Part shown: positions 1 to 64,000 of the stretch, piece by piece | Position numbering within the stretch: the first letter of the stretch is position 1 | How the letters are laid out: each line of letters opens with the position of its first letter | Source: Arhodomonas aquaeolei DSM 8974 | Lineage (GTDB): Bacteria > Pseudomonadota > Gammaproteobacteria > Nitrococcales > Nitrococcaceae | Length of the DNA: 64,000 nucleotides | NCBI RefSeq assembly: GCF_000374645.1 | Contig: NZ_KB894812.1 | Coordinates: 1 to 64,000 of the forward strand | Direction: 5' to 3' | Program-made: the position numbers and the translations under genes | The notes under the pieces: generated by a model | What the model was told of the DNA's origin: nothing | Databases searched by the model: none | What the model saw: only the letters and a program-made list of their open reading frames with translations

Positions 1-1
1 C

Positions 2-319
2 TATCAGGGCGTGAGCAAGCGCGCCGAGCATCGTGGCAGCACCACGAAGTGGCATGTGGCCATGAAGCGCGGCGCGCGCCGGGCGCTCGGCGACGATGAA
101 ACCGCTCAGGCCCGGGAAGCCTGCGAGCTCATCAAGGCGAAGATCCGTGCCTACGTCGAGCATCCGTTTCACGTCCTCAAGAACCGGTTCGGCCACCGCA
201 AGGTGCGCTACCGCGGCATCGCGAAGAACGAGGCGCAGTTGTATGCGCTGTTCGGCCTGGCGAATCTGCTACTGGCTCGTCGACGATTGCCGGCCGTCCC
301 AGGGGGAGGTGCGTGTTGA
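2..319 (+). CDS. IS5-family transposase, C-terminal fragment (runs off the window start)
   Basis: The open frame continues to the first base of the window with no start, so only the last 105 residues are seen. They match the C-terminal part of an IS5-type DDE transposase: a basic segment, then VEHPFHVLKNRFGHRKVRYRG, in which the Glu of VEHPF would be the final acidic residue of the DDE triad and R/K-x6-K-rich residues follow. The end reads LYALFGLANLLLARRR. I could not place a terminal inverted repeat with confidence; the IS right end should lie between 320 and about 450. It sits directly beside an integron-type cassette cluster, a usual landing zone for insertion sequences. Whether the element is intact cannot be judged from here. 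Confidence 0.85.
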   Translation, partial: YQGVSKRAEHRGSTTKWHVAMKRGARRALGDDETAQAREACELIKAKIRAYVEHPFHVLKNRFGHRKVRYRGIAKNEAQLYALFGLANLLLARRRLPAVPGGGAC

Positions 320-451
320 GACCGCAGAAAAGCGCTCCACATGAGCAATACGGCGGCATTTTGCCGGCGAGCAGCAACACAGGCCGCCTTGAACGGCCAC
401 CAATCGCGCCTTCTGGCGGCATTGGCCACGTCGAAATCGACGAAACCCGCA

Positions 452-745
452 TTAGTTCAGCGCTTCCTTAGTGGGCAGCCCATCAAGGTACGGCGAAACC
501 CTTTTTAGGGCAGTGCTGGGATTCGTGGGCGGATACGTTTCAACGAGAGACACACCCGGAGTTTTTAGCAATCGGCTTGGTAGCAGAGCTATGAAAAGGG
601 AGGCCTTGTCACCAGTTCTTGGATCGAACGCCACTTCGGCGTCTGTATCCAGTCGGTAAGAGACTAAATAGTCATTTTTATCGCGATCGAGCTGTCTGGC
701 GTGAGGAAGCGAATCTAAATACGCTTCAATATCCGATCCTTTCAT
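452..745 (-). CDS. Hypothetical cassette protein (97 aa)
   Basis: I do not recognise this family. I chose the ATG at 745 because AGGAGG lies 9 bases upstream; a longer in-frame start at 784 has no ribosome site and would run into the attC-like site. The protein is small, soluble and without cysteines. Its middle part (DTDAEVAFDPRTGDKASLFIALLP) looks like a compact alpha/beta fold. The gene has the size, single-gene layout and lower GC typical of integron cassettes, and it lies just downstream (on the minus strand) of a 72-bp attC-like site. Its own 3' attC is not visible; the IS5 end may have replaced it. Confidence 0.6.
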   Translation of the reverse strand: MKGSDIEAYLDSLPHARQLDRDKNDYLVSYRLDTDAEVAFDPRTGDKASLFIALLPSRLLKTPGVSLVETYPPTNPSTALKRVSPYLDGLPTKEALN

Positions 746-765
746 ACTCGGTTTCCTCCTTGAAA

Positions 766-837
766 ATATAACGATAAAGCTCACGTGACGCTATGAAGCG
801 TAGCGAAATAGCGGTCACGTGCAGCGCCTTGTTAGGC
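766..837 (-). repeat. attC-like recombination site 1 (72 bp)
   Basis: Read on the minus strand, the site opens with GCCTAAC (RYYYAAC, 831-837) and closes with GTTATAT (766-772), a loose GTTRRRY box similar to the GTTATGC of Vibrio repeats. The interior is an imperfect inverted repeat: CACGTGA-C-CGCTAT pairs with ATAGCG-TCACGTG, leaving one extrahelical C, as in folded attC strands. It separates two small same-strand genes. Confidence 0.72.
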
Positions 838-838
838 G

Positions 839-1147
839 CTAGTCGATAACGTTTTCGATGTTCGTCCAAAGCACAACCGCATTATCGCCCACATAAGCAC
901 GAACTTTGGCTTTCCCCGACCAAGTAGTATCTAAGACCGAGACCTGAATTCCGGACTTAGTGATGATGCACCCATGCTTCATCAAGTACTGCATTCCCCG
1001 CTTGTCTTTCTTCACTAATGCGGACGTAAATTGGTCGAATAAGCTTTCCGACACGCAGGCTGGATAGCCGCCCTTAAGTGTCTCCGCATTGGCAGATGAC
1101 ATCAACGCCCCGAAGAGAATAAGTGCTGACACCATTACTTTTAGCAT
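839..1147 (-). CDS. Small secreted cassette protein (102 aa)
   Basis: The N-terminus is a clear Sec signal peptide: MLKVMVSALILFGALMSSANA, with cleavage expected after ANA near residue 21. The mature part has two cysteines (in YPACVSE and KHGCII) that could form one disulfide in the periplasm. An AAGGGGA-type ribosome site precedes the ATG. No enzyme motif is visible and I do not assign a function. The gene is bounded on both sides by attC-like sites (766-837 and 1170-1241), so it is a complete one-gene cassette. Its stop codon lies only one base from the R'' box of its attC, the usual cassette economy. Confidence 0.75.
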   Translation of the reverse strand: MLKVMVSALILFGALMSSANAETLKGGYPACVSESLFDQFTSALVKKDKRGMQYLMKHGCIITKSGIQVSVLDTTWSGKAKVRAYVGDNAVVLWTNIENVID

Positions 1148-1169
1148 GATCTTCCCCTTTGTTGTGAAT

Positions 1170-1241
1170 GCCTAACGCCGAGCTTCAGCCGACGGCCGCG
1201 AGCGCAGCGAGTGGCCGGTCGGATGGAAGCACTGGTTGGAC
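1170..1241 (-). repeat. attC-like recombination site 2 (72 bp)
   Basis: On the minus strand it begins GTCCAAC (1235-1241, fits RYYYAAC) and ends GTTAGGC (1170-1176, fits GTTRRRY exactly). Inside, GCTTC pairs with GAAGC, and CCGA-C-CGGCC pairs with GGCCG-TCGG with one bulged C. This is the clearest attC in the window and has the same length as the first site. Confidence 0.82.
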
Positions 1242-1242
1242 G

Positions 1243-1485
1243 TCACTTTTGGTCGGCCTTCAAAGCTGATTTGCAGAAGGGGCATATCTTTGCAGCTGGC
1301 AGAATGAACTCAGCACAATGCGGACATGGAACCCGCTGCGCCTCCAACTGTTGTTGTTTTTGAGCTGGCTTAGACCGATTGATTCCATCCGACACTTGCT
1401 TTGGGCCACGCCCCGCGACGGAATCGAAGGCCTTCAGAAAGAAGATGGCCAGACCAACCACAATTAGAAACCCGAGAAACTCCAT
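1243..1485 (-). CDS. Membrane-anchored zinc-ribbon cassette protein (80 aa)
   Basis: An N-terminal membrane helix (FLGFLIVVGLAIFFL, residues 3-18) is followed by a polar linker and a C-terminal double-cysteine zinc ribbon, CPHC-x10-CPFC (about residues 54-71). This layout, a single helix with a cytoplasmic treble-clef/zinc ribbon, occurs in many short bacterial proteins without known function. The stop lies one base from the R'' box of attC site 2. Just upstream of the start is the sequence GTTGGAC (minus strand; 1508-1514 on plus), a good R' box of the preceding site. So this is a third cassette. Confidence 0.75.
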   Translation of the reverse strand: MEFLGFLIVVGLAIFFLKAFDSVAGRGPKQVSDGINRSKPAQKQQQLEAQRVPCPHCAEFILPAAKICPFCKSALKADQK

Positions 1486-1507
1486 TTATGACCTCCACAT
1501 CATTGAC

Positions 1508-1584
1508 GTCCAACAGTGATTAGATAGCGCGCACGGATATCCAATAAACGTGCGCGCACGATATTGCACTCTGCACGCTTGGGC
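1508..1584 (-). repeat. Possible degenerate attC site 3
   Basis: GTCCAAC (1508-1514, plus strand) is a perfect R' box in reverse. A partner CTTGGGC at 1578-1584 differs from GTTRRRY by its first base. Between them, GCGCGCACG (1528-1536) pairs perfectly with CGTGCGCGC (1550-1558), and outer AGTG/CACT can also pair. The interior is more symmetric than a normal attC, so this may be a decayed site or a plain hairpin. Confidence 0.4.
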
Positions 1585-2157
1585 CTTCCCATGTAACCCA
1601 CTGATTTTATTTATCGTTAGTTTCCGCGCCGCCAGAGGCGCCGCAATATCGTGCTTGCAGTTTGCGTCCGCGCCGTTGGTACTGTATGTAGGCCCCGTAT
1701 TCGACATGGGGGTGATGTCATACCCTCGGCGCGCGGCCCCGGCCGATGGACGAGTTCCGCCGGGCGGTTGCGGGTGAAGCGTTACGGCATCCGTAAAGAG
1801 GGGAGCTACTACTGCTACTGGATAGGAACAGTGATCGGGCTGCAAGCGCGGATATCCAGCGGCCGTATGCGCGCGACTGTTGGATGGCGATGCCACGATC
1901 GATCGGCGGAAAAATTGTGCTTTCAAAGGAAATGACACGCCCGAGCGTGAGAAGCGCCTGCGATATCGCGCGTACGGTGTGGCGTCCGGGAACTGGCCGC
2001 GGCGGGAGGATGTGTCCGTGAGCTTGCGGCAGGAGGGCATATTCCGCCGCTCGGACATTGAGCGTGCCCCGGTGTCCATACCCTCTCCCTCATTCCTTCG
2101 TATCCGTTCTGGGAATTAGCCTGCTACGGCGTGCAGGTAATTGTCCAGCCCTGCCGG
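1585..2157. other. Non-coding stretch with no recognised gene
   Basis: Several open frames cross this stretch on both strands, but none has a ribosome site, a recognisable domain or codon use like the neighbours. It lies between the cassette cluster and the chromosomal-type patatin gene and may be decayed cassette DNA. I see no promoter or repeat that I can support. Confidence 0.5.
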
Positions 2158-3312
2158 TTATCGGCTTCCCCACCAGCGCGTGAGGTAGTGTCGCAGGGCG
2201 TCGGTGATTCCGGTCGATCCGGTTTCCGTGGCTTTGCCCCGCCCGGTTCCGATACCGCCGTTAGCGAAGTCTGCGGTGGTCAGTAACTCATTCGTGTTTT
2301 CATTCGCCCGCCAGTGGCCCGCGAATCCGTCGTCGTCCGCTACGGCGCGGCGGCCGAGTTCGCCGAGGCGTTCGACGAATTCGGCGAGGGGATAGGCGGC
2401 GTCGGAGAGGTTGCCGGTGTTCGTCAGGCGGATTTCGTGGAGGCGGAACGGCGGGCCGCCGTTGGCGGTACGGCAGGCGTCGAGCTCGAGGCTGAGGGTG
2501 GTGTTCTGCACGATCTCTTCCACCCGCTGGCGGATGGGACCATCGGATTCGGGGACGGTGTCGCCGTCCGGGGCGACGAGGCGCACGAGCACGATGTCGG
2601 TGCAGCCCTGGCGCAGCAGCGGCGTCAGGGGCGGATTGCGGGTGTAGTAGCCGTCCCAGTAGGCGCCGTCGCCGATGCGCACGGCGTCGAAGACCATGGG
2701 GTGTGCCATGGAGGCGAGCACGGCGCGGGCGGAGAGCGTGTGGGTGCGGTCGCGCCCGTCCGGCGTGTCAAGGAGGCGGCGGGTGCGGGGGTCGTTGCTG
2801 AACAGGTGCGCCAGCCCGGAGTGGACCTCGGTGGCGGCGACGGTGACGAAGGGGCGCCGGGCCGGCAGGGCCGCGGCGTCCGGGTCCTCCACCAGCGTGG
2901 GGGCCGCAGCGGCGGCGAGGTCGCGGATCATGTCCAGGGCGACGCCGCGGAAGTGGCTCATGGGCATGGCCTTGGGCACGCCCAGCGCCTCCAGGTGGCG
3001 GTGCAGGCCGATGAGCAGACCCAGGGCCTCGTCCGGGACGAAGCGCAGGGCGTGGTAGCGCTCGCGGAGGAGGTCCTCCATGCGGTTGAGCCGCCAGAAG
3101 GCGTCGAGGTAGGTATCCGGGGCGATGCCGTCATGGATGGCGCGGGCGAGCAGCGCGGCGTTGAGGGCGCCGCCGGAGGTGCCGGTGACGGCGTGTATGC
3201 GCCCGGGCGGGATGGGCCCCTCCGGCCGTATCAGGGCCGAGAGGACGCCGGCGGTGAACGCGGCGTAGGCCCCGCCGCCCTGGAGCGCCAGCCCGATGCG
3301 TCCATCCCCCAT
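2158..3312 (-). CDS. Patatin-like phospholipase / lipid acyl hydrolase (384 aa)
   Basis: Patatin-fold hydrolase with a Ser-Asp dyad. The oxyanion loop is LQGGGAYAAFTAG (about residues 10-22), the nucleophile is in GTSGG (about residues 44-48) and the catalytic Asp is in GDGAYWDG (about 215-222). It is expected to release fatty acids from membrane or storage lipids. There is no signal peptide, so it should act in the cytoplasm. AGGGAG precedes the ATG. It is third in a minus-strand run after glutaryl-CoA dehydrogenase and a CoA-transferase, 66 bp from the latter, so co-transcription is possible. Substrate unknown. Confidence 0.9.
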   Translation of the reverse strand: MGDGRIGLALQGGGAYAAFTAGVLSALIRPEGPIPPGRIHAVTGTSGGALNAALLARAIHDGIAPDTYLDAFWRLNRMEDLLRERYHALRFVPDEALGLLIGLHRHLEALGVPKAMPMSHFRGVALDMIRDLAAAAAPTLVEDPDAAALPARRPFVTVAATEVHSGLAHLFSNDPRTRRLLDTPDGRDRTHTLSARAVLASMAHPMVFDAVRIGDGAYWDGYYTRNPPLTPLLRQGCTDIVLVRLVAPDGDTVPESDGPIRQRVEEIVQNTTLSLELDACRTANGGPPFRLHEIRLTNTGNLSDAAYPLAEFVERLGELGRRAVADDDGFAGHWRANENTNELLTTADFANGGIGTGRGKATETGSTGITDALRHYLTRWWGSR

Positions 3313-3378
3313 GACATCTCCCTATCGTCCTGCCCGCCCCACTGGTATCACATCCCCCGCAGGGGCGACAGCGCGGGA

Positions 3379-4620
3379 TCAGCCCTGGACGATGCCCGCC
3401 TCCACCAGCCGGGCGATGGCGGCGTCGTCCAGGCCGAGCTCGTCGGCGAGCACGGCGCGGGTGTGCTCGCCGAGCTGCGGCGGTGCGGCGGCCGTGCGCG
3501 GCGGCGTGGCGCTCATGCGGATGGGGCAGCGCACGAGGTCCACGTGGCCGCCGGCCTCGTGGGGCACGCGGACCTGCATGCCGCGGTGGCGGACCTGGGG
3601 GTCGGCGAACACGGCGTCCATGGTGTTGATCGGCCCGCAGGGCACGCCCGCGGCCTGCAGCGCGCTCACCCACTCGGCGGTGGCGCCGCGGGCCAGGCGC
3701 TCGGCGATCACGGGCACCAGCTCGCCGCGGTGGGCGACCCGGGCGGTGTTGGTGGCGAAGGCCGGGTCGTCCGCGTAGCCCGCCAGCCCGGCGACGTCGC
3801 AGAAGCGGCGGAACTGGCCGTCATTGCCCACGGCGAGGACCATGTGCCCGTCCGCGGTGGCGAAGACCTGGTACGGCACGATGTTCGGGTGGGCGTTGCC
3901 GGCGCGCCGGGGGACGGTTTCGCCGACGAGGTAGTTGCTGGCCTGGTTGGCGAGCATGGAGACCTGCACGTCCAGCAGTGCCATGTCGATGTACTGGCCC
4001 TCGCCGGTGCGGTCGCGGTGGCGCAGCGCGGCGAGGATGGCGGTGCTGGCGTACACGCCGGTGAACAGGTCCGCCACGGCGACGCCGGTCTTCATGGGCT
4101 CGGCGCCGGGGCTGCCCTCGGGCTGGCCGGTGAGGCTCATCAGCCCGCCCATGGCCTGGATGAGCACGTCGTAGCCCGGGCGGCTGGCGTAGGGGCCGTC
4201 CTGGCCGAAGCCGGTGATCGAGCAGTAGACGATGCCCGGGCTGGTGGCCGCCAGGCTGTCGTAATCGAGCCCGTAGCGCGCCAGCCCGCCGACCTTGAAG
4301 TTCTCGATGACCACGTCCGAGCGGGCGGCGAGGTCGCGGACCAGCGCCTGGCCCTGCGGGTCCGCCAGGTCGACGGCGAGGGAGCGCTTGCCGCGGTTGG
4401 CGCAGAGGTAGTAGGCGGATTCGCGGGTGGGCGTGCCCGCGGCATCGGCGAGGAAGGGCGGGCCCCAGCCGCGGGTGTCGTCACCGGTGCCGGGGCGCTC
4501 GACCTTGATGACCTCCGCGCCCAGGTCCGCGAGCAGCTGGCCGCACCACGGGCCGGCGAGCACGCGGGAGAGGTCCAGCACGCGGATGCCGGTCAGTGCG
4601 CCTGTCACTTGCTCTGTCAC
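3379..4620 (-). CDS. Family III (CaiB/BaiF) CoA-transferase, probable succinyl-CoA:glutarate type (413 aa)
   Basis: Moves CoA between carboxylic acids. The N-terminal motif IRVLDLSRVLAGPWCGQLLADLGAEVIKVE is classic for family III; the catalytic Asp should be the one in YIDMALLD (about residue 175). I prefer the GTG at 4620 (VTEQVTGALTG), with AGAGGG upstream; an upstream ATG at 4698 adds 26 atypical residues. The gene follows gcdH by 118 bp on the same strand. This pair is common in proteobacteria, where the transferase makes glutaryl-CoA from glutarate. The glutarate specificity is inferred from the neighbour; other dicarboxylates or aromatic acids remain possible. Confidence 0.82.
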   Translation of the reverse strand: MTEQVTGALTGIRVLDLSRVLAGPWCGQLLADLGAEVIKVERPGTGDDTRGWGPPFLADAAGTPTRESAYYLCANRGKRSLAVDLADPQGQALVRDLAARSDVVIENFKVGGLARYGLDYDSLAATSPGIVYCSITGFGQDGPYASRPGYDVLIQAMGGLMSLTGQPEGSPGAEPMKTGVAVADLFTGVYASTAILAALRHRDRTGEGQYIDMALLDVQVSMLANQASNYLVGETVPRRAGNAHPNIVPYQVFATADGHMVLAVGNDGQFRRFCDVAGLAGYADDPAFATNTARVAHRGELVPVIAERLARGATAEWVSALQAAGVPCGPINTMDAVFADPQVRHRGMQVRVPHEAGGHVDLVRCPIRMSATPPRTAAAPPQLGEHTRAVLADELGLDDAAIARLVEAGIVQG

Positions 4621-4738
4621 CTGTTCACCCTCTTCGCTCCACGGGACCGGACCAGGGGATCGCGGGAGACTCGCCGCGACCGCGCCCGCCATGACCACCC
4701 GGGCACCGGGGACACGGCATCCGCCGTGCCACCGGCGC

Positions 4739-5920
4739 TCACCCGGTGAACGCCTGGATCCCCGTCTGCGCCCGGCCCAGGATCAGGGCGTGGACGTCGT
4801 GGGTGCCCTCGTAGGTGTTCACGGTCTCCAGGTTCGCCATGTGGCGCATCACATGGTACTCCTCGGAGATGCCGTTGCCGCCGTGCATGTCCCGCGACTG
4901 GCGGGCCACGTCCAGCGCCTTGCCGACGTTGTTGCGCTTGATCAGCGACACGCCCTCCGGCGCCCAGGTGCCCTCGTCCATCATCCGGCCGACACGCAGA
5001 GCGGCCTGCAGGCCCAGGGTAATCTCCGTCTGCATGTCGGCGAGCTTCTTCTGCACGAGCTGGGTCGCGGCCAGCGGCCGGCCGAACTGCCTGCGCTCCA
5101 GGGTGTACTCGCGGGCGGCGTGCCAGCAGAACTCCGCCGCGCCCATCGAGCCCCAGGCGATGCCGTAGCGCGCCTTGTTGAGACAGCCGAACGGCCCACC
5201 GAGGCCCTGGCCCTCCGGCAGCAGGTTCTCCTCGGGCACGAAGGCGTCGTCGAGCACGATCTCGCCGGTGATGGAGGCCCGCAGGCTCAGCTTGCCGTGG
5301 ATGGCGGGGGTCTCGAAGCCGTCGGTGCCGCGCTCGACGATGAAGCCGCGGATCTTGCCGTCATGGGCCTCGGACTTCGCCCATACCACCGCGATGTCGG
5401 AGATCGGACTGTTGGTGATCCACATCTTCTGGCCGGTCAGCCGGTAGCCGCCGTCCACCGCCCGGGCCCGGGTCTTCATGCCGCCCGGGTCGGAGCCGTG
5501 GTCCGGCTCGGTGAGGCCGAAGCAGCCGACCATCTCGCCGGTGGCGAGCCGGGGCAGGTACTTCTGCTTCTGGGCCTCGCTGCCGTAGGCGTGGATCGGG
5601 TGCATCACCAGCGAGCTCTGCACGCTCATCGCCGAACGGTAGCCGGAGTCCACGCGCTCGACCTCGCGGGCGATGAGCCCGTAGGCCACGTGGCTGACGC
5701 CCGGACCGCCATACTCCTCCGGGACGGTCGGGCCCAGCAGGCCGAGCTCGCCCATCTCGGTGAGGATCTCCCGGTCGAAGCGCTCGTCGCGGTAGGCGCT
5801 GATCACGCGGGGCTGGAGCTGCTCCTGGCAGTACTCCCGCGCCGCCTCGCGGACCATGCGCTCTTCCTCGGTGAGCTGCTGGTCGAGCAGGAACGGATCG
5901 TCCCAGACAAACGCATTCAT
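4739..5920 (-). CDS. gcdH: Glutaryl-CoA dehydrogenase (393 aa)
   Basis: FAD enzyme that oxidises and decarboxylates glutaryl-CoA to crotonyl-CoA and CO2. The acyl-CoA dehydrogenase signatures are present: [15 protein letters not shown] (substrate/FAD loop, about residues 130-145), [11 protein letters not shown], and the catalytic base in [10 protein letters not shown] (about residues 366-375), the form typical of GcdH rather than of short-chain dehydrogenases. Length is normal. It is divergent from a MarR gene with a 201-bp shared region. In this window it could finish degradation of ring-opened products from the aromatic clusters, because benzoyl-CoA-type pathways often end in glutaryl-CoA; that link is inference. 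Confidence 0.93.
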
Positions 5921-6050
5921 CGCTGTTCTCCTGCGGGTAGGCGTGCCGGTAGTGTGGCACCGGGCTGGTCATTTGAGAAAAATTGGTTACTACTGGTATC
6001 GATCACTTTTTGTTATCTCCGGTGGGTGACACACACATAGCCGGGTCGTG

Positions 6051-6073
6051 AAATACTTAGACATAAAATACTT
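6051..6073. promoter_or_regulatory. Direct repeat, candidate MarR operator
   Basis: AAATACTT occurs twice (6051-6058 and 6066-6073), 15 bp apart start to start, in the AT-rich region between divergent gcdH and marR. The position suits an operator for the adjacent MarR protein. A direct repeat is less typical of MarR dimers than a palindrome. Confidence 0.35.
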
Positions 6074-6121
6074 CTCCGGGGTACCCTGTAGCGAACGAGT
6101 CAGGGAGGCACCGGAGACACC

Positions 6122-6610
6122 ATGAAGGACGCGCCCGCCGACGACACCGATCCCCGTAACAAGAAGGTACTGCGGCTGTGGTTGCGGATGCTGCCGGCCG
6201 TCGGGCTGGTGGAGCAGCAGCTGCGCAGCCGCTTCCGCGAGCACTTCACCATCACCCTGCCGCAGTTCGACGTGCTCGCGGAGCTCGAGCGGGCGGATCG
6301 CCCCCAGACCATGTCGGAGCTCTCGCGGCTGCTGCTGGTTTCCAGCGGCAACGTCACCGGGCTGGTGGACCGCCTGGTGCGCAGCGGCTACGTCAACCGC
6401 CGCCCCTGCCCGGACGACCGGCGGGTGCAGTGGGTGGAGCTCAGCGACAAGGGGCGCGCGGAGTTCGACACCATGGCCCGGGCCCACGAGGCGTGGCTGG
6501 TGGAGCTGTTCGATGAGCTCTCCGATGCCGAGGTGGACGAGCTCAACCGCCTGATGGCGCGCATGAAGCTCGCGCTCAAGCACCGCCTCGACGTCGACGA
6601 GGTCGCCTGA
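6122..6610 (+). CDS. MarR-family regulator 1 (162 aa)
   Basis: Winged-helix repressor. The recognition helix region reads TMSELSRLLLVSSGNVTGLVDRL (about residues 62-84), followed by the wing CPDDRRVQWVELSDKG. The dimerisation helices lie at both ends. It is transcribed away from gcdH and the CoA-transferase, the usual layout of a MarR controlling its divergent neighbour and itself. It resembles the third MarR of the window (24894-25406), sharing the segment ARF/S-x-FDVLA and AHEAW, so the two are likely paralogues. MarR proteins at aromatic-CoA clusters often respond to acyl-CoA thioesters; the ligand here is unknown. A GGAG-type site (GGAGACACC) precedes the ATG. Confidence 0.88.
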   Translation: MKDAPADDTDPRNKKVLRLWLRMLPAVGLVEQQLRSRFREHFTITLPQFDVLAELERADRPQTMSELSRLLLVSSGNVTGLVDRLVRSGYVNRRPCPDDRRVQWVELSDKGRAEFDTMARAHEAWLVELFDELSDAEVDELNRLMARMKLALKHRLDVDEVA

Positions 6611-6770
6611 CGCCGACACGGTGAGGCGCTGGCGCGAGCAATCGCGAGCAGGCGCGGGAACCGACGTACGGTTCACCGCCCTATCCGAGAACGCGCATAC
6701 TCCGACCTAGGGAAAGGGCGCATGCGCGGAATCCTTGCGGATTCCGGCCGGCGTAGCGGAGCGCCATGGA

Positions 6771-7094
6771 ATGACCACCACACCGAACCCGGGCGTCTCC
6801 GGCCGCGGCGTCGCCTTATCGTATATCCGCTTTTTATCCGATAGTGCGACCGGCTACACCGTATTGCTGCTGCTGGGGCTCGCCGCGGCAACGGAAACCC
6901 CCGTTCTCGGGGTGGCCATCCCCGCCCTGCGATCCTGCCCTCCCATCGACGCGGAGGGCTCAGCCTCCACCTTCGGCTGCCTTAGCGCGGAGACCCTGGT
7001 GGGCCTTTATCTGCTCGCCTTTCTCCTGGCCACTCCCCTGGGGCTGACGCTCAACGCGGCCAGCTGGTTTCTGGTGGGCTGGCTGGAGAAGTAG
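6771..7094 (+). CDS. Small membrane protein of unknown function (107 aa)
   Basis: I do not recognise the family. Two membrane helices are visible, [22 protein letters not shown] (about residues 29-50) and LVGLYLLAFLLATPLGLTL (about 77-95), joined by a loop with two cysteines (RSCPP and FGCLS) that could form a disulfide outside the membrane. The start at 6771 has GGAGCG upstream; an in-frame ATG at 6735 is possible but poorly supported. It is 48 bp from another unknown membrane protein and the two may form a pair. Codon use is less GC-biased than in the catabolic genes. It could be an acquired gene; real expression is not certain. Confidence 0.5.
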   Translation: MTTTPNPGVSGRGVALSYIRFLSDSATGYTVLLLLGLAAATETPVLGVAIPALRSCPPIDAEGSASTFGCLSAETLVGLYLLAFLLATPLGLTLNAASWFLVGWLEK

Positions 7095-7142
7095 TGGGCG
7101 GTCGGGTTCTCCTGGGGAAAACGCGCCAGTTTTCCGTTCGCC

Positions 7143-7586
7143 ATGACGAACCACTCCTTCAATGTCGATCGGTGGCAGGAGATGCTGAAACTCGAGCGCA
7201 GTGACGTCTGGGCCACGGCCGAGAACCTGGAGAACGTGCTCATGGTCTTCTTCCCCGCGTTCCTTGCCTGCTATGAGCACGTCAATGGCATACGCCTGCT
7301 CACCCGCAACCTAGGCCTTATCTTCACCGTCGCGGCCGTCGTAGCGCTCTGTGGGGGTGAGTGCGTGGGGGCCGCCGTCTTCGCCGTAGCGGCCGGCAGC
7401 TCTCTCTCGCTGAATGCCATGATCGCGTTCCACTACAGCTGTGCCATTTTGAACGGCGCCTGTCTCATTTGCCTCGCCAATAATCCATATCTCGGATCCC
7501 ATCTGGAGCGCGAATGTGGGGCCGAATCCCGCCTTCGCCTCATCGAGCGCACGCGCCTCGCCACGCCCCGTGGAGATGATCGCTAG
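7143..7586 (+). CDS. Membrane protein of unknown function (147 aa)
   Basis: Not recognised. A polar N-terminus (residues 1-35) leads to hydrophobic segments at about residues 36-50, 58-80 and 88-112, with cysteines in ACYEH, LCGGEC, HYSC and GACLICL. The C-terminus is polar and Arg-rich. No good ribosome site precedes the ATG; translation may be coupled to the upstream gene 48 bp away. The two genes together are flanked by chromosomal catabolic operons facing the other way and have no homologous-looking partner in the window. Confidence 0.45.
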   Translation: MTNHSFNVDRWQEMLKLERSDVWATAENLENVLMVFFPAFLACYEHVNGIRLLTRNLGLIFTVAAVVALCGGECVGAAVFAVAAGSSLSLNAMIAFHYSCAILNGACLICLANNPYLGSHLERECGAESRLRLIERTRLATPRGDDR

Positions 7587-7893
7587 CCCCAAGGAAGTTT
7601 GGCGTGGGTTCGTCACGGCGGGTCGGTCGGGCACGGCCACAGGCCGTGGGCGACGCCCCGAGCATTCCGGGCCAAGAACGTCGCACGCCCGCGGCGCGCG
7701 ACCTACCCGAGCTGGACAGGTGGTTATCGCTGAATTGCGGCGCGCGCTTCGCGCTTGGCGATTCCCCGATCTCCCGTAGGTCGGCTGCGCCTGGCAGCCG
7801 ACATTCCCCGTTCCAGCGCATCGGCCTCGACGCCTCAAGGGGGCGAGTCCACGTGATTACTGGAAAACCACACGGAAGCTTGGCGCAGGTGCG
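7587..7893. other. Intergenic region carrying a dispersed palindromic repeat
   Basis: No gene is supported here. The stretch lies between convergent transcription units and includes a GTCGGCTGC/GCAGCCGAC palindrome (7780-7802). Near its edges are imperfect direct copies of about 25 bp (7593-7617 and 7874-7898, roughly 20 matches). I see no promoter. Confidence 0.5.
7776..7810. repeat. Dispersed palindromic repeat, copy A
   Basis: GTCGGCTGC (7780-7788) and GCAGCCGAC (7794-7802) form a perfect 9-bp stem with a 5-base loop, flanked by GTAG on the left and ATTCCCCG on the right. The same sequence, including flanks, recurs inverted at 53171-53205. This is the layout of a REP-type extragenic palindrome. 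Confidence 0.7.
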
Positions 7894-8622
7894 TCACAGG
7901 GGCAGACCACCCAGACTGGTGCCGCCGCAGACGTAGAGCGTCTGCCCGGTGATGAAGCCGTTCTCCGGCGCGGCCAGGAAGGCCACCGCCCGCGCCACGT
8001 CGGCCGGCTCCCCGAGCCGGCCGACGGGCACGCCCTCCGCCAGCCGCGTCTCGCGCTCGCTGCCCGCCGGCACCACGCCGTGGAACATGTCCGTGCTGCG
8101 CACCGGCCCCGGCGCGACCACGTTGACCGTGATCCCGTCCCCGGCGAGCTCCAGCGCCCAGGTCCGCGCCATGCCGATCATCCCGGCCTTGGTCGCGGAA
8201 TAGCAGGTCCGCGTCTGCAACCCCTGCGCGGCCCGCGAGGACAGCAGCACCACGCGCCCGAAACCACGCTCGCGCATGGCCGGCAGGGCCGCCTGCACCA
8301 GGGTGATGGCGGCACCGAGGTGGAGGTGGGTCAGCGCGTCCAGGTCCTCGCCCGCGACCTCGTCCAGCAGCGCCGCGCGGATCACCCCGGCGTTGTGCAC
8401 CACGGTGGTCACCGGATGGCGCGCCGCCACGTCCGCGGCGACCCGGGCCGTGGCCGCCGGGTCCATGAGGTCCACGGGAATGCTCTCCAGGCGCCCGTGA
8501 TCGATATCGCTGGCGCGGCGGGCCAGCGACAGCACGCGGTAGCCGCGCTCCAGCAGGTCCTCGCAGATGGCCCGGCCGATGCCGGCGCTGCCGCCGGTCA
8601 CGATGGCGACGGGTTCGCTCAT
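7894..8622 (-). CDS. SDR-family dehydrogenase, probable beta-hydroxyacyl-CoA dehydrogenase (242 aa)
   Basis: Classical short-chain dehydrogenase/reductase. The NAD(P) motif TGGSAGIG is at residues 9-16, HNAGV at 76-80 and the catalytic Ser129, Tyr141 and Lys145 are in LLSSRAA and YSATK. Its start overlaps the stop of the upstream gene (ATGA), so the two are translationally coupled. That upstream gene is a DUF35 domain fused to an SDR lacking the catalytic residues. In the benzylsuccinate pathway an active SDR (BbsD) pairs with an inactive one (BbsC). By analogy this protein would oxidise a beta-hydroxyacyl-CoA to the beta-keto thiolase substrate. The exact substrate is unknown. Confidence 0.85.
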   Translation of the reverse strand: MSEPVAIVTGGSAGIGRAICEDLLERGYRVLSLARRASDIDHGRLESIPVDLMDPAATARVAADVAARHPVTTVVHNAGVIRAALLDEVAGEDLDALTHLHLGAAITLVQAALPAMRERGFGRVVLLSSRAAQGLQTRTCYSATKAGMIGMARTWALELAGDGITVNVVAPGPVRSTDMFHGVVPAGSERETRLAEGVPVGRLGEPADVARAVAFLAAPENGFITGQTLYVCGGTSLGGLPL

Positions 8623-9767
8623 TGGTCTGCCTCCCCCATTGCGGCGAGCTCGCGTTCGAGCGCCTTGGGCTCGTCACGCCACTTCGCCAGGATGTCCTCC
8701 GCCACCGGATCGGCGGCGCTCTCCTCCACGCCGGACGCCAGCGCCGTGACCACGCCGCGGGCGAGCCGCCCCGGCGGCGCCGCCGGCAGGGCGAGCCCGT
8801 CCGGGCCGCCGAACGGACCGGCGAACACGGTGAGCACGCGCACCCCGGCGGCATGGCCGCGGGCGCGCAGGCCCTCGGTGGCGGACAGGGCCGTCGCCTG
8901 GAGGGCCGATTCCAGGCCCATCGCCGGCAGGTGCGCCCGGGCGAACACGGAGACGAGCTGGACGACGGCGCCGCCGGCGGCGGCCAGTGGCTCGCGCAGT
9001 GCGTCGGCCAGCGCCAGCGGCACCGCCACCGCCCGCTCCATCGCCTCGCGGCCCGCCTCCCCGGGCAGCGCGGACAGCCCCGCCGCGCCGCCGGCCCCGA
9101 GCCCGGAGACCACGAGGGCGTCGACGGCCCCCGCCGCCGCACGCACCGCGACGGGGTCGTACGGATCGGCGACGGTAGCGTGCACCTCACCGGGCTCCGG
9201 CCCGGCCGCCCCGGGATCGGCGTCCAGCCGCACCACGGCGGCCGCGCCGGCGTCGCGCAGGGCGCGGCTGACGGCCCGGGCGAGGGACGGCGTCGCCGCG
9301 TACAGGGCAATGCGCCGCCCCGCCGGATCGAACGTGAATGCCTGCATGGCGCTCCGGACCTCCTCCGCTTCGTCGTTTCCCGTTGCCTGCGCGACCAGCA
9401 CGCCCTCGCCGCCGCGGTCGAGCACGGCACGGACGTCCATCGTCTCCCCGGGCGCGGCCCGGCCGGCGAGGTAGGCCAGCGCCTGCGCGCCCTCGCCGAG
9501 GGAGACGGTGCCCAGGCGCAGCGGCAGCCGCGCGGCGAAGTACGGCTCGTTGCTGTGGTGCAGCCGGGTGACCGCGAGCAGCGTCCCGGCGCCGGCAACG
9601 GGCCGCCATGCCAGGGCCTCCGAGAGGCAGTGGCCGCAGACCTCCCGCGGCGGATACTGGATACGCCCGCAGTCGCCGCACACGGGCAGCTCCAGGCGCC
9701 CGCGCGCGGCCCCGGCGGTGAAGCGCCGGCCCAGCGGCCCGCGCTGGCGCGGCGGCAGTATGCTCAT
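8619..9767 (-). CDS. DUF35 zinc-ribbon/OB-fold protein fused to a catalytically dead SDR domain (382 aa)
   Basis: Residues 1-130 are a DUF35 protein: a four-cysteine zinc ribbon (CGDC-x10-CGHC, about residues 30-47) then an OB fold (GTLLAVTRLHHSNEPYFA, LRLGTVSL). Such proteins are obligate partners of thiolase-like enzymes. Residues about 140-382 keep an SDR-like Rossmann layout (RRIALYAATPSLARAVSRAL, VDALVVSGLG, VVQLVSVFAR) but lack a glycine-rich cofactor loop and the Tyr-x3-Lys pair; the aligned stretch is LESALQATALSA. The start at 9767 overlaps the thiolase stop (ATGA). BbsA (DUF35) and BbsC (inactive SDR) are separate proteins in toluene degraders, so this looks like a fusion of the two. 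That reading is inference. Confidence 0.78.
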   Translation of the reverse strand: MSILPPRQRGPLGRRFTAGAARGRLELPVCGDCGRIQYPPREVCGHCLSEALAWRPVAGAGTLLAVTRLHHSNEPYFAARLPLRLGTVSLGEGAQALAYLAGRAAPGETMDVRAVLDRGGEGVLVAQATGNDEAEEVRSAMQAFTFDPAGRRIALYAATPSLARAVSRALRDAGAAAVVRLDADPGAAGPEPGEVHATVADPYDPVAVRAAAGAVDALVVSGLGAGGAAGLSALPGEAGREAMERAVAVPLALADALREPLAAAGGAVVQLVSVFARAHLPAMGLESALQATALSATEGLRARGHAAGVRVLTVFAGPFGGPDGLALPAAPPGRLARGVVTALASGVEESAADPVAEDILAKWRDEPKALERELAAMGEADQ

Positions 9768-10930
9768 GGCCCGCCCTCCCCGAGGACGGCCGCGGCGGTG
9801 CACAGGCCACGGTCGTAGTTGATCATGCCGAAGCCGCTGACCAGCCCGTGGCGTGCGGCCTCGACCGGCGTGCCCGCGGCCTGACCGGTGAGCTGGCGCA
9901 GCGCCTCCACCAGGCCGATGTAGCCGCCGGCGGCGCCGGCCTGGCCCACGGAGAGCTGGCCGCCGCAGGTGTTGTGGGGGAAGTCGCCGCCGACGGTGAG
10001 GTCGTGGGCGCGCACGAACGCGGGGCCCTCGCCCTTGGCGCAGAAGCCGAGGTCCTCGATCTGCATCATCGAGATCACCGGGTAGTCGTCGTAGGTCTGG
10101 AGGAAGTCCATGTCCGCGGGCCCGATCCCGGCCTGGTCGTACAGGGCGTCGCGGTCGTAGAGCCAGCCGCCGCGGTACTGCACCGGGTCATCCGGGAAGG
10201 CGTTGTGGCGTTCGATCGCGCCGAGCACCCGCGCGTGGGGCAGGCCCAGGGCGCGGGCGCGCTCGGTGGACATCACCAGGAAGGCCTCCGCCCCCGCGCA
10301 GGGCATCACGCAGTCCAGCAGGTGGATGGGCTCGGCCACCGGGCGGGCGGCGAGGTAGTCGTCCAGGCTCATGGGCCGGCGCAGCAGGGCGTGGGGCACG
10401 GGACCGGCGTTGGCGCGCTGGCTCACCGCGATCCGCCCGAAGTCCTCCCGGCCCGCGCCGTAGGCGCGCATGTAGTGCTCGGCGATCAGCGCGAAGCTGG
10501 CATTGGGCCCGCCGGCGCCATGGGGATAGACGAAGTCACGGCTCATGCTGGAGAAGTTCTGCATCAGCCCGCGGAAGCTGCCGAAGTTGGCGGTGTCCCC
10601 GGCGAGGCAGGCGACCACGTCGGCGTCGCCGCACTGCACCGCCCTGGCCGCCCGGCGCAGGGCCACCACCCCGCAGGCCCCGCCGGTGGGGATGTGCTCC
10701 AGCCAGCGCGGCGACACGCCCGCGTACTGGGTGAAGCCCACCGCGGTATCCGGCGCCAGGGTAAAGCTCGAGACCGCCAGGCCGTCCACGGCCGCCTTGT
10801 CGAGGCCGCTGCGGGCCAGCAGCTCACGCAGCGCACCGGCGAGGAAGTACGCCGCCCCGTGGTGCGAACGTTTGGTGTAGCCCCAGCTCACCGGCACCGC
10901 CACGGCGACGCCGTCGTAGCCCGTGCTCAT
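9764..10930 (-). CDS. Thiolase-family protein, SCP2/BbsB-like (388 aa)
   Basis: Thiolase fold: nucleophile Cys86 in PTGGACG, a second-half NTCGGQLSVGQAGAAGG loop (about residues 324-340) carrying the region of the catalytic His, here with GQAG instead of GHP, and SGFGMINYDRGLC near the end. It cleaves or forms a beta-ketoacyl-CoA. The closest layout I know is BbsB or non-specific lipid-transfer-type thiolases, which need a DUF35 partner; that partner is encoded by the next, overlapping gene. It lies 10 bp after an acyl-CoA ligase. A likely role is thiolysis of an aryl beta-keto acyl-CoA to an aroyl-CoA plus a short acyl-CoA. Confidence 0.83.
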   Translation of the reverse strand: MSTGYDGVAVAVPVSWGYTKRSHHGAAYFLAGALRELLARSGLDKAAVDGLAVSSFTLAPDTAVGFTQYAGVSPRWLEHIPTGGACGVVALRRAARAVQCGDADVVACLAGDTANFGSFRGLMQNFSSMSRDFVYPHGAGGPNASFALIAEHYMRAYGAGREDFGRIAVSQRANAGPVPHALLRRPMSLDDYLAARPVAEPIHLLDCVMPCAGAEAFLVMSTERARALGLPHARVLGAIERHNAFPDDPVQYRGGWLYDRDALYDQAGIGPADMDFLQTYDDYPVISMMQIEDLGFCAKGEGPAFVRAHDLTVGGDFPHNTCGGQLSVGQAGAAGGYIGLVEALRQLTGQAAGTPVEAARHGLVSGFGMINYDRGLCTAAAVLGEGGP

Positions 10931-10940
10931 GCGCGCCTCC

Positions 10941-12560
10941 TCACCGCCGTTTCTTCAGGCCGCGGGTGTCCACGCAGCACGCCTGCCCCTGCAGCTCCCG
11001 CACCAGGGCCCGGAGCTCGCCGCGCTGGACCTTCTGGGTGGGCGTGAGCGGCAGCGCCTCGACGAAGGCGACGTACCCCGGCGCCTTGTAATAGGCCAGC
11101 TGCTCCAGGCAGTAGTCGACGATCGAGGCGGCGTGCGCCTCCCGCCGCTCCGCGGATACCGTCTCCGCGGGCACGACGCAGGCGATCACCTCGTCGCCGC
11201 GGATCTCGTCCGCCACCGCGCCCACCGCCACCTGGTGCACCAACGGGTGCTGCTGGAGCACGCTCTCCACCTCCACGGCGGAGATGTTCTCGCCGCTGCG
11301 GCGGATGACGTTCTTCTTGCGGTCGACGAAATGGAGCGAGCCGTCGGCACTGCGGCGGACCACGTCGCCGGTATGGAACCAGCCGCCGGCCCAGACCTCC
11401 GCCGTGGCCTCCGGGTTCTTGAGGTACTCGCGGAAGAAGCCGTGGGCCGGGTCATCGCCGGCGGCGCGCACCCAAAGCTCGCCGGGCTCGCCGTCGGGGA
11501 CGTCGCCGCCGTCATCGCCGACCAGGCGCACTTCCACCGCGGGCTCCGGACGCCCGAAGCAGGACGTGCCCACGTGGCGGGGCTCGTGGTTGGCGATGAC
11601 CGCCGCCCCGGGGCCGGTCTCGGTCATGGCCCAGGCCTCCAGCAGCGGGAACCCGAAACGCTCCTCGAACGCGGCATGGTGGCGCCGGTCCACCCCGGCG
11701 CCGAAGCCGAAACGCACGTGGTGATCGCGGTCCGCCTGCGAGGGTTCGGCGGCGAGGAGCATCGCCGGCATCACGCCCAGGTAGTGCACCACCGTGGCCC
11801 GGCTCTCGCGCACGCTCTCCCACCAGCTCCGCGGGTGGAAGCGGTCCAGCAGGATCAGGCAGCCCCCCGTGAGCACCATGGCCAGGGTGGAGAACGCCAT
11901 GGCGTTCATGTGGTTCACCGGCAGCGGTGTCAGCATGCGCTCGCCCCCTTCCCGCAATGCGGCCAGGCCGCCGATGCCGGCGTACCACTCCCCCGCCCCG
12001 AGGAAGTACCGGTTCGGCAGCACGCAGCCCTTCGGCCGCCCCGTGGTCCCGGAGGTATAGAGCAGCGCGCACTCGCTGTCGCGGTCGAGCGCCGCGTCCA
12101 CGGGCGGCCGCGGCGCCGGCGGCACCGCCTCGCCGGGGCTCATCACCGCGAGCCGGGTGCCGGCACGCTCCGCCGCGGCGCGGAGGTCGCCCGCACGCTC
12201 CGGCAGCGTCACCGCCAGCGCGATCTCGCTGTGCCCGCACAGGTACTCCAGCTCGGCGGCGCGCATCTCGGCGCTGATGGGCACCACGCTCACGCCGAGG
12301 CGGTTGAGCGCGAACCAGTGGGTGAGGAACGACGGCCGGTTCTCCAGCAGCAGCCCGGCGCGCAGCCCCGGGCCGTAGCCGGCGTCACGGAAGGCCCCGG
12401 CGAGGGCGTCGACCTCCGCCAGGACCGCCGCGTAGCGTCGCTCACCGGCGTCGATGCCGTAGATCGCCGCCGTCTCCGGCAGCACCTGGAGGCAGGGATG
12501 ATCCGGGAACCGCGCCGCGGTGTCGCGGAACGCCTCCCAGACGGTATTGGCTCGGTTCAC
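10941..12560 (-). CDS. ATP-dependent acyl-CoA ligase (539 aa)
   Basis: AMP-forming CoA ligase. The P-loop-like motif is CALLYTSGTTGRPKG (about residues 168-182), the A5 motif is EAWAMTETGPG, the hinge is FHTGDVVRRSADG and the C-terminal catalytic Lys lies in TPTQKVQRGELR (about residue 512). It activates a carboxylic acid with CoA and ATP. Neighbours are the Rieske oxygenase small subunit (12 bp upstream) and a thiolase (10 bp downstream). It should therefore feed the thiolase module with an aryl or alicyclic acid. The sequence does not resemble the benzoate/aminobenzoate ligase at 32373-33998, so the substrate is probably a side-chain acid rather than a ring carboxylate. Confidence 0.85.
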   Translation of the reverse strand: MNRANTVWEAFRDTAARFPDHPCLQVLPETAAIYGIDAGERRYAAVLAEVDALAGAFRDAGYGPGLRAGLLLENRPSFLTHWFALNRLGVSVVPISAEMRAAELEYLCGHSEIALAVTLPERAGDLRAAAERAGTRLAVMSPGEAVPPAPRPPVDAALDRDSECALLYTSGTTGRPKGCVLPNRYFLGAGEWYAGIGGLAALREGGERMLTPLPVNHMNAMAFSTLAMVLTGGCLILLDRFHPRSWWESVRESRATVVHYLGVMPAMLLAAEPSQADRDHHVRFGFGAGVDRRHHAAFEERFGFPLLEAWAMTETGPGAAVIANHEPRHVGTSCFGRPEPAVEVRLVGDDGGDVPDGEPGELWVRAAGDDPAHGFFREYLKNPEATAEVWAGGWFHTGDVVRRSADGSLHFVDRKKNVIRRSGENISAVEVESVLQQHPLVHQVAVGAVADEIRGDEVIACVVPAETVSAERREAHAASIVDYCLEQLAYYKAPGYVAFVEALPLTPTQKVQRGELRALVRELQGQACCVDTRGLKKRR

Positions 12561-12572
12561 GGCGACCTCCGC

Positions 12573-13064
12573 CTATAGGTAGAGCTGGACGGCCGGGTGG
12601 TTGGCATCGCAGTTGAGCAGGTTGACCCGCTTCATGCGCATGCGCAGCTCCCCGCCGTCGGCGCTGAGGTGGTGATAGGCGGTGGCGGCGTAGCGCAGCA
12701 CCTCGTCGCCCCGGGCCTCGGTGTAGTGGAAGTCCGTGCGCAGGACGTACTCGCCGGCCTCCGGGTCGCGGCGCTCGATGCGCGGCTGGGCGAGCAGGTG
12801 GTGGCCGCGCACCGTGGGCCGCAGCGAAAAGGCCCGCGGGCTGTTCATGCGGCCGATACGCACCTGCATGAGTAGCCGGTCGTCGTAGACCAGCGAGGTA
12901 TGGTGCTCCGGGTCGGGCTGGTCGTGCTCCAGCGGGATCCAGTAGACCCCGTCCTCGGTGAACAGCGCCGACCACTCCTCGTAGCGCTTCTCGTCGAGCA
13001 GCCGTGCCTCGTGGTAGACGAAGTCCACGAGCGCCTCGTCGCTGGGTGTGTCGTGTTCGCTCAT
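12573..13064 (-). CDS. Ring-hydroxylating oxygenase small (beta) subunit (163 aa)
   Basis: SnoaL/NTF2-like beta subunit of a Rieske oxygenase. Typical segments are VDFVYHEARLLDEKRYEEWSALF and EDGVYWIPLE in the first 50 residues, then the long beta-sheet with the conserved DFHYTEARG and YHHLS. It has no cofactor and stabilises the alpha3beta3 complex. I use the ATG at 13064; a GTG at 13082 that overlaps the alpha-subunit stop would add six residues. A G-rich ribosome site lies between them. Confidence 0.88.
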   Translation of the reverse strand: MSEHDTPSDEALVDFVYHEARLLDEKRYEEWSALFTEDGVYWIPLEHDQPDPEHHTSLVYDDRLLMQVRIGRMNSPRAFSLRPTVRGHHLLAQPRIERRDPEAGEYVLRTDFHYTEARGDEVLRYAATAYHHLSADGGELRMRMKRVNLLNCDANHPAVQLYL

Positions 13065-13078
13065 CGCCCTGCCCCCCT

Positions 13079-14404
13079 TCACTGGCCCCGGGACGCGCCG
13101 TCGGTCATGAACTTCCTCCAGGCGCGGAACTGGTTGCGCATGGAGATCTCGCTGGTGCCGTTATCCAGCCGCTCGGGCTCGTCGAGCTCCGCCGGGTCGA
13201 AGTCCCGGTGCAGGCTGATCCACTCGTTGCCGGAGGCGAGCAGCCCCGCCTGGATGGCCTCGTAGCAGTGGAGGTCGTCGTGCCCCACCACGGAGAACGG
13301 CGAGTTGATCAGCCGCGAGTAGGTCTGCGTGCGCTGCAGCAGCTCCTCCGGCGCGCCCTTTAGCCGGAAGGTCCAGCTCTCGATCAGGGTCCGGTTCGCG
13401 CTGATCGGCCGCGCGACGCGGATCGCCTGGATGGCGCACTTGGAGGTCATGGTCGGATACAGCACGGTGTTGTGCCGCACCGTGGTCAGGATCTCGCGGG
13501 CCCGCTCGGGGCCGTACGCGGCCTCCATCGCGCGGTCGTACTCGGGCAGCCCGGAGTAGTGTGAGTGGATGCTCACCTTCTCGCCGTCGTAGCTGTGGCC
13601 GTTGTCGAACACCCGCACGCCGCCGGCGTCGAAGAACTGGTAGTCGTTCACGAAGGGCAGCAGCTGCTGGATGATCATGGGCTTGGGCGCGTCCTCGGGC
13701 TGGTCCTTCCACAGCTCCCTGGCGGTACCCGCCGCGGACTCGTGCACGATCATCGGGTGCATGGTGTCGTTGAGGTTCTCGACGAACATCTTCCAGTTGC
13801 AGTCGTGCATGAACCGCAGGCAGCCGCCGGCGACCTCGATCTCGCCCTCCGGGGCCCGGTCGACCATGTTGTCCAGCGAGGTGATGACAGGGCCGAAGTA
13901 CTCGTCGAAGTCCGGGCCCTCGTCGCTGATGCGCACGAAGATGAAGCCGCGGTAGTTGCGGACGTTATCGATGGTGACCAGGCCCTTGGCGGCCCGGCAC
14001 TCGTTCAGCCGCGTGCCCTCGTAGCCCTTCTTGAACGGGATCGAGAGCAGCGAGCCGTCGGTCCTGAACGTCCAGGCGTGGTAGGGGCAGCGGAAGAACT
14101 TGCCGGTGTTGCCGCGCTCCTCGGGGGCGAGCTTCGCGCCCTTGTGCGCGCAGCGGTTCATCATCACCCGCACGCTGCCGTCGGTGTGGCGCACCGCCAT
14201 CAGCGGCCGCCCGGCGATGGTGGCGGTGAAGTAGTCGCCCCGGTCGGGGATCTGGCTGTCGTGGCACAGGTAGTTCCAGGTCCGCGCGAAGAGGTAGTCC
14301 TGCTCCAGCTCGAAGAGCTCCTCGTCCAGGTACACGTCGCGGTGGACGCAGTCGTCGCCCACCAGCGACGCGATCGCTTCGGGGTTGTCGCGATACTTGC
14401 CCAT
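13079..14404 (-). CDS. Ring-hydroxylating oxygenase large (alpha) subunit, Rieske type (441 aa)
   Basis: Catalytic subunit of a multicomponent aromatic oxygenase. The Rieske [2Fe-2S] ligands are in NRCAHKGA and CPYHAW (about residues 82-108). The mononuclear iron site is ENLNDTMHPMIVHE (about 208-221), giving His-x4-His. It takes electrons from the reductase encoded just upstream. AGGAGGAG precedes the ATG at 14404. The set alpha-beta-reductase, without a separate ferredoxin, resembles benzoate/anthranilate and IacCDF-type systems, but the reductase is VanB-like. The substrate cannot be named from sequence; indolic, phenylalkanoate or benzoate-type acids all fit the setting. Confidence 0.9.
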   Translation of the reverse strand: MGKYRDNPEAIASLVGDDCVHRDVYLDEELFELEQDYLFARTWNYLCHDSQIPDRGDYFTATIAGRPLMAVRHTDGSVRVMMNRCAHKGAKLAPEERGNTGKFFRCPYHAWTFRTDGSLLSIPFKKGYEGTRLNECRAAKGLVTIDNVRNYRGFIFVRISDEGPDFDEYFGPVITSLDNMVDRAPEGEIEVAGGCLRFMHDCNWKMFVENLNDTMHPMIVHESAAGTARELWKDQPEDAPKPMIIQQLLPFVNDYQFFDAGGVRVFDNGHSYDGEKVSIHSHYSGLPEYDRAMEAAYGPERAREILTTVRHNTVLYPTMTSKCAIQAIRVARPISANRTLIESWTFRLKGAPEELLQRTQTYSRLINSPFSVVGHDDLHCYEAIQAGLLASGNEWISLHRDFDPAELDEPERLDNGTSEISMRNQFRAWRKFMTDGASRGQ

Positions 14405-14421
14405 TGCCTTCTCCTCCTCGT

Positions 14422-15399
14422 TCACAGATCCAGCACCAGCCGCTCGCCCCTGGCTCGGGAGATGCAGATCTGCATGACGCTGTTGCTCGCCTTCTCGTCG
14501 TCGCTCAGGTAGTGGTCCCGGTGGTCCACCTCGCCCTCGATGACCTCGGTGGAGCACACCCCGCACTCGCCGCGCTCGCAGTCGGACATCGGGTCCAGGC
14601 CCGCGGCCTCGGCCGCCTCGAGGATCGTCTGGTCGGCGGCCACCTGCAGGGTCACCCCGGAGGCACGGCACTCCACCTCGAAGGCGTGATCCCCGGCCTG
14701 CGGGGCGGCCGCGGTGAACAGCTCGAAGTGCACGTGCTCCGGCGGCCAGCCCCGGGCACGGGCGCCCGCGGTGAGCGCGTCGATCATGCCCCCGGGGCCG
14801 CAGACGTAGAGGTGGTCGGCCGGGCCGTAGCCCGCCAGCAGGGCGTCCAGGTCGAGGGCGGTGTCCGGCTCGTCGTCGGCGTGCACGCTCAGCCGCTCGC
14901 CGGCGAGGGCCCGGATCTCGTCGACGAAGACGAGCTGCCCGCGGCTGCGGCCGCTGTAGTGGAAGCGGTAGTCCCGGCCCGCGGCGGTCAGGGCCGCCGC
15001 CATGGACAGGATCGGCGTGACGCCGATGCCGCCGGCGATGAGCACGGCGCGCCCCCCGCCCTCGTGCAGCGGGAAATCGTTGACCGGCCCCTCGGCGGTG
15101 AGCCGGTCACCGGGCTGCAGGCGCTCGTGCATGTAGGCCGAGCCGCCGCGCCCGTCCGCCTCGCGCCGCACCGCGATGACGTAGCGCTCCGGCGCCGCCA
15201 TCGCCGCCGCGTCGGCACGGGTGACGATCAGCGAGTACTGCCGCTGCCCGCTGCCGCCGTCCAGCGGCAGCTCGAAGCGCAGGTGGGCGCCGGGGGTGAA
15301 CCCGGGCAGCGTCCCGCCGCCGGCACGCTGCAGCTCGATGCGCCGGATCTGCGGCGTGAGCCACTCGGCGGCACGGACTTCAAGTTCCAGCTTGGTCAT
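14422..15399 (-). CDS. VanB/phthalate-type oxygenase reductase with C-terminal ferredoxin domain (325 aa)
   Basis: Passes electrons from NAD(P)H through flavin and a [2Fe-2S] cluster to the Rieske oxygenase. Order: flavin-binding barrel (RQYSL, about residue 53), nucleotide-binding domain (LIAGGIGVTPILSM and YVCGPGGM), then a plant-type ferredoxin domain with CERGECGVC (Cys-x4-Cys-x2-Cys, about residues 272-280) and a final Cys in MQICIS. The C-terminal position of the ferredoxin is the phthalate dioxygenase reductase/VanB arrangement, unlike AntC or BenC, where it is N-terminal. Seventeen bp separate it from the large subunit. Confidence 0.9.
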   Translation of the reverse strand: MTKLELEVRAAEWLTPQIRRIELQRAGGGTLPGFTPGAHLRFELPLDGGSGQRQYSLIVTRADAAAMAAPERYVIAVRREADGRGGSAYMHERLQPGDRLTAEGPVNDFPLHEGGGRAVLIAGGIGVTPILSMAAALTAAGRDYRFHYSGRSRGQLVFVDEIRALAGERLSVHADDEPDTALDLDALLAGYGPADHLYVCGPGGMIDALTAGARARGWPPEHVHFELFTAAAPQAGDHAFEVECRASGVTLQVAADQTILEAAEAAGLDPMSDCERGECGVCSTEVIEGEVDHRDHYLSDDEKASNSVMQICISRARGERLVLDL

Positions 15400-15447
15400 G
15401 GCCTCTCTCCCTGCCCGCGAAAGGTCAGCGGCAATAAACATCCAAAT

Positions 15448-15457
15448 GAATATATTC
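15448..15457. promoter_or_regulatory. AT-rich palindrome upstream of the oxygenase operon
   Basis: GAATATATTC is a perfect 10-bp palindrome about 50 bp upstream of the reductase start, in the only AT-rich stretch of the 92-bp gap after dctP. It may mark the promoter or operator of the oxygenase operon. Position is the only support. Confidence 0.3.
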
Positions 15458-15491
15458 GGACGGTGGAACCCTCCCGGCTCCACCCGCCCCG

Positions 15492-16505
15492 CTACTCCGC
15501 GTTCAGCGCCTCGATCTGGTCGTGGAAATACGCCAGCGCCGCCTCGCCATCGACCCCACGCTCCGCCGCGGTCTCCACCCAGTCCGCGCGAACCGGCGCC
15601 AGGCGCTCGGCCAGCCGGTCGCGGGCGTCGCCGTCCAGCCGGACGAAACGCACGCCGGCGCCCCTGAGCGTCTCCCGCGCCTCGCGCGCCTTGCGGTCCC
15701 ATACCCGGGCGAAGCGCCGCGCCATGGCCTCGCCGGAGAGCGCCTCGATGGCCTCGCGGTCCGCCTTGGAGATGGCGTTCCACTTGTCGCGGTTCATCAC
15801 CAGGTACTGGCTGCTGTGGGCGAAGCCCCCGGGCACCGTGACCGCGGTGTCGACGTAGTCCTGCAGCCGGAAGCTGACGATGGAGTCGCTCTGGAAGAAC
15901 GTGCCGTCGATCACGCCGCGGGAGAGCAGCTCGTAGCTCTGGGAGGCAGGCGCGGAGATCGGCGTCATACCCAGGCGCTGGGCGACCTCGCCGGTGGTCG
16001 CGCCGAGCACCCGGACCTTGCGCCCGGACAGATCGCCGACGCCGGCGACGTCGCCCCCGCGCAGGAAGATCTGCGCCGGGGTATTGGTCCACAGCGAGAG
16101 CAGCTTGACGCCCTCGTGCTCGTTGGCGGGCCGGAAGTAGCGCTGGTAGGTCCGCCAGTAGGCCACCGAGTTGGCCTCGGCGTCGTCGGCGAGCAGCGGC
16201 AGCTCCGCCATCCCGGTGAGCTTGAACCGCGCCGGCGTGTAGCCGTGCACGCCGAAGGCGAGGTCCGCGACGCCGTCGCGCACCAGGTCGAAGTGGGCCT
16301 CGGGCTTGGCCATCGCCTGCATGATCTCGACGGTCACGCGGCCGTCGGTGGCCTCGGCGACGTCCTCGGCCCAGGGCCGGATCATCTCCGTGACCACGTA
16401 GTGCTCCGGCGGCAGCCAGTTGGAGAAGCGCAGGGTCACGTTGCCCGCGGCGGCGGGCACGGCGGCGGCCAGCATCAGGGCGGCGGCGATCAGTCGGTTC
16501 AGCAT
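15492..16505 (-). CDS. dctP: TRAP transporter solute-binding protein 1 (337 aa)
   Basis: Periplasmic DctP-type receptor. A signal peptide (MLNRLIAAALMLAAAVPAAAG) precedes the mature domain, which starts VTLRFSNWLPPEHY. I chose ATG 16505 because AGGAG lies 8 bases upstream. TRAP receptors bind organic acids through a conserved Arg; GRKVRVLGATTG (about residues 150-162) matches that region. It is clearly a paralogue of the binding protein at 18345-19361: both carry NWLPP, GVHGYTP/SVHGYTP and SVAYWR. It is the last gene of the TRAP operon and lies 92 bp before the Rieske oxygenase operon, so its ligand may be the oxygenase substrate. Confidence 0.9.
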   Translation of the reverse strand: MLNRLIAAALMLAAAVPAAAGNVTLRFSNWLPPEHYVVTEMIRPWAEDVAEATDGRVTVEIMQAMAKPEAHFDLVRDGVADLAFGVHGYTPARFKLTGMAELPLLADDAEANSVAYWRTYQRYFRPANEHEGVKLLSLWTNTPAQIFLRGGDVAGVGDLSGRKVRVLGATTGEVAQRLGMTPISAPASQSYELLSRGVIDGTFFQSDSIVSFRLQDYVDTAVTVPGGFAHSSQYLVMNRDKWNAISKADREAIEALSGEAMARRFARVWDRKAREARETLRGAGVRFVRLDGDARDRLAERLAPVRADWVETAAERGVDGEAALAYFHDQIEALNAE

Positions 16506-16531
16506 GTTGTTCACTCCTTGCCCGCGCGGGG

Positions 16532-17821
16532 CTACATCATCGACGGCAGCCACAGGGTGATCGCGGGGATGAACGCGAGCACCAGCAGCCGGACGATGTC
16601 CATGAGCAGGAACGGCGTCACGCCGCGGAAGATCGTGCCCAGCCGGGTCTCCGGCAGCACGGTGTTGAGCACGAACACGTTGAGTCCGATGGGCGGGGTG
16701 ATCAGGCTGATCTCGATGGCCACCACCACGACGATGCCGAACCAGATCGGATCGAAGCCGAGCCCCTGCACGATGGGGAAGAAGATCGGCACGGTGAGCA
16801 GCAGCATCGACAGGCTCTCCAGCACCGCCCCGAGCACCAGGTACAGGCCCAGTATGATGAGGATCACCGCCATCGGCGCGAGGTCCGCCGCGCTCACCCA
16901 GGCGGCGAGGTCGTCGGGCATCCCCGCGAGGTTGACGAAGTTGGAGAACACCACCGCGCCGATGAGGATCGCGAACATCATCGCCGTGGTGCGCGCGGTC
17001 TCCAGCAGCAGCCGGTAGAACGACGCCGGGGTCAGCGCCCGCCGCCACAGCGCCAGCACCAGCGCCCCGCTCGCGCCGATGCCGGCGGCCTCGGTGGCGG
17101 TGAACACGCCCAGGTAAATGCCGCCCATCACCAGCGCGAACAGCGAGAGCACGCCGCCGACGGCGCGCAGCGCACGCAGGCGCTCGCCGAACGCGAGCTT
17201 CGGGTACGGCTCGGTGGCGTCGCCGGTCCACCAGAAGTGCAGCCGCACCGCCGCCATGTAGCCGAGCACGCCGAGCAGCCCCGGCACCAGGCCGGCGATG
17301 AACAGCTTGCCGATGTTCTGCTGGGTGATGATCCCGTAGAGCACGAGGATCACGCTCGGGGGGATCAGCACGCCGAGGGTCCCGCCGGCGGCGATCACGC
17401 CGCTGGAGACCGCCTCGGAGTAGCCGTAGCGCCGCATCGACGGCATCGCCACCTTGGACATGGTCGCGGCGGTGGCGAGCGAGGAGCCGCACACCGAGCT
17501 GAAACCGCCGCAGGCGGCGACCGTGGCCATCGCCAGTCCGCCCTTGCGGTGGCCGAGCCAGGCGTTGCTGGCGGCGTAGAGGTCGTCGGCGAGCCGGGCA
17601 TGCACGATGAGGTTGCCCATCAGCACGAACAGCGGCACCACCGTCAGGGTGTAGGACTTGCCGGTGTCGTAGCCCACCTGCCCGAGCAGGGACAGCGCCG
17701 GGTCCACGCCGAGGATGGCGGCGACCCCGACCACGCCCACCAGCATCATGGCGAAGGCGATGGGCAGGCCGAGCACGATCAGTCCGAGCACGGCGGCGAG
17801 CCCCGGGAGCCAGTATTCCAT
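16532..17821 (-). CDS. dctM: TRAP transporter large membrane subunit (429 aa)
   Basis: DctM-type permease with about 12 membrane helices. Family hallmarks include GLPIAFAMMLVGVVG (about residues 19-33), GGFSSVCGSSLATAATMSKVAMP (about 107-130) and GTLGVLIPPSVILVLYGI. It couples uptake of an organic acid to a sodium gradient together with DctQ. It starts 11 bp after dctQ and ends 26 bp before dctP1. Confidence 0.93.
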   Translation of the reverse strand: MEYWLPGLAAVLGLIVLGLPIAFAMMLVGVVGVAAILGVDPALSLLGQVGYDTGKSYTLTVVPLFVLMGNLIVHARLADDLYAASNAWLGHRKGGLAMATVAACGGFSSVCGSSLATAATMSKVAMPSMRRYGYSEAVSSGVIAAGGTLGVLIPPSVILVLYGIITQQNIGKLFIAGLVPGLLGVLGYMAAVRLHFWWTGDATEPYPKLAFGERLRALRAVGGVLSLFALVMGGIYLGVFTATEAAGIGASGALVLALWRRALTPASFYRLLLETARTTAMMFAILIGAVVFSNFVNLAGMPDDLAAWVSAADLAPMAVILIILGLYLVLGAVLESLSMLLLTVPIFFPIVQGLGFDPIWFGIVVVVAIEISLITPPIGLNVFVLNTVLPETRLGTIFRGVTPFLLMDIVRLLVLAFIPAITLWLPSMM

Positions 17822-17832
17822 GCCGCGCCTCC

Positions 17833-18348
17833 TCAGCCGTCACCGGGGGCGCGCAGGCCCGTGGCGACGGCGAACGCGTTGCCCGCGAGGATCACCGCCG
17901 CCAGCCCCGTGAGCGCCGCCATGACCGCCGCCACCGGCCCCAGCGGGATGCCGAGGAACATGGTGGCGTCGCCGTAGGTGAACAGCCGCGCGGCGTGCGC
18001 GGCGAGCCGCCAGGCCAGCACGCCGGCGACCCCGGCGCCGACCAGGTGCACGACGCTCTCCTGCACCCGCCGTGCCGCCGGCCCCAGACGCTCGGTGAGC
18101 AGGGTCACGGAGACGTTGCCGCGCTCGAGACAGACCAGCGGCAGGCCCGCGTAGATCAGCAGCGCCATGGCCACCTCGCTGATCTCGAAGGCCCCGAGCA
18201 GCGGGGCATCGAAGAAGTAGCGCCCGACCACGTCCACGCTGGTCACCGCGAGCATGAGCACCAGCAGGCAGGCGGCGACGGCGCCGATGACGCCGCGCAA
18301 CCCGCGCACGCCCCGGACGAGAGCGACGGCTGCCGGGGTCCGCATCAC
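17833..18348 (-). CDS. dctQ: TRAP transporter small membrane subunit (171 aa)
   Basis: DctQ-type protein with four predicted helices: ACLLVLMLAVTSVDVVGRYFF (about residues 26-46), ISEVAMALLIYAGLPLV, and two more near VHLVGAGVAGVLAW and GPVAAVMAALTGLAAVI. It pairs with DctM. Its ATG overlaps the stop of the upstream binding protein gene (ATGA), so expression is coupled. Confidence 0.9.
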   Translation of the reverse strand: MMRTPAAVALVRGVRGLRGVIGAVAACLLVLMLAVTSVDVVGRYFFDAPLLGAFEISEVAMALLIYAGLPLVCLERGNVSVTLLTERLGPAARRVQESVVHLVGAGVAGVLAWRLAAHAARLFTYGDATMFLGIPLGPVAAVMAALTGLAAVILAGNAFAVATGLRAPGDG

Positions 18349-19361
18349 TCGGCCCCGGCGGCCTCGAGCTCGCGGTGCAGTGCGTCCAGGAACGCCTGCC
18401 CGTCGACCCCGTCCTCGGCGACCCGCTCGAGCACGCGCTCGCGCAGGCCGTCGGCCTGCTCGGCGATCGCCTCGATCATGGCGTCGTCGGCCTGCTCGAT
18501 GCGCACGCCGGCGGCACGCAGGTCCTTGCGCCCCTGGCGGTCCGCCCGGTCCCAGGCCCGGCCGGCCAGGCGCGCGAGGTATTCGCCGGAGACACTGTCG
18601 ATGGCGGCGCGCTCGTCATCGCTCAGGGACTGCCACTTCGCCTGGTTCATCACCACATAGAAGCTGACGGTGTAGAGCCCGCCGGGGACGACGGTGCCGT
18701 AGTCCACCGTGTCCTGGAGGTTGAAGAAGGTCACGCTCTCGTAGGGGAAGACGATGCCGTCGGCCACGCCCTGGGAGAGGAGCTCGTAGGACTGCGAGGA
18801 GGGCGCGTTGACCGGTACCACCCCGAGCTCCTCGCTGAGCTGGGCGGCCACGCCGCCGGGCACGCGCAGCTTCAGCCCGCTCAGGTCATCGAGGCTGTGC
18901 ACCGGCCGCCGGCTGTTCCAGATATGCCCGGGCCCGTGGGTAAACAGGCCCAGCAGGTGGACGCCGCGGTGCTCGCCGGAATCCGCCATGGTCTCCTGGT
19001 AGGCGCGCCAGTAGGCCACCGACTTGACCTCGGCGGAGGGTGTCTGCAGCGGCAGCTCGGCGAGCTCGAAGACCGAGAAGCGCCCCGGCGTGTAGCCGTG
19101 CACGCTGAAGCCGACGTCCGCCAGGCCGTCGGCGACGAGGTCGTACTGCGCCGGCGGGGGGCCGAGCGGCGAGCTCATCACCTCCACCTGCACGCTGCCG
19201 CCGGTGGCCTTCTCCACCGCCTCACCCCAGGGCTTGAGCACGTCCGAGACCAGCAGGTGGCTCGGCGGCAGCCAGTTGGCGACGCGGAGCGTGGTCTGGG
19301 ACAGCGCCAGCGGCGCCCAGGCAAGTAGCGCGATCGCGAGTAGTCCGGTCCAGCGCGTCAT
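18345..19361 (-). CDS. dctP: TRAP transporter solute-binding protein 2 (338 aa)
   Basis: Second DctP-type receptor and first gene of the TRAP operon. The signal peptide is MTRWTGLLAIALLAWAPLALS, and GGAGGAG sits 8 bases before the ATG at 19361, which I prefer to the ATG at 19394. Mature domain starts TTLRVANWLPPSHL. It shares the fold and many motifs with binding protein 1 but differs in the central substrate region (HGPGHIWNSRR). A TRAP system with two receptors and one permease could take two related acids. It is divergent from a MarR gene. Confidence 0.9.
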   Translation of the reverse strand: MTRWTGLLAIALLAWAPLALSQTTLRVANWLPPSHLLVSDVLKPWGEAVEKATGGSVQVEVMSSPLGPPPAQYDLVADGLADVGFSVHGYTPGRFSVFELAELPLQTPSAEVKSVAYWRAYQETMADSGEHRGVHLLGLFTHGPGHIWNSRRPVHSLDDLSGLKLRVPGGVAAQLSEELGVVPVNAPSSQSYELLSQGVADGIVFPYESVTFFNLQDTVDYGTVVPGGLYTVSFYVVMNQAKWQSLSDDERAAIDSVSGEYLARLAGRAWDRADRQGRKDLRAAGVRIEQADDAMIEAIAEQADGLRERVLERVAEDGVDGQAFLDALHRELEAAGAE

Positions 19362-19423
19362 GATCGTGTCTCCTCCGTCATGGGCCGGGGTCACAGGGCC
19401 ACGGTGTGTCTTTGATATTTATC

Positions 19424-19453
19424 AACCCTGTGGATTGAACCTAGCACAGGGTT
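19424..19453. promoter_or_regulatory. Perfect 9-bp inverted repeat, candidate MarR operator
   Basis: AACCCTGTG (19424-19432) and CACAGGGTT (19445-19453) are separated by 12 bp. They lie in the AT-rich gap between divergent dctP2 and marR 2, 62 bp upstream of dctP2. Arm length and spacing suit a dimeric winged-helix repressor. No T-tract follows, so a terminator is less likely. Confidence 0.5.
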
Positions 19454-19586
19454 AGATGCATTTGAATAGATTTGTAGATAAAAATTTAGTACATAAAAAA
19501 TATACCGTTGGACCCGCCCCGTCGGGCCCACGACAATCGGCCGTGACGAACGCCCCGACACGCACAGACAGTGGAACCCTCAGACC

Positions 19587-20033
19587 ATGCGAGAGCCGGT
19601 GCGCTACTTCACCGACGACTACCTCTCCTACCTGCTCGCCCGGGCGAGCACGCTCGTGAGCGAGCAGTTCCACGCCCGCGTGAGCGCGGCGGGGCTGCGC
19701 ATCCCCGAGTGGCGCGTGCTCGCGACGCTCTACGACCGCGAGGCCATGACCATCGGCCACCTCGCCGAGATCACCCTGCTGACGCAGCCCACGCTCACGC
19801 GGGTGGTCGCGCGGCTGGAGGACTGCGGGCTGGTGCTCCGGCGCAACGAGCCGGAGGACCGGCGCATCACCCGGGTATCGATCACCCCGGCGGGGCGGGA
19901 TAAGGTGCAGCCGCTGATCGAGCGGGCCAAGGCCCACGAGGCCCAGGTGCTCAGCGGCTACCCGGAGGCGGAGGTGGAGACGCTCAAGGCCGGCCTGCGC
20001 GAGATGATCGCGCGCCTGAGGGAGGGGCAGTAA
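19587..20033 (+). CDS. MarR-family regulator 2 (148 aa)
   Basis: Winged-helix repressor: GHLAEITLLTQPTLTRVVARL (about residues 57-77) is the recognition region and EPEDRRITRVSITPAG the wing. It is divergent from the TRAP operon and probably controls it, through the inverted repeat at 19424-19453. It is less similar to MarR 1 and 3 than those two are to each other. Confidence 0.88.
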   Translation: MREPVRYFTDDYLSYLLARASTLVSEQFHARVSAAGLRIPEWRVLATLYDREAMTIGHLAEITLLTQPTLTRVVARLEDCGLVLRRNEPEDRRITRVSITPAGRDKVQPLIERAKAHEAQVLSGYPEAEVETLKAGLREMIARLREGQ

Positions 20034-20034
20034 C

Positions 20035-20057
20035 GCCCCCGGGCGACGCCCGGGGGC
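20035..20057. terminator. GC-rich hairpin between convergent marR and iorB
   Basis: GCCCCCGGGC (20035-20044) pairs perfectly with GCCCGGGGGC (20048-20057) around a 3-base loop. It fills the 31-bp gap between two converging genes, so it can serve both directions. There is no U-tract. Confidence 0.6.
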
Positions 20058-20064
20058 ACGGACA

Positions 20065-21645
20065 TCAGGCCCCGACGCGCACGGGACGGGCCCGGGTGGT
20101 GGCCGCCTGCGGCGTCTCCCCGTCGTCGCCACCGTTCAGGGCGGCAACCGCGGCGGCAAGCTTCTCGCCCTGCTCGTCGGCCAGCGCCGCCTCGCGCAGG
20201 CGCCGGACCACCGCGGCGGGCTCCTCGTCGCCGTCATAGCCGTCGATGACGCCCATGATGGTGTTGAAGTTGCTCAGCCCGCGGGCGTGGGTGTCGCCAT
20301 AGCCCTTGACCAGGCGCTGGCACCGGGCGATCTCCACCGCCAGCGCGTAGTCCGGAGCCACGGTCTGGTGGATGCGCCCGAGCCAGGCCTCGATACGCGC
20401 CATCTCCTCGCGGAAGCGCAGGGTCGAGCGCCGCCAGCGCCGCATCCGCGAGACGGTCCACAGGAGCATGAACCCCGACAGCGTCGCAGTGCGCACGTGC
20501 CGGCCCTTGCGGGTGAACGGCTCCAGCGGGCGCTGCAGGCGCGGCGAGTTCAGCAGCAGCCGGCCCAGCGGCGCGGGCAGGGTGTCGCAGATCTCCTCGA
20601 TGCGCGGGTGCATGAACTCGGTGACGTAGACGAGCTGATCGTCGCCGGCGCGCACCTCCCGGCGAAAGCGCTCGAACCGGCTGGCCCGCGTCTTGAGGTC
20701 CGCCACCCGGATGGTGTCCTCGTAGGACATCCACAGCGCCAGGTACCGGGCCGCCTCGGTGGTGAGCAGGTAGTCCCGGGTCTCGCCGCCGTGGGCCTCG
20801 TCCAGCGCCAGCACCGCCTCCACGCGGTCGACGTAGTCCCGCGCGTAGGCCGGGTCCTGGTAGTCGGCGAGCCGGCGCATGCCCTCGACCACGTTGAAGT
20901 GGGCGACCTCGGGGAAGCGGCCGCGCACGCGCTCGAGCTGCTCGCGCAGCACGGGGTGCTGCGGGTCGGGCTCGGACGGCGCCGGGCCGCTGTGATCCGG
21001 CGCCTCGGGCTCGCCCTGGGCCCGTTCGAAGGCGTCGCCGAAGGCCGCCAGGCTCGCCTCCACGCCGATGCCCCCGCGGCGGATGGCCTCCTCGAACGCG
21101 GCCCGCTCGAAGGGCAGCCGCCCGGAGCCGGCCAGCGCCCCGAACAGCGTCGAGCTGATGACGCTGCCGTGGGACTCCGCCACCGCGGCCATGTCGAAGT
21201 AGATAAACGACTTCGCCGCCTGCTCCCCGGCCTCCAGGACCTTGCCGTCGTCGAGGATGCCATCGCCCATCGCGGTCTTCTCGCCGATGGCGTAGACGCG
21301 GTGGGTGGAGGCGATGAGCGTGGTGCGATCCGGGGTCACGATCCCGCGCTGTACCGCACGCCCGGCCTCCATGAACTCCGCGGCGATGACCACGTCCACG
21401 TCGCCGGGCATGGGCATGAGCGCCAGCACCGGGTCCCGGCCGGCCTTGCGGGCGGCGTGCTCGGGGAAGATCTCCACGTAGTACAGCGTCGCCCCGGTGC
21501 GCTGGGCGACGCCGGGCACGGAGGTGGTCTGGGCGAGGTAGCCCTGGGACTCGGCGAGGCTGACGATCCAGTCCGCCAGCACGCCGCCGCCCTGCCCGCC
21601 CATCGCCTGTATGGCGATGCTGATCGGTCTGATGGAACGGTCCAC
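20065..21645 (-). CDS. iorB: Indolepyruvate-type 2-oxoacid:ferredoxin oxidoreductase, beta subunit (526 aa)
   Basis: Residues 1-210 are the pyruvate-ferredoxin-oxidoreductase gamma-type domain, beginning ISIAIQAMGGQGGGVLADWIV and containing VPGVAQRTGATLYYVEIF. The remaining 300 residues are the extra C-terminal domain found in the long IorB form of aerobic proteobacteria; archaeal IorB is only about 200 residues. With IorA it oxidatively decarboxylates aryl 2-oxoacids to acyl-CoA and CO2, reducing ferredoxin. It follows iorA by 19 bp. The partner ferredoxin is not encoded nearby. Confidence 0.85.
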   Translation of the reverse strand: MDRSIRPISIAIQAMGGQGGGVLADWIVSLAESQGYLAQTTSVPGVAQRTGATLYYVEIFPEHAARKAGRDPVLALMPMPGDVDVVIAAEFMEAGRAVQRGIVTPDRTTLIASTHRVYAIGEKTAMGDGILDDGKVLEAGEQAAKSFIYFDMAAVAESHGSVISSTLFGALAGSGRLPFERAAFEEAIRRGGIGVEASLAAFGDAFERAQGEPEAPDHSGPAPSEPDPQHPVLREQLERVRGRFPEVAHFNVVEGMRRLADYQDPAYARDYVDRVEAVLALDEAHGGETRDYLLTTEAARYLALWMSYEDTIRVADLKTRASRFERFRREVRAGDDQLVYVTEFMHPRIEEICDTLPAPLGRLLLNSPRLQRPLEPFTRKGRHVRTATLSGFMLLWTVSRMRRWRRSTLRFREEMARIEAWLGRIHQTVAPDYALAVEIARCQRLVKGYGDTHARGLSNFNTIMGVIDGYDGDEEPAAVVRRLREAALADEQGEKLAAAVAALNGGDDGETPQAATTRARPVRVGA

Positions 21646-21664
21646 GAATGCCTCCTGTGCGCCG

Positions 21665-23806
21665 CTACATCGCGTAGCGTTCGATCCGCCGCGCCTCGCG
21701 GCGCTGGAAGAAACCGATCACCGCGTCGCGCACGCGCTTGGCGAACCGGTCCCAGGCGGTCGGGTTGTGGATGATCTCGGCCCGGTAGAACGACGGGCAG
21801 AGCACCGCGGCGTGCGCGACCTGCCCGCACAGCCCGCAGCCCACGCAGCTGTCCTCGACGTGGGCCACCGGGTCGCTGCGCAGCGGGTCCGGGTTGGGCT
21901 TGACCGACAGCGACGGACAGCCGGAGAGGCGGATGCAGGAGTGATCGCCGGTGCAGGTGTCACTATCCACGCCGAAGCGCTCGCGCACCACGCGCTTGCC
22001 GCCCTTGAGCAGGTTGCGGAATACCGGCTTCTCGCGGCGCTGGCGGTTGAGCATGCACTCGGACTCGGCGATCACCACCTTGGGCCCGGAGGACTCGGTC
22101 GTCAGCGCCTCGCGCAGGGTGTCGCGCATGGTGCCGACATCGTAGGTGTTGGTGATCCGCCGCACCCAGTTCACGCCGACGCCGCGCACCGCCTGCTCGA
22201 TGGACTGTTTCGTGCTGCGGATCGGGTTCTCCGCCTTCGAGGAGAGGATGTCCTGGCCGCCGGTCGCCGCGGAGTAGCCGTTGTCCACGATCACCGTGAC
22301 GTTGTCGCTCTGGTTGAACACCGCGTTGCCCACACTGCTCGCCAGGCCGTTGTGCCAGAACCCGCCGTCGCCGACGATGCTGATGCTGCGCCGCGCCCCC
22401 GGGGCGTTGAACGCCGCCGCGCCGGCACCGCCCAGACCGTAGCCCATGGTGGTGTTGCCGATGTTGAACGGCGGCAGGATCGAGAACAGGTGGCAGCCGA
22501 TATCGCAGCTCACGTGGTGCTCGCCGAGCTCGCGCTCGACCAGCTTCATGGCGGTGAAGATCGGCCGCTCCGGGCAGCCGGTGCAGAAGCCCGGCGGGCG
22601 CGGCGGCACCACCTCGTCCAGCCCCTCCATGCCGGCGGCGGCGCTGGAGGCCGCGGCGCCGGGCAGGCGCGCGACGTCCGGGGCATGCTGTTCCAGGAAC
22701 TGCCGGATGCCATCGGCGAGCACCGCGCCGGTGTACTCGCCGGCCTTGGGCAGCATGTCCTTGCCGTGGATGCGCGTCTGCAGGTCGGCGCGGCGGAGGA
22801 TCGCGTGCAGGGCCTGCTCGATGTACTCCGGCTGGCCCTCCTCGATCATCAGCACCGCATCCTTGCCGGCGCAGAACGACTTCACCTCGTCGTCCACCAG
22901 CGGGTAGGTGACGTTGAGCACATACAGCGGGATGCGGGTATCGCCGAAGCTGTCCGCCAGCCCGAGGCGCTCCAGCGCGCGGATGACGCTGTTGTAGAGC
23001 CCGCCCTGGAGGATCAGGCCGATGTCGCCGCGCTCGCCCTCGAAGAACTCGTTGAGCCCGTGCTGCTGGATGAACGACACTGCCGCCGGCCAGCGGCGGT
23101 CGACCTTCTCGTGCTCGTGCAGGAAGCTCGAGGGCGGCAGCACGATGCGGCTCGGATCGCGCACCGGGTGCTCCATGGCGTCGCTGAGCGTGTACGCCGG
23201 GCGCACGTTGTCCTTGGCCTCGAAACGGCCGTGGACGTGGCAGGCGCGGATGCGCAGCTCCAGCATCACCGGCGTGTTGCTCGCCTCCGAGAGCTCGAAC
23301 CCCTTCTCCACCGACTCGACGATGCTGCCCAGGTTGGGCCGCGGATCGAGGAGCCACATCTGCGACTTCATGGCGAAGGCGTGGGTACGCTCCTGCATGA
23401 TGCTGGAGCCCTCGCCGTAGTCCTCGCCGACGATCACCAGCGAGCCGCCGGTGACGCCACCGGAGGCGAGCTGCGCGAGGGCATCGGAGGCGACGTTGGT
23501 GCCCACGGTGGACTTCCACGCCACCGCCCCGCGAATGGGATAGTTCACCGACGCGGCCAGGGTCGCCGCGGCGGTGGCCTCGGAGGCGGACGACTCGAAG
23601 TGGACGTCCAGCTCCTCGAGGATCTCGTTGGCGTCGGTGAGCACGTCCATCAGGTGGGAGATGGGCGCACCCTGGTAGCCGGCGACGTAACCGACCCCCG
23701 ACTGCAGCAGCGCCTTGGTGACCGCGAGTATCCCCTCTCCGTGGAATTCCTCGCCGGCCCCCATGCGCAGCTTCTTGACTTCTTTCGCGAAAGAACGCTC
23801 CGCCAT
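21665..23806 (-). CDS. iorA: Indolepyruvate-type 2-oxoacid:ferredoxin oxidoreductase, alpha subunit (713 aa)
   Basis: TPP enzyme of the IOR family. The N-terminal POR domain includes GYQGAPISHLMDVL (about residues 44-57). The TPP motif is GDGGFWHNGLASSVGNAVFN (about 484-503) followed by VDNG. The C-terminus carries iron-sulfur ligands: CTGDHSCIRLSGC and CVGCGLCGQVAHAAVLC (about 620-675). Known IorAB enzymes convert indolepyruvate or phenylpyruvate to arylacetyl-CoA. Here the operon begins with an isatin-hydrolase-like gene and lies beside the 2-aminobenzoyl-CoA pathway. An aryl-glyoxylate such as isatinate, giving 2-aminobenzoyl-CoA, is therefore an attractive substrate; that is inference. 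Confidence 0.88.
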   Translation of the reverse strand: MAERSFAKEVKKLRMGAGEEFHGEGILAVTKALLQSGVGYVAGYQGAPISHLMDVLTDANEILEELDVHFESSASEATAAATLAASVNYPIRGAVAWKSTVGTNVASDALAQLASGGVTGGSLVIVGEDYGEGSSIMQERTHAFAMKSQMWLLDPRPNLGSIVESVEKGFELSEASNTPVMLELRIRACHVHGRFEAKDNVRPAYTLSDAMEHPVRDPSRIVLPPSSFLHEHEKVDRRWPAAVSFIQQHGLNEFFEGERGDIGLILQGGLYNSVIRALERLGLADSFGDTRIPLYVLNVTYPLVDDEVKSFCAGKDAVLMIEEGQPEYIEQALHAILRRADLQTRIHGKDMLPKAGEYTGAVLADGIRQFLEQHAPDVARLPGAAASSAAAGMEGLDEVVPPRPPGFCTGCPERPIFTAMKLVERELGEHHVSCDIGCHLFSILPPFNIGNTTMGYGLGGAGAAAFNAPGARRSISIVGDGGFWHNGLASSVGNAVFNQSDNVTVIVDNGYSAATGGQDILSSKAENPIRSTKQSIEQAVRGVGVNWVRRITNTYDVGTMRDTLREALTTESSGPKVVIAESECMLNRQRREKPVFRNLLKGGKRVVRERFGVDSDTCTGDHSCIRLSGCPSLSVKPNPDPLRSDPVAHVEDSCVGCGLCGQVAHAAVLCPSFYRAEIIHNPTAWDRFAKRVRDAVIGFFQRREARRIERYAM

Positions 23807-23863
23807 AGCTCTCTACTCCGTGCCCGCGGCGACCGCCAACGGCCGCCGCGGACGACAGCGGGT

Positions 23864-24652
<789 letters not shown>

Positions 24653-24771
24653 GATGCGCTCTCCTCCCGGATATGGCGTTTGGCGTTGGCGTGTTCTGAA
24701 GGGCCGGGAACGCCGGTAACTGTAGACGATTACCGCGGCGGCCCGGGACCGTGTCCGCTTATGTTGTTTAC

Positions 24772-24787
24772 GTATAAAACATTTAAC
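24772..24787 (+). promoter_or_regulatory. Candidate operator A for the anthranilate genes
   Basis: GTATAAAACATTTAAC lies between the divergent cyclase and marR 3 genes. It matches 13 of 16 bases with the inverted copy at 27953-27968, in the next divergent promoter region. The overlapping TGTTT-N7-AAACA gives it dyad symmetry. It is a candidate site for MarR 3. Confidence 0.45.
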
Positions 24788-24893
24788 TGTCAGATATCAA
24801 CCCGTCACGCGTACCGCTGCCGCTGGTATCATTGCGTGTCGATCCGCCGGCGTCCCGCCGCCGGCGGACGCAGTCGCGAACGAGGAGGAGCGA

Positions 24894-25406
24894 ATGACAC
24901 AGCCCGGCCGTGAGCACGGCGGCGCGACGCCGCTCGACGAGGCGACCATGCTGCCCCACAGCAAGCGCTCGCTGCGCGCGTGGCTGCACCTGATCAAGTG
25001 CTCCAAGCGCGTGGAGCAGGCCATCTCCGATCTCTTCCGCGACGATTTCGACAGCTCGCTGTCGCGCTTCGACGTGCTCGCGCACCTGGACTACGTCCAC
25101 CCCGAGGCCCTGAGCACATCCGCGCTCGCCCAGCGGCTGCTCGCCTCCAAGGGCAACATCACCCGGCTGCTCGACCGCATGGAGGGCGACGGGCTGATCC
25201 ATCGCCGCCCCTCCAGCCGCGACCGCCGGGTGAGCGACGTCTACCTCACCGACACCGGCACCCGGCTGTTCCATGCCATGGCCGACGCCCACGAGGCGTG
25301 GTCCGACGAGATCTTCGGCATCCTCAACGACGGCGAGCTCGACGAGCTCGTCGGCCTGCTCGACCGCGTGCGCCACCGCCTGGAGGCCCGCGGGGACCAG
25401 GACTGA
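24894..25406 (+). CDS. MarR-family regulator 3 (170 aa)
   Basis: Winged-helix repressor with recognition region STSALAQRLLASKGNITRLLDRM (about residues 76-98) and wing SSRDRRVSDVYLTDTG. GAGGAGCG precedes the ATG. It stands between the cyclase-iorAB operon (divergent) and the monooxygenase/reductase gene (convergent, 42 bp), so it is the best candidate regulator of the anthranilyl-CoA genes. It resembles MarR 1. Ligand unknown; an aromatic CoA thioester is plausible from the family at such clusters. Confidence 0.88.
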   Translation: MTQPGREHGGATPLDEATMLPHSKRSLRAWLHLIKCSKRVEQAISDLFRDDFDSSLSRFDVLAHLDYVHPEALSTSALAQRLLASKGNITRLLDRMEGDGLIHRRPSSRDRRVSDVYLTDTGTRLFHAMADAHEAWSDEIFGILNDGELDELVGLLDRVRHRLEARGDQD

Positions 25407-25448
25407 GCCCCGGCGACACCGTCGTCGGCGCCGCCGGTACGACCGTAC

Positions 25449-27815
25449 TCAGGCGGCCCGGCCCGCTCCCGGGCGCTCGGCCCCGGCACCGGAGTCGTCC
25501 GTGACCTCGTGGCTGCGCGGGCGCGTGCGCACCTGCAGGTCGGTGAGCTCCTCGCGGTCCTTCTCGGCCGTGCGGTAGGCCTGGAAACGGCCGGCACCGT
25601 AGACCCGGTGCCAGGCGACGTCCCGCTGCTGGTACCAGGCCCCGGCATGCAGGGTGAAGTACGGGTCGGAGAGGTGCGGCCGCGCCAGCGCGACCAGGTC
25701 CGCACGCTCCGCCATGAGGATGGTGTTCACCTGGTCGGCGGTGGTGATGTTGCCCACGGCCATGGTCGCGACGCCGCTCTCGTTGCGCACCTTGTCGGCG
25801 AACGGGGTCTGGAACATGCGCCCGTATACGGGCTTCTGGTCCGGCACCGTCTGCCCCGCGGAGACGTCGATGAGGTCGACCCCGGCGTCGCGGAAGGCCC
25901 GGGCGATGGCGCTCAGGTCGGCGTCCGAGAGGCCGCCCTCCTTCCAGTCGGTCGCCGAGATACGCACCGACATCGGCTTGTCCTGCGGCCAGACCGCGCG
26001 GACCGCCTCGAAGACCTCCAGGGGATAGCGCAGACGGTTCTCGATGCCGCCGCCGTACTCGTCGTCGCGGACGTTGGTCAGCGGCGAGAGGAAGCTCGCG
26101 AGCAGGTAGCCGTGGGCCATGTGGACCTCGAGCATGTCGAAGCCCGCCTCCTCGGCGAACCGCGCCGAGCGCACGAAGTCGTCCCGCACCCGGTCCATGT
26201 CGGCACGGCTCATCTCCACCGGCACTTGGCTCTCGCCCTCGAAATAGGGGATGGGCGAGGCGGAATAGACCGGCCAGTTGCCCTCCGGCAGGGGGTGGTC
26301 CATGCGCTCCCAGCCCACCTGGGTCGAGCCCTTGCGCCCGGCGTGACCGAGCTGCATGCAGATGCGCGTGTCCGACTGGGCGTGGACGAAATCCACGATC
26401 CGGCGGAAGGCGTCGCGCTGGGCCTCGTTCCACAGCCCGGTGCAGCCGGGGGTGATTCGGGCGTCCGGGGACACGCAGGTCATCTCCGTGTACATCAGCC
26501 CGGCGCCGCCGACGGCACGGCTGCCGTAGTGCACCAGGTGCCAGTCGTTGGGCACGCCCTCCTCGGCCATATACTGCGCCATCGGCGAGACCACCACGCG
26601 GTTGGGCACGGTCATACCGCGCAGGCGCAGCGGCGTGAACATCGGCGGCGTGCCGTCGGCGGCCTCGAAGCCGCGCTCGCGCTCGCGGCGCAGGAACCAC
26701 GCGTTGCAGCGGTCGACGAAGGACTGGTCACGCAGCTGGAGGTTCTCGTAGGTCAGCTTCTTCGCCCGGGACATGAGCGCGAAGGCGAACGGCTCCGGGT
26801 CCATGCCCCAGTGCCGGTCGATGTTCTCGAACCAGGCGAGGGAGACGTCCGCGGCGTGCTGGGTGATCTCCACCTCGGTGCGGCGGCCCTCCTCGAAGTC
26901 CGCCAGGGCCGCGGCGACGTCGCCGGTGTGCGCCTTCACGGACTCGAACAGGGCGATGGCGCTCTCCATGGCGAGCTTGGTGCCCGAGCCGATGGAGTAG
27001 TGCGCGGTGTGCTGGGAGTCACCGAGCAGGACGATGTTGTCCTTGACCCAGCGTTCGTTGCGGATCATCGGGAACTGCCGCCAGATCGAGCGGTTGGCGA
27101 TCAGCGGGTGGCCGTCGAGTTCCTGGTCGAAGACCTCCTCGAGCACCGGGATGAACTCGTCCTCGCCCATCCGGTCGAAACCCAGCCCCTGCCAGGTCTC
27201 CGGTGCCATCTCCACCACCCAGGTGCTGCGGCCCGGCTCGTACTGGTAGCAGTGGGCGACCACCACGCCGTACTCCGTCTCCTGGAAGAAGTACTTGAAG
27301 GCATCGAACTCGCGGCTCGAGCCCAGCCAGCAGAAGTAGTTCCGGCGCCAGTCGAAGCGCGGCCGGAACCAGTCGCGGTGATTCTCGCGGATGCGGCTGT
27401 TGATGCCGTCGGCGGCGACGATGATGTCGCTGTCGGCGAACTGTGACTCGTCCTCAACCTCGGTGTTGAAATGCATGGTCACGCCGAGCTCGCGGCAGCG
27501 CTGCTGGAGGATCTGCAGCAGGGTCAGCCGCGAGCAGCCGCAGAAGCCATTGCCGCCTGAAGTGAGCACGTGGCCCTGGTAGTGCACGTCCACGTCGCCC
27601 CAGTAGGCGAAGCTGCGGCGGATCGCCTCGTAGGAGGCGTTGTCGTAGTCGTCGAGGAATCCGAGGGTCTCGTCGGAGAACACCACGCCGAAGCCGAAGG
27701 TGCTGTCCGGCGCATTACGCTCGTAGACGCTGACCTCCCAGTCCGGCCACTGTTTCTTGGTCAGCAGCGCCATGTACAGCCCGCCCGGTCCGCCGCCGAT
27801 GATGGTGATCTTCAT
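25449..27815 (-). CDS. abmA: 2-Aminobenzoyl-CoA monooxygenase/reductase (788 aa)
   Basis: Two enzymes in one chain. Residues 1 to about 380 form a single-component FAD monooxygenase (GGGPGG at 7-12, [14 protein letters not shown] near residue 290). From about 400 to 760 there is an old-yellow-enzyme FMN domain ([39 protein letters not shown]). In Azoarcus evansii this fusion hydroxylates 2-aminobenzoyl-CoA and reduces the ring to a 2-amino-5-oxocyclohexene carboxyl-CoA. ATG 27815 has GGAGGAG upstream; the longer frame to 27914 is not supported. Salicylyl-CoA 5-hydroxylases share the fold; the aminobenzoate ligase and RidA neighbours favour aminobenzoyl-CoA. Confidence 0.92.
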
Positions 27816-27952
27816 CGCTCCTCCGCAGTCGTCGTTCTGTCTGCCCGATTGTCCGTATCCGGCCGCCAGCGGCCGTGGATAGAGGCAGTATAATCGCGTT
27901 ATCTTACACGTCAACTTCTTACCTATAATGGATATGCCACAGTTCGATCATA

Positions 27953-27968
27953 GCTAAACATTTTATAC
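27953..27968 (-). promoter_or_regulatory. Candidate operator B for the anthranilate genes
   Basis: On the minus strand this reads GTATAAAATGTTTAGC, 13 of 16 bases identical to the site at 24772-24787. It lies midway between the divergent monooxygenase/reductase gene and the thioesterase-led operon, in a strongly AT-rich stretch. It is a candidate MarR 3 operator controlling both directions. Confidence 0.45.
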
Positions 27969-28040
27969 TTGAATTAAATCGGGGCACCGCTTAGCCTGAG
28001 CGCACCAATACGGGGCATGCCGCCCCCGGGAGCGGAACGG

Positions 28041-28496
28041 ATGCAGGAACTGATCACGTCACTGCCGGTCACCGGCGTCTGGTGCGACGCCACCGCGACG
28101 GTACACGGCTGGCGCTACCTGGAGGTGGTCAACCGCCTGATCGAGGACTGGTTCGAGCGGGTCGGGCATTCGTTTACCGACATGCACGTCAGCGCGGATA
28201 CCGGCACCCCCACCACCCGGCTCACCCTCGACGTGGCCACGCCGGCACGGCTCGGCGAGACCCTGGAGGTGCGGCTGCGCCTGCTCCGGCTCGGCCGCAG
28301 CTCGCTGGGCTTCCGGGTTACCGGGACCTGTGACGGCGCGCCGCGGCTGGACGCCGAGGCCACGCTGGTGTGGGTGCACAACGAAAACGGCCGACTGGCC
28401 AGCCGCCCCATCCCGGAGGCGCTGCGCGGGCGCATGCGCACGTGGCTCGATGGATCCGGGGACAAGGAAACCGTACAACCGGGAGCCGAGGCATGA
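28041..28496 (+). CDS. Hotdog-fold thioesterase-like protein (151 aa)
   Basis: Resembles 4-hydroxybenzoyl-CoA thioesterases: an early Asp in GVWCDATATVHGWRYLEVVNR, a long helix (EVVNRLIEDWFERVG) and a sheet ending VTGTCDGAPRLDAEATLVWV. The usual [11 protein letters not shown] core is replaced, though the Asp is retained. I prefer the ATG at 28041 (GGAGCGGAACGG upstream) to that at 28017. It is the first gene of the plus-strand beta-oxidation operon and overlaps the SDR start (ATGA). It may release CoA from a pathway intermediate or dead-end thioester. Confidence 0.75.
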   Translation: MQELITSLPVTGVWCDATATVHGWRYLEVVNRLIEDWFERVGHSFTDMHVSADTGTPTTRLTLDVATPARLGETLEVRLRLLRLGRSSLGFRVTGTCDGAPRLDAEATLVWVHNENGRLASRPIPEALRGRMRTWLDGSGDKETVQPGAEA

Positions 28497-29257
28497 ACGA
28501 TAACGCCCCACGCCACGCCGTGATCACCGGCGGCGGCACCGGCATCGGTGCCGCCATCGCCCGGCGCCTCGCCGCCGAGGGTATGGACGTCACCCTGATG
28601 GGCCGCCGCGCCGATCCGCTGGAGGACACCGCCGCCCGCATCCCGGGGGCACGCGCGATCACGGCGGACGTCACCGATGCCGACGCCGTCGCCGCGGCGT
28701 TCACCGAGGCGCGCTCGGCACACGGCCCGGTGGACGTGCTGGTGAACAACGCCGGCGCCGCGCGCACCGCGCCGTTTCACCGGCTCTCTGCCGGGGACTG
28801 GCAGGCGATGCTCGACGTCAATCTCTCGGGGGTCTTCCACTGCATGCAGGCCGCCGTCGCCGACATGCGCGAGAGCGGCAGCGGGCGCGTGGTCAACATC
28901 GCCAGCACCGCCGCGCTCAAGGGCTACCCCTACGTGGCCGGCTACTGCGCCGCCAAGCACGGCGTCGTGGGGCTGACCCGGGCGGTGGCCCTGGAGCTCG
29001 CCCGCGAACGGATCACGGTCAACGCCGTGTGCCCCGGCTACACGGACACCGAGCTGGTGGCCAACGCCCTGGACACCATCACCGAGAAGACCGGGCGCTC
29101 CCGCGAGGAGGCGCTCCAGGAGTTCGTGAAGGTCAACCCGCAGCGGCGCCTCGTCCAGCCCGAGGAGGTCGCGGAGACGGTGGCCTGGCTGTGCCGCGCG
29201 AACGCCGCCGCGGTCACCGGCCAGGCGATCTCGGTCTCCGGCGGCGAGGTGATGTAG
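28493..29257 (+). CDS. SDR-family 3-hydroxyacyl-CoA dehydrogenase of the anthranilate operon (254 aa)
   Basis: Classical SDR with cofactor loop [12 protein letters not shown] (about residues 13-24), NNAGAA, catalytic Ser in NIASTAA and Tyr-x3-Lys in YCAAKHG. FabG/PhaB-like. In the Azoarcus abm cluster a 3-hydroxyacyl-CoA dehydrogenase acts after ring reduction; this is the likely counterpart. It is translationally coupled to the preceding thioesterase-like gene and 76 bp from the enoyl-CoA hydratase. Confidence 0.87.
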
Positions 29258-29333
29258 CCGCCGGCGCGCGCGCCGCGGAACCGCGGCCCCGACCCGGCGG
29301 AACGGACGACGCGAATCACAGGAGAGAACGAGC

Positions 29334-30143
29334 ATGGACCCGAACACCTACCGCCCCGAGCACTTCCGCTGGGAGATGCGCGGCGAGACCGCGCTGGTCA
29401 CCCTGGACCGGCCGGAGCGCAAGAACCCGCTGACCTTCGACTCCTACGCCGAGCTGCGCGACCTGTTCCGCTCGCTGGTGTACGTCGACGGGGTCAAGGC
29501 GGTCGTGATCCAGGGCGCCGGCGACAACTTCTGCTCCGGCGGCGACGTGCACGAGATCATCGGCCCGCTGACCGAGCGCGACATGAAAGGCCTGCTCGCC
29601 TTCACCCGCATGACCGGCGACCTGGTCAAGGCCATACGCGCCTGCCCGCAGCCGGTGATCGCCGCCATCGACGGCATCTGCGCCGGTGCCGGCGCGGCCA
29701 TCGCCATGGCCGCGGACATCCGCTACGGCACCCCCCGGGCGAAGGTCGCCTACCTGTTCACCCGGGTGGGGCTCGCCGGCTGCGACATGGGCGCCTGCGC
29801 GATCCTGCCGCGCATCATCGGCCAGGGCCGCGCCTCGGAGCTGCTGTTCACCGGGCGCAGCATGCGCGCCGAGGAGGGCGAGCGCTGGGGCTTCTACAAC
29901 CGCCTCTGCGAGCCCGAGACACTCGGCGACGACGCCCTCGCCATGGCGGAGCAGCTCGTGGCCGGGCCGAACTTCGCCCACGGCATCACCAAGACCATGC
30001 TCAACCAGGAGTGGAACATGGGACTGGACCAGGCCATCGAGTCGGAGGCCCAGGCCCAGGCGGTGTGCATGCAGACCGAGGACTTCCGCCGCGCCTACCG
30101 GGCCTTCGTCGCCCGTGAGCAGCCGGTGTTCGAGGGCGACTGA
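29334..30143 (+). CDS. Enoyl-CoA hydratase/isomerase (269 aa)
   Basis: Crotonase-family protein. The oxyanion-hole segments are [11 protein letters not shown] (about residues 63-73) and [19 protein letters not shown] (about 112-130). The second catalytic position lies in [22 protein letters not shown] and carries Asp rather than the Glu of mitochondrial crotonase, as in many aromatic-pathway members. It should hydrate or open a cyclic unsaturated CoA ester after ring reduction. GGAGAG precedes the ATG. One base separates it from the acyl-CoA dehydrogenase gene. Confidence 0.88.
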
Positions 30144-30144
30144 C

Positions 30145-31320
30145 ATGAGCGACCGCAGCTTCCTCGACTGGCCCTTCCTCGAGGCCCGGCACCGCGAGCA
30201 CGCCGCGGACCTGGACGCCTGGGCGCGGGAGGCCGTGACCGGCCTGGACGAGTCGGACGTGGACGCCACCTGCCGCGAGCTCGTCCGCCGTCTCGGCGCC
30301 GGCGGCTGGCTCGCCCCCTGCGTGGCCCTGGACGCCGGCGACCGCCTGGACGTGCGCACCCTGTGCCTGACCCGCGAGACCCTCGCGCGGCACGACGGGC
30401 TCGCCGACTTCGCCTTCGCCATGCAGGGGCTCGGCACCGGTCCCATCTCGCTGTTCGGCACCCCGGAGCAGCGCGGGCGCTGGCTGCCGCCGGTGCGCGC
30501 CGGCGAGGCCGTCGCCGCGTTCGCCCTCTCCGAGCCGGAGGCGGGATCGGACGTCAGCGCCCTCGCCACCACGGCCCGGCGCGAGGGCGACGAGTACGTG
30601 CTCGACGGCACCAAGACGTGGATATCCAACGGCGGCATCGCCGACGTCTACACGGTGTTCGCCCGCACCGGCGAGGGTCCCGGTGCGAAGGGCCTCTCGG
30701 CGTTCGTCGTGCCCGCCGGTACCCCGGGCTTCTCGGTGCCCGGGCGTATCGAGCTGATGGCGCCGCACCCGCTCGGCACCCTGCGCTTCGAGGGCTGCCG
30801 CATCCCCGCCGCGAACCGGATCGGCGAGCCCGGCAAGGGCTTCCGCATCGCCATGGCCACTCTGGACGTGTTCCGGTCCACGGTGGGCGCGGCGGCCCTC
30901 GGCTTCGCCCGGCGCGCGCTGGACGAGGCCCTTGGCCACACCACCCGCCGCGAGCTCTTCGGCGCACCGCTCGCCGACATGCAGCTCACCCAGGCGAAGC
31001 TCGCGGACATGGCGCTGGACGTCGACGCCAGCGCGCTGCTGGTCTACCGCGCCGCCTGGGCGAAGGACTGCCACGCCGAGCGGGTCACCCGCGAGGCCTC
31101 GATGGCCAAGCTCCACGCCACCGAGCACGCCCAGCGGGTGATCGACGCGGCGGTGCAGATGCACGGCGGCCACGGCGTCACCTCCGGCGTGCCCGTGGAG
31201 CGGCTCTACCGCGACATCCGCGCGCTGCGGATCTACGAGGGTGCCTCGGAGATCCAGCAGCAGGTGATCGCCCGCCAGGTGCTCTCGGCCTTCCGCGACG
31301 GCGGGGGTAACGGGGCATGA
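30145..31320 (+). CDS. Acyl-CoA dehydrogenase (391 aa)
   Basis: FAD acyl-CoA dehydrogenase. [19 protein letters not shown] (about residues 127-145) and [13 protein letters not shown] are the FAD/substrate loops; the catalytic Glu is in [11 protein letters not shown] near residue 365. The start just after the hydratase stop, and the ATGA overlap with the next thioesterase gene, show tight operon structure. It is expected to oxidise a cyclohexenyl or ring-opened CoA ester of the anthranilate route. Confidence 0.88.
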
Positions 31321-31745
31321 GCACGCCGGTCCACCGCGCCACCCGCCAGGTGCGTTTCCAGCACTGCGACCCGGCGGGCATCGTGTTCTACCCCCGCTAC
31401 TTCGAGCTCCTGGAGGAGATCGTGACCACCTGGCTCGCCTCGCTCACCGACGCCGGCAGCGAGGCCGCCCTGCTCGCTGCCCGCGGCGAAGCACCGAGGA
31501 TCGAGCGGCTGGAGTGCCGGTTCTCCCGTCCGAGCCTGCTCGGCGAGCACATCGACTACACGCTCGAGGTGCGGGACGTCGACGCCGCCCGCGTGACCCT
31601 CGACTACCGCATCCAGCACGGCACGGAGGAGCGGGTCGCCGGCACGATCGTGCTGCGCTGGTACCGCTTCGCGCCCCGGCCCGAGGCCGCGGCGCTGCCG
31701 CCGACCCTGCGCACGCGGCTGGGCCCGCCGGCGCAACGAACCTGA
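31317..31745 (+). CDS. 4-Hydroxybenzoyl-CoA-thioesterase-family enzyme (142 aa)
   Basis: Canonical hotdog thioesterase: [20 protein letters not shown] (about residues 11-30) contains the catalytic Asp of the 4HBT family, followed by the helix [11 protein letters not shown]. It hydrolyses an aryl- or acyl-CoA. It overlaps the acyl-CoA dehydrogenase stop by four bases and precedes the RidA-like gene by 19 bp. It is the second thioesterase of the operon. Confidence 0.88.
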
Positions 31746-31764
31746 TCCAAGGAGAGTAACCGCT

Positions 31765-32157
31765 ATGCAGACCGTCAATCCGGAAGGCTGGAAGCGCCCC
31801 AAGGGCTACTCCAACGGCACCACCGCCCGGGGCCGCATGGTCTTCACCGGCGGCCTGGTCGGCTGGGACGAGACCGAGAGCTTTCCCAGCAGCGACTTCA
31901 TCGACCAGGTCCGCCAGGTGCTGAAGAACACCGTCGCCGTGCTCGGCGCCGCCGACGCCGGCCCGGAGCACGTCGTGCGCATGACCTGGTACATCACCGA
32001 CAAGCACGAGTACCTGGCGCGGCTCAAGGAGATGGGTGAGGCCTACCGCGAGGTCATGGGCCGCACCTTCCCCGCCATGGCCATGGTGCAGGTCGCCGCC
32101 CTGATCGAGGACGACGCCAAGGTCGAGGTCGAGACCACCGCCGTGGTACCGGACTGA
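31765..32157 (+). CDS. RidA-family protein with altered active site (130 aa)
   Basis: RidA/YjgF fold of standard length. RidA enzymes hydrolyse enamines/imines, releasing ammonia. Compared with E. coli RidA, the FPARSC segment reads FPAMAM, so Arg105, which binds the substrate carboxylate, is Met105, and Cys107 is Met. The Glu120 position is retained (Glu121 in KVEVE) and so is the Tyr near residue 15. Losing the carboxylate anchor would suit a CoA thioester substrate. Ring reduction of 2-aminobenzoyl-CoA gives a vinylogous enamine, so this protein is a good candidate for the deamination step; that is inference. AAGGAG precedes the ATG. Confidence 0.85.
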   Translation: MQTVNPEGWKRPKGYSNGTTARGRMVFTGGLVGWDETESFPSSDFIDQVRQVLKNTVAVLGAADAGPEHVVRMTWYITDKHEYLARLKEMGEAYREVMGRTFPAMAMVQVAALIEDDAKVEVETTAVVPD

Positions 32158-32161
32158 GCCG

Positions 32162-32184
32162 TCCCGCGGCGCGCCGCCGCGGGA
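32162..32184 (+). terminator. Hairpin after the RidA gene
   Basis: TCCCGCGGCG (32162-32171) pairs perfectly with CGCCGCGGGA (32175-32184) across three bases, directly after the RidA stop. No U-tract follows, so it may be a processing or weak termination signal. Confidence 0.45.
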
Positions 32185-32210
32185 TGCGGCGGCGCGTCAA
32201 CGAAAACACT

Positions 32211-32241
32211 TTGCATATAAAAAAGTAAAATCTAAACTTTT
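32211..32241 (+). promoter_or_regulatory. Candidate promoter with overlapping inverted repeat
   Basis: TTGCAT (32211-32216) and TAAACT (32233-32238) are spaced 16 bp, a plausible sigma-70 promoter in an AT-rich island ahead of the aminobenzoate ligase. AAAAGT (32221-32226) and ACTTTT (32236-32241) form an inverted repeat over the -10 box, a good place for a repressor. Confidence 0.4.
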
Positions 32242-32372
32242 GTCCCGTAACGCGGCTGACCGCCGCTGACGGGACGGATAACGACAATGCGGCCGCCGGG
32301 CCGCCACCCCACGTGGAGACCACCGCCCACGTGCGGCCCCGGACGGCACGCGGACAAGGGGAGAGAGGAGCA

Positions 32373-33998
32373 ATGACGCGCCCGCTGCGGGATACGTTCG
32401 CGGACGAGCACCTGCCGCCACCGTCGCAATGGCCGGTCCTCGACCTGTCGCACCCGGCCTATCACTTCCCGGACCGGCTCAACTGCGTGACCGAGCTGCT
32501 CGACCGCTGGATCGAGCGCGGCCATGGCGGGCACCGCTGCCTGCTCACGCCGGATGCCACCTGGTCCTATAACGACCTCCACGAGACGGTGAACCGCCTC
32601 GCCAACTACCTCGTCTCCGGGATGGGGATGGTGCCGGGCAACCGCGTACTGCTGCGCGCCCCCAACAATCCGATGATGGTGGCCGCCTACCTGGCGGTGA
32701 TGAAGGCCGGAGGCATCGCCGTGGGCACCATGCCCATGCTGCGCGCCGGCGAGCTGGCGCCGATCGTGGAAAAGGCGCGGATCACTCACGCCCTGTGCGA
32801 CATCCGCCTCGCCGACGAGCTGCGCGCCACTGCCGAGACCCACCCGGTGCTCGAGCACTGCGCCTTCTTCGGCGGCGGTCCCGGCACGCTGGACAATGCG
32901 CTAGAGGACCAGCCCACGACCTTCGAGGCGTGGGACAGTGCCGCCGACGAGACCTGCCTGATCGCGTTCACCTCGGGGACCACCGGCGCCCCCAAGGGCA
33001 CCATGCACTTCCACCGGGACATGCTCGCGATCTGCGAGGGCTTCTCCCGGCAGATCCTGCGCCCCGATCCGGACGACCTGTTCACGGGCAGCCCGCCCAT
33101 CGCCTTCACCTTCGGCCTCGGCGGGCTGGTGCTCTTTCCCCTGCACGCGGGCGCCGCCACCCTGCTGCTGGAGCGCGCCCCGCCCGCGGAACTGCTCGGC
33201 CACATCGAGCGCCATCGCGTGAGCGTGGTGTTCACCGCCCCCACGGCCTACCGCGCGATGGCCGCCGAGGCGGGACGCTTCGATCTCGCGAGCTGGCACA
33301 AGGGAGTGTCCGCCGGCGAGCACCTGCCCGCCGCGACCTGGCACGACGTCCACGAAAAGCTCGGGCTGCGGCTGATCGACGGCATCGGCGCCACCGAGAT
33401 GCTGCACATCTTCATCTCCGCCCGCGAGGAGGACATCCGCCCCGGCAGCACCGGCCGGCCGGTGCCCGGCTACGAGGTCCGTATCCTCGACGACGACGGC
33501 AACGAGGCACCGGAGAACACCCCCGGACGCCTCGCCGTGCGCGGCCCCACGGGCTGCCGCTATCTCGACGACGAACGCCAGGCCCGCTACGTGCAGGACG
33601 GCTGGAACATCACCGGCGACACCTTCCGCCGCGACGCGGACGGCTACCTCTGGTACGTCGCCCGCTCCGATGACATGATCGTCTCCGCGGGCTACAACAT
33701 CTCCGGGCCCGAGGTCGAGAACGCCCTGCTCTCCCACGAGGCCGTCGCCGAGTGCGCGGTGATCGGCGTGCCCGACGTGGACCGGGGACGGATCGTGAAG
33801 GCCTACGTGGTCCCCGCGGCGGGGGTGAGCGGCGACGACGAACTGGCGGCGGCGCTGCAGGCGCACGTCAAGGCCACCATCGCGCCGTACAAGTATCCGC
33901 GGGCGATCGGCTTCGTCGACGCCCTGCCCCGCACCGCCACCGGCAAGCTCCAGCGCTTCCGGCTGCGCGAGGCCGGGGAGGAGGCCGGCGGGGCCTGA
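32373..33998 (+). CDS. abmG: 2-Aminobenzoate-CoA ligase (541 aa)
   Basis: AMP-forming ligase of the benzoate/aminobenzoate group. Motifs: LIAFTSGTTGAPKGTMHFHRD (ATP loop, about residues 198-218), GIGATEMLHIF, NITGDTFRRDADGYLW and the final Lys in TATGKLQRFRLR near residue 526. It makes 2-aminobenzoyl-CoA from anthranilate for the monooxygenase/reductase at 25449-27815. ATG 32373 has a GAGAGGAG site. It heads its own unit, followed at 49 bp by the ABC importer, so uptake and activation are probably co-expressed. Benzoate cannot be excluded as a substrate from sequence alone. Confidence 0.88.
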   Translation: MTRPLRDTFADEHLPPPSQWPVLDLSHPAYHFPDRLNCVTELLDRWIERGHGGHRCLLTPDATWSYNDLHETVNRLANYLVSGMGMVPGNRVLLRAPNNPMMVAAYLAVMKAGGIAVGTMPMLRAGELAPIVEKARITHALCDIRLADELRATAETHPVLEHCAFFGGGPGTLDNALEDQPTTFEAWDSAADETCLIAFTSGTTGAPKGTMHFHRDMLAICEGFSRQILRPDPDDLFTGSPPIAFTFGLGGLVLFPLHAGAATLLLERAPPAELLGHIERHRVSVVFTAPTAYRAMAAEAGRFDLASWHKGVSAGEHLPAATWHDVHEKLGLRLIDGIGATEMLHIFISAREEDIRPGSTGRPVPGYEVRILDDDGNEAPENTPGRLAVRGPTGCRYLDDERQARYVQDGWNITGDTFRRDADGYLWYVARSDDMIVSAGYNISGPEVENALLSHEAVAECAVIGVPDVDRGRIVKAYVVPAAGVSGDDELAAALQAHVKATIAPYKYPRAIGFVDALPRTATGKLQRFRLREAGEEAGGA

Positions 33999-34047
33999 GC
34001 GGTGCCGGCCCGGCGCATACAATCACAACACGAGCGAGGATAACGGC

Positions 34048-35229
<1,182 letters not shown>

Positions 35230-35305
35230 CGTAGCGCCGGGGCGGCGCCGGGGCATCCGCCCGCGGCGCCGCCCGCGCCCTTGATCTCTTCGGGAGCCGA
35301 TCGGG

Positions 35306-36223
35306 ATGCAGCTGCTGCTCGAACAGGTGCTGAACGGCCTGCAGTTCGGGGTCACCCTGCTGCTGATGGCCTCGGGCCTGACCCTGGTGTTCGGCATCAT
35401 GCGGCTGATCAACCTCGCCCACGGGTCGCTGTTCATGGTGGGCGCCTACGTCGGCGCGACGGCGCTCGCCTACACCGGCAGCTTCCTCCTCGGCCTCGCT
35501 GCCGGGGTGGCGGCCGCCGCGCTCACCGGCATGGCCATGGAGGCACTGATCATCCGGCGGCTCTACCGCCGCGACCACCTCGACCAGGTGCTCGCCACCT
35601 TCGGGCTGATCCTGTTCTTCAACGAGCTGGTGCGCGTGGTCTGGGGGCGGCAGCCGCTCAGCATGGACACCCCGGCGTGGCTGTCGGGCCACGTGACGGT
35701 GCTGCCCGGCGTGCCCTATCCGTCGTTTCGGCTGGCGGTGATCGCCGTGGGCGTGGCGGTCATCGCCCTGCTCTACGTGCTGATCATGCGCACCCGCGTG
35801 GGCATGCGCATCCGCGCCGGTGCCAGCAACCGCGAGATGATCGCCGCCCTGGGGGTCAACATCCGGCTGCTCTACACCCTGGTGTTCGGCTTCGGCGCCT
35901 GCCTCGCCGGGCTCGCCGGGGTGATGGCCGCGCCCTTCCTGGCGGTGCAGTCCGGCATGGGCGAGGACATCCTCATCCTGACCTTCGTGGTGATCGTGAT
36001 CGGCGGCATCGGCTCGATCCGCGGCGCGGTGGCCGGGGCGCTGCTGGTGGGCGTGGTCGACACCCTGGGCCGCGCCTACCTGCCCGACCTGTTCGCCCTG
36101 TGGCTGCCGCCGGCCTCCGCCGGGACGGTGGGCACGGCGCTGTCGTCCATGGCCATCTACGTACTCATGGCCGCGGTGCTCGCCATCCGCCCGCAGGGCC
36201 TGTTCGGGGGCGCCCATGACTAG
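35306..36223 (+). CDS. livH: ABC transporter permease, LivH type (305 aa)
   Basis: Inner-membrane permease of the HAAT family, about eight helices. It starts MQLLLEQVLNGLQFGVTLLLMASGLTLVFG and has the LivH signature INLAHGSLFMVGAYVG (about residues 35-50). The C-terminus AIRPQGLFGG is also typical. It overlaps livM by 8 bp. Confidence 0.92.
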   Translation: MQLLLEQVLNGLQFGVTLLLMASGLTLVFGIMRLINLAHGSLFMVGAYVGATALAYTGSFLLGLAAGVAAAALTGMAMEALIIRRLYRRDHLDQVLATFGLILFFNELVRVVWGRQPLSMDTPAWLSGHVTVLPGVPYPSFRLAVIAVGVAVIALLYVLIMRTRVGMRIRAGASNREMIAALGVNIRLLYTLVFGFGACLAGLAGVMAAPFLAVQSGMGEDILILTFVVIVIGGIGSIRGAVAGALLVGVVDTLGRAYLPDLFALWLPPASAGTVGTALSSMAIYVLMAAVLAIRPQGLFGGAHD

Positions 36224-37199
36224 CGCCCCGCTGCGCGCCCGACTCGCCACCGTCGTGCTCCTCGCCGGCCTCGCGCTGCTGCCGCCGGTGGCGGCGATGA
36301 TCGGCGATCCGTACCTGGTGACGCTGGCCAACCGCGCGGTGATCTACGGCCTCGCCGCGATGGCGCTCGACCTGATCATGGGCTACGGCCGCCTGGTGAG
36401 CTTCGGCCACGCCGCGTTCTTCGGCCTCGGGGCCTACACCGTCGGCATCCTCAGCACCCACGTGATGCAGGGCATCCCCCTGGCGTTCGGCTGGAACGGG
36501 AGCAACGAAGCGCTGATCGCCTGGCCCCTCGCCATGGCGGTCAGCGCCGCCTACGCCGCCTTCGTGGGCGTGATCTCGCTGCGCACCTCCGGGGTGTACT
36601 TCATCATGATCACCCTGGCGTTCGCGCAGATGGTCTATTACCTGTTCGTCTCCCTGCCCGCTTACGGCGGCCAGGACGGGCTGTCGCTGTGGCTGCGCAA
36701 CACCGCCGCCGGGGTCGCCCTCGACGACCGCACCGGCTTCTACTACCTCTGTCTGGGCGTGCTCGTGGCCGTGTGGGCGCTGCTCACCCGGATGGTGAAC
36801 TCGCGCTTCGGCCGCGTCCTGCAGGGCTGCCGGGAGAACGAGCGGCGCATGCGCGCGCTGGGTTTCCGGCCCATGCCCTACCGGCTCACCGCCTTCGTCA
36901 TCTCCGGTGCACTGACCGGCCTGGCGGGCGCACTGGTCGCCAACCACCAGGAATTCGTCAGCCCGGCGCTGATGACGTGGTCGCAGTCCGGGCAGTTCAT
37001 GGTCATCGTCCTGCTCGGCGGACTCGCCAGCCTCGTCGGCCCGATCTACGGCGCCGTGGCGCTGCTGGTGCTCGAGGAGACGCTGGTGTCGGTGACCCAG
37101 CACTGGCAGCTGGTGCTCGGGCCGGTGCTGGTGCTGGCGGTGCTGTTCTTCCGCGGCGGCCTCTACGGTGCCCTGTCCGGACGGGGGGGACGGCAATGA
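36216..37199 (+). CDS. livM: ABC transporter permease, LivM type (327 aa)
   Basis: Second permease of the importer. Signatures are NRAVIYGLAAMALDLIMGYGRLVSFGHAAFFGLGAY (about residues 37-72) and the cytoplasmic coupling loop RVLQGCRENERRMRALGF. Its stop overlaps the start of the first ATPase gene (ATGA at 37196-37199). Confidence 0.92.
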   Translation: MTSAPLRARLATVVLLAGLALLPPVAAMIGDPYLVTLANRAVIYGLAAMALDLIMGYGRLVSFGHAAFFGLGAYTVGILSTHVMQGIPLAFGWNGSNEALIAWPLAMAVSAAYAAFVGVISLRTSGVYFIMITLAFAQMVYYLFVSLPAYGGQDGLSLWLRNTAAGVALDDRTGFYYLCLGVLVAVWALLTRMVNSRFGRVLQGCRENERRMRALGFRPMPYRLTAFVISGALTGLAGALVANHQEFVSPALMTWSQSGQFMVIVLLGGLASLVGPIYGAVALLVLEETLVSVTQHWQLVLGPVLVLAVLFFRGGLYGALSGRGGRQ

Positions 37200-37963
37200 C
37201 TGAGGCACAGGCGGCGGCGGTCCCGACCTTCGAGGCGCGCGCGCTGTACAAGCGCTTCGGCGGCCTGCAGGCCACCGACGGCCTCTCGCTGGCGCTCGAG
37301 CGCGGGCGGGTGCACGCGCTGATCGGCCCCAACGGCGCCGGCAAGACCACCGCGCTGGCACAGCTCAGCGGCGAGCTGCGCCCGGACGAGGGCAGTATCC
37401 ACCTCGACGGCCGCGACGTCACCGCGCTGGACATGCCGGCACGGGCCCGTCTCGGCATTGCCCGCTCGTTCCAGATCACCGCCGTGTTCGAGTCGTTCAC
37501 GGTGCGGGAGAACGTCGCCCTCGCCGTGCAGTCCCGGGCCCGCCACCACTTCCACTTCTTCGGCAACGCCGCCCGGGACCGGCGGCTCACCGACACGGCG
37601 GACGCCGCGCTGGAGCAGGTGGGCCTCGCCGATGCCGGCGGACACCGCGTCGCCGCCCTCGCCCACGGCCAGAAGCGCCAGCTCGAGATCGCCATGGCGC
37701 TGGCCACCGAGCCGCAGGTCCTGCTGCTCGACGAGCCCATGGCCGGCATGGGCGCGGCGGAGAGCGAGGTCGTCGCCTCGCTGCTGGAGCGCCTGCGCGC
37801 GCGTTACGCGGTCCTGCTCATCGAGCACGACATGGACGTGGTCTTCCGCCTCGCCGACACCCTGAGCGTGCTGGTCGGCGGGCGGCTGATCGCCAGCGGC
37901 CCGCCCGGCGAGGTCCGCGACGACCCGGACGTGCAGGCCGCCTACCTGCAGGAGTCGTTCTGA
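37196..37963 (+). CDS. livG: ABC transporter ATPase, LivG type (255 aa)
   Basis: Walker A is GPNGAGKT (about residues 43-50). The signature region reads ALAHGQKRQLEIAMAL, with AHGQ in place of the consensus SGGQ, as is common in LivG. Walker B is VLLLDEPMAGMG. GIARSFQITAVFESFTVRENV is the usual LivG stretch after Walker A. It is translationally coupled to livM and livF. Confidence 0.92.
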   Translation: MTEAQAAAVPTFEARALYKRFGGLQATDGLSLALERGRVHALIGPNGAGKTTALAQLSGELRPDEGSIHLDGRDVTALDMPARARLGIARSFQITAVFESFTVRENVALAVQSRARHHFHFFGNAARDRRLTDTADAALEQVGLADAGGHRVAALAHGQKRQLEIAMALATEPQVLLLDEPMAGMGAAESEVVASLLERLRARYAVLLIEHDMDVVFRLADTLSVLVGGRLIASGPPGEVRDDPDVQAAYLQESF

Positions 37964-38652
37964 TGCTGGAGCTCGAGGGCGTCGAGAGCGCCTACGGCAG
38001 CAGCCGCGTCCTCTTCGGCGTGGACCTCACCGTCGGCGAGGGCGAGGTGGTGAGCCTGCTCGGGCGCAACGGCATGGGCAAGACCACCACCGTGCGTGCG
38101 ATCACCGGGCTGACGCCGCCGCGGGCGGGCACGATCCGCTTCCGGGGCCGGCGCATCGACGGCCGCCCGGCCTACCGCATCGCCCGCGCCGGCATCGGCC
38201 TGGTCCCGGAGGGCCGGCAGATCTTCCCGAACCTCAGCGTGGAGGAGAACCTCGTGGCCGCCGCCCGCGGCCGCGGCTGGGACCTGGCGGCGGTCTACGG
38301 GCTGTTCCCGCGGCTCGCCGAACGGCGGGACAACCCGGGCACCCGGCTGTCCGGCGGCGAGCAGCAGATGCTCGCCATCGGCCGCGCGCTGATGACCAAC
38401 CCGCGGCTGCTCATCCTCGACGAGGCCACCGAGGGCCTGGCCCCGGTGATACGCTCGGACATCTGGGCGTGCATCCGCCGGCTGCGCGAGCTGGGACAGT
38501 CGCTGCTGATCATCGACGCCGGCCTGGAGGCGCTGCTGGCGGTGTGCGACCGCCACTACATCATCGACCGCGGACGCATCGCCTGGCACGGCGACGGCGA
38601 GGCGTTCCGCGCCGAGGCCGGGGCGCTGCAGCGGCGCTACCTGAGCGTGTGA
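37963..38652 (+). CDS. livF: ABC transporter ATPase, LivF type (229 aa)
   Basis: Walker A GRNGMGKTT (about residues 35-43), LVPEGRQIFPNLSVEENL, signature LSGGEQQMLAIGRAL and Walker B LLILDEATEGLAPV. Its ATG shares one base with the livG stop (TGATG). It completes a five-component importer. Confidence 0.92.
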   Translation: MLELEGVESAYGSSRVLFGVDLTVGEGEVVSLLGRNGMGKTTTVRAITGLTPPRAGTIRFRGRRIDGRPAYRIARAGIGLVPEGRQIFPNLSVEENLVAAARGRGWDLAAVYGLFPRLAERRDNPGTRLSGGEQQMLAIGRALMTNPRLLILDEATEGLAPVIRSDIWACIRRLRELGQSLLIIDAGLEALLAVCDRHYIIDRGRIAWHGDGEAFRAEAGALQRRYLSV

Positions 38653-38690
38653 GAACCCCCTACCGCCGCGGAACGGGCATCGACGAGGCC

Positions 38691-39533
38691 ATGAGCGATC
38701 ACGAGTCACTGGAATACGAGTACAACCCGCGGGTGACGGTACCGGCGTTCGCCCGCTACTTCGAGCGCCTGCAGGCACTCTCCGAGGAGACCCGCAGGCG
38801 CCTGCCGGAGCGCATCGGGGACGTGGCCTACGGCGACGGGCCGCTGCAGACGATGGACTGCTTCCCCGCCGGGGCGGATGACGCGCCGGTGCATGCGTTC
38901 TTCCACGGCGGCTACTGGCGCAGCCAGGACAAGCGCGACTACGCCTTCGTCGCCCGGGACCTGGTGCCCCGCGGGGTCTCCGTGGTGGTGGTGAACTATG
39001 AGCTCTGCCCCGCGGTGAGCGTCGCCGGGATCAACGCGATGTGCGCGGACGCCGTCCGGTTCATCCACGACAACGCCGCCCGGCTGGGGCTCGGCAGCGG
39101 GCCCCTGACCGTATCCGGCCACTCCGCCGGCGGCCAGATCGTGGCCCGGCTGCTCGCCGGCCGCACCGCCGGGGAGACCCCTATCGCCGGCGCACTCGCG
39201 ATCTCCGGGGTCTTCGACCTGGCGCCGCTGATCGCCACCAGCATCAACGACGCCCTGGGCCTGGACGAGGCCGCCGCCCGCGCCTGCTCGCCGCTGTACG
39301 AGCTCCCGCCGCCGGCGGACGTGCCCCTGCGCCTGGCGGTGGGGGGCGCCGAGACCGCTGCCTTCCACGAGCAGAGCGAAGCCTACCGGCGCCACGCGGG
39401 CATCGACGCGCCGGTGACCACGCCGCCCGGGCGCAATCACTTCGACGTGCTGGAGGCGCTGTTCCTGGCCGACGGCGAGGCCTTCGGCGTCACCGCCGGA
39501 CTGGCCGGCGCGGGGGATCACTCTCCCTCGTAA
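38691..39533 (+). CDS. Arylformamidase-like alpha/beta hydrolase (280 aa)
   Basis: Alpha/beta-hydrolase of the esterase/kynurenine-formamidase group. HGGYWRSQDK (about residues 69-78) is the HGGYW oxyanion motif of arylformamidases, GHSAGG (about 142-147) holds the nucleophilic Ser and GRNHFDVLEAL the catalytic His. It lies 38 bp after livF and probably belongs to the importer operon. Possible substrates are N-formylkynurenine, N-formyl- or N-acylanthranilate, or another aryl amide/ester entering the aminobenzoate route. The last 16 bases overlap the convergent galE gene. Confidence 0.8.
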   Translation: MSDHESLEYEYNPRVTVPAFARYFERLQALSEETRRRLPERIGDVAYGDGPLQTMDCFPAGADDAPVHAFFHGGYWRSQDKRDYAFVARDLVPRGVSVVVVNYELCPAVSVAGINAMCADAVRFIHDNAARLGLGSGPLTVSGHSAGGQIVARLLAGRTAGETPIAGALAISGVFDLAPLIATSINDALGLDEAAARACSPLYELPPPADVPLRLAVGGAETAAFHEQSEAYRRHAGIDAPVTTPPGRNHFDVLEALFLADGEAFGVTAGLAGAGDHSPS

Positions 39534-40492
39534 CGGCTCTCCCACTGGTAGGCGTGGCGGACGATGGTCTCCAGGTCGTCGAAGGCGGGCGTCCAGCCAA
39601 GCTCACGGCGCAGCCGGGTGCTGTCCGCCACCAGCGCCGGCGGGTCGCCGGCGCGGCGCGGCGCCTCCTCCACCTCGAACGGGGCACCGTGGACACGCCG
39701 CACCGTGTCCACCACCTCGCGCACGCTCGAGCCGTGGCCGTAGCCGCAGTTGTACACCCGTGAGTCACCACCGGCGGCGAGATGGTCGAGGAGCTGGACG
39801 TGGGCGCGGGCGAGGTCGACCACGTGGATGTAGTCGCGCACGCAGGTACCGTCCGGCGTGGCGTAGTCGGTGCCGAACACGGACAGCGACGGCCGCCGCC
39901 CGAGGGCGGTCTGGCACGCCACCTTGATCAGGTGGGTCGCCGCCGGCGTGGCCTGGCCGATGTGCCCGTCCGGGTGCGCGCCGGCGACGTTGAAGTAGCG
40001 CAGGATGCCGTAGCGCAGCGAGGACGCCGCGGCGGCGTCCATGAGCATGCGCTCGCTCATCATCTTGGAGGCACCGTAGGGATTGATCGGCGCGAGTGGC
40101 GTGTCCTCGCTGACGAGCTCGGTCTCCGGGATGCCGTAGACCGCCGCCGTCGAGGAGAACACGAACTGCGGCACCCCGGCGGCGGTGACCTCGGTGAGCA
40201 GCCCCAGGGTGTTGCCGGTGTTGTTCGCGTAATAGCGCAGGGGATCGGCGATGGACTCCGGCACCACGATGTGCGCGGCGAAGTGCATCACCGCGTCGAA
40301 TCCCTCGCGCAGCACCGAGGCCAGGGTCTCGCGGTCGGCGAGATCGGCCACCACCAGGCTCGCCTCGCCCACCGCCCAGGCATGACCGGTGGAGAGGTTG
40401 TCGTAGACGACCACCTCGTGCCCCCCGGCCAGCAGCTCGTGGACGACGTGCGAGCCGATGTAGCCCGCCCCTCCGGTCACCAGAATGCGCAT
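39518..40492 (-). CDS. galE: UDP-glucose 4-epimerase (324 aa)
   Basis: Extended SDR: MRILVTGGAGYIGSHVVHEL at the N-terminus binds NAD, SSTAAVYG carries the catalytic Ser/Thr region, and YGASKMMSE (about residues 146-154) gives Tyr-x3-Lys. DYIHVVDLARAH is the conserved sugar-nucleotide segment. It interconverts UDP-glucose and UDP-galactose for surface polysaccharide. I start at ATG 40492 with AGGGAG upstream. It is convergent with the hydrolase gene and closes the catabolic block. Confidence 0.92.
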   Translation of the reverse strand: MRILVTGGAGYIGSHVVHELLAGGHEVVVYDNLSTGHAWAVGEASLVVADLADRETLASVLREGFDAVMHFAAHIVVPESIADPLRYYANNTGNTLGLLTEVTAAGVPQFVFSSTAAVYGIPETELVSEDTPLAPINPYGASKMMSERMLMDAAAASSLRYGILRYFNVAGAHPDGHIGQATPAATHLIKVACQTALGRRPSLSVFGTDYATPDGTCVRDYIHVVDLARAHVQLLDHLAAGGDSRVYNCGYGHGSSVREVVDTVRRVHGAPFEVEEAPRRAGDPPALVADSTRLRRELGWTPAFDDLETIVRHAYQWESRYEGE

Positions 40493-40834
40493 GCGCGGCT
40501 CCCTCTGCGTGGTGGATCGGGGCATGGCCCCGGACGATCAGACTACCCCCGAACCGGCCGCCGCGGCGAGCACCGGGCCGACGTTACCGGCCGGCCGGTG
40601 TCATGAACGGTCGCCGCACGTGCGCGACGTCTCCTCCACGGCGGCGCGGGCCGGGGCCGCGGTGACGATCGACGGCACGGCCGGGCGTCGTCAAGCGACC
40701 GGCTGTGTTATAGATTCCCGGGGGCCTGCCCGTACGCCGGAGCGCGGGTCCGCCGCATCGCCGGGCACGGCATGTCACGCAACGCCCGTTCCGGGGCGCG
40801 GAAACGGGCGAACCGTCACACCGGGAGATTTTCC
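40493..40834. other. Divergent intergenic region between galE and cysZ
   Basis: The 342-bp region should carry promoters for both flanking genes. The only AT-leaning spot is TGTTATAGATTC near 40705-40716, which could be a -10 region for cysZ; I see no convincing -35. Short GC-rich palindromes occur but nothing that reads as a known riboswitch or small RNA. Confidence 0.4.
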
Positions 40835-41635
40835 ATGATCCGTGATTTCCTCCGCGGCGTCAGCTACGTCCCCCGCGGCTTCGCCCTGCTCGGTGAGCCC
40901 GGCCTGCGGCGTTTCGTGGCCCTGCCCGTGATCATCAACGCGCTGATCTTCCTCGGCCTGTTCTGGCTCGGCGCGGAGTACTACGGGATGCTGCTGAACT
41001 ACCTCCTGCCGGATACCGCTGCGCTCGGTGACGGCTGGATCGGCGACGTGCTGACGGTGTTCGTGGTGCTCCTGCGCTGGCTGCTGTGGCCGCTGTTCAT
41101 CCTCGCCGCCGCGGTGGTGATGTTCTACACCTTCACTGCCGTGGCCAACCTCGTGGGCTCGCCGTTCAACGGCATGCTCGCCGCCCGGGTGGAGGCCCGG
41201 GCAACCGGGCGCATGCCCCCGGAGGTGAGCAGCGGCGGGCTGGTGGTGGAGACGGTCGGCGCCCTGGGCGACGAGCTGCGCAAGATCGCCCACTTCGCCC
41301 TGCTCGCCGTCCCCCTGCTGGTGCTGTTCTTCATCCCGGTGGTGAATATCCTCGCGCCACCGGCCTGGGCGGTCTTCGGCGCGTGGATGATGGCGCTGGA
41401 GTACTGCGACTACCCGCTGGGGAACCACGGCCTGGCGTTCGCCGATCAGCGCGCGCTGCTGCGCCGACGGCGGTGGCTACACCTCGGCCTCGGCGGTGCA
41501 CTGCTGGCGATGACCCTGATCCCGGTGCTGAACCTGCTGGCGATGCCCACCGGCGTGATCGCCGCGACGCTGCTGCGCAGCGAGCTCGGCGAGTACGGCG
41601 ACGCCCCCGCGGCTCAGCCGCCGGCGGCGAGGTAG
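40835..41635 (+). CDS. cysZ: CysZ-like sulfate transporter family protein (266 aa)
   Basis: EI24/CysZ family membrane protein. It begins FLRGVSYVPRGFALLGEPGLRRFVALPVIIN, and LVGSPFNGMLAARVE (about residues 105-119) and the paired helices around LLWPLFILAAAVVMFYTF match CysZ. E. coli CysZ imports sulfate for cysteine synthesis. GGGAG lies 8 bases before ATG 40835. The 3' end overlaps the convergent aminotransferase gene by 22 bp. Confidence 0.85.
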   Translation: MIRDFLRGVSYVPRGFALLGEPGLRRFVALPVIINALIFLGLFWLGAEYYGMLLNYLLPDTAALGDGWIGDVLTVFVVLLRWLLWPLFILAAAVVMFYTFTAVANLVGSPFNGMLAARVEARATGRMPPEVSSGGLVVETVGALGDELRKIAHFALLAVPLLVLFFIPVVNILAPPAWAVFGAWMMALEYCDYPLGNHGLAFADQRALLRRRRWLHLGLGGALLAMTLIPVLNLLAMPTGVIAATLLRSELGEYGDAPAAQPPAAR

Positions 41636-42798
41636 CGCCGGATGCGCTCGACACCCTCGGCGAGGCGCTCCAGCCCGGTGGTGTAGGCAAAGCGCATGTG
41701 CCGCCCCGGGTGCGCGGACTCGAAGTCCAGCCCCGGGGTCGCGGCGACGCCGGCCTCCTCCAGCAGGGCCTGGGCCAGGGCCTCGCTGTCCGGGGCGACC
41801 GCGCTCACGTCCGCATAGAGGTAGAACGCCCCCGCCGGTTCCCCGGGGATCGCCAGCCCGAGCTCGCGCAGCGCCGGCAGCAGGAAGTCCCGCCGCTCCC
41901 GGAAGGCCTCGCGCCGGGCCTCGAAGATCTCCCGCGCCGCGGGGCTGAAGCAGGCCAGCGCGGCGTACTGCGCCGGCGTGGAGGCGTTGATGTAGAGGTT
42001 CTGGATGAGCTTCTCGGTGGCGGCCTCCAGCCCCTCCGGCACCACCAGCCAGCCGAGCCGCCAGCCGGTCATCCCGAAGTACTTCGAGAAGCTGTTGATC
42101 ACCAGGGCCCGCGGCGCGTGCACCACCGCGCTGGCCGCCGCCGGGGTGTAGTGCAGGCCGTGGTAGATCTCGTCGACCATCAGCGCGATGCCGCGCGCGT
42201 CGGCGAGCGCCGCCAGGGCCTCCAGGGCGGGACCGTCGGCCATGGTGCCGGTGGGGTTGGACGGCGAGCCGATGAGGATGCCGGCGGTATCCGCGTCGAC
42301 GTGATCGGCGGCGAGCGCGGCGGTGAGCTGGTAGTCCGTCGCCGCGGTCACCGGTACCGGCCTGGGTAGCGCATTGACCACTGCCGCGAAGTTGCGATTG
42401 CACGGATAGCCGGGCTCAGGCAGCAGCACCGTACGGCCGGGGTCGGCGATCAGCGCCATGGCCAGCGTCAGAGCCCCGCTCGCCCCGGGGGTGATGAAGA
42501 TCCGCTCCGGGGCGACATCGGCGCCGTACTCCTCGGCGTAGTGCCGGGCAATGGCCTCGCGCAGCGGCGTGAGCCCCGCCGCCGGCAGGTAGCCGGTGTG
42601 CCCCTCGGCCAGCGCGCGCCGCCCGGCCTCGACCACCGGCTCGGCGGTGGTGAAGTCCGGCTCGCCAATCTCCATGTGGACGATGTCGTGACCCGCCGCC
42701 TCCAGCGCCCGGGCGCGGCGCAGCAGCTCCATGACATGAAACGGACGGACCTCGTCGATCCGCCCCGCGGGCGTGAAGGGCAGCGGCGTGTCGGTCAC
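41614..42798 (-). CDS. PLP-dependent class I/II aminotransferase (394 aa)
   Basis: Fold-type I aminotransferase. GEPDF near residue 45, TPGASGALTLAM, SPSNPTGTM (about 172-180), and the PLP lysine in NSFSKYFGMTGWRLGW (about 240-255) are all present, with the final Arg in HMRFAYTTG. Related proteins are annotated as aspartate/alanine-type aminotransferases; the substrate cannot be settled. I choose the GTG at 42798 (GGAGG four bases upstream, protein starts TDTPLPFTPAGRIDEVRPFHVM) over a 32-residue extension. Confidence 0.87.
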   Translation of the reverse strand: MTDTPLPFTPAGRIDEVRPFHVMELLRRARALEAAGHDIVHMEIGEPDFTTAEPVVEAGRRALAEGHTGYLPAAGLTPLREAIARHYAEEYGADVAPERIFITPGASGALTLAMALIADPGRTVLLPEPGYPCNRNFAAVVNALPRPVPVTAATDYQLTAALAADHVDADTAGILIGSPSNPTGTMADGPALEALAALADARGIALMVDEIYHGLHYTPAAASAVVHAPRALVINSFSKYFGMTGWRLGWLVVPEGLEAATEKLIQNLYINASTPAQYAALACFSPAAREIFEARREAFRERRDFLLPALRELGLAIPGEPAGAFYLYADVSAVAPDSEALAQALLEEAGVAATPGLDFESAHPGRHMRFAYTTGLERLAEGVERIRRYLAAGG

Positions 42799-42968
42799 GG
42801 TACCTCCGGTGGGCGCGGGCTGGTCACCAGAGCGTACTAAGGCTCCTGGACGGTTTGCCAGCGCCCGGCCATCCCCCGCGGGCTGCGTGCACACGATCCG
42901 GCACGGCCCAGGTCAGGTAGAATCCGGGGACGACAGGGACACGGGCCACCGGGACGACGACCGCAGCG

Positions 42969-43883
42969 ATGAGCACAGACGCCGACACCGGGCACTACGT
43001 CGGACGCTTCGCACCGAGCCCCACCGGGCCGCTGCATTTCGGCTCGCTGGTGGCCGCCGTGGCCAGCTACCTGGACGCCCGCCGCCACGACGGGCGCTGG
43101 GCGCTGCGCATCGACGACGTCGATCGGGCGCGCGCCGTCAACGGCACCGACACGGCAATCCGCCGCACCCTTGAGCGTCACGCCCTGCACTGGGATGGCC
43201 CGGTGGTCTACCAGAGCGCCCGCGACGACGCCTACGCCGACGCCCTGGACCGGCTGGTGGACACGGGCCTCGCCTTCCCCTGCGGCTGCACCCGGCGCGA
43301 GCTGCGGGCGGTGGCAACCCATGGCCCGGCGGGGATGATCTACCCCGGCACCTGCCGCGACGGCCTGCCCCCCGGCAAGAGTGCCCGGTCCTGGCGGCTG
43401 CGTGCCCCGGCCGCGCCGGTGCGCTTCGACGACCGCCGTCTCGGCCCGCAGCACGTGGACGTCGCCACGGAGATCGGGGACTTCGTCATCCGCCGCGGCG
43501 ACGGCCTGTTCGCCTATCACCTGGCGATGGTCGTCGACGACGCCGCCCTCGGCGCCACGGACATCGTCCGCGGCGCCGACCTCCTGATCGCCACCGCGCC
43601 GCAGATGGCCCTGCGTGACGCCCTGGGGCTGCCGCGGCCGCGTCACCTGCACCTGCCCCTGGCGCTCAGCCCCGCGGGCGGGAAGCTCAGCAAGCACACC
43701 CACGCCCGAGCCGTGGACGACGCCACCCCGTCGGCGAATATCGCCGCGGTACTGGCCTTCCTCGGCCTGGCGCCGCCCGCCGACCTCGAGGGCGCACCGC
43801 CGGCGGCGCTGCTGGCCTGGGCCACCGGGCACTGGCGCATCGACACCCTCCCCGCCACCGACATCCCCGTGGAGGGACGCTGA
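42969..43883 (+). CDS. gluQ: Glutamyl-Q tRNA(Asp) synthetase (304 aa)
   Basis: Truncated glutamyl-tRNA synthetase paralogue that attaches glutamate to queuosine in tRNA(Asp). GRFAPSPTGPLHFGSL (about residues 11-26) is the HIGH-type motif and GGKLSKHTHA (about 239-248) replaces KMSKS. Zinc-site cysteines lie in PCGCTRREL and YPGTC. It lacks the anticodon-binding domain, as expected for the 300-residue length. It is usually near dksA; no dksA is in this window. Confidence 0.93.
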   Translation: MSTDADTGHYVGRFAPSPTGPLHFGSLVAAVASYLDARRHDGRWALRIDDVDRARAVNGTDTAIRRTLERHALHWDGPVVYQSARDDAYADALDRLVDTGLAFPCGCTRRELRAVATHGPAGMIYPGTCRDGLPPGKSARSWRLRAPAAPVRFDDRRLGPQHVDVATEIGDFVIRRGDGLFAYHLAMVVDDAALGATDIVRGADLLIATAPQMALRDALGLPRPRHLHLPLALSPAGGKLSKHTHARAVDDATPSANIAAVLAFLGLAPPADLEGAPPAALLAWATGHWRIDTLPATDIPVEGR

Positions 43884-43910
43884 CGGCATCGCCCGGCCAT
43901 CGCCGGTTGT

Positions 43911-43925
43911 GCTACTTTAGGTAAC
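43911..43925 (+). promoter_or_regulatory. CbrB-like half-site pair upstream of the sensor operon
   Basis: GCTAC-TTTAG-GTAAC differs by one base from the GTTAC-N5-GTAAC palindrome found upstream of acs and the symporter genes. It lies 55 bp before the small protein gene. No matching sigma-54 promoter follows, so it could be a negative autoregulatory site or chance. Confidence 0.35.
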
Positions 43926-43979
43926 AAACAGCGGGGGCAACACCCCGATAGCCGCACGGATGCAGCGGGAGGAGAACCG

Positions 43980-44177
43980 ATGGCCACGCACATCGACTAT
44001 GGGCCCCATGCGCCCAGCCTGATCACGTTCGCGTTTACCCTGCTGGCCTTCGCCTCGCCGGCCAGCGACTGGTGGTCGGCGCTCGCACCACCGTGGTACG
44101 CGCCCTTCGCGCTCTGGGCGCTGGTGATCGTCGCCATCCGGCTCGGCGCCCGCCGCACGGCCCGCCATGAGGTTTGA
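43980..44177 (+). CDS. Small membrane protein upstream of the CbrA-like kinase, CbrX-like (65 aa)
   Basis: Two hydrophobic segments (SLITFAFTLLAFA, about residues 13-25, and YAPFALWALVIVAIRLG, about 40-56) joined by a Trp-rich turn. GGAGGAG lies 5 bases upstream of the ATG, the best ribosome site of the operon. The last 11 bases overlap the start of the kinase gene, so kinase translation is coupled to it. Pseudomonas has a similarly placed small ORF, cbrX, upstream of and coupled to cbrA; the resemblance is in position and type, and sequence homology should be tested. Confidence 0.75.
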   Translation: MATHIDYGPHAPSLITFAFTLLAFASPASDWWSALAPPWYAPFALWALVIVAIRLGARRTARHEV

Positions 44178-47088
44178 GCTCGGCACGCTGTTCGCCTTCG
44201 CGATCGCGTACCTGCTGGTCCTCTTCCTGATCGCCTACGGCACGGAGCGGAACGCGCGGGCGCGGCGGCTGGCCGCACACCCGGCGGTCTACGTCCTCTC
44301 GCTGGGGGTCTACGCCACCACGTGGAGCTATTACGGCGCGGTGGGCTTCGCCGACCGCCAGGGGCTCGCGTTCGTCACCATCTACCTCGGCGTGGCCATG
44401 GCCATGGCACTGACGCCGGTGCTGCTGATGCCGCTGCTGCGGCTCACCCGGCACTGGCAGCTCACCTCGCTCGCGGACATCTTCGCCTTCCGCTTCAACA
44501 GCCAGGGCGCCGGCGTGCTCGCCACCGTGGTCATGCTCACCGGCAGCCTGCCCTATCTGGCGCTGCAGATCCGCGCGGTGGCGGAGTCCACGCAGGTGCT
44601 CAGCGGCGAGGCCTCCCCGGGCCCCATCGCGGTGGGCTTCTGCGTGATGGTCTCGGTGTTCGCGATCATCTTCGGCGCACGCCACGTCACCCCGCGGGAG
44701 AAGCACGCCGGGCTGGTCACGGCGATCGCCTTCGAGTCGCTGATCAAGCTGATCGCGCTGCTGGTGGTCGCGGTGGTGGCCGTGCACCTTGCCTTCGGCG
44801 GCTTCGGCGGCATCCAGGACTGGCTCGAGCGCAACCCGGAGCGGCTGGCCGCGTTCTACGCCCCGGTGCGCGAGCAGGCTTGGGGCGGGCTGCTGTTCAT
44901 CGCCTTCGGCGCGGCCTTCCTGCTGCCGCGCCAGTTCCACATGATGTTCACCGAGAACGCCCGGCCCCAGGGGCTGATCACCGCGAGCTGGGGATTCCCG
45001 CTGTACCTGCTGGCGATGTCGTTCGCCGTGCCCCCGATCCTGTGGGCGGGCTACGCACTCGCCCCGGGGATCATCCCGGACTACTACGTCCTCGCCATGG
45101 CCATGGTCAGCGGCTCGCCGACGCTGGCGATGGTGGCCTACCTGGGCGGCATCTCCGCGGCGAGCGCGATGATCATCGTGACCACGCTCGCGCTCTCGTC
45201 GATGTGCCTCAACCACCTGGTCCTGCCGGTGTTCCGGCCGGACCCCCAGCGCAACCTCTACGAGGCCCTGCGCTGGGCACGGCGCATGCTGATCGCGGCG
45301 ATCATCGCCGCCGGGTACCTCTTCTTCCTCGCGCTGGAACGCACGGAGGGGCTGGTCTCCTGGGGGCTGATCTCGTTCCTGGCGATGGTCCAGTTCGTGC
45401 CCGGCGTGGTCGGCGTGCTGGTATGGACACGCGCCACCCGGGTCGGCTTCATCGCCGGGCTGCTCACCGGCGGTGCGATCTGGGGCGGCACGGCACTGCT
45501 GCCCGCGCTCACCACCGTCAGCCCGGTGACCATCGTCGGCCTGGACATTGCCCGCACCCAGGGCGCGGACCACTTCGCGGCGGTGGCGTTCTGGTCGGTG
45601 GCCGCCAACGCCCTGGTGTTCGCCGCGGTCTCGCTGCTCACCCGCCAGAGCGACCGCGAATCCGAGGCCGCGGCGGCCTGCCGCGACGTGAGCACGGCGA
45701 TCCCCCGCGGGGCGCTGGTGCTGGAGTCGCCGGCGCAGTTCGTCGAGCAGCTGACCTCGGTCACCGGCGCGGCGGCCGCCCGGGCCGAGGTCGCCAAGGC
45801 GCTGGCCGACCAGGGCCTGGACTGGAGCGAGACCCGCCCGGACCGGCTCCAGCAGCTGCGCGAGCAGATCGAACGCAACCTCTCCGGGATGATGGGCCCG
45901 ATCCTCGCGCGCATGATCGTCGACGAGCGCCTGCGCGTGGACGCGGACACGCGCACGGCGCTGGCACAGAACGTGCGCCTCATCGAGGAGCGCCTGGAGC
46001 GTTCGCGCAACCGCTTCCGCGGCCTCGCCGCCGAGCTCGACGAGCTGCGCCGCTACCACCGCCAGATCCTCGAGGACCTGCCGCTGGGCGTGGTGGCGGT
46101 CACGCCCAACGACCGCATCGTGCGCTGGAACCCGGCGATGCAGTCGCTCACCGGCATGAACGCCGCGCGGGTGGTGGGCCGGCGCGTCAGTGAGCTCACC
46201 GAGCCCTGGGGCGGGCTGCTCACCGATTTCCTCGCCGCGGACGAGAACCACGCCCACAAGCGCGCCCTGCAGCTGCCCGCGGAGACGCGCTGGCTGTCGC
46301 TGCACCGGGCCTTCATCGGCGGCGCCCGCCGCGGCGAACCCGGCGACCGGCTGCTGCTCGTGGAGGACGTCACCGAGCTCCAGCGCCTGGAGGAGGAGCT
46401 GACCCACAGCGAACGCCTCGCCTCCATCGGCCGCCTCGCCGCGGGTGTCGCCCACGAGATCGGCAACCCGGTGACGGGCATCACCTGCCTGGCCCAGGAG
46501 CTGCGTGCCGGCGTCGAGGCGGACGAGTTGCCGGAATACGCGCAGGACATCCTCACCCAGGCCCAGCGCATCAACACCATCGTCCAGACCCTGGTGAGCT
46601 ACGCCCACGCGGGCCACAACGAGGGCCACCAGCCGGTACCGGTGGACGTGGCCGCCGCCGTCGGGGAGGCGGAGCGGGTGGTGCGCCTGTCCAAGCGCGC
46701 GCGGCTGATGACCATGCGCTACCGCCTGGACGAGGGCCTGTGGGTGCGCGCGGACATGCAGCGGCTGGTGCAGGTGTTCGTGAACCTGTTCAACAACGCC
46801 GTGGACGCCTGCGGCGAGGGCGGCGAGATCCTGGTCACCGGGGTGCGCCGCCACGGCCGCGTGGAGATCCGGGTCATGGACAACGGCCCGGGCATCCCGG
46901 CGAATATCCGCGACAAGGTCCTGGAGCCGTTCTTCACCACCAAGCAGCCGGGCCGGGGCACCGGGCTCGGGCTGCCGCTGGTCTACAACATCATCCGCGA
47001 ATACGACGGCGAGCTGCGGCTGCGCGAACGCTGGGGCCGGCGCCACGGCACGGTGGTCCTGATCGCGCTGCCGGCGATCGAGGAGTGA
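44167..47088 (+). CDS. cbrA: CbrA-like sensor histidine kinase with sodium/solute symporter domain (973 aa)
   Basis: Residues 1 to about 500 are a sodium:solute symporter (SLC5) domain with some 13 helices ([16 protein letters not shown] near 49, [16 protein letters not shown] near 257). A linker follows, then a PAS domain ([19 protein letters not shown], about 634-652). The kinase core has the H-box [12 protein letters not shown] with the phospho-His near residue 763, the N-box [14 protein letters not shown] near 875 and the G-boxes DNGPGIP and [12 protein letters not shown]. This is the CbrA architecture. Pseudomonas CbrA senses carbon/nitrogen status and phosphorylates CbrB, the next gene 14 bp downstream. 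Confidence 0.88.
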
Positions 47089-47102
47089 GGGAGGGAGACC
47101 CA

Positions 47103-48449
47103 ATGCCACGCGTACTGGTGATCGAGGACGAGAAAGTCATCCGCAGCGCCATCCGGCGGCTGCTCACCCGTCACGGCATGAGCGTCACCGAGGCGGGATC
47201 GCTGGAGGAGGCGGAGGACAGCACCGCCCTCGCCGACCACGACATCATCCTCGCCGACCTCCGCCTGCCCGGCGCCGAGGGCATCGAGGCGGTGCGCCGG
47301 GCCGCGGAGGTGCCGGTGATCATCATGACCAGCTACGCCAGCGTGCGCTCGGCGGTGGAGGCGATGCGCGAGGGTGCGGTGGACTATATCGCCAAGCCCT
47401 TCGACAACGACGACCTGCTGCTCACCGTCGAGCGCGCGCTCAAGGAGACCCGGCTGGAGCGTCAGAACGAGGCCCTGCGCGCCGACGTCGCCGCGGAGTA
47501 CCCGGTCTCGGGAATCGTGGGCGACTCGGAGGCGATGCAGGCGGTATTCCGCCGCATTGGCAAGGTCGCGCCCACGGACACGACGGTGCTGATCCTCGGC
47601 GAGTCCGGCACCGGCAAGGAGCTGGTCGCGCGGGCGCTGCACGAGCGCAGCACGCGCAAGGAGGCGGCGCTGGTGGCGGTCAATTGCGCGGCCATCCCCG
47701 AATCGCTGATCGAGGCCGAGCTGTTCGGCCACGAAAAGGGCGCATTCACCGGCGCGGAGGGACGCCGGCGCGGGCTGGTGGAGTCCGCCGACGGCGGTAC
47801 GCTGTTCCTCGACGAGATCGGCGAGCTGCCGCTCGCCGCCCAGGCCCGGCTGCTGCGCGTCCTCCAGGAGGGCGAGATCCGCCGGGTCGGCTCGGATCGC
47901 TCCAGCCGCGTCGACATCCGCCTGGTGGCCGCCACCCACCGGGACCTGGAGGCGATGGTCGCCGATGGGACGTTCCGCGAGGACCTCTACTTCCGCATCC
48001 AGGTCATGGAGATCCGGCTGCCGCCGCTGCGCGAGCGCAGCGAGGACATCCCGGCACTCGCGCGCTTTCTCCTGGAGAAGGCCTGCCGGCGGCTCAACCG
48101 CCCGCCCATGCGCCTGAGCGACGATGCCCTCGGCGCGATCCGGAACTACCAGTGGCCCGGTAATGTCCGGGAACTGGAGAACGCCATCGAGCGTGCGGTC
48201 ATACTGGCGGAGAGCACCGCGCTCACCGCCGATCTCCTGGGCCTGCCCGTCGGGGGCGGCGGCGACGCCGGTGCCTTTCCCGACATGTCGCTGGAGGGCT
48301 ATTTCCGGGAGTTCGTGCTCCACCACCAGGACCACCTCACCGAGACCGAGATCGCGCGGCGCCTGGGGATCAGCCGCAAGGCGCTGTGGGAGCGACGCCA
48401 GCGCCTCGGAATCCCCCGGCCCGCCGCCTCTGGCGCCCGGACGGGGTAA
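47103..48449 (+). CDS. cbrB: CbrB-like sigma-54-dependent response regulator (448 aa)
   Basis: NtrC-type activator. Receiver domain with phospho-acceptor Asp52 (ILADLRLPG); AAA+ domain with Walker A GESGTGKE (about residues 163-170) and the sigma-54 contact loop EKGAFTGAEG (about 211-220); C-terminal Fis-type helix-turn-helix TETEIARRLGISRKALWERR. It should bind upstream sites and activate sigma-54 promoters after phosphorylation by the CbrA-like kinase. Its TAA lies within the first palindrome of the acs control region. Two sigma-54 promoters with matching upstream palindromes occur downstream. Confidence 0.9.
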   Translation: MPRVLVIEDEKVIRSAIRRLLTRHGMSVTEAGSLEEAEDSTALADHDIILADLRLPGAEGIEAVRRAAEVPVIIMTSYASVRSAVEAMREGAVDYIAKPFDNDDLLLTVERALKETRLERQNEALRADVAAEYPVSGIVGDSEAMQAVFRRIGKVAPTDTTVLILGESGTGKELVARALHERSTRKEAALVAVNCAAIPESLIEAELFGHEKGAFTGAEGRRRGLVESADGGTLFLDEIGELPLAAQARLLRVLQEGEIRRVGSDRSSRVDIRLVAATHRDLEAMVADGTFREDLYFRIQVMEIRLPPLRERSEDIPALARFLLEKACRRLNRPPMRLSDDALGAIRNYQWPGNVRELENAIERAVILAESTALTADLLGLPVGGGGDAGAFPDMSLEGYFREFVLHHQDHLTETEIARRLGISRKALWERRQRLGIPRPAASGARTG

Positions 48450-48463
48450 CGCGTTAGCGTTAC
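48446..48463. repeat. Perfect inverted repeat at the cbrB stop
   Basis: GTAACGC-GTTA-GCGTTAC is an 18-bp perfect dyad spanning the cbrB stop codon. Its right arm supplies the GTTAC of the distal activator site. It may extend the binding platform or act in the transcript as a small hairpin. Confidence 0.6.
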
Positions 48464-48473
48464 GGGAGGTGAC
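48459..48473 (+). promoter_or_regulatory. Distal CbrB-type upstream activator site of acs
   Basis: GTTAC-GGGAG-GTGAC is a one-mismatch version of GTTAC-N5-GTAAC. It lies exactly 20 bp (two helical turns) upstream of the perfect site, as in tandem enhancer sites of NtrC-type regulators. Confidence 0.65.
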
Positions 48474-48478
48474 AAATC

Positions 48479-48493
48479 GTTACGAGTCGTAAC
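48479..48493 (+). promoter_or_regulatory. Proximal CbrB-type upstream activator site of acs
   Basis: GTTAC-GAGTC-GTAAC, a perfect dyad within the longer CGTTACGA-G-TCGTAACG. Its centre (48486) is 96.5 bp from the -12 GC of the sigma-54 promoter, the same distance as at the symporter operon. The promoter start would be about 109 bp downstream. Confidence 0.75.
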
Positions 48494-48568
48494 GCCCGGC
48501 CGCGGCCCGGGCGGGCCGACACGCCCCCGAGCCGGGCGCGAATGCGGTACCCGACGGATGGGGTTTTC

Positions 48569-48584
48569 CGGAACGGAATTTGCT
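48569..48584 (+). promoter_or_regulatory. Sigma-54 promoter of acs
   Basis: CGGAACGGAATTTGCT fits TGGCACG-N4-TTGCW: GG at 48570-48571 and GC at 48582-48583 with the required 10-bp spacing. Transcription should start near 48595, giving a leader of about 100 bases before acs. Confidence 0.8.
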
Positions 48585-48693
48585 TCCATGCTGGAATCGA
48601 ACAAGATCGAAGTCCCGGCGATACTATGGATCACGTCGCCCGGGACGTGCGCTAAAAAGCCACGACATCAGCCCTGAAGGGAGGAGAAGCAGG

Positions 48694-50631
<1,938 letters not shown>

Positions 50632-50643
50632 ACGCCCCGCAGA

Positions 50644-50670
50644 CAGCCCCGGGCCCTGCGCCCGGGGCTG
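50644..50670 (+). terminator. Hairpin downstream of acs
   Basis: CAGCCCCGGG (50644-50653) pairs perfectly with CCCGGGGCTG (50661-50670) around 7 bases, 13 bp after the acs stop. There is no U-tract, so termination may be partial. Its last base begins the distal activator site of the next operon. Confidence 0.55.
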
Positions 50671-50684
50671 TTACCCCGGGAAAC
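50670..50684 (+). promoter_or_regulatory. Distal CbrB-type site of the symporter operon
   Basis: GTTAC-CCCGG-GAAAC has the left half-site and two of the right-half changes from GTAAC. It is 22 bp upstream of the perfect site, mirroring the tandem arrangement at acs. Confidence 0.45.
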
Positions 50685-50691
50685 ACCCCGG

Positions 50692-50706
50692 GTTACCTCC
50701 GGTAAC
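50692..50706 (+). promoter_or_regulatory. Proximal CbrB-type site of the symporter operon
   Basis: GTTAC-CTCCG-GTAAC is a perfect dyad (GTTACC-TCC-GGTAAC). Its centre at 50699 is 96.5 bp from the -12 GC of the sigma-54 promoter at 50782-50797, identical to the acs spacing. Confidence 0.75.
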
Positions 50707-50781
50707 ACTCCCCCGCCGCTCACCCGCCAACCCCGTGCCGCATTCCCTGAATGGACGCGCATTTAGCGCGCACGCAGAACT

Positions 50782-50797
50782 GTGCACGCTTTTTGCA
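50782..50797 (+). promoter_or_regulatory. Sigma-54 promoter of the DUF4212-symporter operon
   Basis: GTGCACGCTTTTTGCA matches TGGCACG-N4-TTGCA at every position except the first two. The -24 G and -12 GC (50795-50796) are in place. A start near 50808 gives a leader of about 100 bases, as at acs. Confidence 0.7.
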
Positions 50798-50908
50798 GAA
50801 CACTGGGTACGGGTATGGGTGCCGGGACCGGCACACCCGGGGTCAACGCCTCCGCCCCCGCAGCGACGGGGTCACGGAGACGCTGAAGCAACAACGAGGA
50901 GGAGAACG

Positions 50909-51181
50909 ATGTCGAACGATTCCGCTCGTAAGGAAGCGGCGGCGGCATACTGGAAAGAGAACGTCCGGTTGCTGCTCACGCTGCTCGTGATCTGGTTCAT
51001 TGTCCCCTACATCTTCGGGATCCTGCTGGCTCCCCTGCTCAACAACATCCTGATCGGCGGCTACCCGCTCGGTTTCTGGATCGCCCAGCAGGGGTCGATC
51101 TATCTCTTCCTGATCCTGATCTTCACGTACGTCGTGAAGATGAACGCCCTGGATCGCAAATACGACGTCCACGAAGAATAA
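50909..51181 (+). CDS. DUF4212 sodium/substrate symporter small subunit (90 aa)
   Basis: Two membrane helices (LLLTLLVIWFIVPYIFGILLA, about residues 21-41, and SIYLFLILIFTYVVKM, about 63-78) with the family start EAAAAYWKENVRL. DUF4212 proteins precede large VC_2705-type symporter genes and are thought to be their small subunit. AGGAGGAG precedes the ATG. Nineteen bp separate it from the symporter. Confidence 0.9.
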   Translation: MSNDSARKEAAAAYWKENVRLLLTLLVIWFIVPYIFGILLAPLLNNILIGGYPLGFWIAQQGSIYLFLILIFTYVVKMNALDRKYDVHEE

Positions 51182-51200
51182 CCAGGAGGAGAGACCGGAC

Positions 51201-52988
51201 ATGGATCTCACGACGCTGACCTATATCGTCGTCGGCTTCACCTTCGCGCTGTACATCGGTATCGCGATCTGGGCGCGGGCGGGAAGCACGAGCGAGTACT
51301 ACACCGCCGGACGGGGCGTTAACCCCGTGGCCAACGGCATGGCCACCGCGGCGGACTGGATGTCCGCGGCCTCGTTCATCTCCATGGCGGGGCTGATCGC
51401 CTTCATGGGCTATGACGCCTCCGTCTACCTGCTCGGCTGGACCGGCGGCTACGTGCTGCTGGCGATGCTGCTGGCGCCGTACCTGCGCAAGTTCGGCAAG
51501 TTCACGGTGCCGGAGTTCATCGGCGACCGCTTCTACTCCAAGACCGCCCGCATCATCGCCGTGGTCTGCCTCATCGTGGCCTCGCTGACCTACGTCATCG
51601 GCCAGATGAAGGGCATCGGCGTGGCCTTCTCGCGGTTCCTGGAGACCGACTACGCCACCGGCCTGCTCATCGGCATGGCGATCGTGTTCTTCTACGCGGT
51701 CATCGGCGGCATGAAGGGCATCACCTACACGCAGATCGCGCAGTACGTGGTGCTCATCTTCGCCTACACCGTGCCCGCGGTGTTCATCTCCCTGCAGCTC
51801 ACCGGCAACCCCCTGCCCCAGCTCGGCCTCGGCGGGTCGCTGGAGGTCGGCGGCGCCCAGGGCCAGCACCTGCTGAGCACACTGGACCAGATACTCGTCG
51901 ACCTCGGGTTCGACCGGTACACGGCCATGCAGGAAGGCAACACCTTCAACATGATGATGCTGGCCATGTCGCTGATGATCGGCACCGCCGGTCTGCCCCA
52001 CGTCATCGTGCGCTTCTTCACCGTCCCGCGGGTGCGTGATGCGCGTAAGTCCGCCGGCTGGGCGCTGGTGTTCATCGCCATCCTCTACACCACGGCCCCG
52101 GCGGTGGGTGCGATGTCCTACTACAACCTGATCAACACGGTGAAGGACGGCACGCCGACCCAGGTCGACGCCAGCCTGCCCTACGAGCAGCGGCCCCAGT
52201 GGTTCAAGAACTGGGAGCAGACCGGTCTGCTGAGCTGGGACGACAAGAACGGCGACGGGCGCATCCAGTACTACAACGCCGACAACCCGGCGTTCTCCAG
52301 CGAGGCCCAGCAGCTCGGCTGGGAGGGCAACGAGCTCACCGTCGACCGCGACATCATGGTCATGGCCAACCCGGAGATCGCCAAGCTGCCCAACTGGGTG
52401 ATCGCGCTGGTGGTCGCCGGCGGCCTTGCCGCGGCACTGTCCACGGCGGCCGGCCTGCTCATGGCCATCTCCTCGGCGGTCTCCCACGACCTGATCAAGG
52501 GCGTGTTCAACCCGAAGATCAGCGAGAAGGGCGAGCTGCTCTCGGCACGGCTGTCCATGGCGGGTGCGGTGCTGGTGGCCGGTTACCTCGGCCTCAACCC
52601 ACCGGGCTTCGCCGCCCAGGTGGTGGCACTGGCCTTCGGCCTCGCCGCCTCCTCGCTGTTCCCGGTGCTCATGCTCGGCATCTTCAACAAGCGCATGAAC
52701 AGCGCCGGTGCCATGACGGGCATGATCGTGGGCCTGACCACCACGCTGGTGTACATCTTCACGTACAAGGGCTGGTTCTTCGTGCCGGGCACCAACATGC
52801 TGCCCAACACCGCGGAGTACTGGTTCCTGGGCATCCAGCCGGAGTCCTTCGGGGCGCTCGGCGCGCTGCTCAACGTGGTCGCGGCCGCGCTGGTCTCCCG
52901 TGTGACGGCCCCGCCGCCGGAGCACATCCAGCAGCTCGTCGAGGACGTCCGCGTCCCCCGCGGCGCGGGCGAGGCCACCGGCCACTGA
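51201..52988 (+). CDS. Sodium:solute symporter, probable acetate carrier (595 aa)
   Basis: SLC5-family symporter of the VC_2705 group, related to ActP, with about 13 helices. EYYTAGRGVNPVANGMATAADWMSAASFI (about residues 30-58) is the sodium-site signature; GLPHVIVRFFTVP and GGLAAALSTAAGLLMAISSA are further hallmarks. An extra loop of about 70 residues (around 310-390), rich in acidic and polar residues, is normal for this group. With acs upstream and shared regulation, acetate or another short monocarboxylate is the likely substrate. Confidence 0.92.
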   Translation: MDLTTLTYIVVGFTFALYIGIAIWARAGSTSEYYTAGRGVNPVANGMATAADWMSAASFISMAGLIAFMGYDASVYLLGWTGGYVLLAMLLAPYLRKFGKFTVPEFIGDRFYSKTARIIAVVCLIVASLTYVIGQMKGIGVAFSRFLETDYATGLLIGMAIVFFYAVIGGMKGITYTQIAQYVVLIFAYTVPAVFISLQLTGNPLPQLGLGGSLEVGGAQGQHLLSTLDQILVDLGFDRYTAMQEGNTFNMMMLAMSLMIGTAGLPHVIVRFFTVPRVRDARKSAGWALVFIAILYTTAPAVGAMSYYNLINTVKDGTPTQVDASLPYEQRPQWFKNWEQTGLLSWDDKNGDGRIQYYNADNPAFSSEAQQLGWEGNELTVDRDIMVMANPEIAKLPNWVIALVVAGGLAAALSTAAGLLMAISSAVSHDLIKGVFNPKISEKGELLSARLSMAGAVLVAGYLGLNPPGFAAQVVALAFGLAASSLFPVLMLGIFNKRMNSAGAMTGMIVGLTTTLVYIFTYKGWFFVPGTNMLPNTAEYWFLGIQPESFGALGALLNVVAAALVSRVTAPPPEHIQQLVEDVRVPRGAGEATGH

Positions 52989-53013
52989 GCCGCAGCCTCA
53001 CGACGACACCGAC

Positions 53014-53037
53014 GAAAGGGCCCTGCGGGGCCCTTTC
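53014..53037 (+). terminator. Rho-independent terminator of the symporter operon
   Basis: GAAAGGGCCC (53014-53023) and GGGCCCTTTC (53028-53037) form a perfect 10-bp stem with a 4-base loop, followed by TCTTTG. It is the best intrinsic terminator in the window. Confidence 0.88.
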
Positions 53038-53170
53038 TCTTTGTGGTGACCAAATAGGTGGAAGCTGCGGCCGTGCCCGATGCACTTCCCTGGCCGGCTC
53101 CCCGCAGGCGCCACTCTTCAACCCGACGACGGTCGATTGCCTTCGAGCGATCGCTTCACGGCATATTCGG

Positions 53171-53205
53171 CGGGGATGTCGGCTGCCGGGAGCAGCCGAC
53201 CTACA
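53171..53205. repeat. Dispersed palindromic repeat, copy B
   Basis: GTCGGCTGC (53178-53186) and GCAGCCGAC (53192-53200) with a 5-base loop, flanked by CGGGGAT and CTAC. Read inverted, it matches 7776-7810 including both flanks and differs mainly in the loop. It lies between convergent genes, the usual position of REP elements. Confidence 0.7.
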
Positions 53206-53314
53206 GCAGAGGCTGAACCGCCGCGGTGGAATCCAACGGCACCCCGGGGCGATGTCGGAGACGGGAAGGCGCTGCCACGGGACGCCGGTGGCGCAGGGCC
53301 CTCCGGAACAGGCC

Positions 53315-55201
53315 CTAGAGCTGGAAGCGCACCGCGAGCCGACGCTGGATATCCCGGCCCTGCCGCAGGGCCTCGCGGAGCACGCGCTGGTCCAGCGGGT
53401 TGAGCTCCCCCGGCGCCACCCGGTTACTCAGCGCCTCCCCGGCCCGGGTCTGCGCCTGGTGGGCGCGCATGCGGATAAGCTGGAGGTAATCGAGGGCATG
53501 CCCCCACGCCTCCGCCTCGTCCGGCGTGCAGACCCCCGCCTCCGGCAGGGCCGCCAGCCGCGCGGCGGTACCCGTGGCCTCGATCCCCGACTCCAGCGCC
53601 AGCACCCGGGCGCCCTCGACGAACGGGAAGAGACCCCGCATCTTGATATCGAAGGTCGCGCCGTCGCGTCCCCGCTCGGTGGCGAAGGTCCGCAGCCAGC
53701 CCAGCGCCGGGCGATGAGTGAGCGCGTTACCCGCGAGCGAGCGCAGGAACAGGGTATTGTCCCGTACCTCGGCCAGGATGTGGCCACGCAGCTGCTCCAC
53801 CGGCTGGACGTCGCCCCAGACCGTGCGCAGGTCGAAGTAGATGCTCGAGCGCAGGAGGTTCTCCGGTGTCGCCGAGGCGATCATCCGCGAGAACAGCCGC
53901 CGCCACTCCTGCAGACTCAGGCACAGCTCCGGGTTGCTGGCCATGATGTTGCCCTTGCACAGGTCGAAACCGCAGCGGTCCAGGGCCTCGTTGATCTCCC
54001 GGGCGAGCGGCAGCAGCGCCTCGCGGACCTCGTCCGCCGGACGGGCGCCGGGATCGAAGAGCATGCCGTTGTCCTGGTCGGTGTGCAGGGTCTGCTCGCC
54101 GCGGCCCTCGCTGCCGAAGGCCATCCAGGTGAACGGTGCGGCGGGCTCGCCGTGAGCGCCCACGCACAGCTCGATGACCCGTGCCACGGTACGGTCGTTG
54201 AGCAGGGTCAGTACTCGGGTGATCTGGTCCACCCCGGCACCGTGCCCGAGCAGGGCATCGATCAGCGGCGGGATGTCGGCGCGGACCGCGACGATGCCCG
54301 CGACGTCCACGGCGTTGTTGAGCGCGCGCATGACCTGCACGACGTTCACCCGCTGGCGCGCGAACAGGTCCCGCTCGGAGACCACTCCGACGATGCGCTC
54401 ACCGTCCATCACCGGGATGTGCCGGATATGGTGCTGGGCCATGAGAATCACCGCCTCGAACGCCAGCGCATCCGCCGGGAGGGTCCGGGGATCGGCGCTC
54501 ATCACCCCGTCAACCCGGGCCTCCAGCGAGCCGCCGTCGGCAACCACGCGGCGCAGGTCATGCAGGGTGAAGATCCCGAGAAGCCCGCCGCCGGCATTCA
54601 CCACGAGGACGCTGCCCACCCCCTCGCGGTGCATGCGCGCGACCACGCGGCGCACATCCTCGTCCGCACCGGCGGTGACCGGGGTATGGGCACAGACACT
54701 GCGCAGGCTGACGTCCAGACTGGTGATCCGGGAGAGCTCGTCGCCGGCCTGGCGCCGGTTCTCCGCCTGGCCGCGAACCAGCAGCCCGGTGGCGCTGCGC
54801 CGGCAGAACGCGGCGAACTCCGGCACCGAGTCGATGCACTGCACGATCACCGCCGCCGGAACCCGGTAGAGGCGCACGGCCCCGGAGGCGCGATAGGTAT
54901 GGGCCACCGCCCGGCGCTCGGTCACCGCCTCGATAGGGAAGGACTCGCCGACGAACAGGTCCGCCGGCTCGTCGTCGCCGGCCTCCAGGCTTACCCGTCC
55001 GGCGGCGATCACGAACAGCCCCTTCGGCGGTCCGTCCTCCGGGCCGAGCAGCGTCTCGCCGTCGGCGGCGTCACGGACGGCCGCCGTCTCGGCGACGAGC
55101 ATCAGCAGGTCCGCCGGCAGGCTGTCGAACGGCGGCTGCCCCGCCAGGAAGTCTCGGCGTTCTTCCGGTCCCGGTACCACGGCGACCCCCTCTGTCTCCA
55201 T
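53315..55201 (-). CDS. cNMP-binding/CBS/DUF294 nucleotidyltransferase-like protein (628 aa)
   Basis: Order: cyclic-nucleotide-binding domain (about residues 20-130), two CBS domains (about 155-285; GVGSVLVVNAGGGLLGIFT and IRHIPVMDGERIVGVVSERDL), a DUF294 nucleotidyltransferase-like domain with MAFGSEGRGEQTLHTDQDN (about 363-381), and the DUF294 C-terminal substrate domain. The GS and DxD-type residues of the transferase are present. Such proteins are found beside DUF4212-symporter genes in many proteobacteria, often with an exonuclease; they are thought to be signalling or regulatory. It is convergent with the symporter operon here. Confidence 0.9.
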   Translation of the reverse strand: METEGVAVVPGPEERRDFLAGQPPFDSLPADLLMLVAETAAVRDAADGETLLGPEDGPPKGLFVIAAGRVSLEAGDDEPADLFVGESFPIEAVTERRAVAHTYRASGAVRLYRVPAAVIVQCIDSVPEFAAFCRRSATGLLVRGQAENRRQAGDELSRITSLDVSLRSVCAHTPVTAGADEDVRRVVARMHREGVGSVLVVNAGGGLLGIFTLHDLRRVVADGGSLEARVDGVMSADPRTLPADALAFEAVILMAQHHIRHIPVMDGERIVGVVSERDLFARQRVNVVQVMRALNNAVDVAGIVAVRADIPPLIDALLGHGAGVDQITRVLTLLNDRTVARVIELCVGAHGEPAAPFTWMAFGSEGRGEQTLHTDQDNGMLFDPGARPADEVREALLPLAREINEALDRCGFDLCKGNIMASNPELCLSLQEWRRLFSRMIASATPENLLRSSIYFDLRTVWGDVQPVEQLRGHILAEVRDNTLFLRSLAGNALTHRPALGWLRTFATERGRDGATFDIKMRGLFPFVEGARVLALESGIEATGTAARLAALPEAGVCTPDEAEAWGHALDYLQLIRMRAHQAQTRAGEALSNRVAPGELNPLDQRVLREALRQGRDIQRRLAVRFQL

Positions 55202-55405
55202 CCCTGACGGTCCCCATCATCCCAGATGCAACGCCCCGGTGTCAGAATTCCGGCCCCGCGTGCCCGCCCGGCACCGTCCCGCCGGGGCCGATGGCCGCTC
55301 GTCCGCTTCCCACGCCGGCACGCGGGATACACCGCCGGACGGCCGCGGCAGGGCCCAGCGGCGTGCCGGGGGCGGAACACACGCCCACCCCGTTACAATA
55401 ACCCC

Positions 55406-56374
55406 ATGATCGCCTCCCCGCCCCCTGACGACGGGTTCCGGCCGGCCCCGTGGCTGCCCGGCGCCCATGCCCAGACGATATGGCCGGCGCTGTGCCGCCC
55501 TACTCCGCACGTGACACTCACCCGCCACCCGGTGACCCTGCCCGACGGCGCGGTCATACACACCTACTGGGGGCCGGAACGCCCGGGACCACTGGTACTC
55601 CTGCTCCACGGACTCGGCGGCGATGCCGGCGCCCCTTACTGTCGGGGACTCGTGCGCGCCCTCGCCGCCGCGGATTTCCAGGCGGTCGTCATCGAGGGTC
55701 GCGGCACCGGCGGCCAGCCCGGACGGCGTTTCTACCACGCCGGGGCCTGGCGGGACCCGGCCGCGGTACTGGCACGGCTGCCTGTCGCCGATCCGAGACG
55801 CACCGTTCATGCGGTCGGCATCTCCATAGGCGGCAGCATCCTGCTGAACTGGCTCGCCGCCACCGGCGAGGACTGCCCCCTGGCCTCGGCCGTCGCCGTG
55901 TCCACGCCTTTCGATCTCGCCGCCTGTGCCGCAAACATCGACCGCGGATTCGCCCGCGTCTACCAGGCCTACCTGCTCAACGGCCTGCGACGCCTGCTGC
56001 GCCGGCGCGCCCGCCACAACGGTGCACCGGTGCCCGCGCTCACCGGCATCCGCTCGCTGAGGGCGTTCGACGAGCGCATCACCGCGCCGCTGCACGGCTT
56101 CCGCAACGCCGCCGACTACTACCGGCGGGCCAGCACCGCCGGTCGGCTCGCGGCCGTGACCCGCCCCTGCCTGCTGATCCAGGCCGAGGACGACCCGTTC
56201 GTGCCGGCATCCACCATCCCCACGGCCTCCGCGCTGGGCCCGCGGACCCGGCTGGAGCGCCAGCCCCGGGGCGGTCATGTAGGATTCGTGAGCGGTCCGC
56301 ACCCCCTCGCCGCGGACTACTGGCTGGAACGTCGAGTACCTCACTGGATCGCCGCAGCATCCGCCATTCTGTGA
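55406..56374 (+). CDS. YheT-family alpha/beta hydrolase (322 aa)
   Basis: YheT/ABHD-type hydrolase. It opens FRPAPWLPGAHAQTIWPAL, the usual family start, and has LVLLLHGLGGDAGAPYCRG (about residues 56-74), the nucleophile elbow VGISIGGSILLNWL (about 138-151) and the catalytic His in RGGHVGF near residue 292. Family members are putative esterases with poorly defined substrates. I choose ATG 55406; the frame extends 60 residues upstream without family similarity. It is divergent from the DUF294 gene. Confidence 0.9.
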   Translation: MIASPPPDDGFRPAPWLPGAHAQTIWPALCRPTPHVTLTRHPVTLPDGAVIHTYWGPERPGPLVLLLHGLGGDAGAPYCRGLVRALAAADFQAVVIEGRGTGGQPGRRFYHAGAWRDPAAVLARLPVADPRRTVHAVGISIGGSILLNWLAATGEDCPLASAVAVSTPFDLAACAANIDRGFARVYQAYLLNGLRRLLRRRARHNGAPVPALTGIRSLRAFDERITAPLHGFRNAADYYRRASTAGRLAAVTRPCLLIQAEDDPFVPASTIPTASALGPRTRLERQPRGGHVGFVSGPHPLAADYWLERRVPHWIAAASAIL

Positions 56375-56456
56375 CCCTGCCCACGAAACCCCCGTGATCG
56401 TGGCGGTCTTTGCCGCGTTTTACCCTCTTTAGACTGCGTCCCCGAGTCGGGGGGCT

Positions 56457-56539
56457 CACGGGCACTGGGGTATTCCCAGCACATGTCAGGCCACGACGGG
56501 CGTCACGCCCGCCGCAAGGGACTCATGTGTCCGCCCGTG
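56457..56539 (+). ncRNA. Possible structured leader RNA of the PA14-protein gene
   Basis: Nested perfect stems suggest a three-way junction. P1 is CACGGGC (56457-56463) with GCCCGTG (56533-56539). P2 is CTGGG (56465-56469) with CCCAG (56475-56479). P3 is CACATG (56480-56485) with CATGTG (56524-56529), and it encloses P4, CGGGCG (56497-56502) with CGCCCG (56506-56511). It ends 42 bases before the start codon. I do not recognise a known riboswitch class. Confidence 0.4.
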
Positions 56540-56581
56540 CCTCCCGCGAAACCCAAATCCGTGTCGCCTGGAGGCATTCCC

Positions 56582-58465
56582 ATGAGCCAATTCGGCCAGC
56601 GGACGCGCAGCGAGGGAAACCGCAGCGCCGGTCGTGAACGCCAGGGACGGACCCCGCTACGCATCGCCCTCGCCACCCTGCTGCTCGGCAGCACCCTGCC
56701 CGGGGCCGCCTCGGCCGCCGCCGTGCAGGCCGAGTACTGGTACGGGATCGACGGCGGTGGTTACATCTCCACCCTCGAACAGGACCCGCGATTCCCGGAC
56801 CAGCCGGACGAGACCCGTGAGCTGGACCGACTGGACCTGCCGCGCAACGTCGCCGACAACTACGGCGCCCGCATGCGCGCCCTGCTGGTGGCCCCCTCCA
56901 GCGGCTACTACACGTTCTGGGTGGCCGGCGACGACCAGTCGCATCTGCTGCTCGGCACCGACGATACCGAGGCCAGCAGCCGCCTGATCGCCAGCGTCTC
57001 GTGGTGGACCCAGCCCGAGGAGTGGTACAAGTACGCCGCCCAGCGCTCCGAGCCCATCTACCTGAACGCCGGCCAGCGCTATTACATCGAGGCCCGCGTC
57101 AAGGAAGGCCAGGGCGGCGATCATCTGTCCGTGGCCTGGTCCGGTCCGGACTTCGACCGGCGCATGATCGGCACGAGCGCACTGGAACCGCTGGATGGCG
57201 GTGACACGGCGACCGACTCCGGCAGTGGCGACAGCTCCGGCACGTCGGACACATCGGGCGACACGGCCGGCGGCACCGACACCCCGCTCACCGTGGAGTA
57301 CTGGGGCAACATCTCCGGTGGTCGTATCGGTAATCTGATCCAGGATCCCCGTTTCCCGGATGACCCGGACCGCAGCATCACCGTCGAGCGCCTGGACCTG
57401 CCACGCAACGTCGCCGACAACTATGGCGCCCGTGTTCGCGGGGTGCTCACCGCGCCGAAGACCGGCAACTACACTTTCTGGATCGCCGGCGACGACCAGT
57501 CCCGGCTGTACCTCGGCAGCGACGCGAGCGCCGCGAGCCGCGAGCTCATCGCCAGCGTCTCGTGGTGGAGCTATCCGGAGGAGTGGAACAAGTACGCGGC
57601 CCAGCGCTCCCAGCGTATCCACCTCGAGGCGGGCGAGCAGTACTACATCGAGGCCCAGCTGAAGGAGGGCCAGGGGGGCGACCACCTCTCCGTAGCCTGG
57701 TCCGGCCCCGGCTTCAAGCGCCGCATCATCGAGGCGGATGCCTTGAGCGGCTACAACGGCTCCGGCTCGTCGACGGACTCCGGCTCGTCGACGGACTCCG
57801 GCTCGTCGACGGACTCCGGCTCCACGACGGACTCCGGCTCCACGACGGACTCCGGCTCCACGACGGACTCCGGCTCCACGACGGATTCCGGCTCCACGAC
57901 GGATTCGGGCTCCACGACGGATTCCGGCTCCACGACGGATTCGGGCTCCACGACGGATTCGGGCTCCACGACGGACTCGGGCTCGACGACCACCGTCGAC
58001 ACCGACCAGGACGGGATCACCAACGACCAGGACACGGACGACGACGGTGACGGTCTCCCCGACACCTGGGAGACGACCTACGGCCTCGATCCGCTGGATC
58101 CGTCCGACGCCGGCAGCGACGCCGACGGCGACGGCGCCACCGCCCTGGAGGAGTACACCGCCGGGACCGACCCGACGGATCCGGCCAGCGTGCCGGCGGC
58201 CCCGGCGATCGCCGTGCAGTGGAACGCCCCGTCCGAGCGCACCGACGGGACGTCGCTCGCGATGAGCGAGATCGACGGTTACCGCATCTACTGGGCCGAG
58301 AGCGGCCAGTCCCTGCAGGCCGGTGCCCGCATCGATGACGCCTACCAGACCGAGTACGTCATCGAGGGGCTCGAGAGCGGTACGACCTACCGCATCGCAG
58401 TGACCGCCATCGCCAGCGACGGCGGCGAAAGCGAGCGCTCCGAGACGGTCTCCGTCACCCCGTAA
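56582..58465 (+). CDS. Secreted double-PA14 protein with Ser/Thr/Asp repeat tract, calcium-type repeats and FnIII domain (627 aa)
   Basis: A basic N-terminus leads to a signal peptide ending LPGAASAAA near residue 43. Two PA14-type domains follow (about 48-205 and 236-390), nearly identical in long stretches such as [14 protein letters not shown] and [17 protein letters not shown]14 folds bind carbohydrate. Next come twelve six-residue repeats ([12 protein letters not shown], about 395-466), thrombospondin type 3-like Asp-rich repeats ([18 protein letters not shown], about 470-536) and a fibronectin type III domain (about 539-627). ATG 56582 has GGAGG 8 bases upstream. Probably a surface or extracellular adhesin-like protein; no anchor or sorting signal is visible. 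Confidence 0.85.
57764..57979 (+). repeat. Tandem 18-bp repeat, 12 units, inside the PA14-protein gene
   Basis: Twelve in-frame 18-bp units start GGCTC; the first three read GGCTCGTCGACGGACTCC (GSSTDS), the rest GGCTCCACGACGGAYTCB (GSTTDS), and a thirteenth is partial. Sub-variants are ordered, with ACTCC units first, then ATTCC/ATTCG, so the tract grew by recent stepwise duplication. Copy number is likely to vary by slippage. Confidence 0.95.
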
Positions 58466-58478
58466 CCCCCCTGCCCGC

Positions 58479-58504
58479 CCCCGGGCCGCCGCGGCGGCCC
58501 GGGG
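58479..58504 (+). terminator. GC-rich hairpin after the PA14-protein gene
   Basis: CCCCGGGCCGCC (58479-58490) and GGCGGCCCGGGG (58493-58504) form a perfect 12-bp dyad with only two bases between, 14 bp after the stop. Some inner pairs must open to form a loop. No U-tract follows. Confidence 0.5.
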
Positions 58505-58726
58505 CATCCGGGCGCGAACCCGCCCCACAGACGGCCCCGGCCAATCCCATCACGCGTATTCCAGGCCGCCCCTCATGGCCTGCGCCGACCACCCACACGG
58601 CATGCATGGCCGTGCCCCCTTCCTGCACCCCTGACGTCGCGCCATACGGGCCACCGACCGGGTTTCGATGAAACAGGCAAGGTAGTAGTGTTCCCGGGGA
58701 AACCACCGCACGGGGACGAACCACCG

Positions 58727-59560
58727 ATGAGCCTGGCAGGAAAGACCCTCTTCATCACCGGTGCCAGCCGTGGCGTGGGCAAGGCGATCGGCCTGCGCGC
58801 CGCCCGGGACGGCGCCAACGTCGTGATCGCGGCGAAGACCGCCGAGCCCCACCCGCGCCTGCCCGGCACCATCCATACCGCCGCCGAGGAGATCGAGGCC
58901 GCGGGCGGCCGTGCCCTGCCGGTGGTCACCGACATCCGCGACGAGGCCAGCGTGGAGGCCGCCGTGCGCCAGGCCGTCGAGCACTTCGGCGGCATCGACG
59001 TGCTCGTCAACAACGCCAGCGCCATCAACCTCTCAGGCAGCCTCGAGCTGCCCATGAAGCGCTACGACCTGATGCAGCAGGTCAACACCCGGGGCAGCTT
59101 CCTGTGCGCGCAGAAATGCCTGCCGCACCTGTTCGAGGCGGACAACCCCCACGTGCTCATGCTCTCGCCGCCGCTGGACATGCACCCGCGCTGGTTCCGC
59201 GACCACCCCGCCTACACCATCGCCAAGTACGGCATGAGCATGTGCGTGCTCGGCATGGCGGAGGAATTCCGCGAGCAGGGCGTGGCGTTCAACGCACTGT
59301 GGCCGCGGACCCTGCTCAAGACCGCCGCCGTGGACAACCTCCTCGGCGGCCCGGAGGTCTCCGGCCGGGGCCGCTACCCGAGCATCGTCGCGGACGCGGC
59401 ATACACCATCGTGACGCGGCCGTCCCGGCAGTGCACCGGGCAGTTCTTCATCGACGAGACGGTGCTGCGCGAGGCCGGGGTCAGCGACTTCTCGCCCTAC
59501 CGGGTGGACCCGGAGCGCGGCGAGGACGAGCTGCAGCTGGACCTGTTCGTGCGTCCGTGA
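58727..59560 (+). CDS. SDR-family oxidoreductase, HSDL2/AtuB-like (277 aa)
   Basis: Classical SDR: TGASRGVGKAIGLRAARDGANVV (about residues 10-32), VLVNNASAI, catalytic Tyr-x3-Lys in YTIAKYG (about 164-170). The inserts KTAEPHPRLPGTIHTAAEEI and LWPRTLLKTAAV are typical of hydroxysteroid-dehydrogenase-like 2 and AtuB-type proteins, which work on lipid or terpenoid-derived alcohols or CoA esters. I use the ATG at 58727; the frame also allows 58688. It is convergent with the methyltransferase gene, 6 bp apart. Confidence 0.85.
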   Translation: MSLAGKTLFITGASRGVGKAIGLRAARDGANVVIAAKTAEPHPRLPGTIHTAAEEIEAAGGRALPVVTDIRDEASVEAAVRQAVEHFGGIDVLVNNASAINLSGSLELPMKRYDLMQQVNTRGSFLCAQKCLPHLFEADNPHVLMLSPPLDMHPRWFRDHPAYTIAKYGMSMCVLGMAEEFREQGVAFNALWPRTLLKTAAVDNLLGGPEVSGRGRYPSIVADAAYTIVTRPSRQCTGQFFIDETVLREAGVSDFSPYRVDPERGEDELQLDLFVRP

Positions 59561-59566
59561 CGGCGC

Positions 59567-60307
59567 TCAGGCGGGCCGGCGCGCCACGCGCAGGGTGAGC
59601 GGCCAGCGCACCCGGCGCGGCTCCTCGCCCCAGAGCCCGTCGAGCTCGCGGGCGAGGCCGGCCATGGGCCCGGCGCCTGCGGCCTCGGCACGCTTCACGC
59701 CGGACCAGGTGGCGACGTAATCGAGGAAGGCGTCCCGGGTCCACGTCCGCTCCATCCCGAACGCCGGCGCGGCGAGCTCGGGCCAGGGCAGCGTCAGGCC
59801 CGGGTAGCCGGCAGCCACCCACCAGCGCTCCGGCGGCCAGTACGCGGCGAGGGTGTCGTCATGGAACCGGCGCACCACCGCATCGATCGCCGGCGCCACC
59901 GCGCACAGGGCGTAGCCCCAGACGGCGAGCACGCCGCCCGGGCGCAGCACCCACTCGACCTCGCGGAAGAACGCCGCGGTATCCAGCCAGTGAAGGCCCT
60001 GGGCGATGGTGACGGCATCCACGCAGGCGGCGGTCAGCGGCACGGCCTCGCCGCGGGCGACCACCGGCAGGACGGTCCCCACGGGCATGGCCGCGAGCTG
60101 GCGTTGCGAGAGGTCGGTGGCGATCACGGCCCCGAAATGACGCGCCAGCCCCGCCGACGCCTGGCCGCTGCCCGCCGCACAGTCCCAGGCCGCGTCCCGG
60201 CGCTGCGTCTGGTCGGCGAGCCAGTCGAACAGCCCGGCGGGATAGTCCGGGCGCGCGCGGGCATAGTCGCCGGCGTGGCCGCCGAAGTGGTCCCGGCGGT
60301 CAGCCAT
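59567..60307 (-). CDS. Class I SAM-dependent methyltransferase (246 aa)
   Basis: Methyltransferase type 11 fold. Starts RRDHFGGHAGDYARARPDYPAGLFDWL; the SAM loop is AWDCAAGSGQASAGLARHF (about residues 39-57), motif II ATDLS, and AQGLHWLDTAAFFREVEWVLRPGG (about 103-126) is the usual post-motif. Substrate unknown. Its start overlaps the upstream DUF72 gene by 8 bp. Confidence 0.87.
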   Translation of the reverse strand: MADRRDHFGGHAGDYARARPDYPAGLFDWLADQTQRRDAAWDCAAGSGQASAGLARHFGAVIATDLSQRQLAAMPVGTVLPVVARGEAVPLTAACVDAVTIAQGLHWLDTAAFFREVEWVLRPGGVLAVWGYALCAVAPAIDAVVRRFHDDTLAAYWPPERWWVAAGYPGLTLPWPELAAPAFGMERTWTRDAFLDYVATWSGVKRAEAAGAGPMAGLARELDGLWGEEPRRVRWPLTLRVARRPA

Positions 60308-61022
60308 CGAGCCGGGCCTGCAGCCGCGCCGCGTCCACCACGGCGTGGCCGTCCTGGTCGTTGTTGAAGAACGTCCAGACCGCCCGCCCGGCATCGCGCT
60401 CGGCGGCCAGCCAGGACGCCCAGTCGTCCAGCTCGGCGTCGGTATAGCCGCCGCCCTCCCCGGCGCCACCATGCAGACGCAGGTACACGCGAGCGGCGGT
60501 CGCCACCCGCGGGTGGCCGGCCAGGGCGTCGTGCACGCACAGCGCGGCGTCGTGGCACCGGAGCACATCGAGGACCCCGCCCGTGAGCCAGCGCTCGTCC
60601 CGGAACTCCACCGCCCACGGCCACGCCGGGGCGGCGGCGAGGAAGGCGTCCAGGCGCTCCGGCACCGGCCGCCAGCGGGGCGGGAGCTGCAGCAGCACCC
60701 CGCCGAGCGCCCCGCCCAGGGCGTCCGCGACCTCGGCGAACCGGGGCAGACTCGCCTGCGGCTCGCGCAGGCGCTTGATGTGGCTGCCGTAGCGGCTGAA
60801 CTTGAGCACGAAGCGGAAGCCCTCCGGCACCTGCTCCCGCCAGCCCGCCACGGTCTCCGGCTTCGGGAGGCTGTAGAAGGTCCCGTTGATCTCCACCGCG
60901 GGGAAACGCTCCGCGTAGTAGGCGAGCCGCCGGGTACGCGCCAGCCCCGGCGGGTAGAAACGTTCCCGCCAGTGGTCGTAATCGTAGCCCGAGGTGGCGA
61001 TATGGACGTCCGCCGTGCTCAT
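60300..61022 (-). CDS. DUF72 (YecE-like) protein (240 aa)
   Basis: TIM-barrel DUF72 protein: HIATSGYDYDHWRERFYPPGL at the start, FPAVEINGTFYSLPKPET (about residues 38-55), FVLKFSRYGSHIKRL, and WTFFNNDQDGHAVVDAARL at the end are the conserved family blocks. Function is unknown; a phosphate- or metal-binding pocket has been suggested for the family. ATGA overlap with the Nudix gene. Confidence 0.88.
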   Translation of the reverse strand: MSTADVHIATSGYDYDHWRERFYPPGLARTRRLAYYAERFPAVEINGTFYSLPKPETVAGWREQVPEGFRFVLKFSRYGSHIKRLREPQASLPRFAEVADALGGALGGVLLQLPPRWRPVPERLDAFLAAAPAWPWAVEFRDERWLTGGVLDVLRCHDAALCVHDALAGHPRVATAARVYLRLHGGAGEGGGYTDAELDDWASWLAAERDAGRAVWTFFNNDQDGHAVVDAARLQARLDG

Positions 61023-61543
61023 CGCAGCGCCGGCCCCCATTCGGGCTCGTGGCCGCGCCCGGACAGCCAGTCGAACAGCGCGGGCCCGGTGCCGTGGGGC
61101 CACGGGCGCACCCGCGCGGGCGCCAGGCAGCGGATCTCGGCGAGCTCCTCGCCGGCCGCGGGCTCGCCGGTGAGCGGCACGTGATAGGCGATGAGGAGCT
61201 GGTTGTTGCGGTAGTAGGGATACAGGCCGAGGAACCCCGCCGACGCCCCGGCGACGCACAGCTCCTCGTCGATCTCGCGCAGCACGCCCTCTTCGGGCGT
61301 TTCACCGGGCTCCAGGAAGCCCGTGACCAGCCCGAACCGTCCCTCGGGCCAGCCCCGGTTGCGCGCCAGCACCACCCGACCGTCCGGTGTCTCCGCGATC
61401 GCGGCCACCACCGGCACGGGGTTGTCCCAGAACACGAACGCACACCCCTCGCCGGGGCAGGCAAGACGCGGTATGCCGCCGAGCTCGCGGCGCACCAGAT
61501 CCCCGCCGCACTGGGGACAGTACCGGCGTCGCTCCTCGCTCAT
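61019..61543 (-). CDS. Nudix hydrolase with N-terminal zinc ribbon (174 aa)
   Basis: Residues 1-36 hold four cysteines (CPQC near 9-12 and CPGEGC near 29-34), a zinc ribbon as in NudC-type NADH pyrophosphatases. The Nudix box is GFLEPGETPEEGVLREIDEELCV (about residues 75-97), with REIDEE intact and Cys in place of the usual Gly. It cleaves a nucleoside diphosphate linked to another group. It overlaps both flanking genes by four bases. Confidence 0.9.
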   Translation of the reverse strand: MSEERRRYCPQCGGDLVRRELGGIPRLACPGEGCAFVFWDNPVPVVAAIAETPDGRVVLARNRGWPEGRFGLVTGFLEPGETPEEGVLREIDEELCVAGASAGFLGLYPYYRNNQLLIAYHVPLTGEPAAGEELAEIRCLAPARVRPWPHGTGPALFDWLSGRGHEPEWGPALR

Positions 61544-62442
61544 GCCCGCATTGTAGGCGCCGCCGCCGCGGCATTGGAATCCGGCGGCGCCGGCAACATC
61601 GCCATGAAGGCCGTCAGCGCCGCCGAGCTCGCCGCCTCCGGCGGGGCCACGAACCGGGTGACCACCGAGGCCACGTCCTCGGGCAGCGTCAGACCATGGA
61701 CGCCGTAGCCGGCCCCGCGCGCCGCGACCACCGTGGCCGGCAGCATGGCGAAGCCCATGCCCGCGGCCACGCAGCCGAGCATGGCATCGACGGTGCCGAA
61801 CTCGAAGATCCGCGCCGCCGGCACCCCCTCACCGGCCAGGAAGAGCTCGATGCGCTGGCGGTAGCTGCAACCCTGGCGGAAGGCCATGAACGCGCTGCTC
61901 GCGAGACGCCCGGGATCGGGCAGGTGCGTCTGCGTCAGCGCAGCGGCGAGCACCAGTCGTTCGTGAAAGACCTCGCTCACCCGGTAGCCGGACAGCGGTA
62001 CCTCTCCGGCAACGAATGCACCATCCAGCGCCCCGTCCGCAAGCCCGGCGAACAGCTCCGCCGTCGTGCCCGTGATCAGCTCCAGCGTCACCGCCGGATA
62101 GTGCTCGTGGAAGGCCGCCAGTAGCGGCGGCAGGCGGACCGCGGCCGTCGTCTCCATGGCACCGATACGCAGCGTACCGGCGGGCTCGCCCTCCCCCCGC
62201 ACCTCGGCCACCGCCCCGTCGTGCAGCGCGAGCAGCCGCTCGGCATACCCGAGCAGCGACCGCCCCGCCGGCGTCAGACCGGCACCGCCGGCCCGGGTCA
62301 GCAGCCGCCGCCCGAGCTCGCCCTCGAGCTTCTTGACGTGGGCGGTGACATTGGACTGCACCGTGTGCGCCGACGCCGCCGCGGCGACGAAGCTGCCGGT
62401 GCGGGCGACGGCGACGAACAGGCGAAGCGAGCGGAGCTGCAT
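61540..62442 (-). CDS. LysR-family regulator (300 aa)
   Basis: N-terminal winged helix: LRSLRLFVAVARTGSFVAAAASAHTVQSNVTAHVKKLEGELGRRLLTR, the LysR signature. The effector domain follows from about residue 90 (GTLRIGAMETTAAVRLPPLL). It is divergent from an MFS gene, with LysR-type boxes between, and should regulate it. Its stop overlaps the Nudix start, making a four-gene run LysR-Nudix-DUF72-methyltransferase. I start at ATG 62442 (GGAG upstream). Confidence 0.9.
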   Translation of the reverse strand: MQLRSLRLFVAVARTGSFVAAAASAHTVQSNVTAHVKKLEGELGRRLLTRAGGAGLTPAGRSLLGYAERLLALHDGAVAEVRGEGEPAGTLRIGAMETTAAVRLPPLLAAFHEHYPAVTLELITGTTAELFAGLADGALDGAFVAGEVPLSGYRVSEVFHERLVLAAALTQTHLPDPGRLASSAFMAFRQGCSYRQRIELFLAGEGVPAARIFEFGTVDAMLGCVAAGMGFAMLPATVVAARGAGYGVHGLTLPEDVASVVTRFVAPPEAASSAALTAFMAMLPAPPDSNAAAAAPTMRA

Positions 62443-62463
62443 GAGGGATCTCCGAAGCACTTC

Positions 62464-62480
62464 TATCAGTAAAAATGATA
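62464..62480. promoter_or_regulatory. LysR-type box 1
   Basis: TATCA-GTAAAAA-TGATA is a perfect 5-bp dyad containing the T-N11-A pattern of LysR regulators. It lies 22 bp upstream of the lysR start in the divergent gap. Confidence 0.6.
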
Positions 62481-62494
62481 ACAGAGAGATAAAA

Positions 62495-62513
62495 CAATCA
62501 CTTTATATCATTG
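62495..62513. promoter_or_regulatory. LysR-type box 2
   Basis: CAAT-N11-ATTG is a second dyad, 31 bp from the first, nearer the MFS gene. It may be the activation site or overlap the MFS promoter. Confidence 0.4.
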
Positions 62514-62558
62514 ACGGGAGCGATTACCGTGGTCGCCGGATCACGACGGGAGCCCCGC

Positions 62559-63719
62559 ATGCGTCTGCCCACCGCCGGTCCCGGCCTCGCCGGGGCGGCC
62601 GCCACCTTCACCGGCATCGGTCTGGCGCGCTTCGCGTATACGCCGCTCATTCCCGCAATGGTGGACGCCGGGTGGTTCTCGGCCGCGCAGGCGGCGTACC
62701 TCGGCGCGGCCAACCTCCTCGGCTACCTGATCGGCGCGCTCACCGCCGACCGGCTCGCCTCGGCGCTCGGCGTCCCGCGTCTCGCCCGAGTGTCGATGGC
62801 GGGGCTGGTCGCGAGCTTCCTGCTGTGCGCGACCCCGGCGCCGTTTACCTGGTTCGCCCTGTGGCGCCTCATCTCCGGCATTACCGGGGCGGTGCTGATG
62901 ATCGCCGGCGTGTCCGCCGCCATCGGGGCGGTCCCGGCGGCACGCCGTGCCCAGACCACCGCACGGGTGTTCACCGGCATCGGCGTCGGCGTTCTGCTCG
63001 CCGCCGTGGTGGTGCCCCTGCTGCTGCGCGCCGGGCTCGGCGCCGCCTGGCTCGCCCTCGGCGGCCTGGCGCTCGGCGCCTGCCTCCTGGCCTGGCCCGC
63101 GTGGGGCCGGCTGTCCGCGCCGGAAGGCGCGAGCGCGGGCAACGGCGGCGCGACGGGCCGGCTGCTCGCGCTCACCGGCACCACCCTCGCCGCCTACGCC
63201 CTGGACGCGGTGGGCTTCATCCCGCACACGGTCTTCTGGGTGGACTACCTGGCGCGCGGCCGCGAGCTGGGGATGGACGCCGCCAGCGCGCAGTGGGCCC
63301 TGTTCGGCCTCGGCGCCGTCGCCGGTCCGGCGCTGGCGAGCTTTGCGGCCCGGCACCTCGGCTGGCGCCGGGCGCTGGTGGGCGTGCTCGCGGCCAAGGC
63401 GGGGATCGTCGCCCTGCCACTGGCCGTGCCGGGCCCGGCGGTACTGGCGGCGAGCTCGCTGGTCATGGGGGCGCTCGTGCCCGGCACGGTGGCGGTGACC
63501 TCGGCGCGGATCGCCGAGCTGGCGGGCATCGCCGATCACCGGCGCGTATGGGGCTGGGCGACCATCGCCTTCGCCCTGCTCCAGGCCGGCGGGGGCTACG
63601 CGCTGGCAGCGGTGTTCGAGCGCACCGACAGCTACCTGGCGCTGTTCGCGATCTCCACGGCCGCGCTGCTCGCCGCCGTGGCCCTGGCCTGGTCCTCCCC
63701 CGCCGGCACCGGGCGCTGA
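62559..63719 (+). CDS. YbfB/YjiJ-family MFS transporter (386 aa)
   Basis: Twelve-helix major facilitator of the YbfB/YjiJ group: GIGLARFAYTPLIPAMVDAGWFS (about residues 20-42) is the family hallmark, then AAYLGAANLLGYLIGALTADRLA and FALWRLISGITGAVLMIAGVSAAIG. Substrate unknown; export of small metabolites is likely. ATG 62559 has GGGAG upstream; 62511 is a possible longer start. Divergent from lysR. Confidence 0.88.
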   Translation: MRLPTAGPGLAGAAATFTGIGLARFAYTPLIPAMVDAGWFSAAQAAYLGAANLLGYLIGALTADRLASALGVPRLARVSMAGLVASFLLCATPAPFTWFALWRLISGITGAVLMIAGVSAAIGAVPAARRAQTTARVFTGIGVGVLLAAVVVPLLLRAGLGAAWLALGGLALGACLLAWPAWGRLSAPEGASAGNGGATGRLLALTGTTLAAYALDAVGFIPHTVFWVDYLARGRELGMDAASAQWALFGLGAVAGPALASFAARHLGWRRALVGVLAAKAGIVALPLAVPGPAVLAASSLVMGALVPGTVAVTSARIAELAGIADHRRVWGWATIAFALLQAGGGYALAAVFERTDSYLALFAISTAALLAAVALAWSSPAGTGR

Positions 63720-64000
63720 GCGCCGGGCGCCGACGGCCCGAGCCGGCCGACCCCCGGCAGCACCAGTGCCGGCGGCCAGGGCGCGACACCGAGCTCCAGG
63801 CCGAGGACGTTGACCGTCAGCCCTTCCTCCGCGGCGATGCCCACGCCGGCGAGGCCGTAGAGCGAGAGCTGGTAGCCGCTGCCGCTGGGCACGCGGGCGA
63901 GCACGCCATCGGCGAGGTAGTCCTTGCCCAGGGCCGTGGGCGGCAGGGCCACCGACAGTCCGTCCACGTGCCGGATCACCCAGGCGGTGAACGTGTTGCT
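63632..64000 (-). CDS. DUF3750 protein, C-terminal part (runs off the window end)
   Basis: The frame is open to the last base of the window. SNTFTAWVIRHVDGLSVALPP, AxGKDYLADG and PSGSGYQLSLYGLAGVGIAAEEGLTVNVLGLELGV are conserved blocks of DUF3750 proteins. The frame stops at 63632, inside the convergent MFS gene (88-bp overlap), giving a non-conserved tail of about 40 residues. Function unknown. Confidence 0.75.
   Translation of the reverse strand, partial: SNTFTAWVIRHVDGLSVALPPTALGKDYLADGVLARVPSGSGYQLSLYGLAGVGIAAEEGLTVNVLGLELGVAPWPPALVLPGVGRLGPSAPGAQRPVPAGEDQARATAASSAAVEIANSAR

What the first reader, a model, noticed from the sequence alone, without database searches (positions are those of the whole stretch)
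20065..27815. Possible isatin route: hydrolase plus 2-oxoacid oxidoreductase feeding 2-aminobenzoyl-CoA
One operon joins an isatin-hydrolase-like cyclase protein (HxGTHxD motif, 262 aa) with IorAB, next to the 2-aminobenzoyl-CoA monooxygenase/reductase. Isatin hydrolase makes isatinate, which is 2-aminophenylglyoxylate, a 2-oxoacid. Oxidative decarboxylation with CoA by an IOR-type enzyme would give 2-aminobenzoyl-CoA directly, saving the ATP-dependent ligase. Arylglyoxylate to aroyl-CoA chemistry is known from phenylglyoxylate oxidoreductase. I know of no described isatinate-specific enzyme of this type. The aryl-indole input could come from indole or indoleacetate.
Basis: inference. Interest (0 to 1): 0.75.

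Follow-up and report, generated by a model that had tools for sequence, protein, structure and literature searches.

The report
Auxin-degradation locus with unassigned isatinate step
This stretch carries a bacterial pathway that breaks down the plant hormone auxin via isatin, and comparison across genomes suggests that an enzyme with no assigned job in it turns ring-opened isatin straight into an activated CoA compound instead of the free acid usually given as end product.

Summary
The window is in fact a whole iad (indoleacetate degradation) locus: IadC-, IadD/E-, IadF/G-like genes, an IadR-like MarR and the hydrolase (IadI position). Published iad work follows IAA through isatin and isatinate to anthranilate; in the passages I could read IorAB (IadA/IadB) has no assigned step. 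(1) 39 of 41 hydrolase genomes carry this IorA subfamily. (2) The pair is shared by Rieske/IAA and styrene-monooxygenase-like/indole clusters. (3) 20 of 37 genomes with hydrolase, IorA and ACMR lack an ortholog of the 2-aminobenzoate-CoA ligase, against 0 of 12 ACMR genomes without hydrolase. Against: this genome keeps a ligase; seven panel genomes have IorA without hydrolase; a Variovorax construct that seems to lack iorAB still makes anthranilate. No biochemistry. New reaction assignment inside a known locus; interest 0.65.

The parts
23864..24652 (-). isatin hydrolase homolog (IadI by gene order)
   Evidence: best PDB matches 5nmp/5nnb/5nna/4j0n; active-site residues; lies between the DUF35 and SDR genes in iad loci L144, L146, L148
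21665..23806 (-). IorA (IadA-like): TPP and iron-sulfur subunit of a 2-oxoacid:ferredoxin oxidoreductase; proposed isatinate:ferredoxin oxidoreductase
   Evidence: Pfam TPP_enzyme_C, TIGR03336 below cut-off; GDG...DN stretch and C-terminal cysteines
20065..21645 (-). IorB (IadB-like): POR-domain subunit with DUF6537
   Evidence: NF006179 726 bits, Pfam
25449..27815 (-). ACMR: 2-aminobenzoyl-CoA monooxygenase/reductase or salicylyl-CoA 5-hydroxylase type fusion
   Evidence: NF006101 above cut-off, Pfam FAD_binding_3 and Oxidored_FMN
19587..20033 (+). MarR regulator, IadR-like
   Evidence: best PDB matches 3cdh, 7kki, 7kfo; PMC9613470 gives 7KFO as V. paradoxus MarR_73 with IAA
24894..25406 (+). 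second MarR regulator
   Evidence: MarR-type NCBIfam matches, all below their cut-offs
14422..15399 (-). IadC-like ferredoxin reductase
   Evidence: Pfam Fer2 and NAD_binding_1; same order in L144, L146; start
13079..14404 (-). IadD-like Rieske oxygenase large subunit
   Evidence: PDB 9o71 702 bits, 7yls 700 bits; 9O71 is IadDE of V. paradoxus CL014 (legend); start
12573..13082 (-). IadE-like Rieske oxygenase small subunit
   Evidence: ring-hydroxylating small-subunit families below cut-off; gene order shared with L144, L146, L148
10941..12560 (-). IadF-like acyl-CoA ligase
   Evidence: 63-67% in L144, L146, L148
9764..10930 (-). IadG-like thiolase
   Evidence: Pfam Thiolase_C_1
8619..9803 (-). 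DUF35/ChsH2-like protein of the iad set
   Evidence: Pfam
7894..8622 (-). SDR dehydrogenase (IadJ by gene order)
   Evidence: Pfam; 68-73% in L144, L146, L148
15492..19361 (-). TRAP transporter: two solute-binding proteins and permease subunits (probable uptake)
   Evidence: ORFs, starts, Pfam DctP for 18345-19394; TRAP homologs also at iad loci L129, L147
28017..32157 (+). lower pathway: thioesterase, SDR, enoyl-CoA hydratase, acyl-CoA dehydrogenase (30145-31320), thioesterase, RidA
   Evidence: Pfam for all but 30145-31320, which is named by eye from its ORF; similar sets beside ACMR in L011, L015, L029
32313..33998 (+). probable 2-aminobenzoate-CoA ligase
   Evidence: benzoate-CoA ligase family TIGR02262 351.8 bits, cut-off 375.25; distribution with ACMR
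3379..5920 (-). CaiB-type CoA-transferase and glutaryl-CoA dehydrogenase, probable end of the lower pathway
   Evidence: Pfam; PDB 3d6b glutaryl-CoA dehydrogenase 643 bits

Best explanation
The window holds an iad-type auxin-degradation locus. The Rieske oxygenase, CoA ligase, thiolase and dehydrogenase genes turn indoleacetate into dioxindole and isatin (step order from the literature). The 262-aa enzyme hydrolyses isatin to isatinate (2-aminophenylglyoxylate). IorAB then decarboxylates isatinate oxidatively with CoA, passing two electrons to ferredoxin, and releases 2-aminobenzoyl-CoA, which the neighbouring ACMR processes before beta-oxidation-like steps. The parallel ligase salvages free anthranilate. 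Shown here: gene identities by homology and genome distribution. Inferred: the activity of IorAB, its substrate, its CoA product and the electron acceptor.
For: Isatin hydrolase identity. iad identity. IorA subfamily in 39 of 41 hydrolase genomes; an IorA or IorB hit in 22 of 42 hydrolase loci, within 300 bp of the hydrolase in 18. In L001, L024, L032, L034, L037 hydrolase, IorAB and ACMR stand with a styrene-monooxygenase-like oxygenase, flavin reductase and SDR, and no Rieske hit in the stretch (Pfam of the L001 oxygenase); the window's IorA is sister to one of these (97/90) and the two route labels need at least 4 changes on the tree. In G018, G020, G023, G025 and G027 at least two hydrolase genes, one of them in an iad cluster, go with one IorA of this subfamily. 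ACMR in 37 of 41 hydrolase genomes; ligase ortholog in 17 of those 37, but in 12 of 12 ACMR genomes without hydrolase in the 369-genome panel. Of the 20 ligase-less genomes 15 also have no benzoate-CoA-ligase family member over cut-off. Preprint PMC12633357: C8H7NO3, the formula of isatinate, and C7H7NO, which is that minus CO2, accumulate strongly only in strains that overexpress iadC-K2 in a locus deletion; by gene order in relatives these lack iorAB.
Against: No enzyme assay. This genome keeps the ligase. In the panel 7 of the 11 genomes with IorA have no hydrolase match at 50% or more; all 7 have ACMR and ligase, so IorA may have another role there. The preprint reports that the nine genes without iorAB fully restore anthranilate and calls the region complete, and that an iadI deletion accumulates C8H7NO2 (dioxindole formula), not isatin. 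Wild-type Variovorax shows isatinic acid and anthranilic acid (PMC9613470), so isatinate is not fully drained with iorAB present. NCBIfam names the ACMR a salicylyl-CoA enzyme. Many hydrolase genomes are MAGs, so an absent ligase can be an assembly gap; five of the 20 have a related benzoate-CoA ligase; thresholds were set after seeing the hits. The ACMR frame of two of the 20 (G010, G028) holds one stop codon.
Confidence: 0.73

Rival explanations
1. IorAB is an ordinary arylpyruvate:ferredoxin oxidoreductase (indolepyruvate, phenylpyruvate) that only shares regulation with the auxin locus.
For: The nearest named families are indolepyruvate oxidoreductases; the Variovorax homologs are labelled so (PMC9613470 legend).
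Against: IorA is far below the IOR_alpha equivalog cut-off (297 against 650.9 bits); the genome has another, distant IOR-type gene (27%); arylpyruvate use would not explain linkage to isatin hydrolase in both IAA and indole clusters nor the tie to ACMR.
Confidence: 0.1
2. IorAB decarboxylates isatinate without forming a CoA ester, giving 2-aminobenzaldehyde or free anthranilate; the ligase then makes the CoA ester.
For: Anthranilate is the reported iad end product; this genome keeps the ligase.
Against: 20 of 37 genomes with hydrolase, IorA and ACMR have no ligase ortholog; C7H7NO, the aldehyde formula, accumulates in strains that by gene order lack iorAB.
Confidence: 0.08
3. IorAB oxidises another 2-oxoacid tied to the ACMR pathway, unrelated to isatin.
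For: In the panel IorA goes with ACMR in 10 of 11 genomes and with isatin hydrolase in only 4 of 11; IorAB lies beside an ACMR operon without hydrolase in L114.
Against: Six of 16 ACMR genomes of the panel have no IorA at 60% or more (one of them, G055, has one at 54%), and five of the six have the ligase, so IorAB is not needed for the ACMR pathway itself; 18 of the 22 hydrolase loci with an IorA or IorB hit have it within 300 bp of the hydrolase.
Confidence: 0.09

Closest known systems
iad auxin-degradation locus (Variovorax paradoxus CL14, Bradyrhizobium japonicum; PMC9613470, PMC12633357)
   Same: IadC, IadD/E, CoA ligase, thiolase, DUF35, SDR, isatin hydrolase, iorA/iorB, MarR regulator, with the order of relatives L144/L146/L148 inside each block
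   Different: hydrolase and iorAB stand as a separate unit, a TRAP transporter sits between the blocks where the literature describes an ABC solute-binding protein, and the ACMR lower pathway lies directly beside
isatin hydrolases of Labrenzia aggregata and Ralstonia solanacearum (PMC6117287, passages read)
   Same: sequence over full length and active-site residues
   Different: Ala at the LaIHA Gln219 site, Phe at the Tyr204 site
phenylglyoxylate:acceptor oxidoreductase (recalled, from no call)
   Same: arylglyoxylate to aroyl-CoA chemistry
   Different: recalled to have a different, multi-subunit make-up; not compared here
indolepyruvate:ferredoxin oxidoreductase IorAB
   Same: two subunits, TPP and POR domains
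   Different: IorA far below the equivalog cut-off, long IorB with DUF6537, linkage to isatin hydrolase

Membership tests
iad auxin-degradation locus | IadD/E Rieske oxygenase pair of the iad type | tested here: met
   best PDB matches of the large subunit are 9o71 and 7yls, 702 and 700 bits, next 144 bits; small subunit adjacent
iad auxin-degradation locus | MarR of the IadR group | tested here: met
   by sequence only: best matches 3cdh and MarR_73 structures; ligand binding not tested
iad auxin-degradation locus | CoA ligase, thiolase, DUF35, isatin hydrolase, SDR and iorAB with shared order | tested here: met
   all present; order compared with L144, L146, L148; here split into two blocks
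iad auxin-degradation locus | degrades IAA via isatin | not testable with these tools
   no organism or assay
isatin hydrolase | full-length similarity, Mn-site and catalytic residues | tested here: met
   the Gln219 site is Ala as in isatin hydrolase B
isatin hydrolase | isatin-opening activity | not testable with these tools
   no assay
indolepyruvate:ferredoxin oxidoreductase (TIGR03336 equivalog) | IorA scores over the curated cut-off | tested here: not met
   297.2 against 650.9 bits
2-oxoacid:ferredoxin oxidoreductase superfamily | TPP domain, POR domain, C-terminal cysteine sets for iron-sulfur clusters | tested here: met
   by sequence; the AlphaFold model of IorA was poor (pLDDT 65.3) and matched other TPP enzymes only loosely, TM about 0.2
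2-aminobenzoyl-CoA monooxygenase/reductase | FAD monooxygenase fused to OYE reductase | tested here: met
2-aminobenzoyl-CoA monooxygenase/reductase | 2-aminobenzoyl-CoA rather than salicylyl-CoA as substrate | tested here: inconclusive
   NCBIfam says salicylyl-CoA; RidA and ligase neighbours and linkage to isatin hydrolase favour 2-aminobenzoyl-CoA

The most novel reading that the evidence does not exclude
IadA/IadB (IorAB) is an undescribed isatinate:ferredoxin oxidoreductase (2-aminobenzoyl-CoA forming). It joins isatin-forming auxin and indole pathways to the 2-aminobenzoyl-CoA route in Pseudomonadota and Bacteroidota, and the anthranilate reported for iad bacteria is partly a by-product of isatinate that escapes this enzyme (decarboxylation to 2-aminobenzaldehyde, then oxidation) or of thioester hydrolysis.
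Probability: 0.62. Interest if true: 0.75.

Novelty: new variant of a known kind. Interest (0 to 1): 0.65.

Why it matters
Auxin degradation by iad bacteria shapes root growth, and engineered iad strains are being built with iadC-K2 (PMC12633357), a region that by gene order in relatives lacks iorAB. If IorAB is the real exit from isatinate, such constructs stop short and leak isatinate, aminobenzaldehyde and anthranilate. It would also give a function to two conserved genes for which I found no assigned step, supply an ATP-sparing entry into 2-aminobenzoyl-CoA metabolism, and explain bacteria that have the monooxygenase but no ligase ortholog. One enzyme assay and one deletion would test it.

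Tried and rejected
The AlphaFold model of IorA (15-row alignment) was of low confidence (mean pLDDT 65.3, pTM 0.53) and the PDB fold search gave other TPP enzymes at TM about 0.2; not used for substrate inference. phmmer of IorA against PDB gave nothing at E 0.001 and at E up to 10 only weak matches, best 0.018. Kynurenine formamidase as identity of the 262-aa protein was rejected: arylformamidase TIGR03035 36 bits against a cut-off of 223, KynB structures at E about 1e-5. That IorAB deals with the C2 side chain of IAA was rejected because it also stands in styrene-monooxygenase-like clusters without Rieske genes. Literature: searches; in the passages and sections I read of eight of the listed papers nothing gives isatinate to 2-aminobenzoyl-CoA by an IOR-type enzyme; the other listed papers were seen only as a listing, and the library lacks most subscription papers, so this is no proof of absence. 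The TIGR02262 cut-off is not diagnostic for 2-aminobenzoate ligases (the window's own is below it) and only 1 of 14 control genomes exceeded it. Anthranilate dioxygenase TIGR03228 is over cut-off in 0 of the 20 ligase-less genomes, but also in 0 of 14 controls, so its sensitivity was not shown. The panel searches scored only the first few candidates a genome (3). Fisher tests treat genomes as independent and use thresholds chosen after seeing the hits.
Full report
What is there. The ORF list and domain searches confirm the four genes of the finding. The 262-aa protein is a full-length isatin hydrolase homolog: its four best PDB matches are the isatin hydrolases 5nmp, 5nnb, 5nna and 4j0n, and kynurenine formamidases follow only at E about 1e-5. 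Mapped by spacing onto the residues named in passages of PMC6117287, the Mn ligands and catalytic residues are kept except that the LaIHA Gln219 site is Ala and Tyr204 is Phe; the Ala is as in isatin hydrolase B. IorA and IorB follow it with gaps of 57 and 19 bp. The monooxygenase/reductase (ACMR) is a separate minus-strand gene beyond a plus-strand MarR gene.

The wider locus. Genes from about 3.4 to 34 kb fit one catabolic region. The Rieske large subunit at 13079-14404 matches 9o71 with 702 bits and 7yls with 700, the next PDB entry with 144; a legend of PMC12633357 names 9O71 as IadDE of Variovorax paradoxus CL014. The MarR at 19587 is closest to 3cdh and to the MarR_73 structures, which PMC9613470 places in the IadR group. 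In the family of a Comamonas genome, 8 of 100 genomes have an IadD match; three of those at 79-80% to 9o71 (L144, L146, L148) have MarR, iorA, iorB, ferredoxin reductase (no hit in L148), iadD, iadE, CoA ligase, thiolase, DUF35, isatin hydrolase and SDR in that order. So iorA/iorB are IadA/IadB in the naming of PMC9613470 (legend) and stand before iadC. I did not see the V. paradoxus sequence itself. In the window the same genes are split in two blocks with a TRAP transporter between them.

What the literature says. PMC9613470 (abstract, introduction, sections 8 and 9 and passages read; [quoted passage not shown] paradoxus cultures on IAA. The 2025 preprint PMC12633357 (abstract, sections 5, 6, 11 and main figure legends read, plus passages) finds that the nine genes iadC-K2 restore anthranilate in a locus deletion and calls the region the complete pathway; the terms iorA and iadA do not occur in its text. 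C8H7NO3 and C7H7NO accumulate strongly only in strains that overexpress that whole region. C8H7NO3 is the formula of isatinic acid (so assigned in PMC8383072, passage) and C7H7NO is that minus CO2. If the region lacks iorAB, as gene order in relatives says, isatinate piling up there is what the proposed IorAB step predicts; this reading is mine, not the authors'. The same result cuts the other way too: anthranilate forms without iorAB, and their iadI deletion accumulates C8H7NO2, the dioxindole formula, with isatin not named. The passages I saw of PMC10374108 and PMC11630574 assign no step to iorAB. Passages of PMC6221969 and PMC12538310 describe the iif/ind indole route without an IOR-type enzyme. 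Searches brought no statement of the CoA-forming step to view; three older papers were not held.

Comparative test 1, linkage. A scan with the hydrolase gave 42 loci in 41 genomes. An IorA or IorB hit is seen in 22 of 42 loci and lies within 300 bp of the hydrolase in 18 of 42; many loci have short flanks. Genome-wide, 39 of 41 have an IorA of the same subfamily (best identity 53% or more, some in pieces); the two without it, G030 and G035, also lack ACMR.

Comparative test 2, two upstream routes. In L001 (Marinobacter), L024 (Vibrio atypicus), L032, L034 and L037 (Bacteroidota) hydrolase, IorAB and ACMR stand with a styrene-monooxygenase-like oxygenase (Pfam Smoa_sbd for the L001 protein), a flavin reductase and an SDR, with no Rieske hit; that set resembles the iif indole genes described in PMC6221969 (passages). 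L130, L136 and L137 add three such clusters with no ACMR hit in the stretch. On a 57-row IorA tree all but one of the rows from genomes known here to have the hydrolase fall in one 51-row clade (99/99); the exception is L135 from G037. The clade also holds six rows from panel genomes without the hydrolase (L075, L077, L078, L079, L082, L116) and two iad rows whose hydrolase status was not tested (L149, L150). The window's IorA is sister to Marinobacter's, from the other route (97/90). The two route labels on 17 rows need at least 4 changes. In G018, G020, G023, G025 and G027 one hydrolase sits in an iad cluster and another beside the only IorA of the subfamily found, as expected if one IorAB serves isatinate from both.

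Comparative test 3, the ligase. By my criterion (46% identity or more over more than 500 residues, G009 in two pieces) ACMR occurs in 37 of 41 hydrolase genomes; the tool's own tally at E 0.001 is 40 of 41. The ortholog of the window's ligase (46% or more) occurs in 17 of 41, all with ACMR; at E 1e-80 the tally is 22, the extra five genomes having 34-37% matches. So 20 of 37 genomes with hydrolase, IorA and ACMR have no ligase ortholog, among them Marinobacter orientalis, Vibrio atypicus, Qipengyuania sp., Sphingobacterium cellulitidis and Soonwooa buanensis, whose titles do not mark them as MAGs; the Qipengyuania ACMR frame holds one stop. Of the 20, 5 have a benzoate-CoA ligase family member over cut-off and 15 do not. 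In a 369-genome panel of the window's class 16 genomes have ACMR at E 1e-150, 14 the ligase at E 1e-110 (one of them, G101, without ACMR), 5 the hydrolase at 50% or more (42 of 369 have some match at E 0.001) and 11 IorA at 60% or more (58 of 369 at E 0.001; G148 and G231 in pieces, one G231 piece at 48% and one with a stop). Among ACMR genomes the ligase is in 12 of 12 without the hydrolase and in 1 of 4 with it (the window's own genome), Fisher p 0.007. Two of the three ligase-less panel genomes are incomplete (G284 84%, G381 71%), the third (G296) is 99% complete; all their CoA-ligase candidates score 224 bits or less against TIGR02262. IorA genomes have ACMR in 10 of 11 cases against 6 of 358 others (p 8e-15); hydrolase genomes have IorA in 4 of 5 cases against 7 of 364 others (p 2e-6). 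Pooling both samples (ligase in 17 of 37 against 12 of 12) gives p 6e-4. These tests ignore kinship and use thresholds chosen after seeing the hits.

What does not fit. Seven panel genomes with IorA have no hydrolase match at 50% or more (G128, G134, G148, G161, G231, G251, G254; G161 has a cyclase-family match at 39% and G134 a partial one at 31%); all seven have ACMR and ligase. In G128 IorAB lies by the ACMR operon (L114); in the others looked at its neighbours differ. Either another source of isatinate exists there, or the subfamily has a second use. The window's genome keeps its ligase, so here IorAB would add an ATP-sparing entry, not replace the ligase. The ACMR is named a salicylyl-CoA enzyme by NCBIfam; a RidA gene in its neighbourhood here and in other ACMR sets fits loss of an amino group better.

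Conclusion. It remains an inference until IorAB is assayed with isatinate and CoA. The locus kind is known (iad); the reaction assignment appears to be new in the literature that could be searched.

Noticed in passing
L008, L019, L021, L031, L033, L039, L040, L041: A class-V aminotransferase-like gene (Pfam Aminotran_5 and a weak kynureninase C-terminal match for the L019 protein; 33-75% identity in the others) lies in the isatin hydrolase locus, perhaps a third route to isatin.
   Followed up: partly
L114 (G128) and L112, L113, L115, L116: IorAB of the isatinate-type clade in genomes with no isatin hydrolase match at 50% or more; in L114 beside the ACMR operon with a TetR-like and a metallo-beta-lactamase-like ORF between (the last two labels by eye).
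   Followed up: partly
L024, L032, L034, L037, L130, L136, L137: A FAD amine-oxidase-like protein recurs in the styrene-monooxygenase/hydrolase/IorAB clusters; role unknown.
   Followed up: no
window 3379-6610: CaiB CoA-transferase, glutaryl-CoA dehydrogenase and a MarR; homologs of the dehydrogenase at 69-74% sit near the hydrolase in L001, L029, L030 and L123.
   Followed up: partly
L031 (Planctomycetota MAG), L036 (Kluyvera sichuanensis): Isatin hydrolase homologs in genomes where neither this IorA nor ACMR was found.
   Followed up: no
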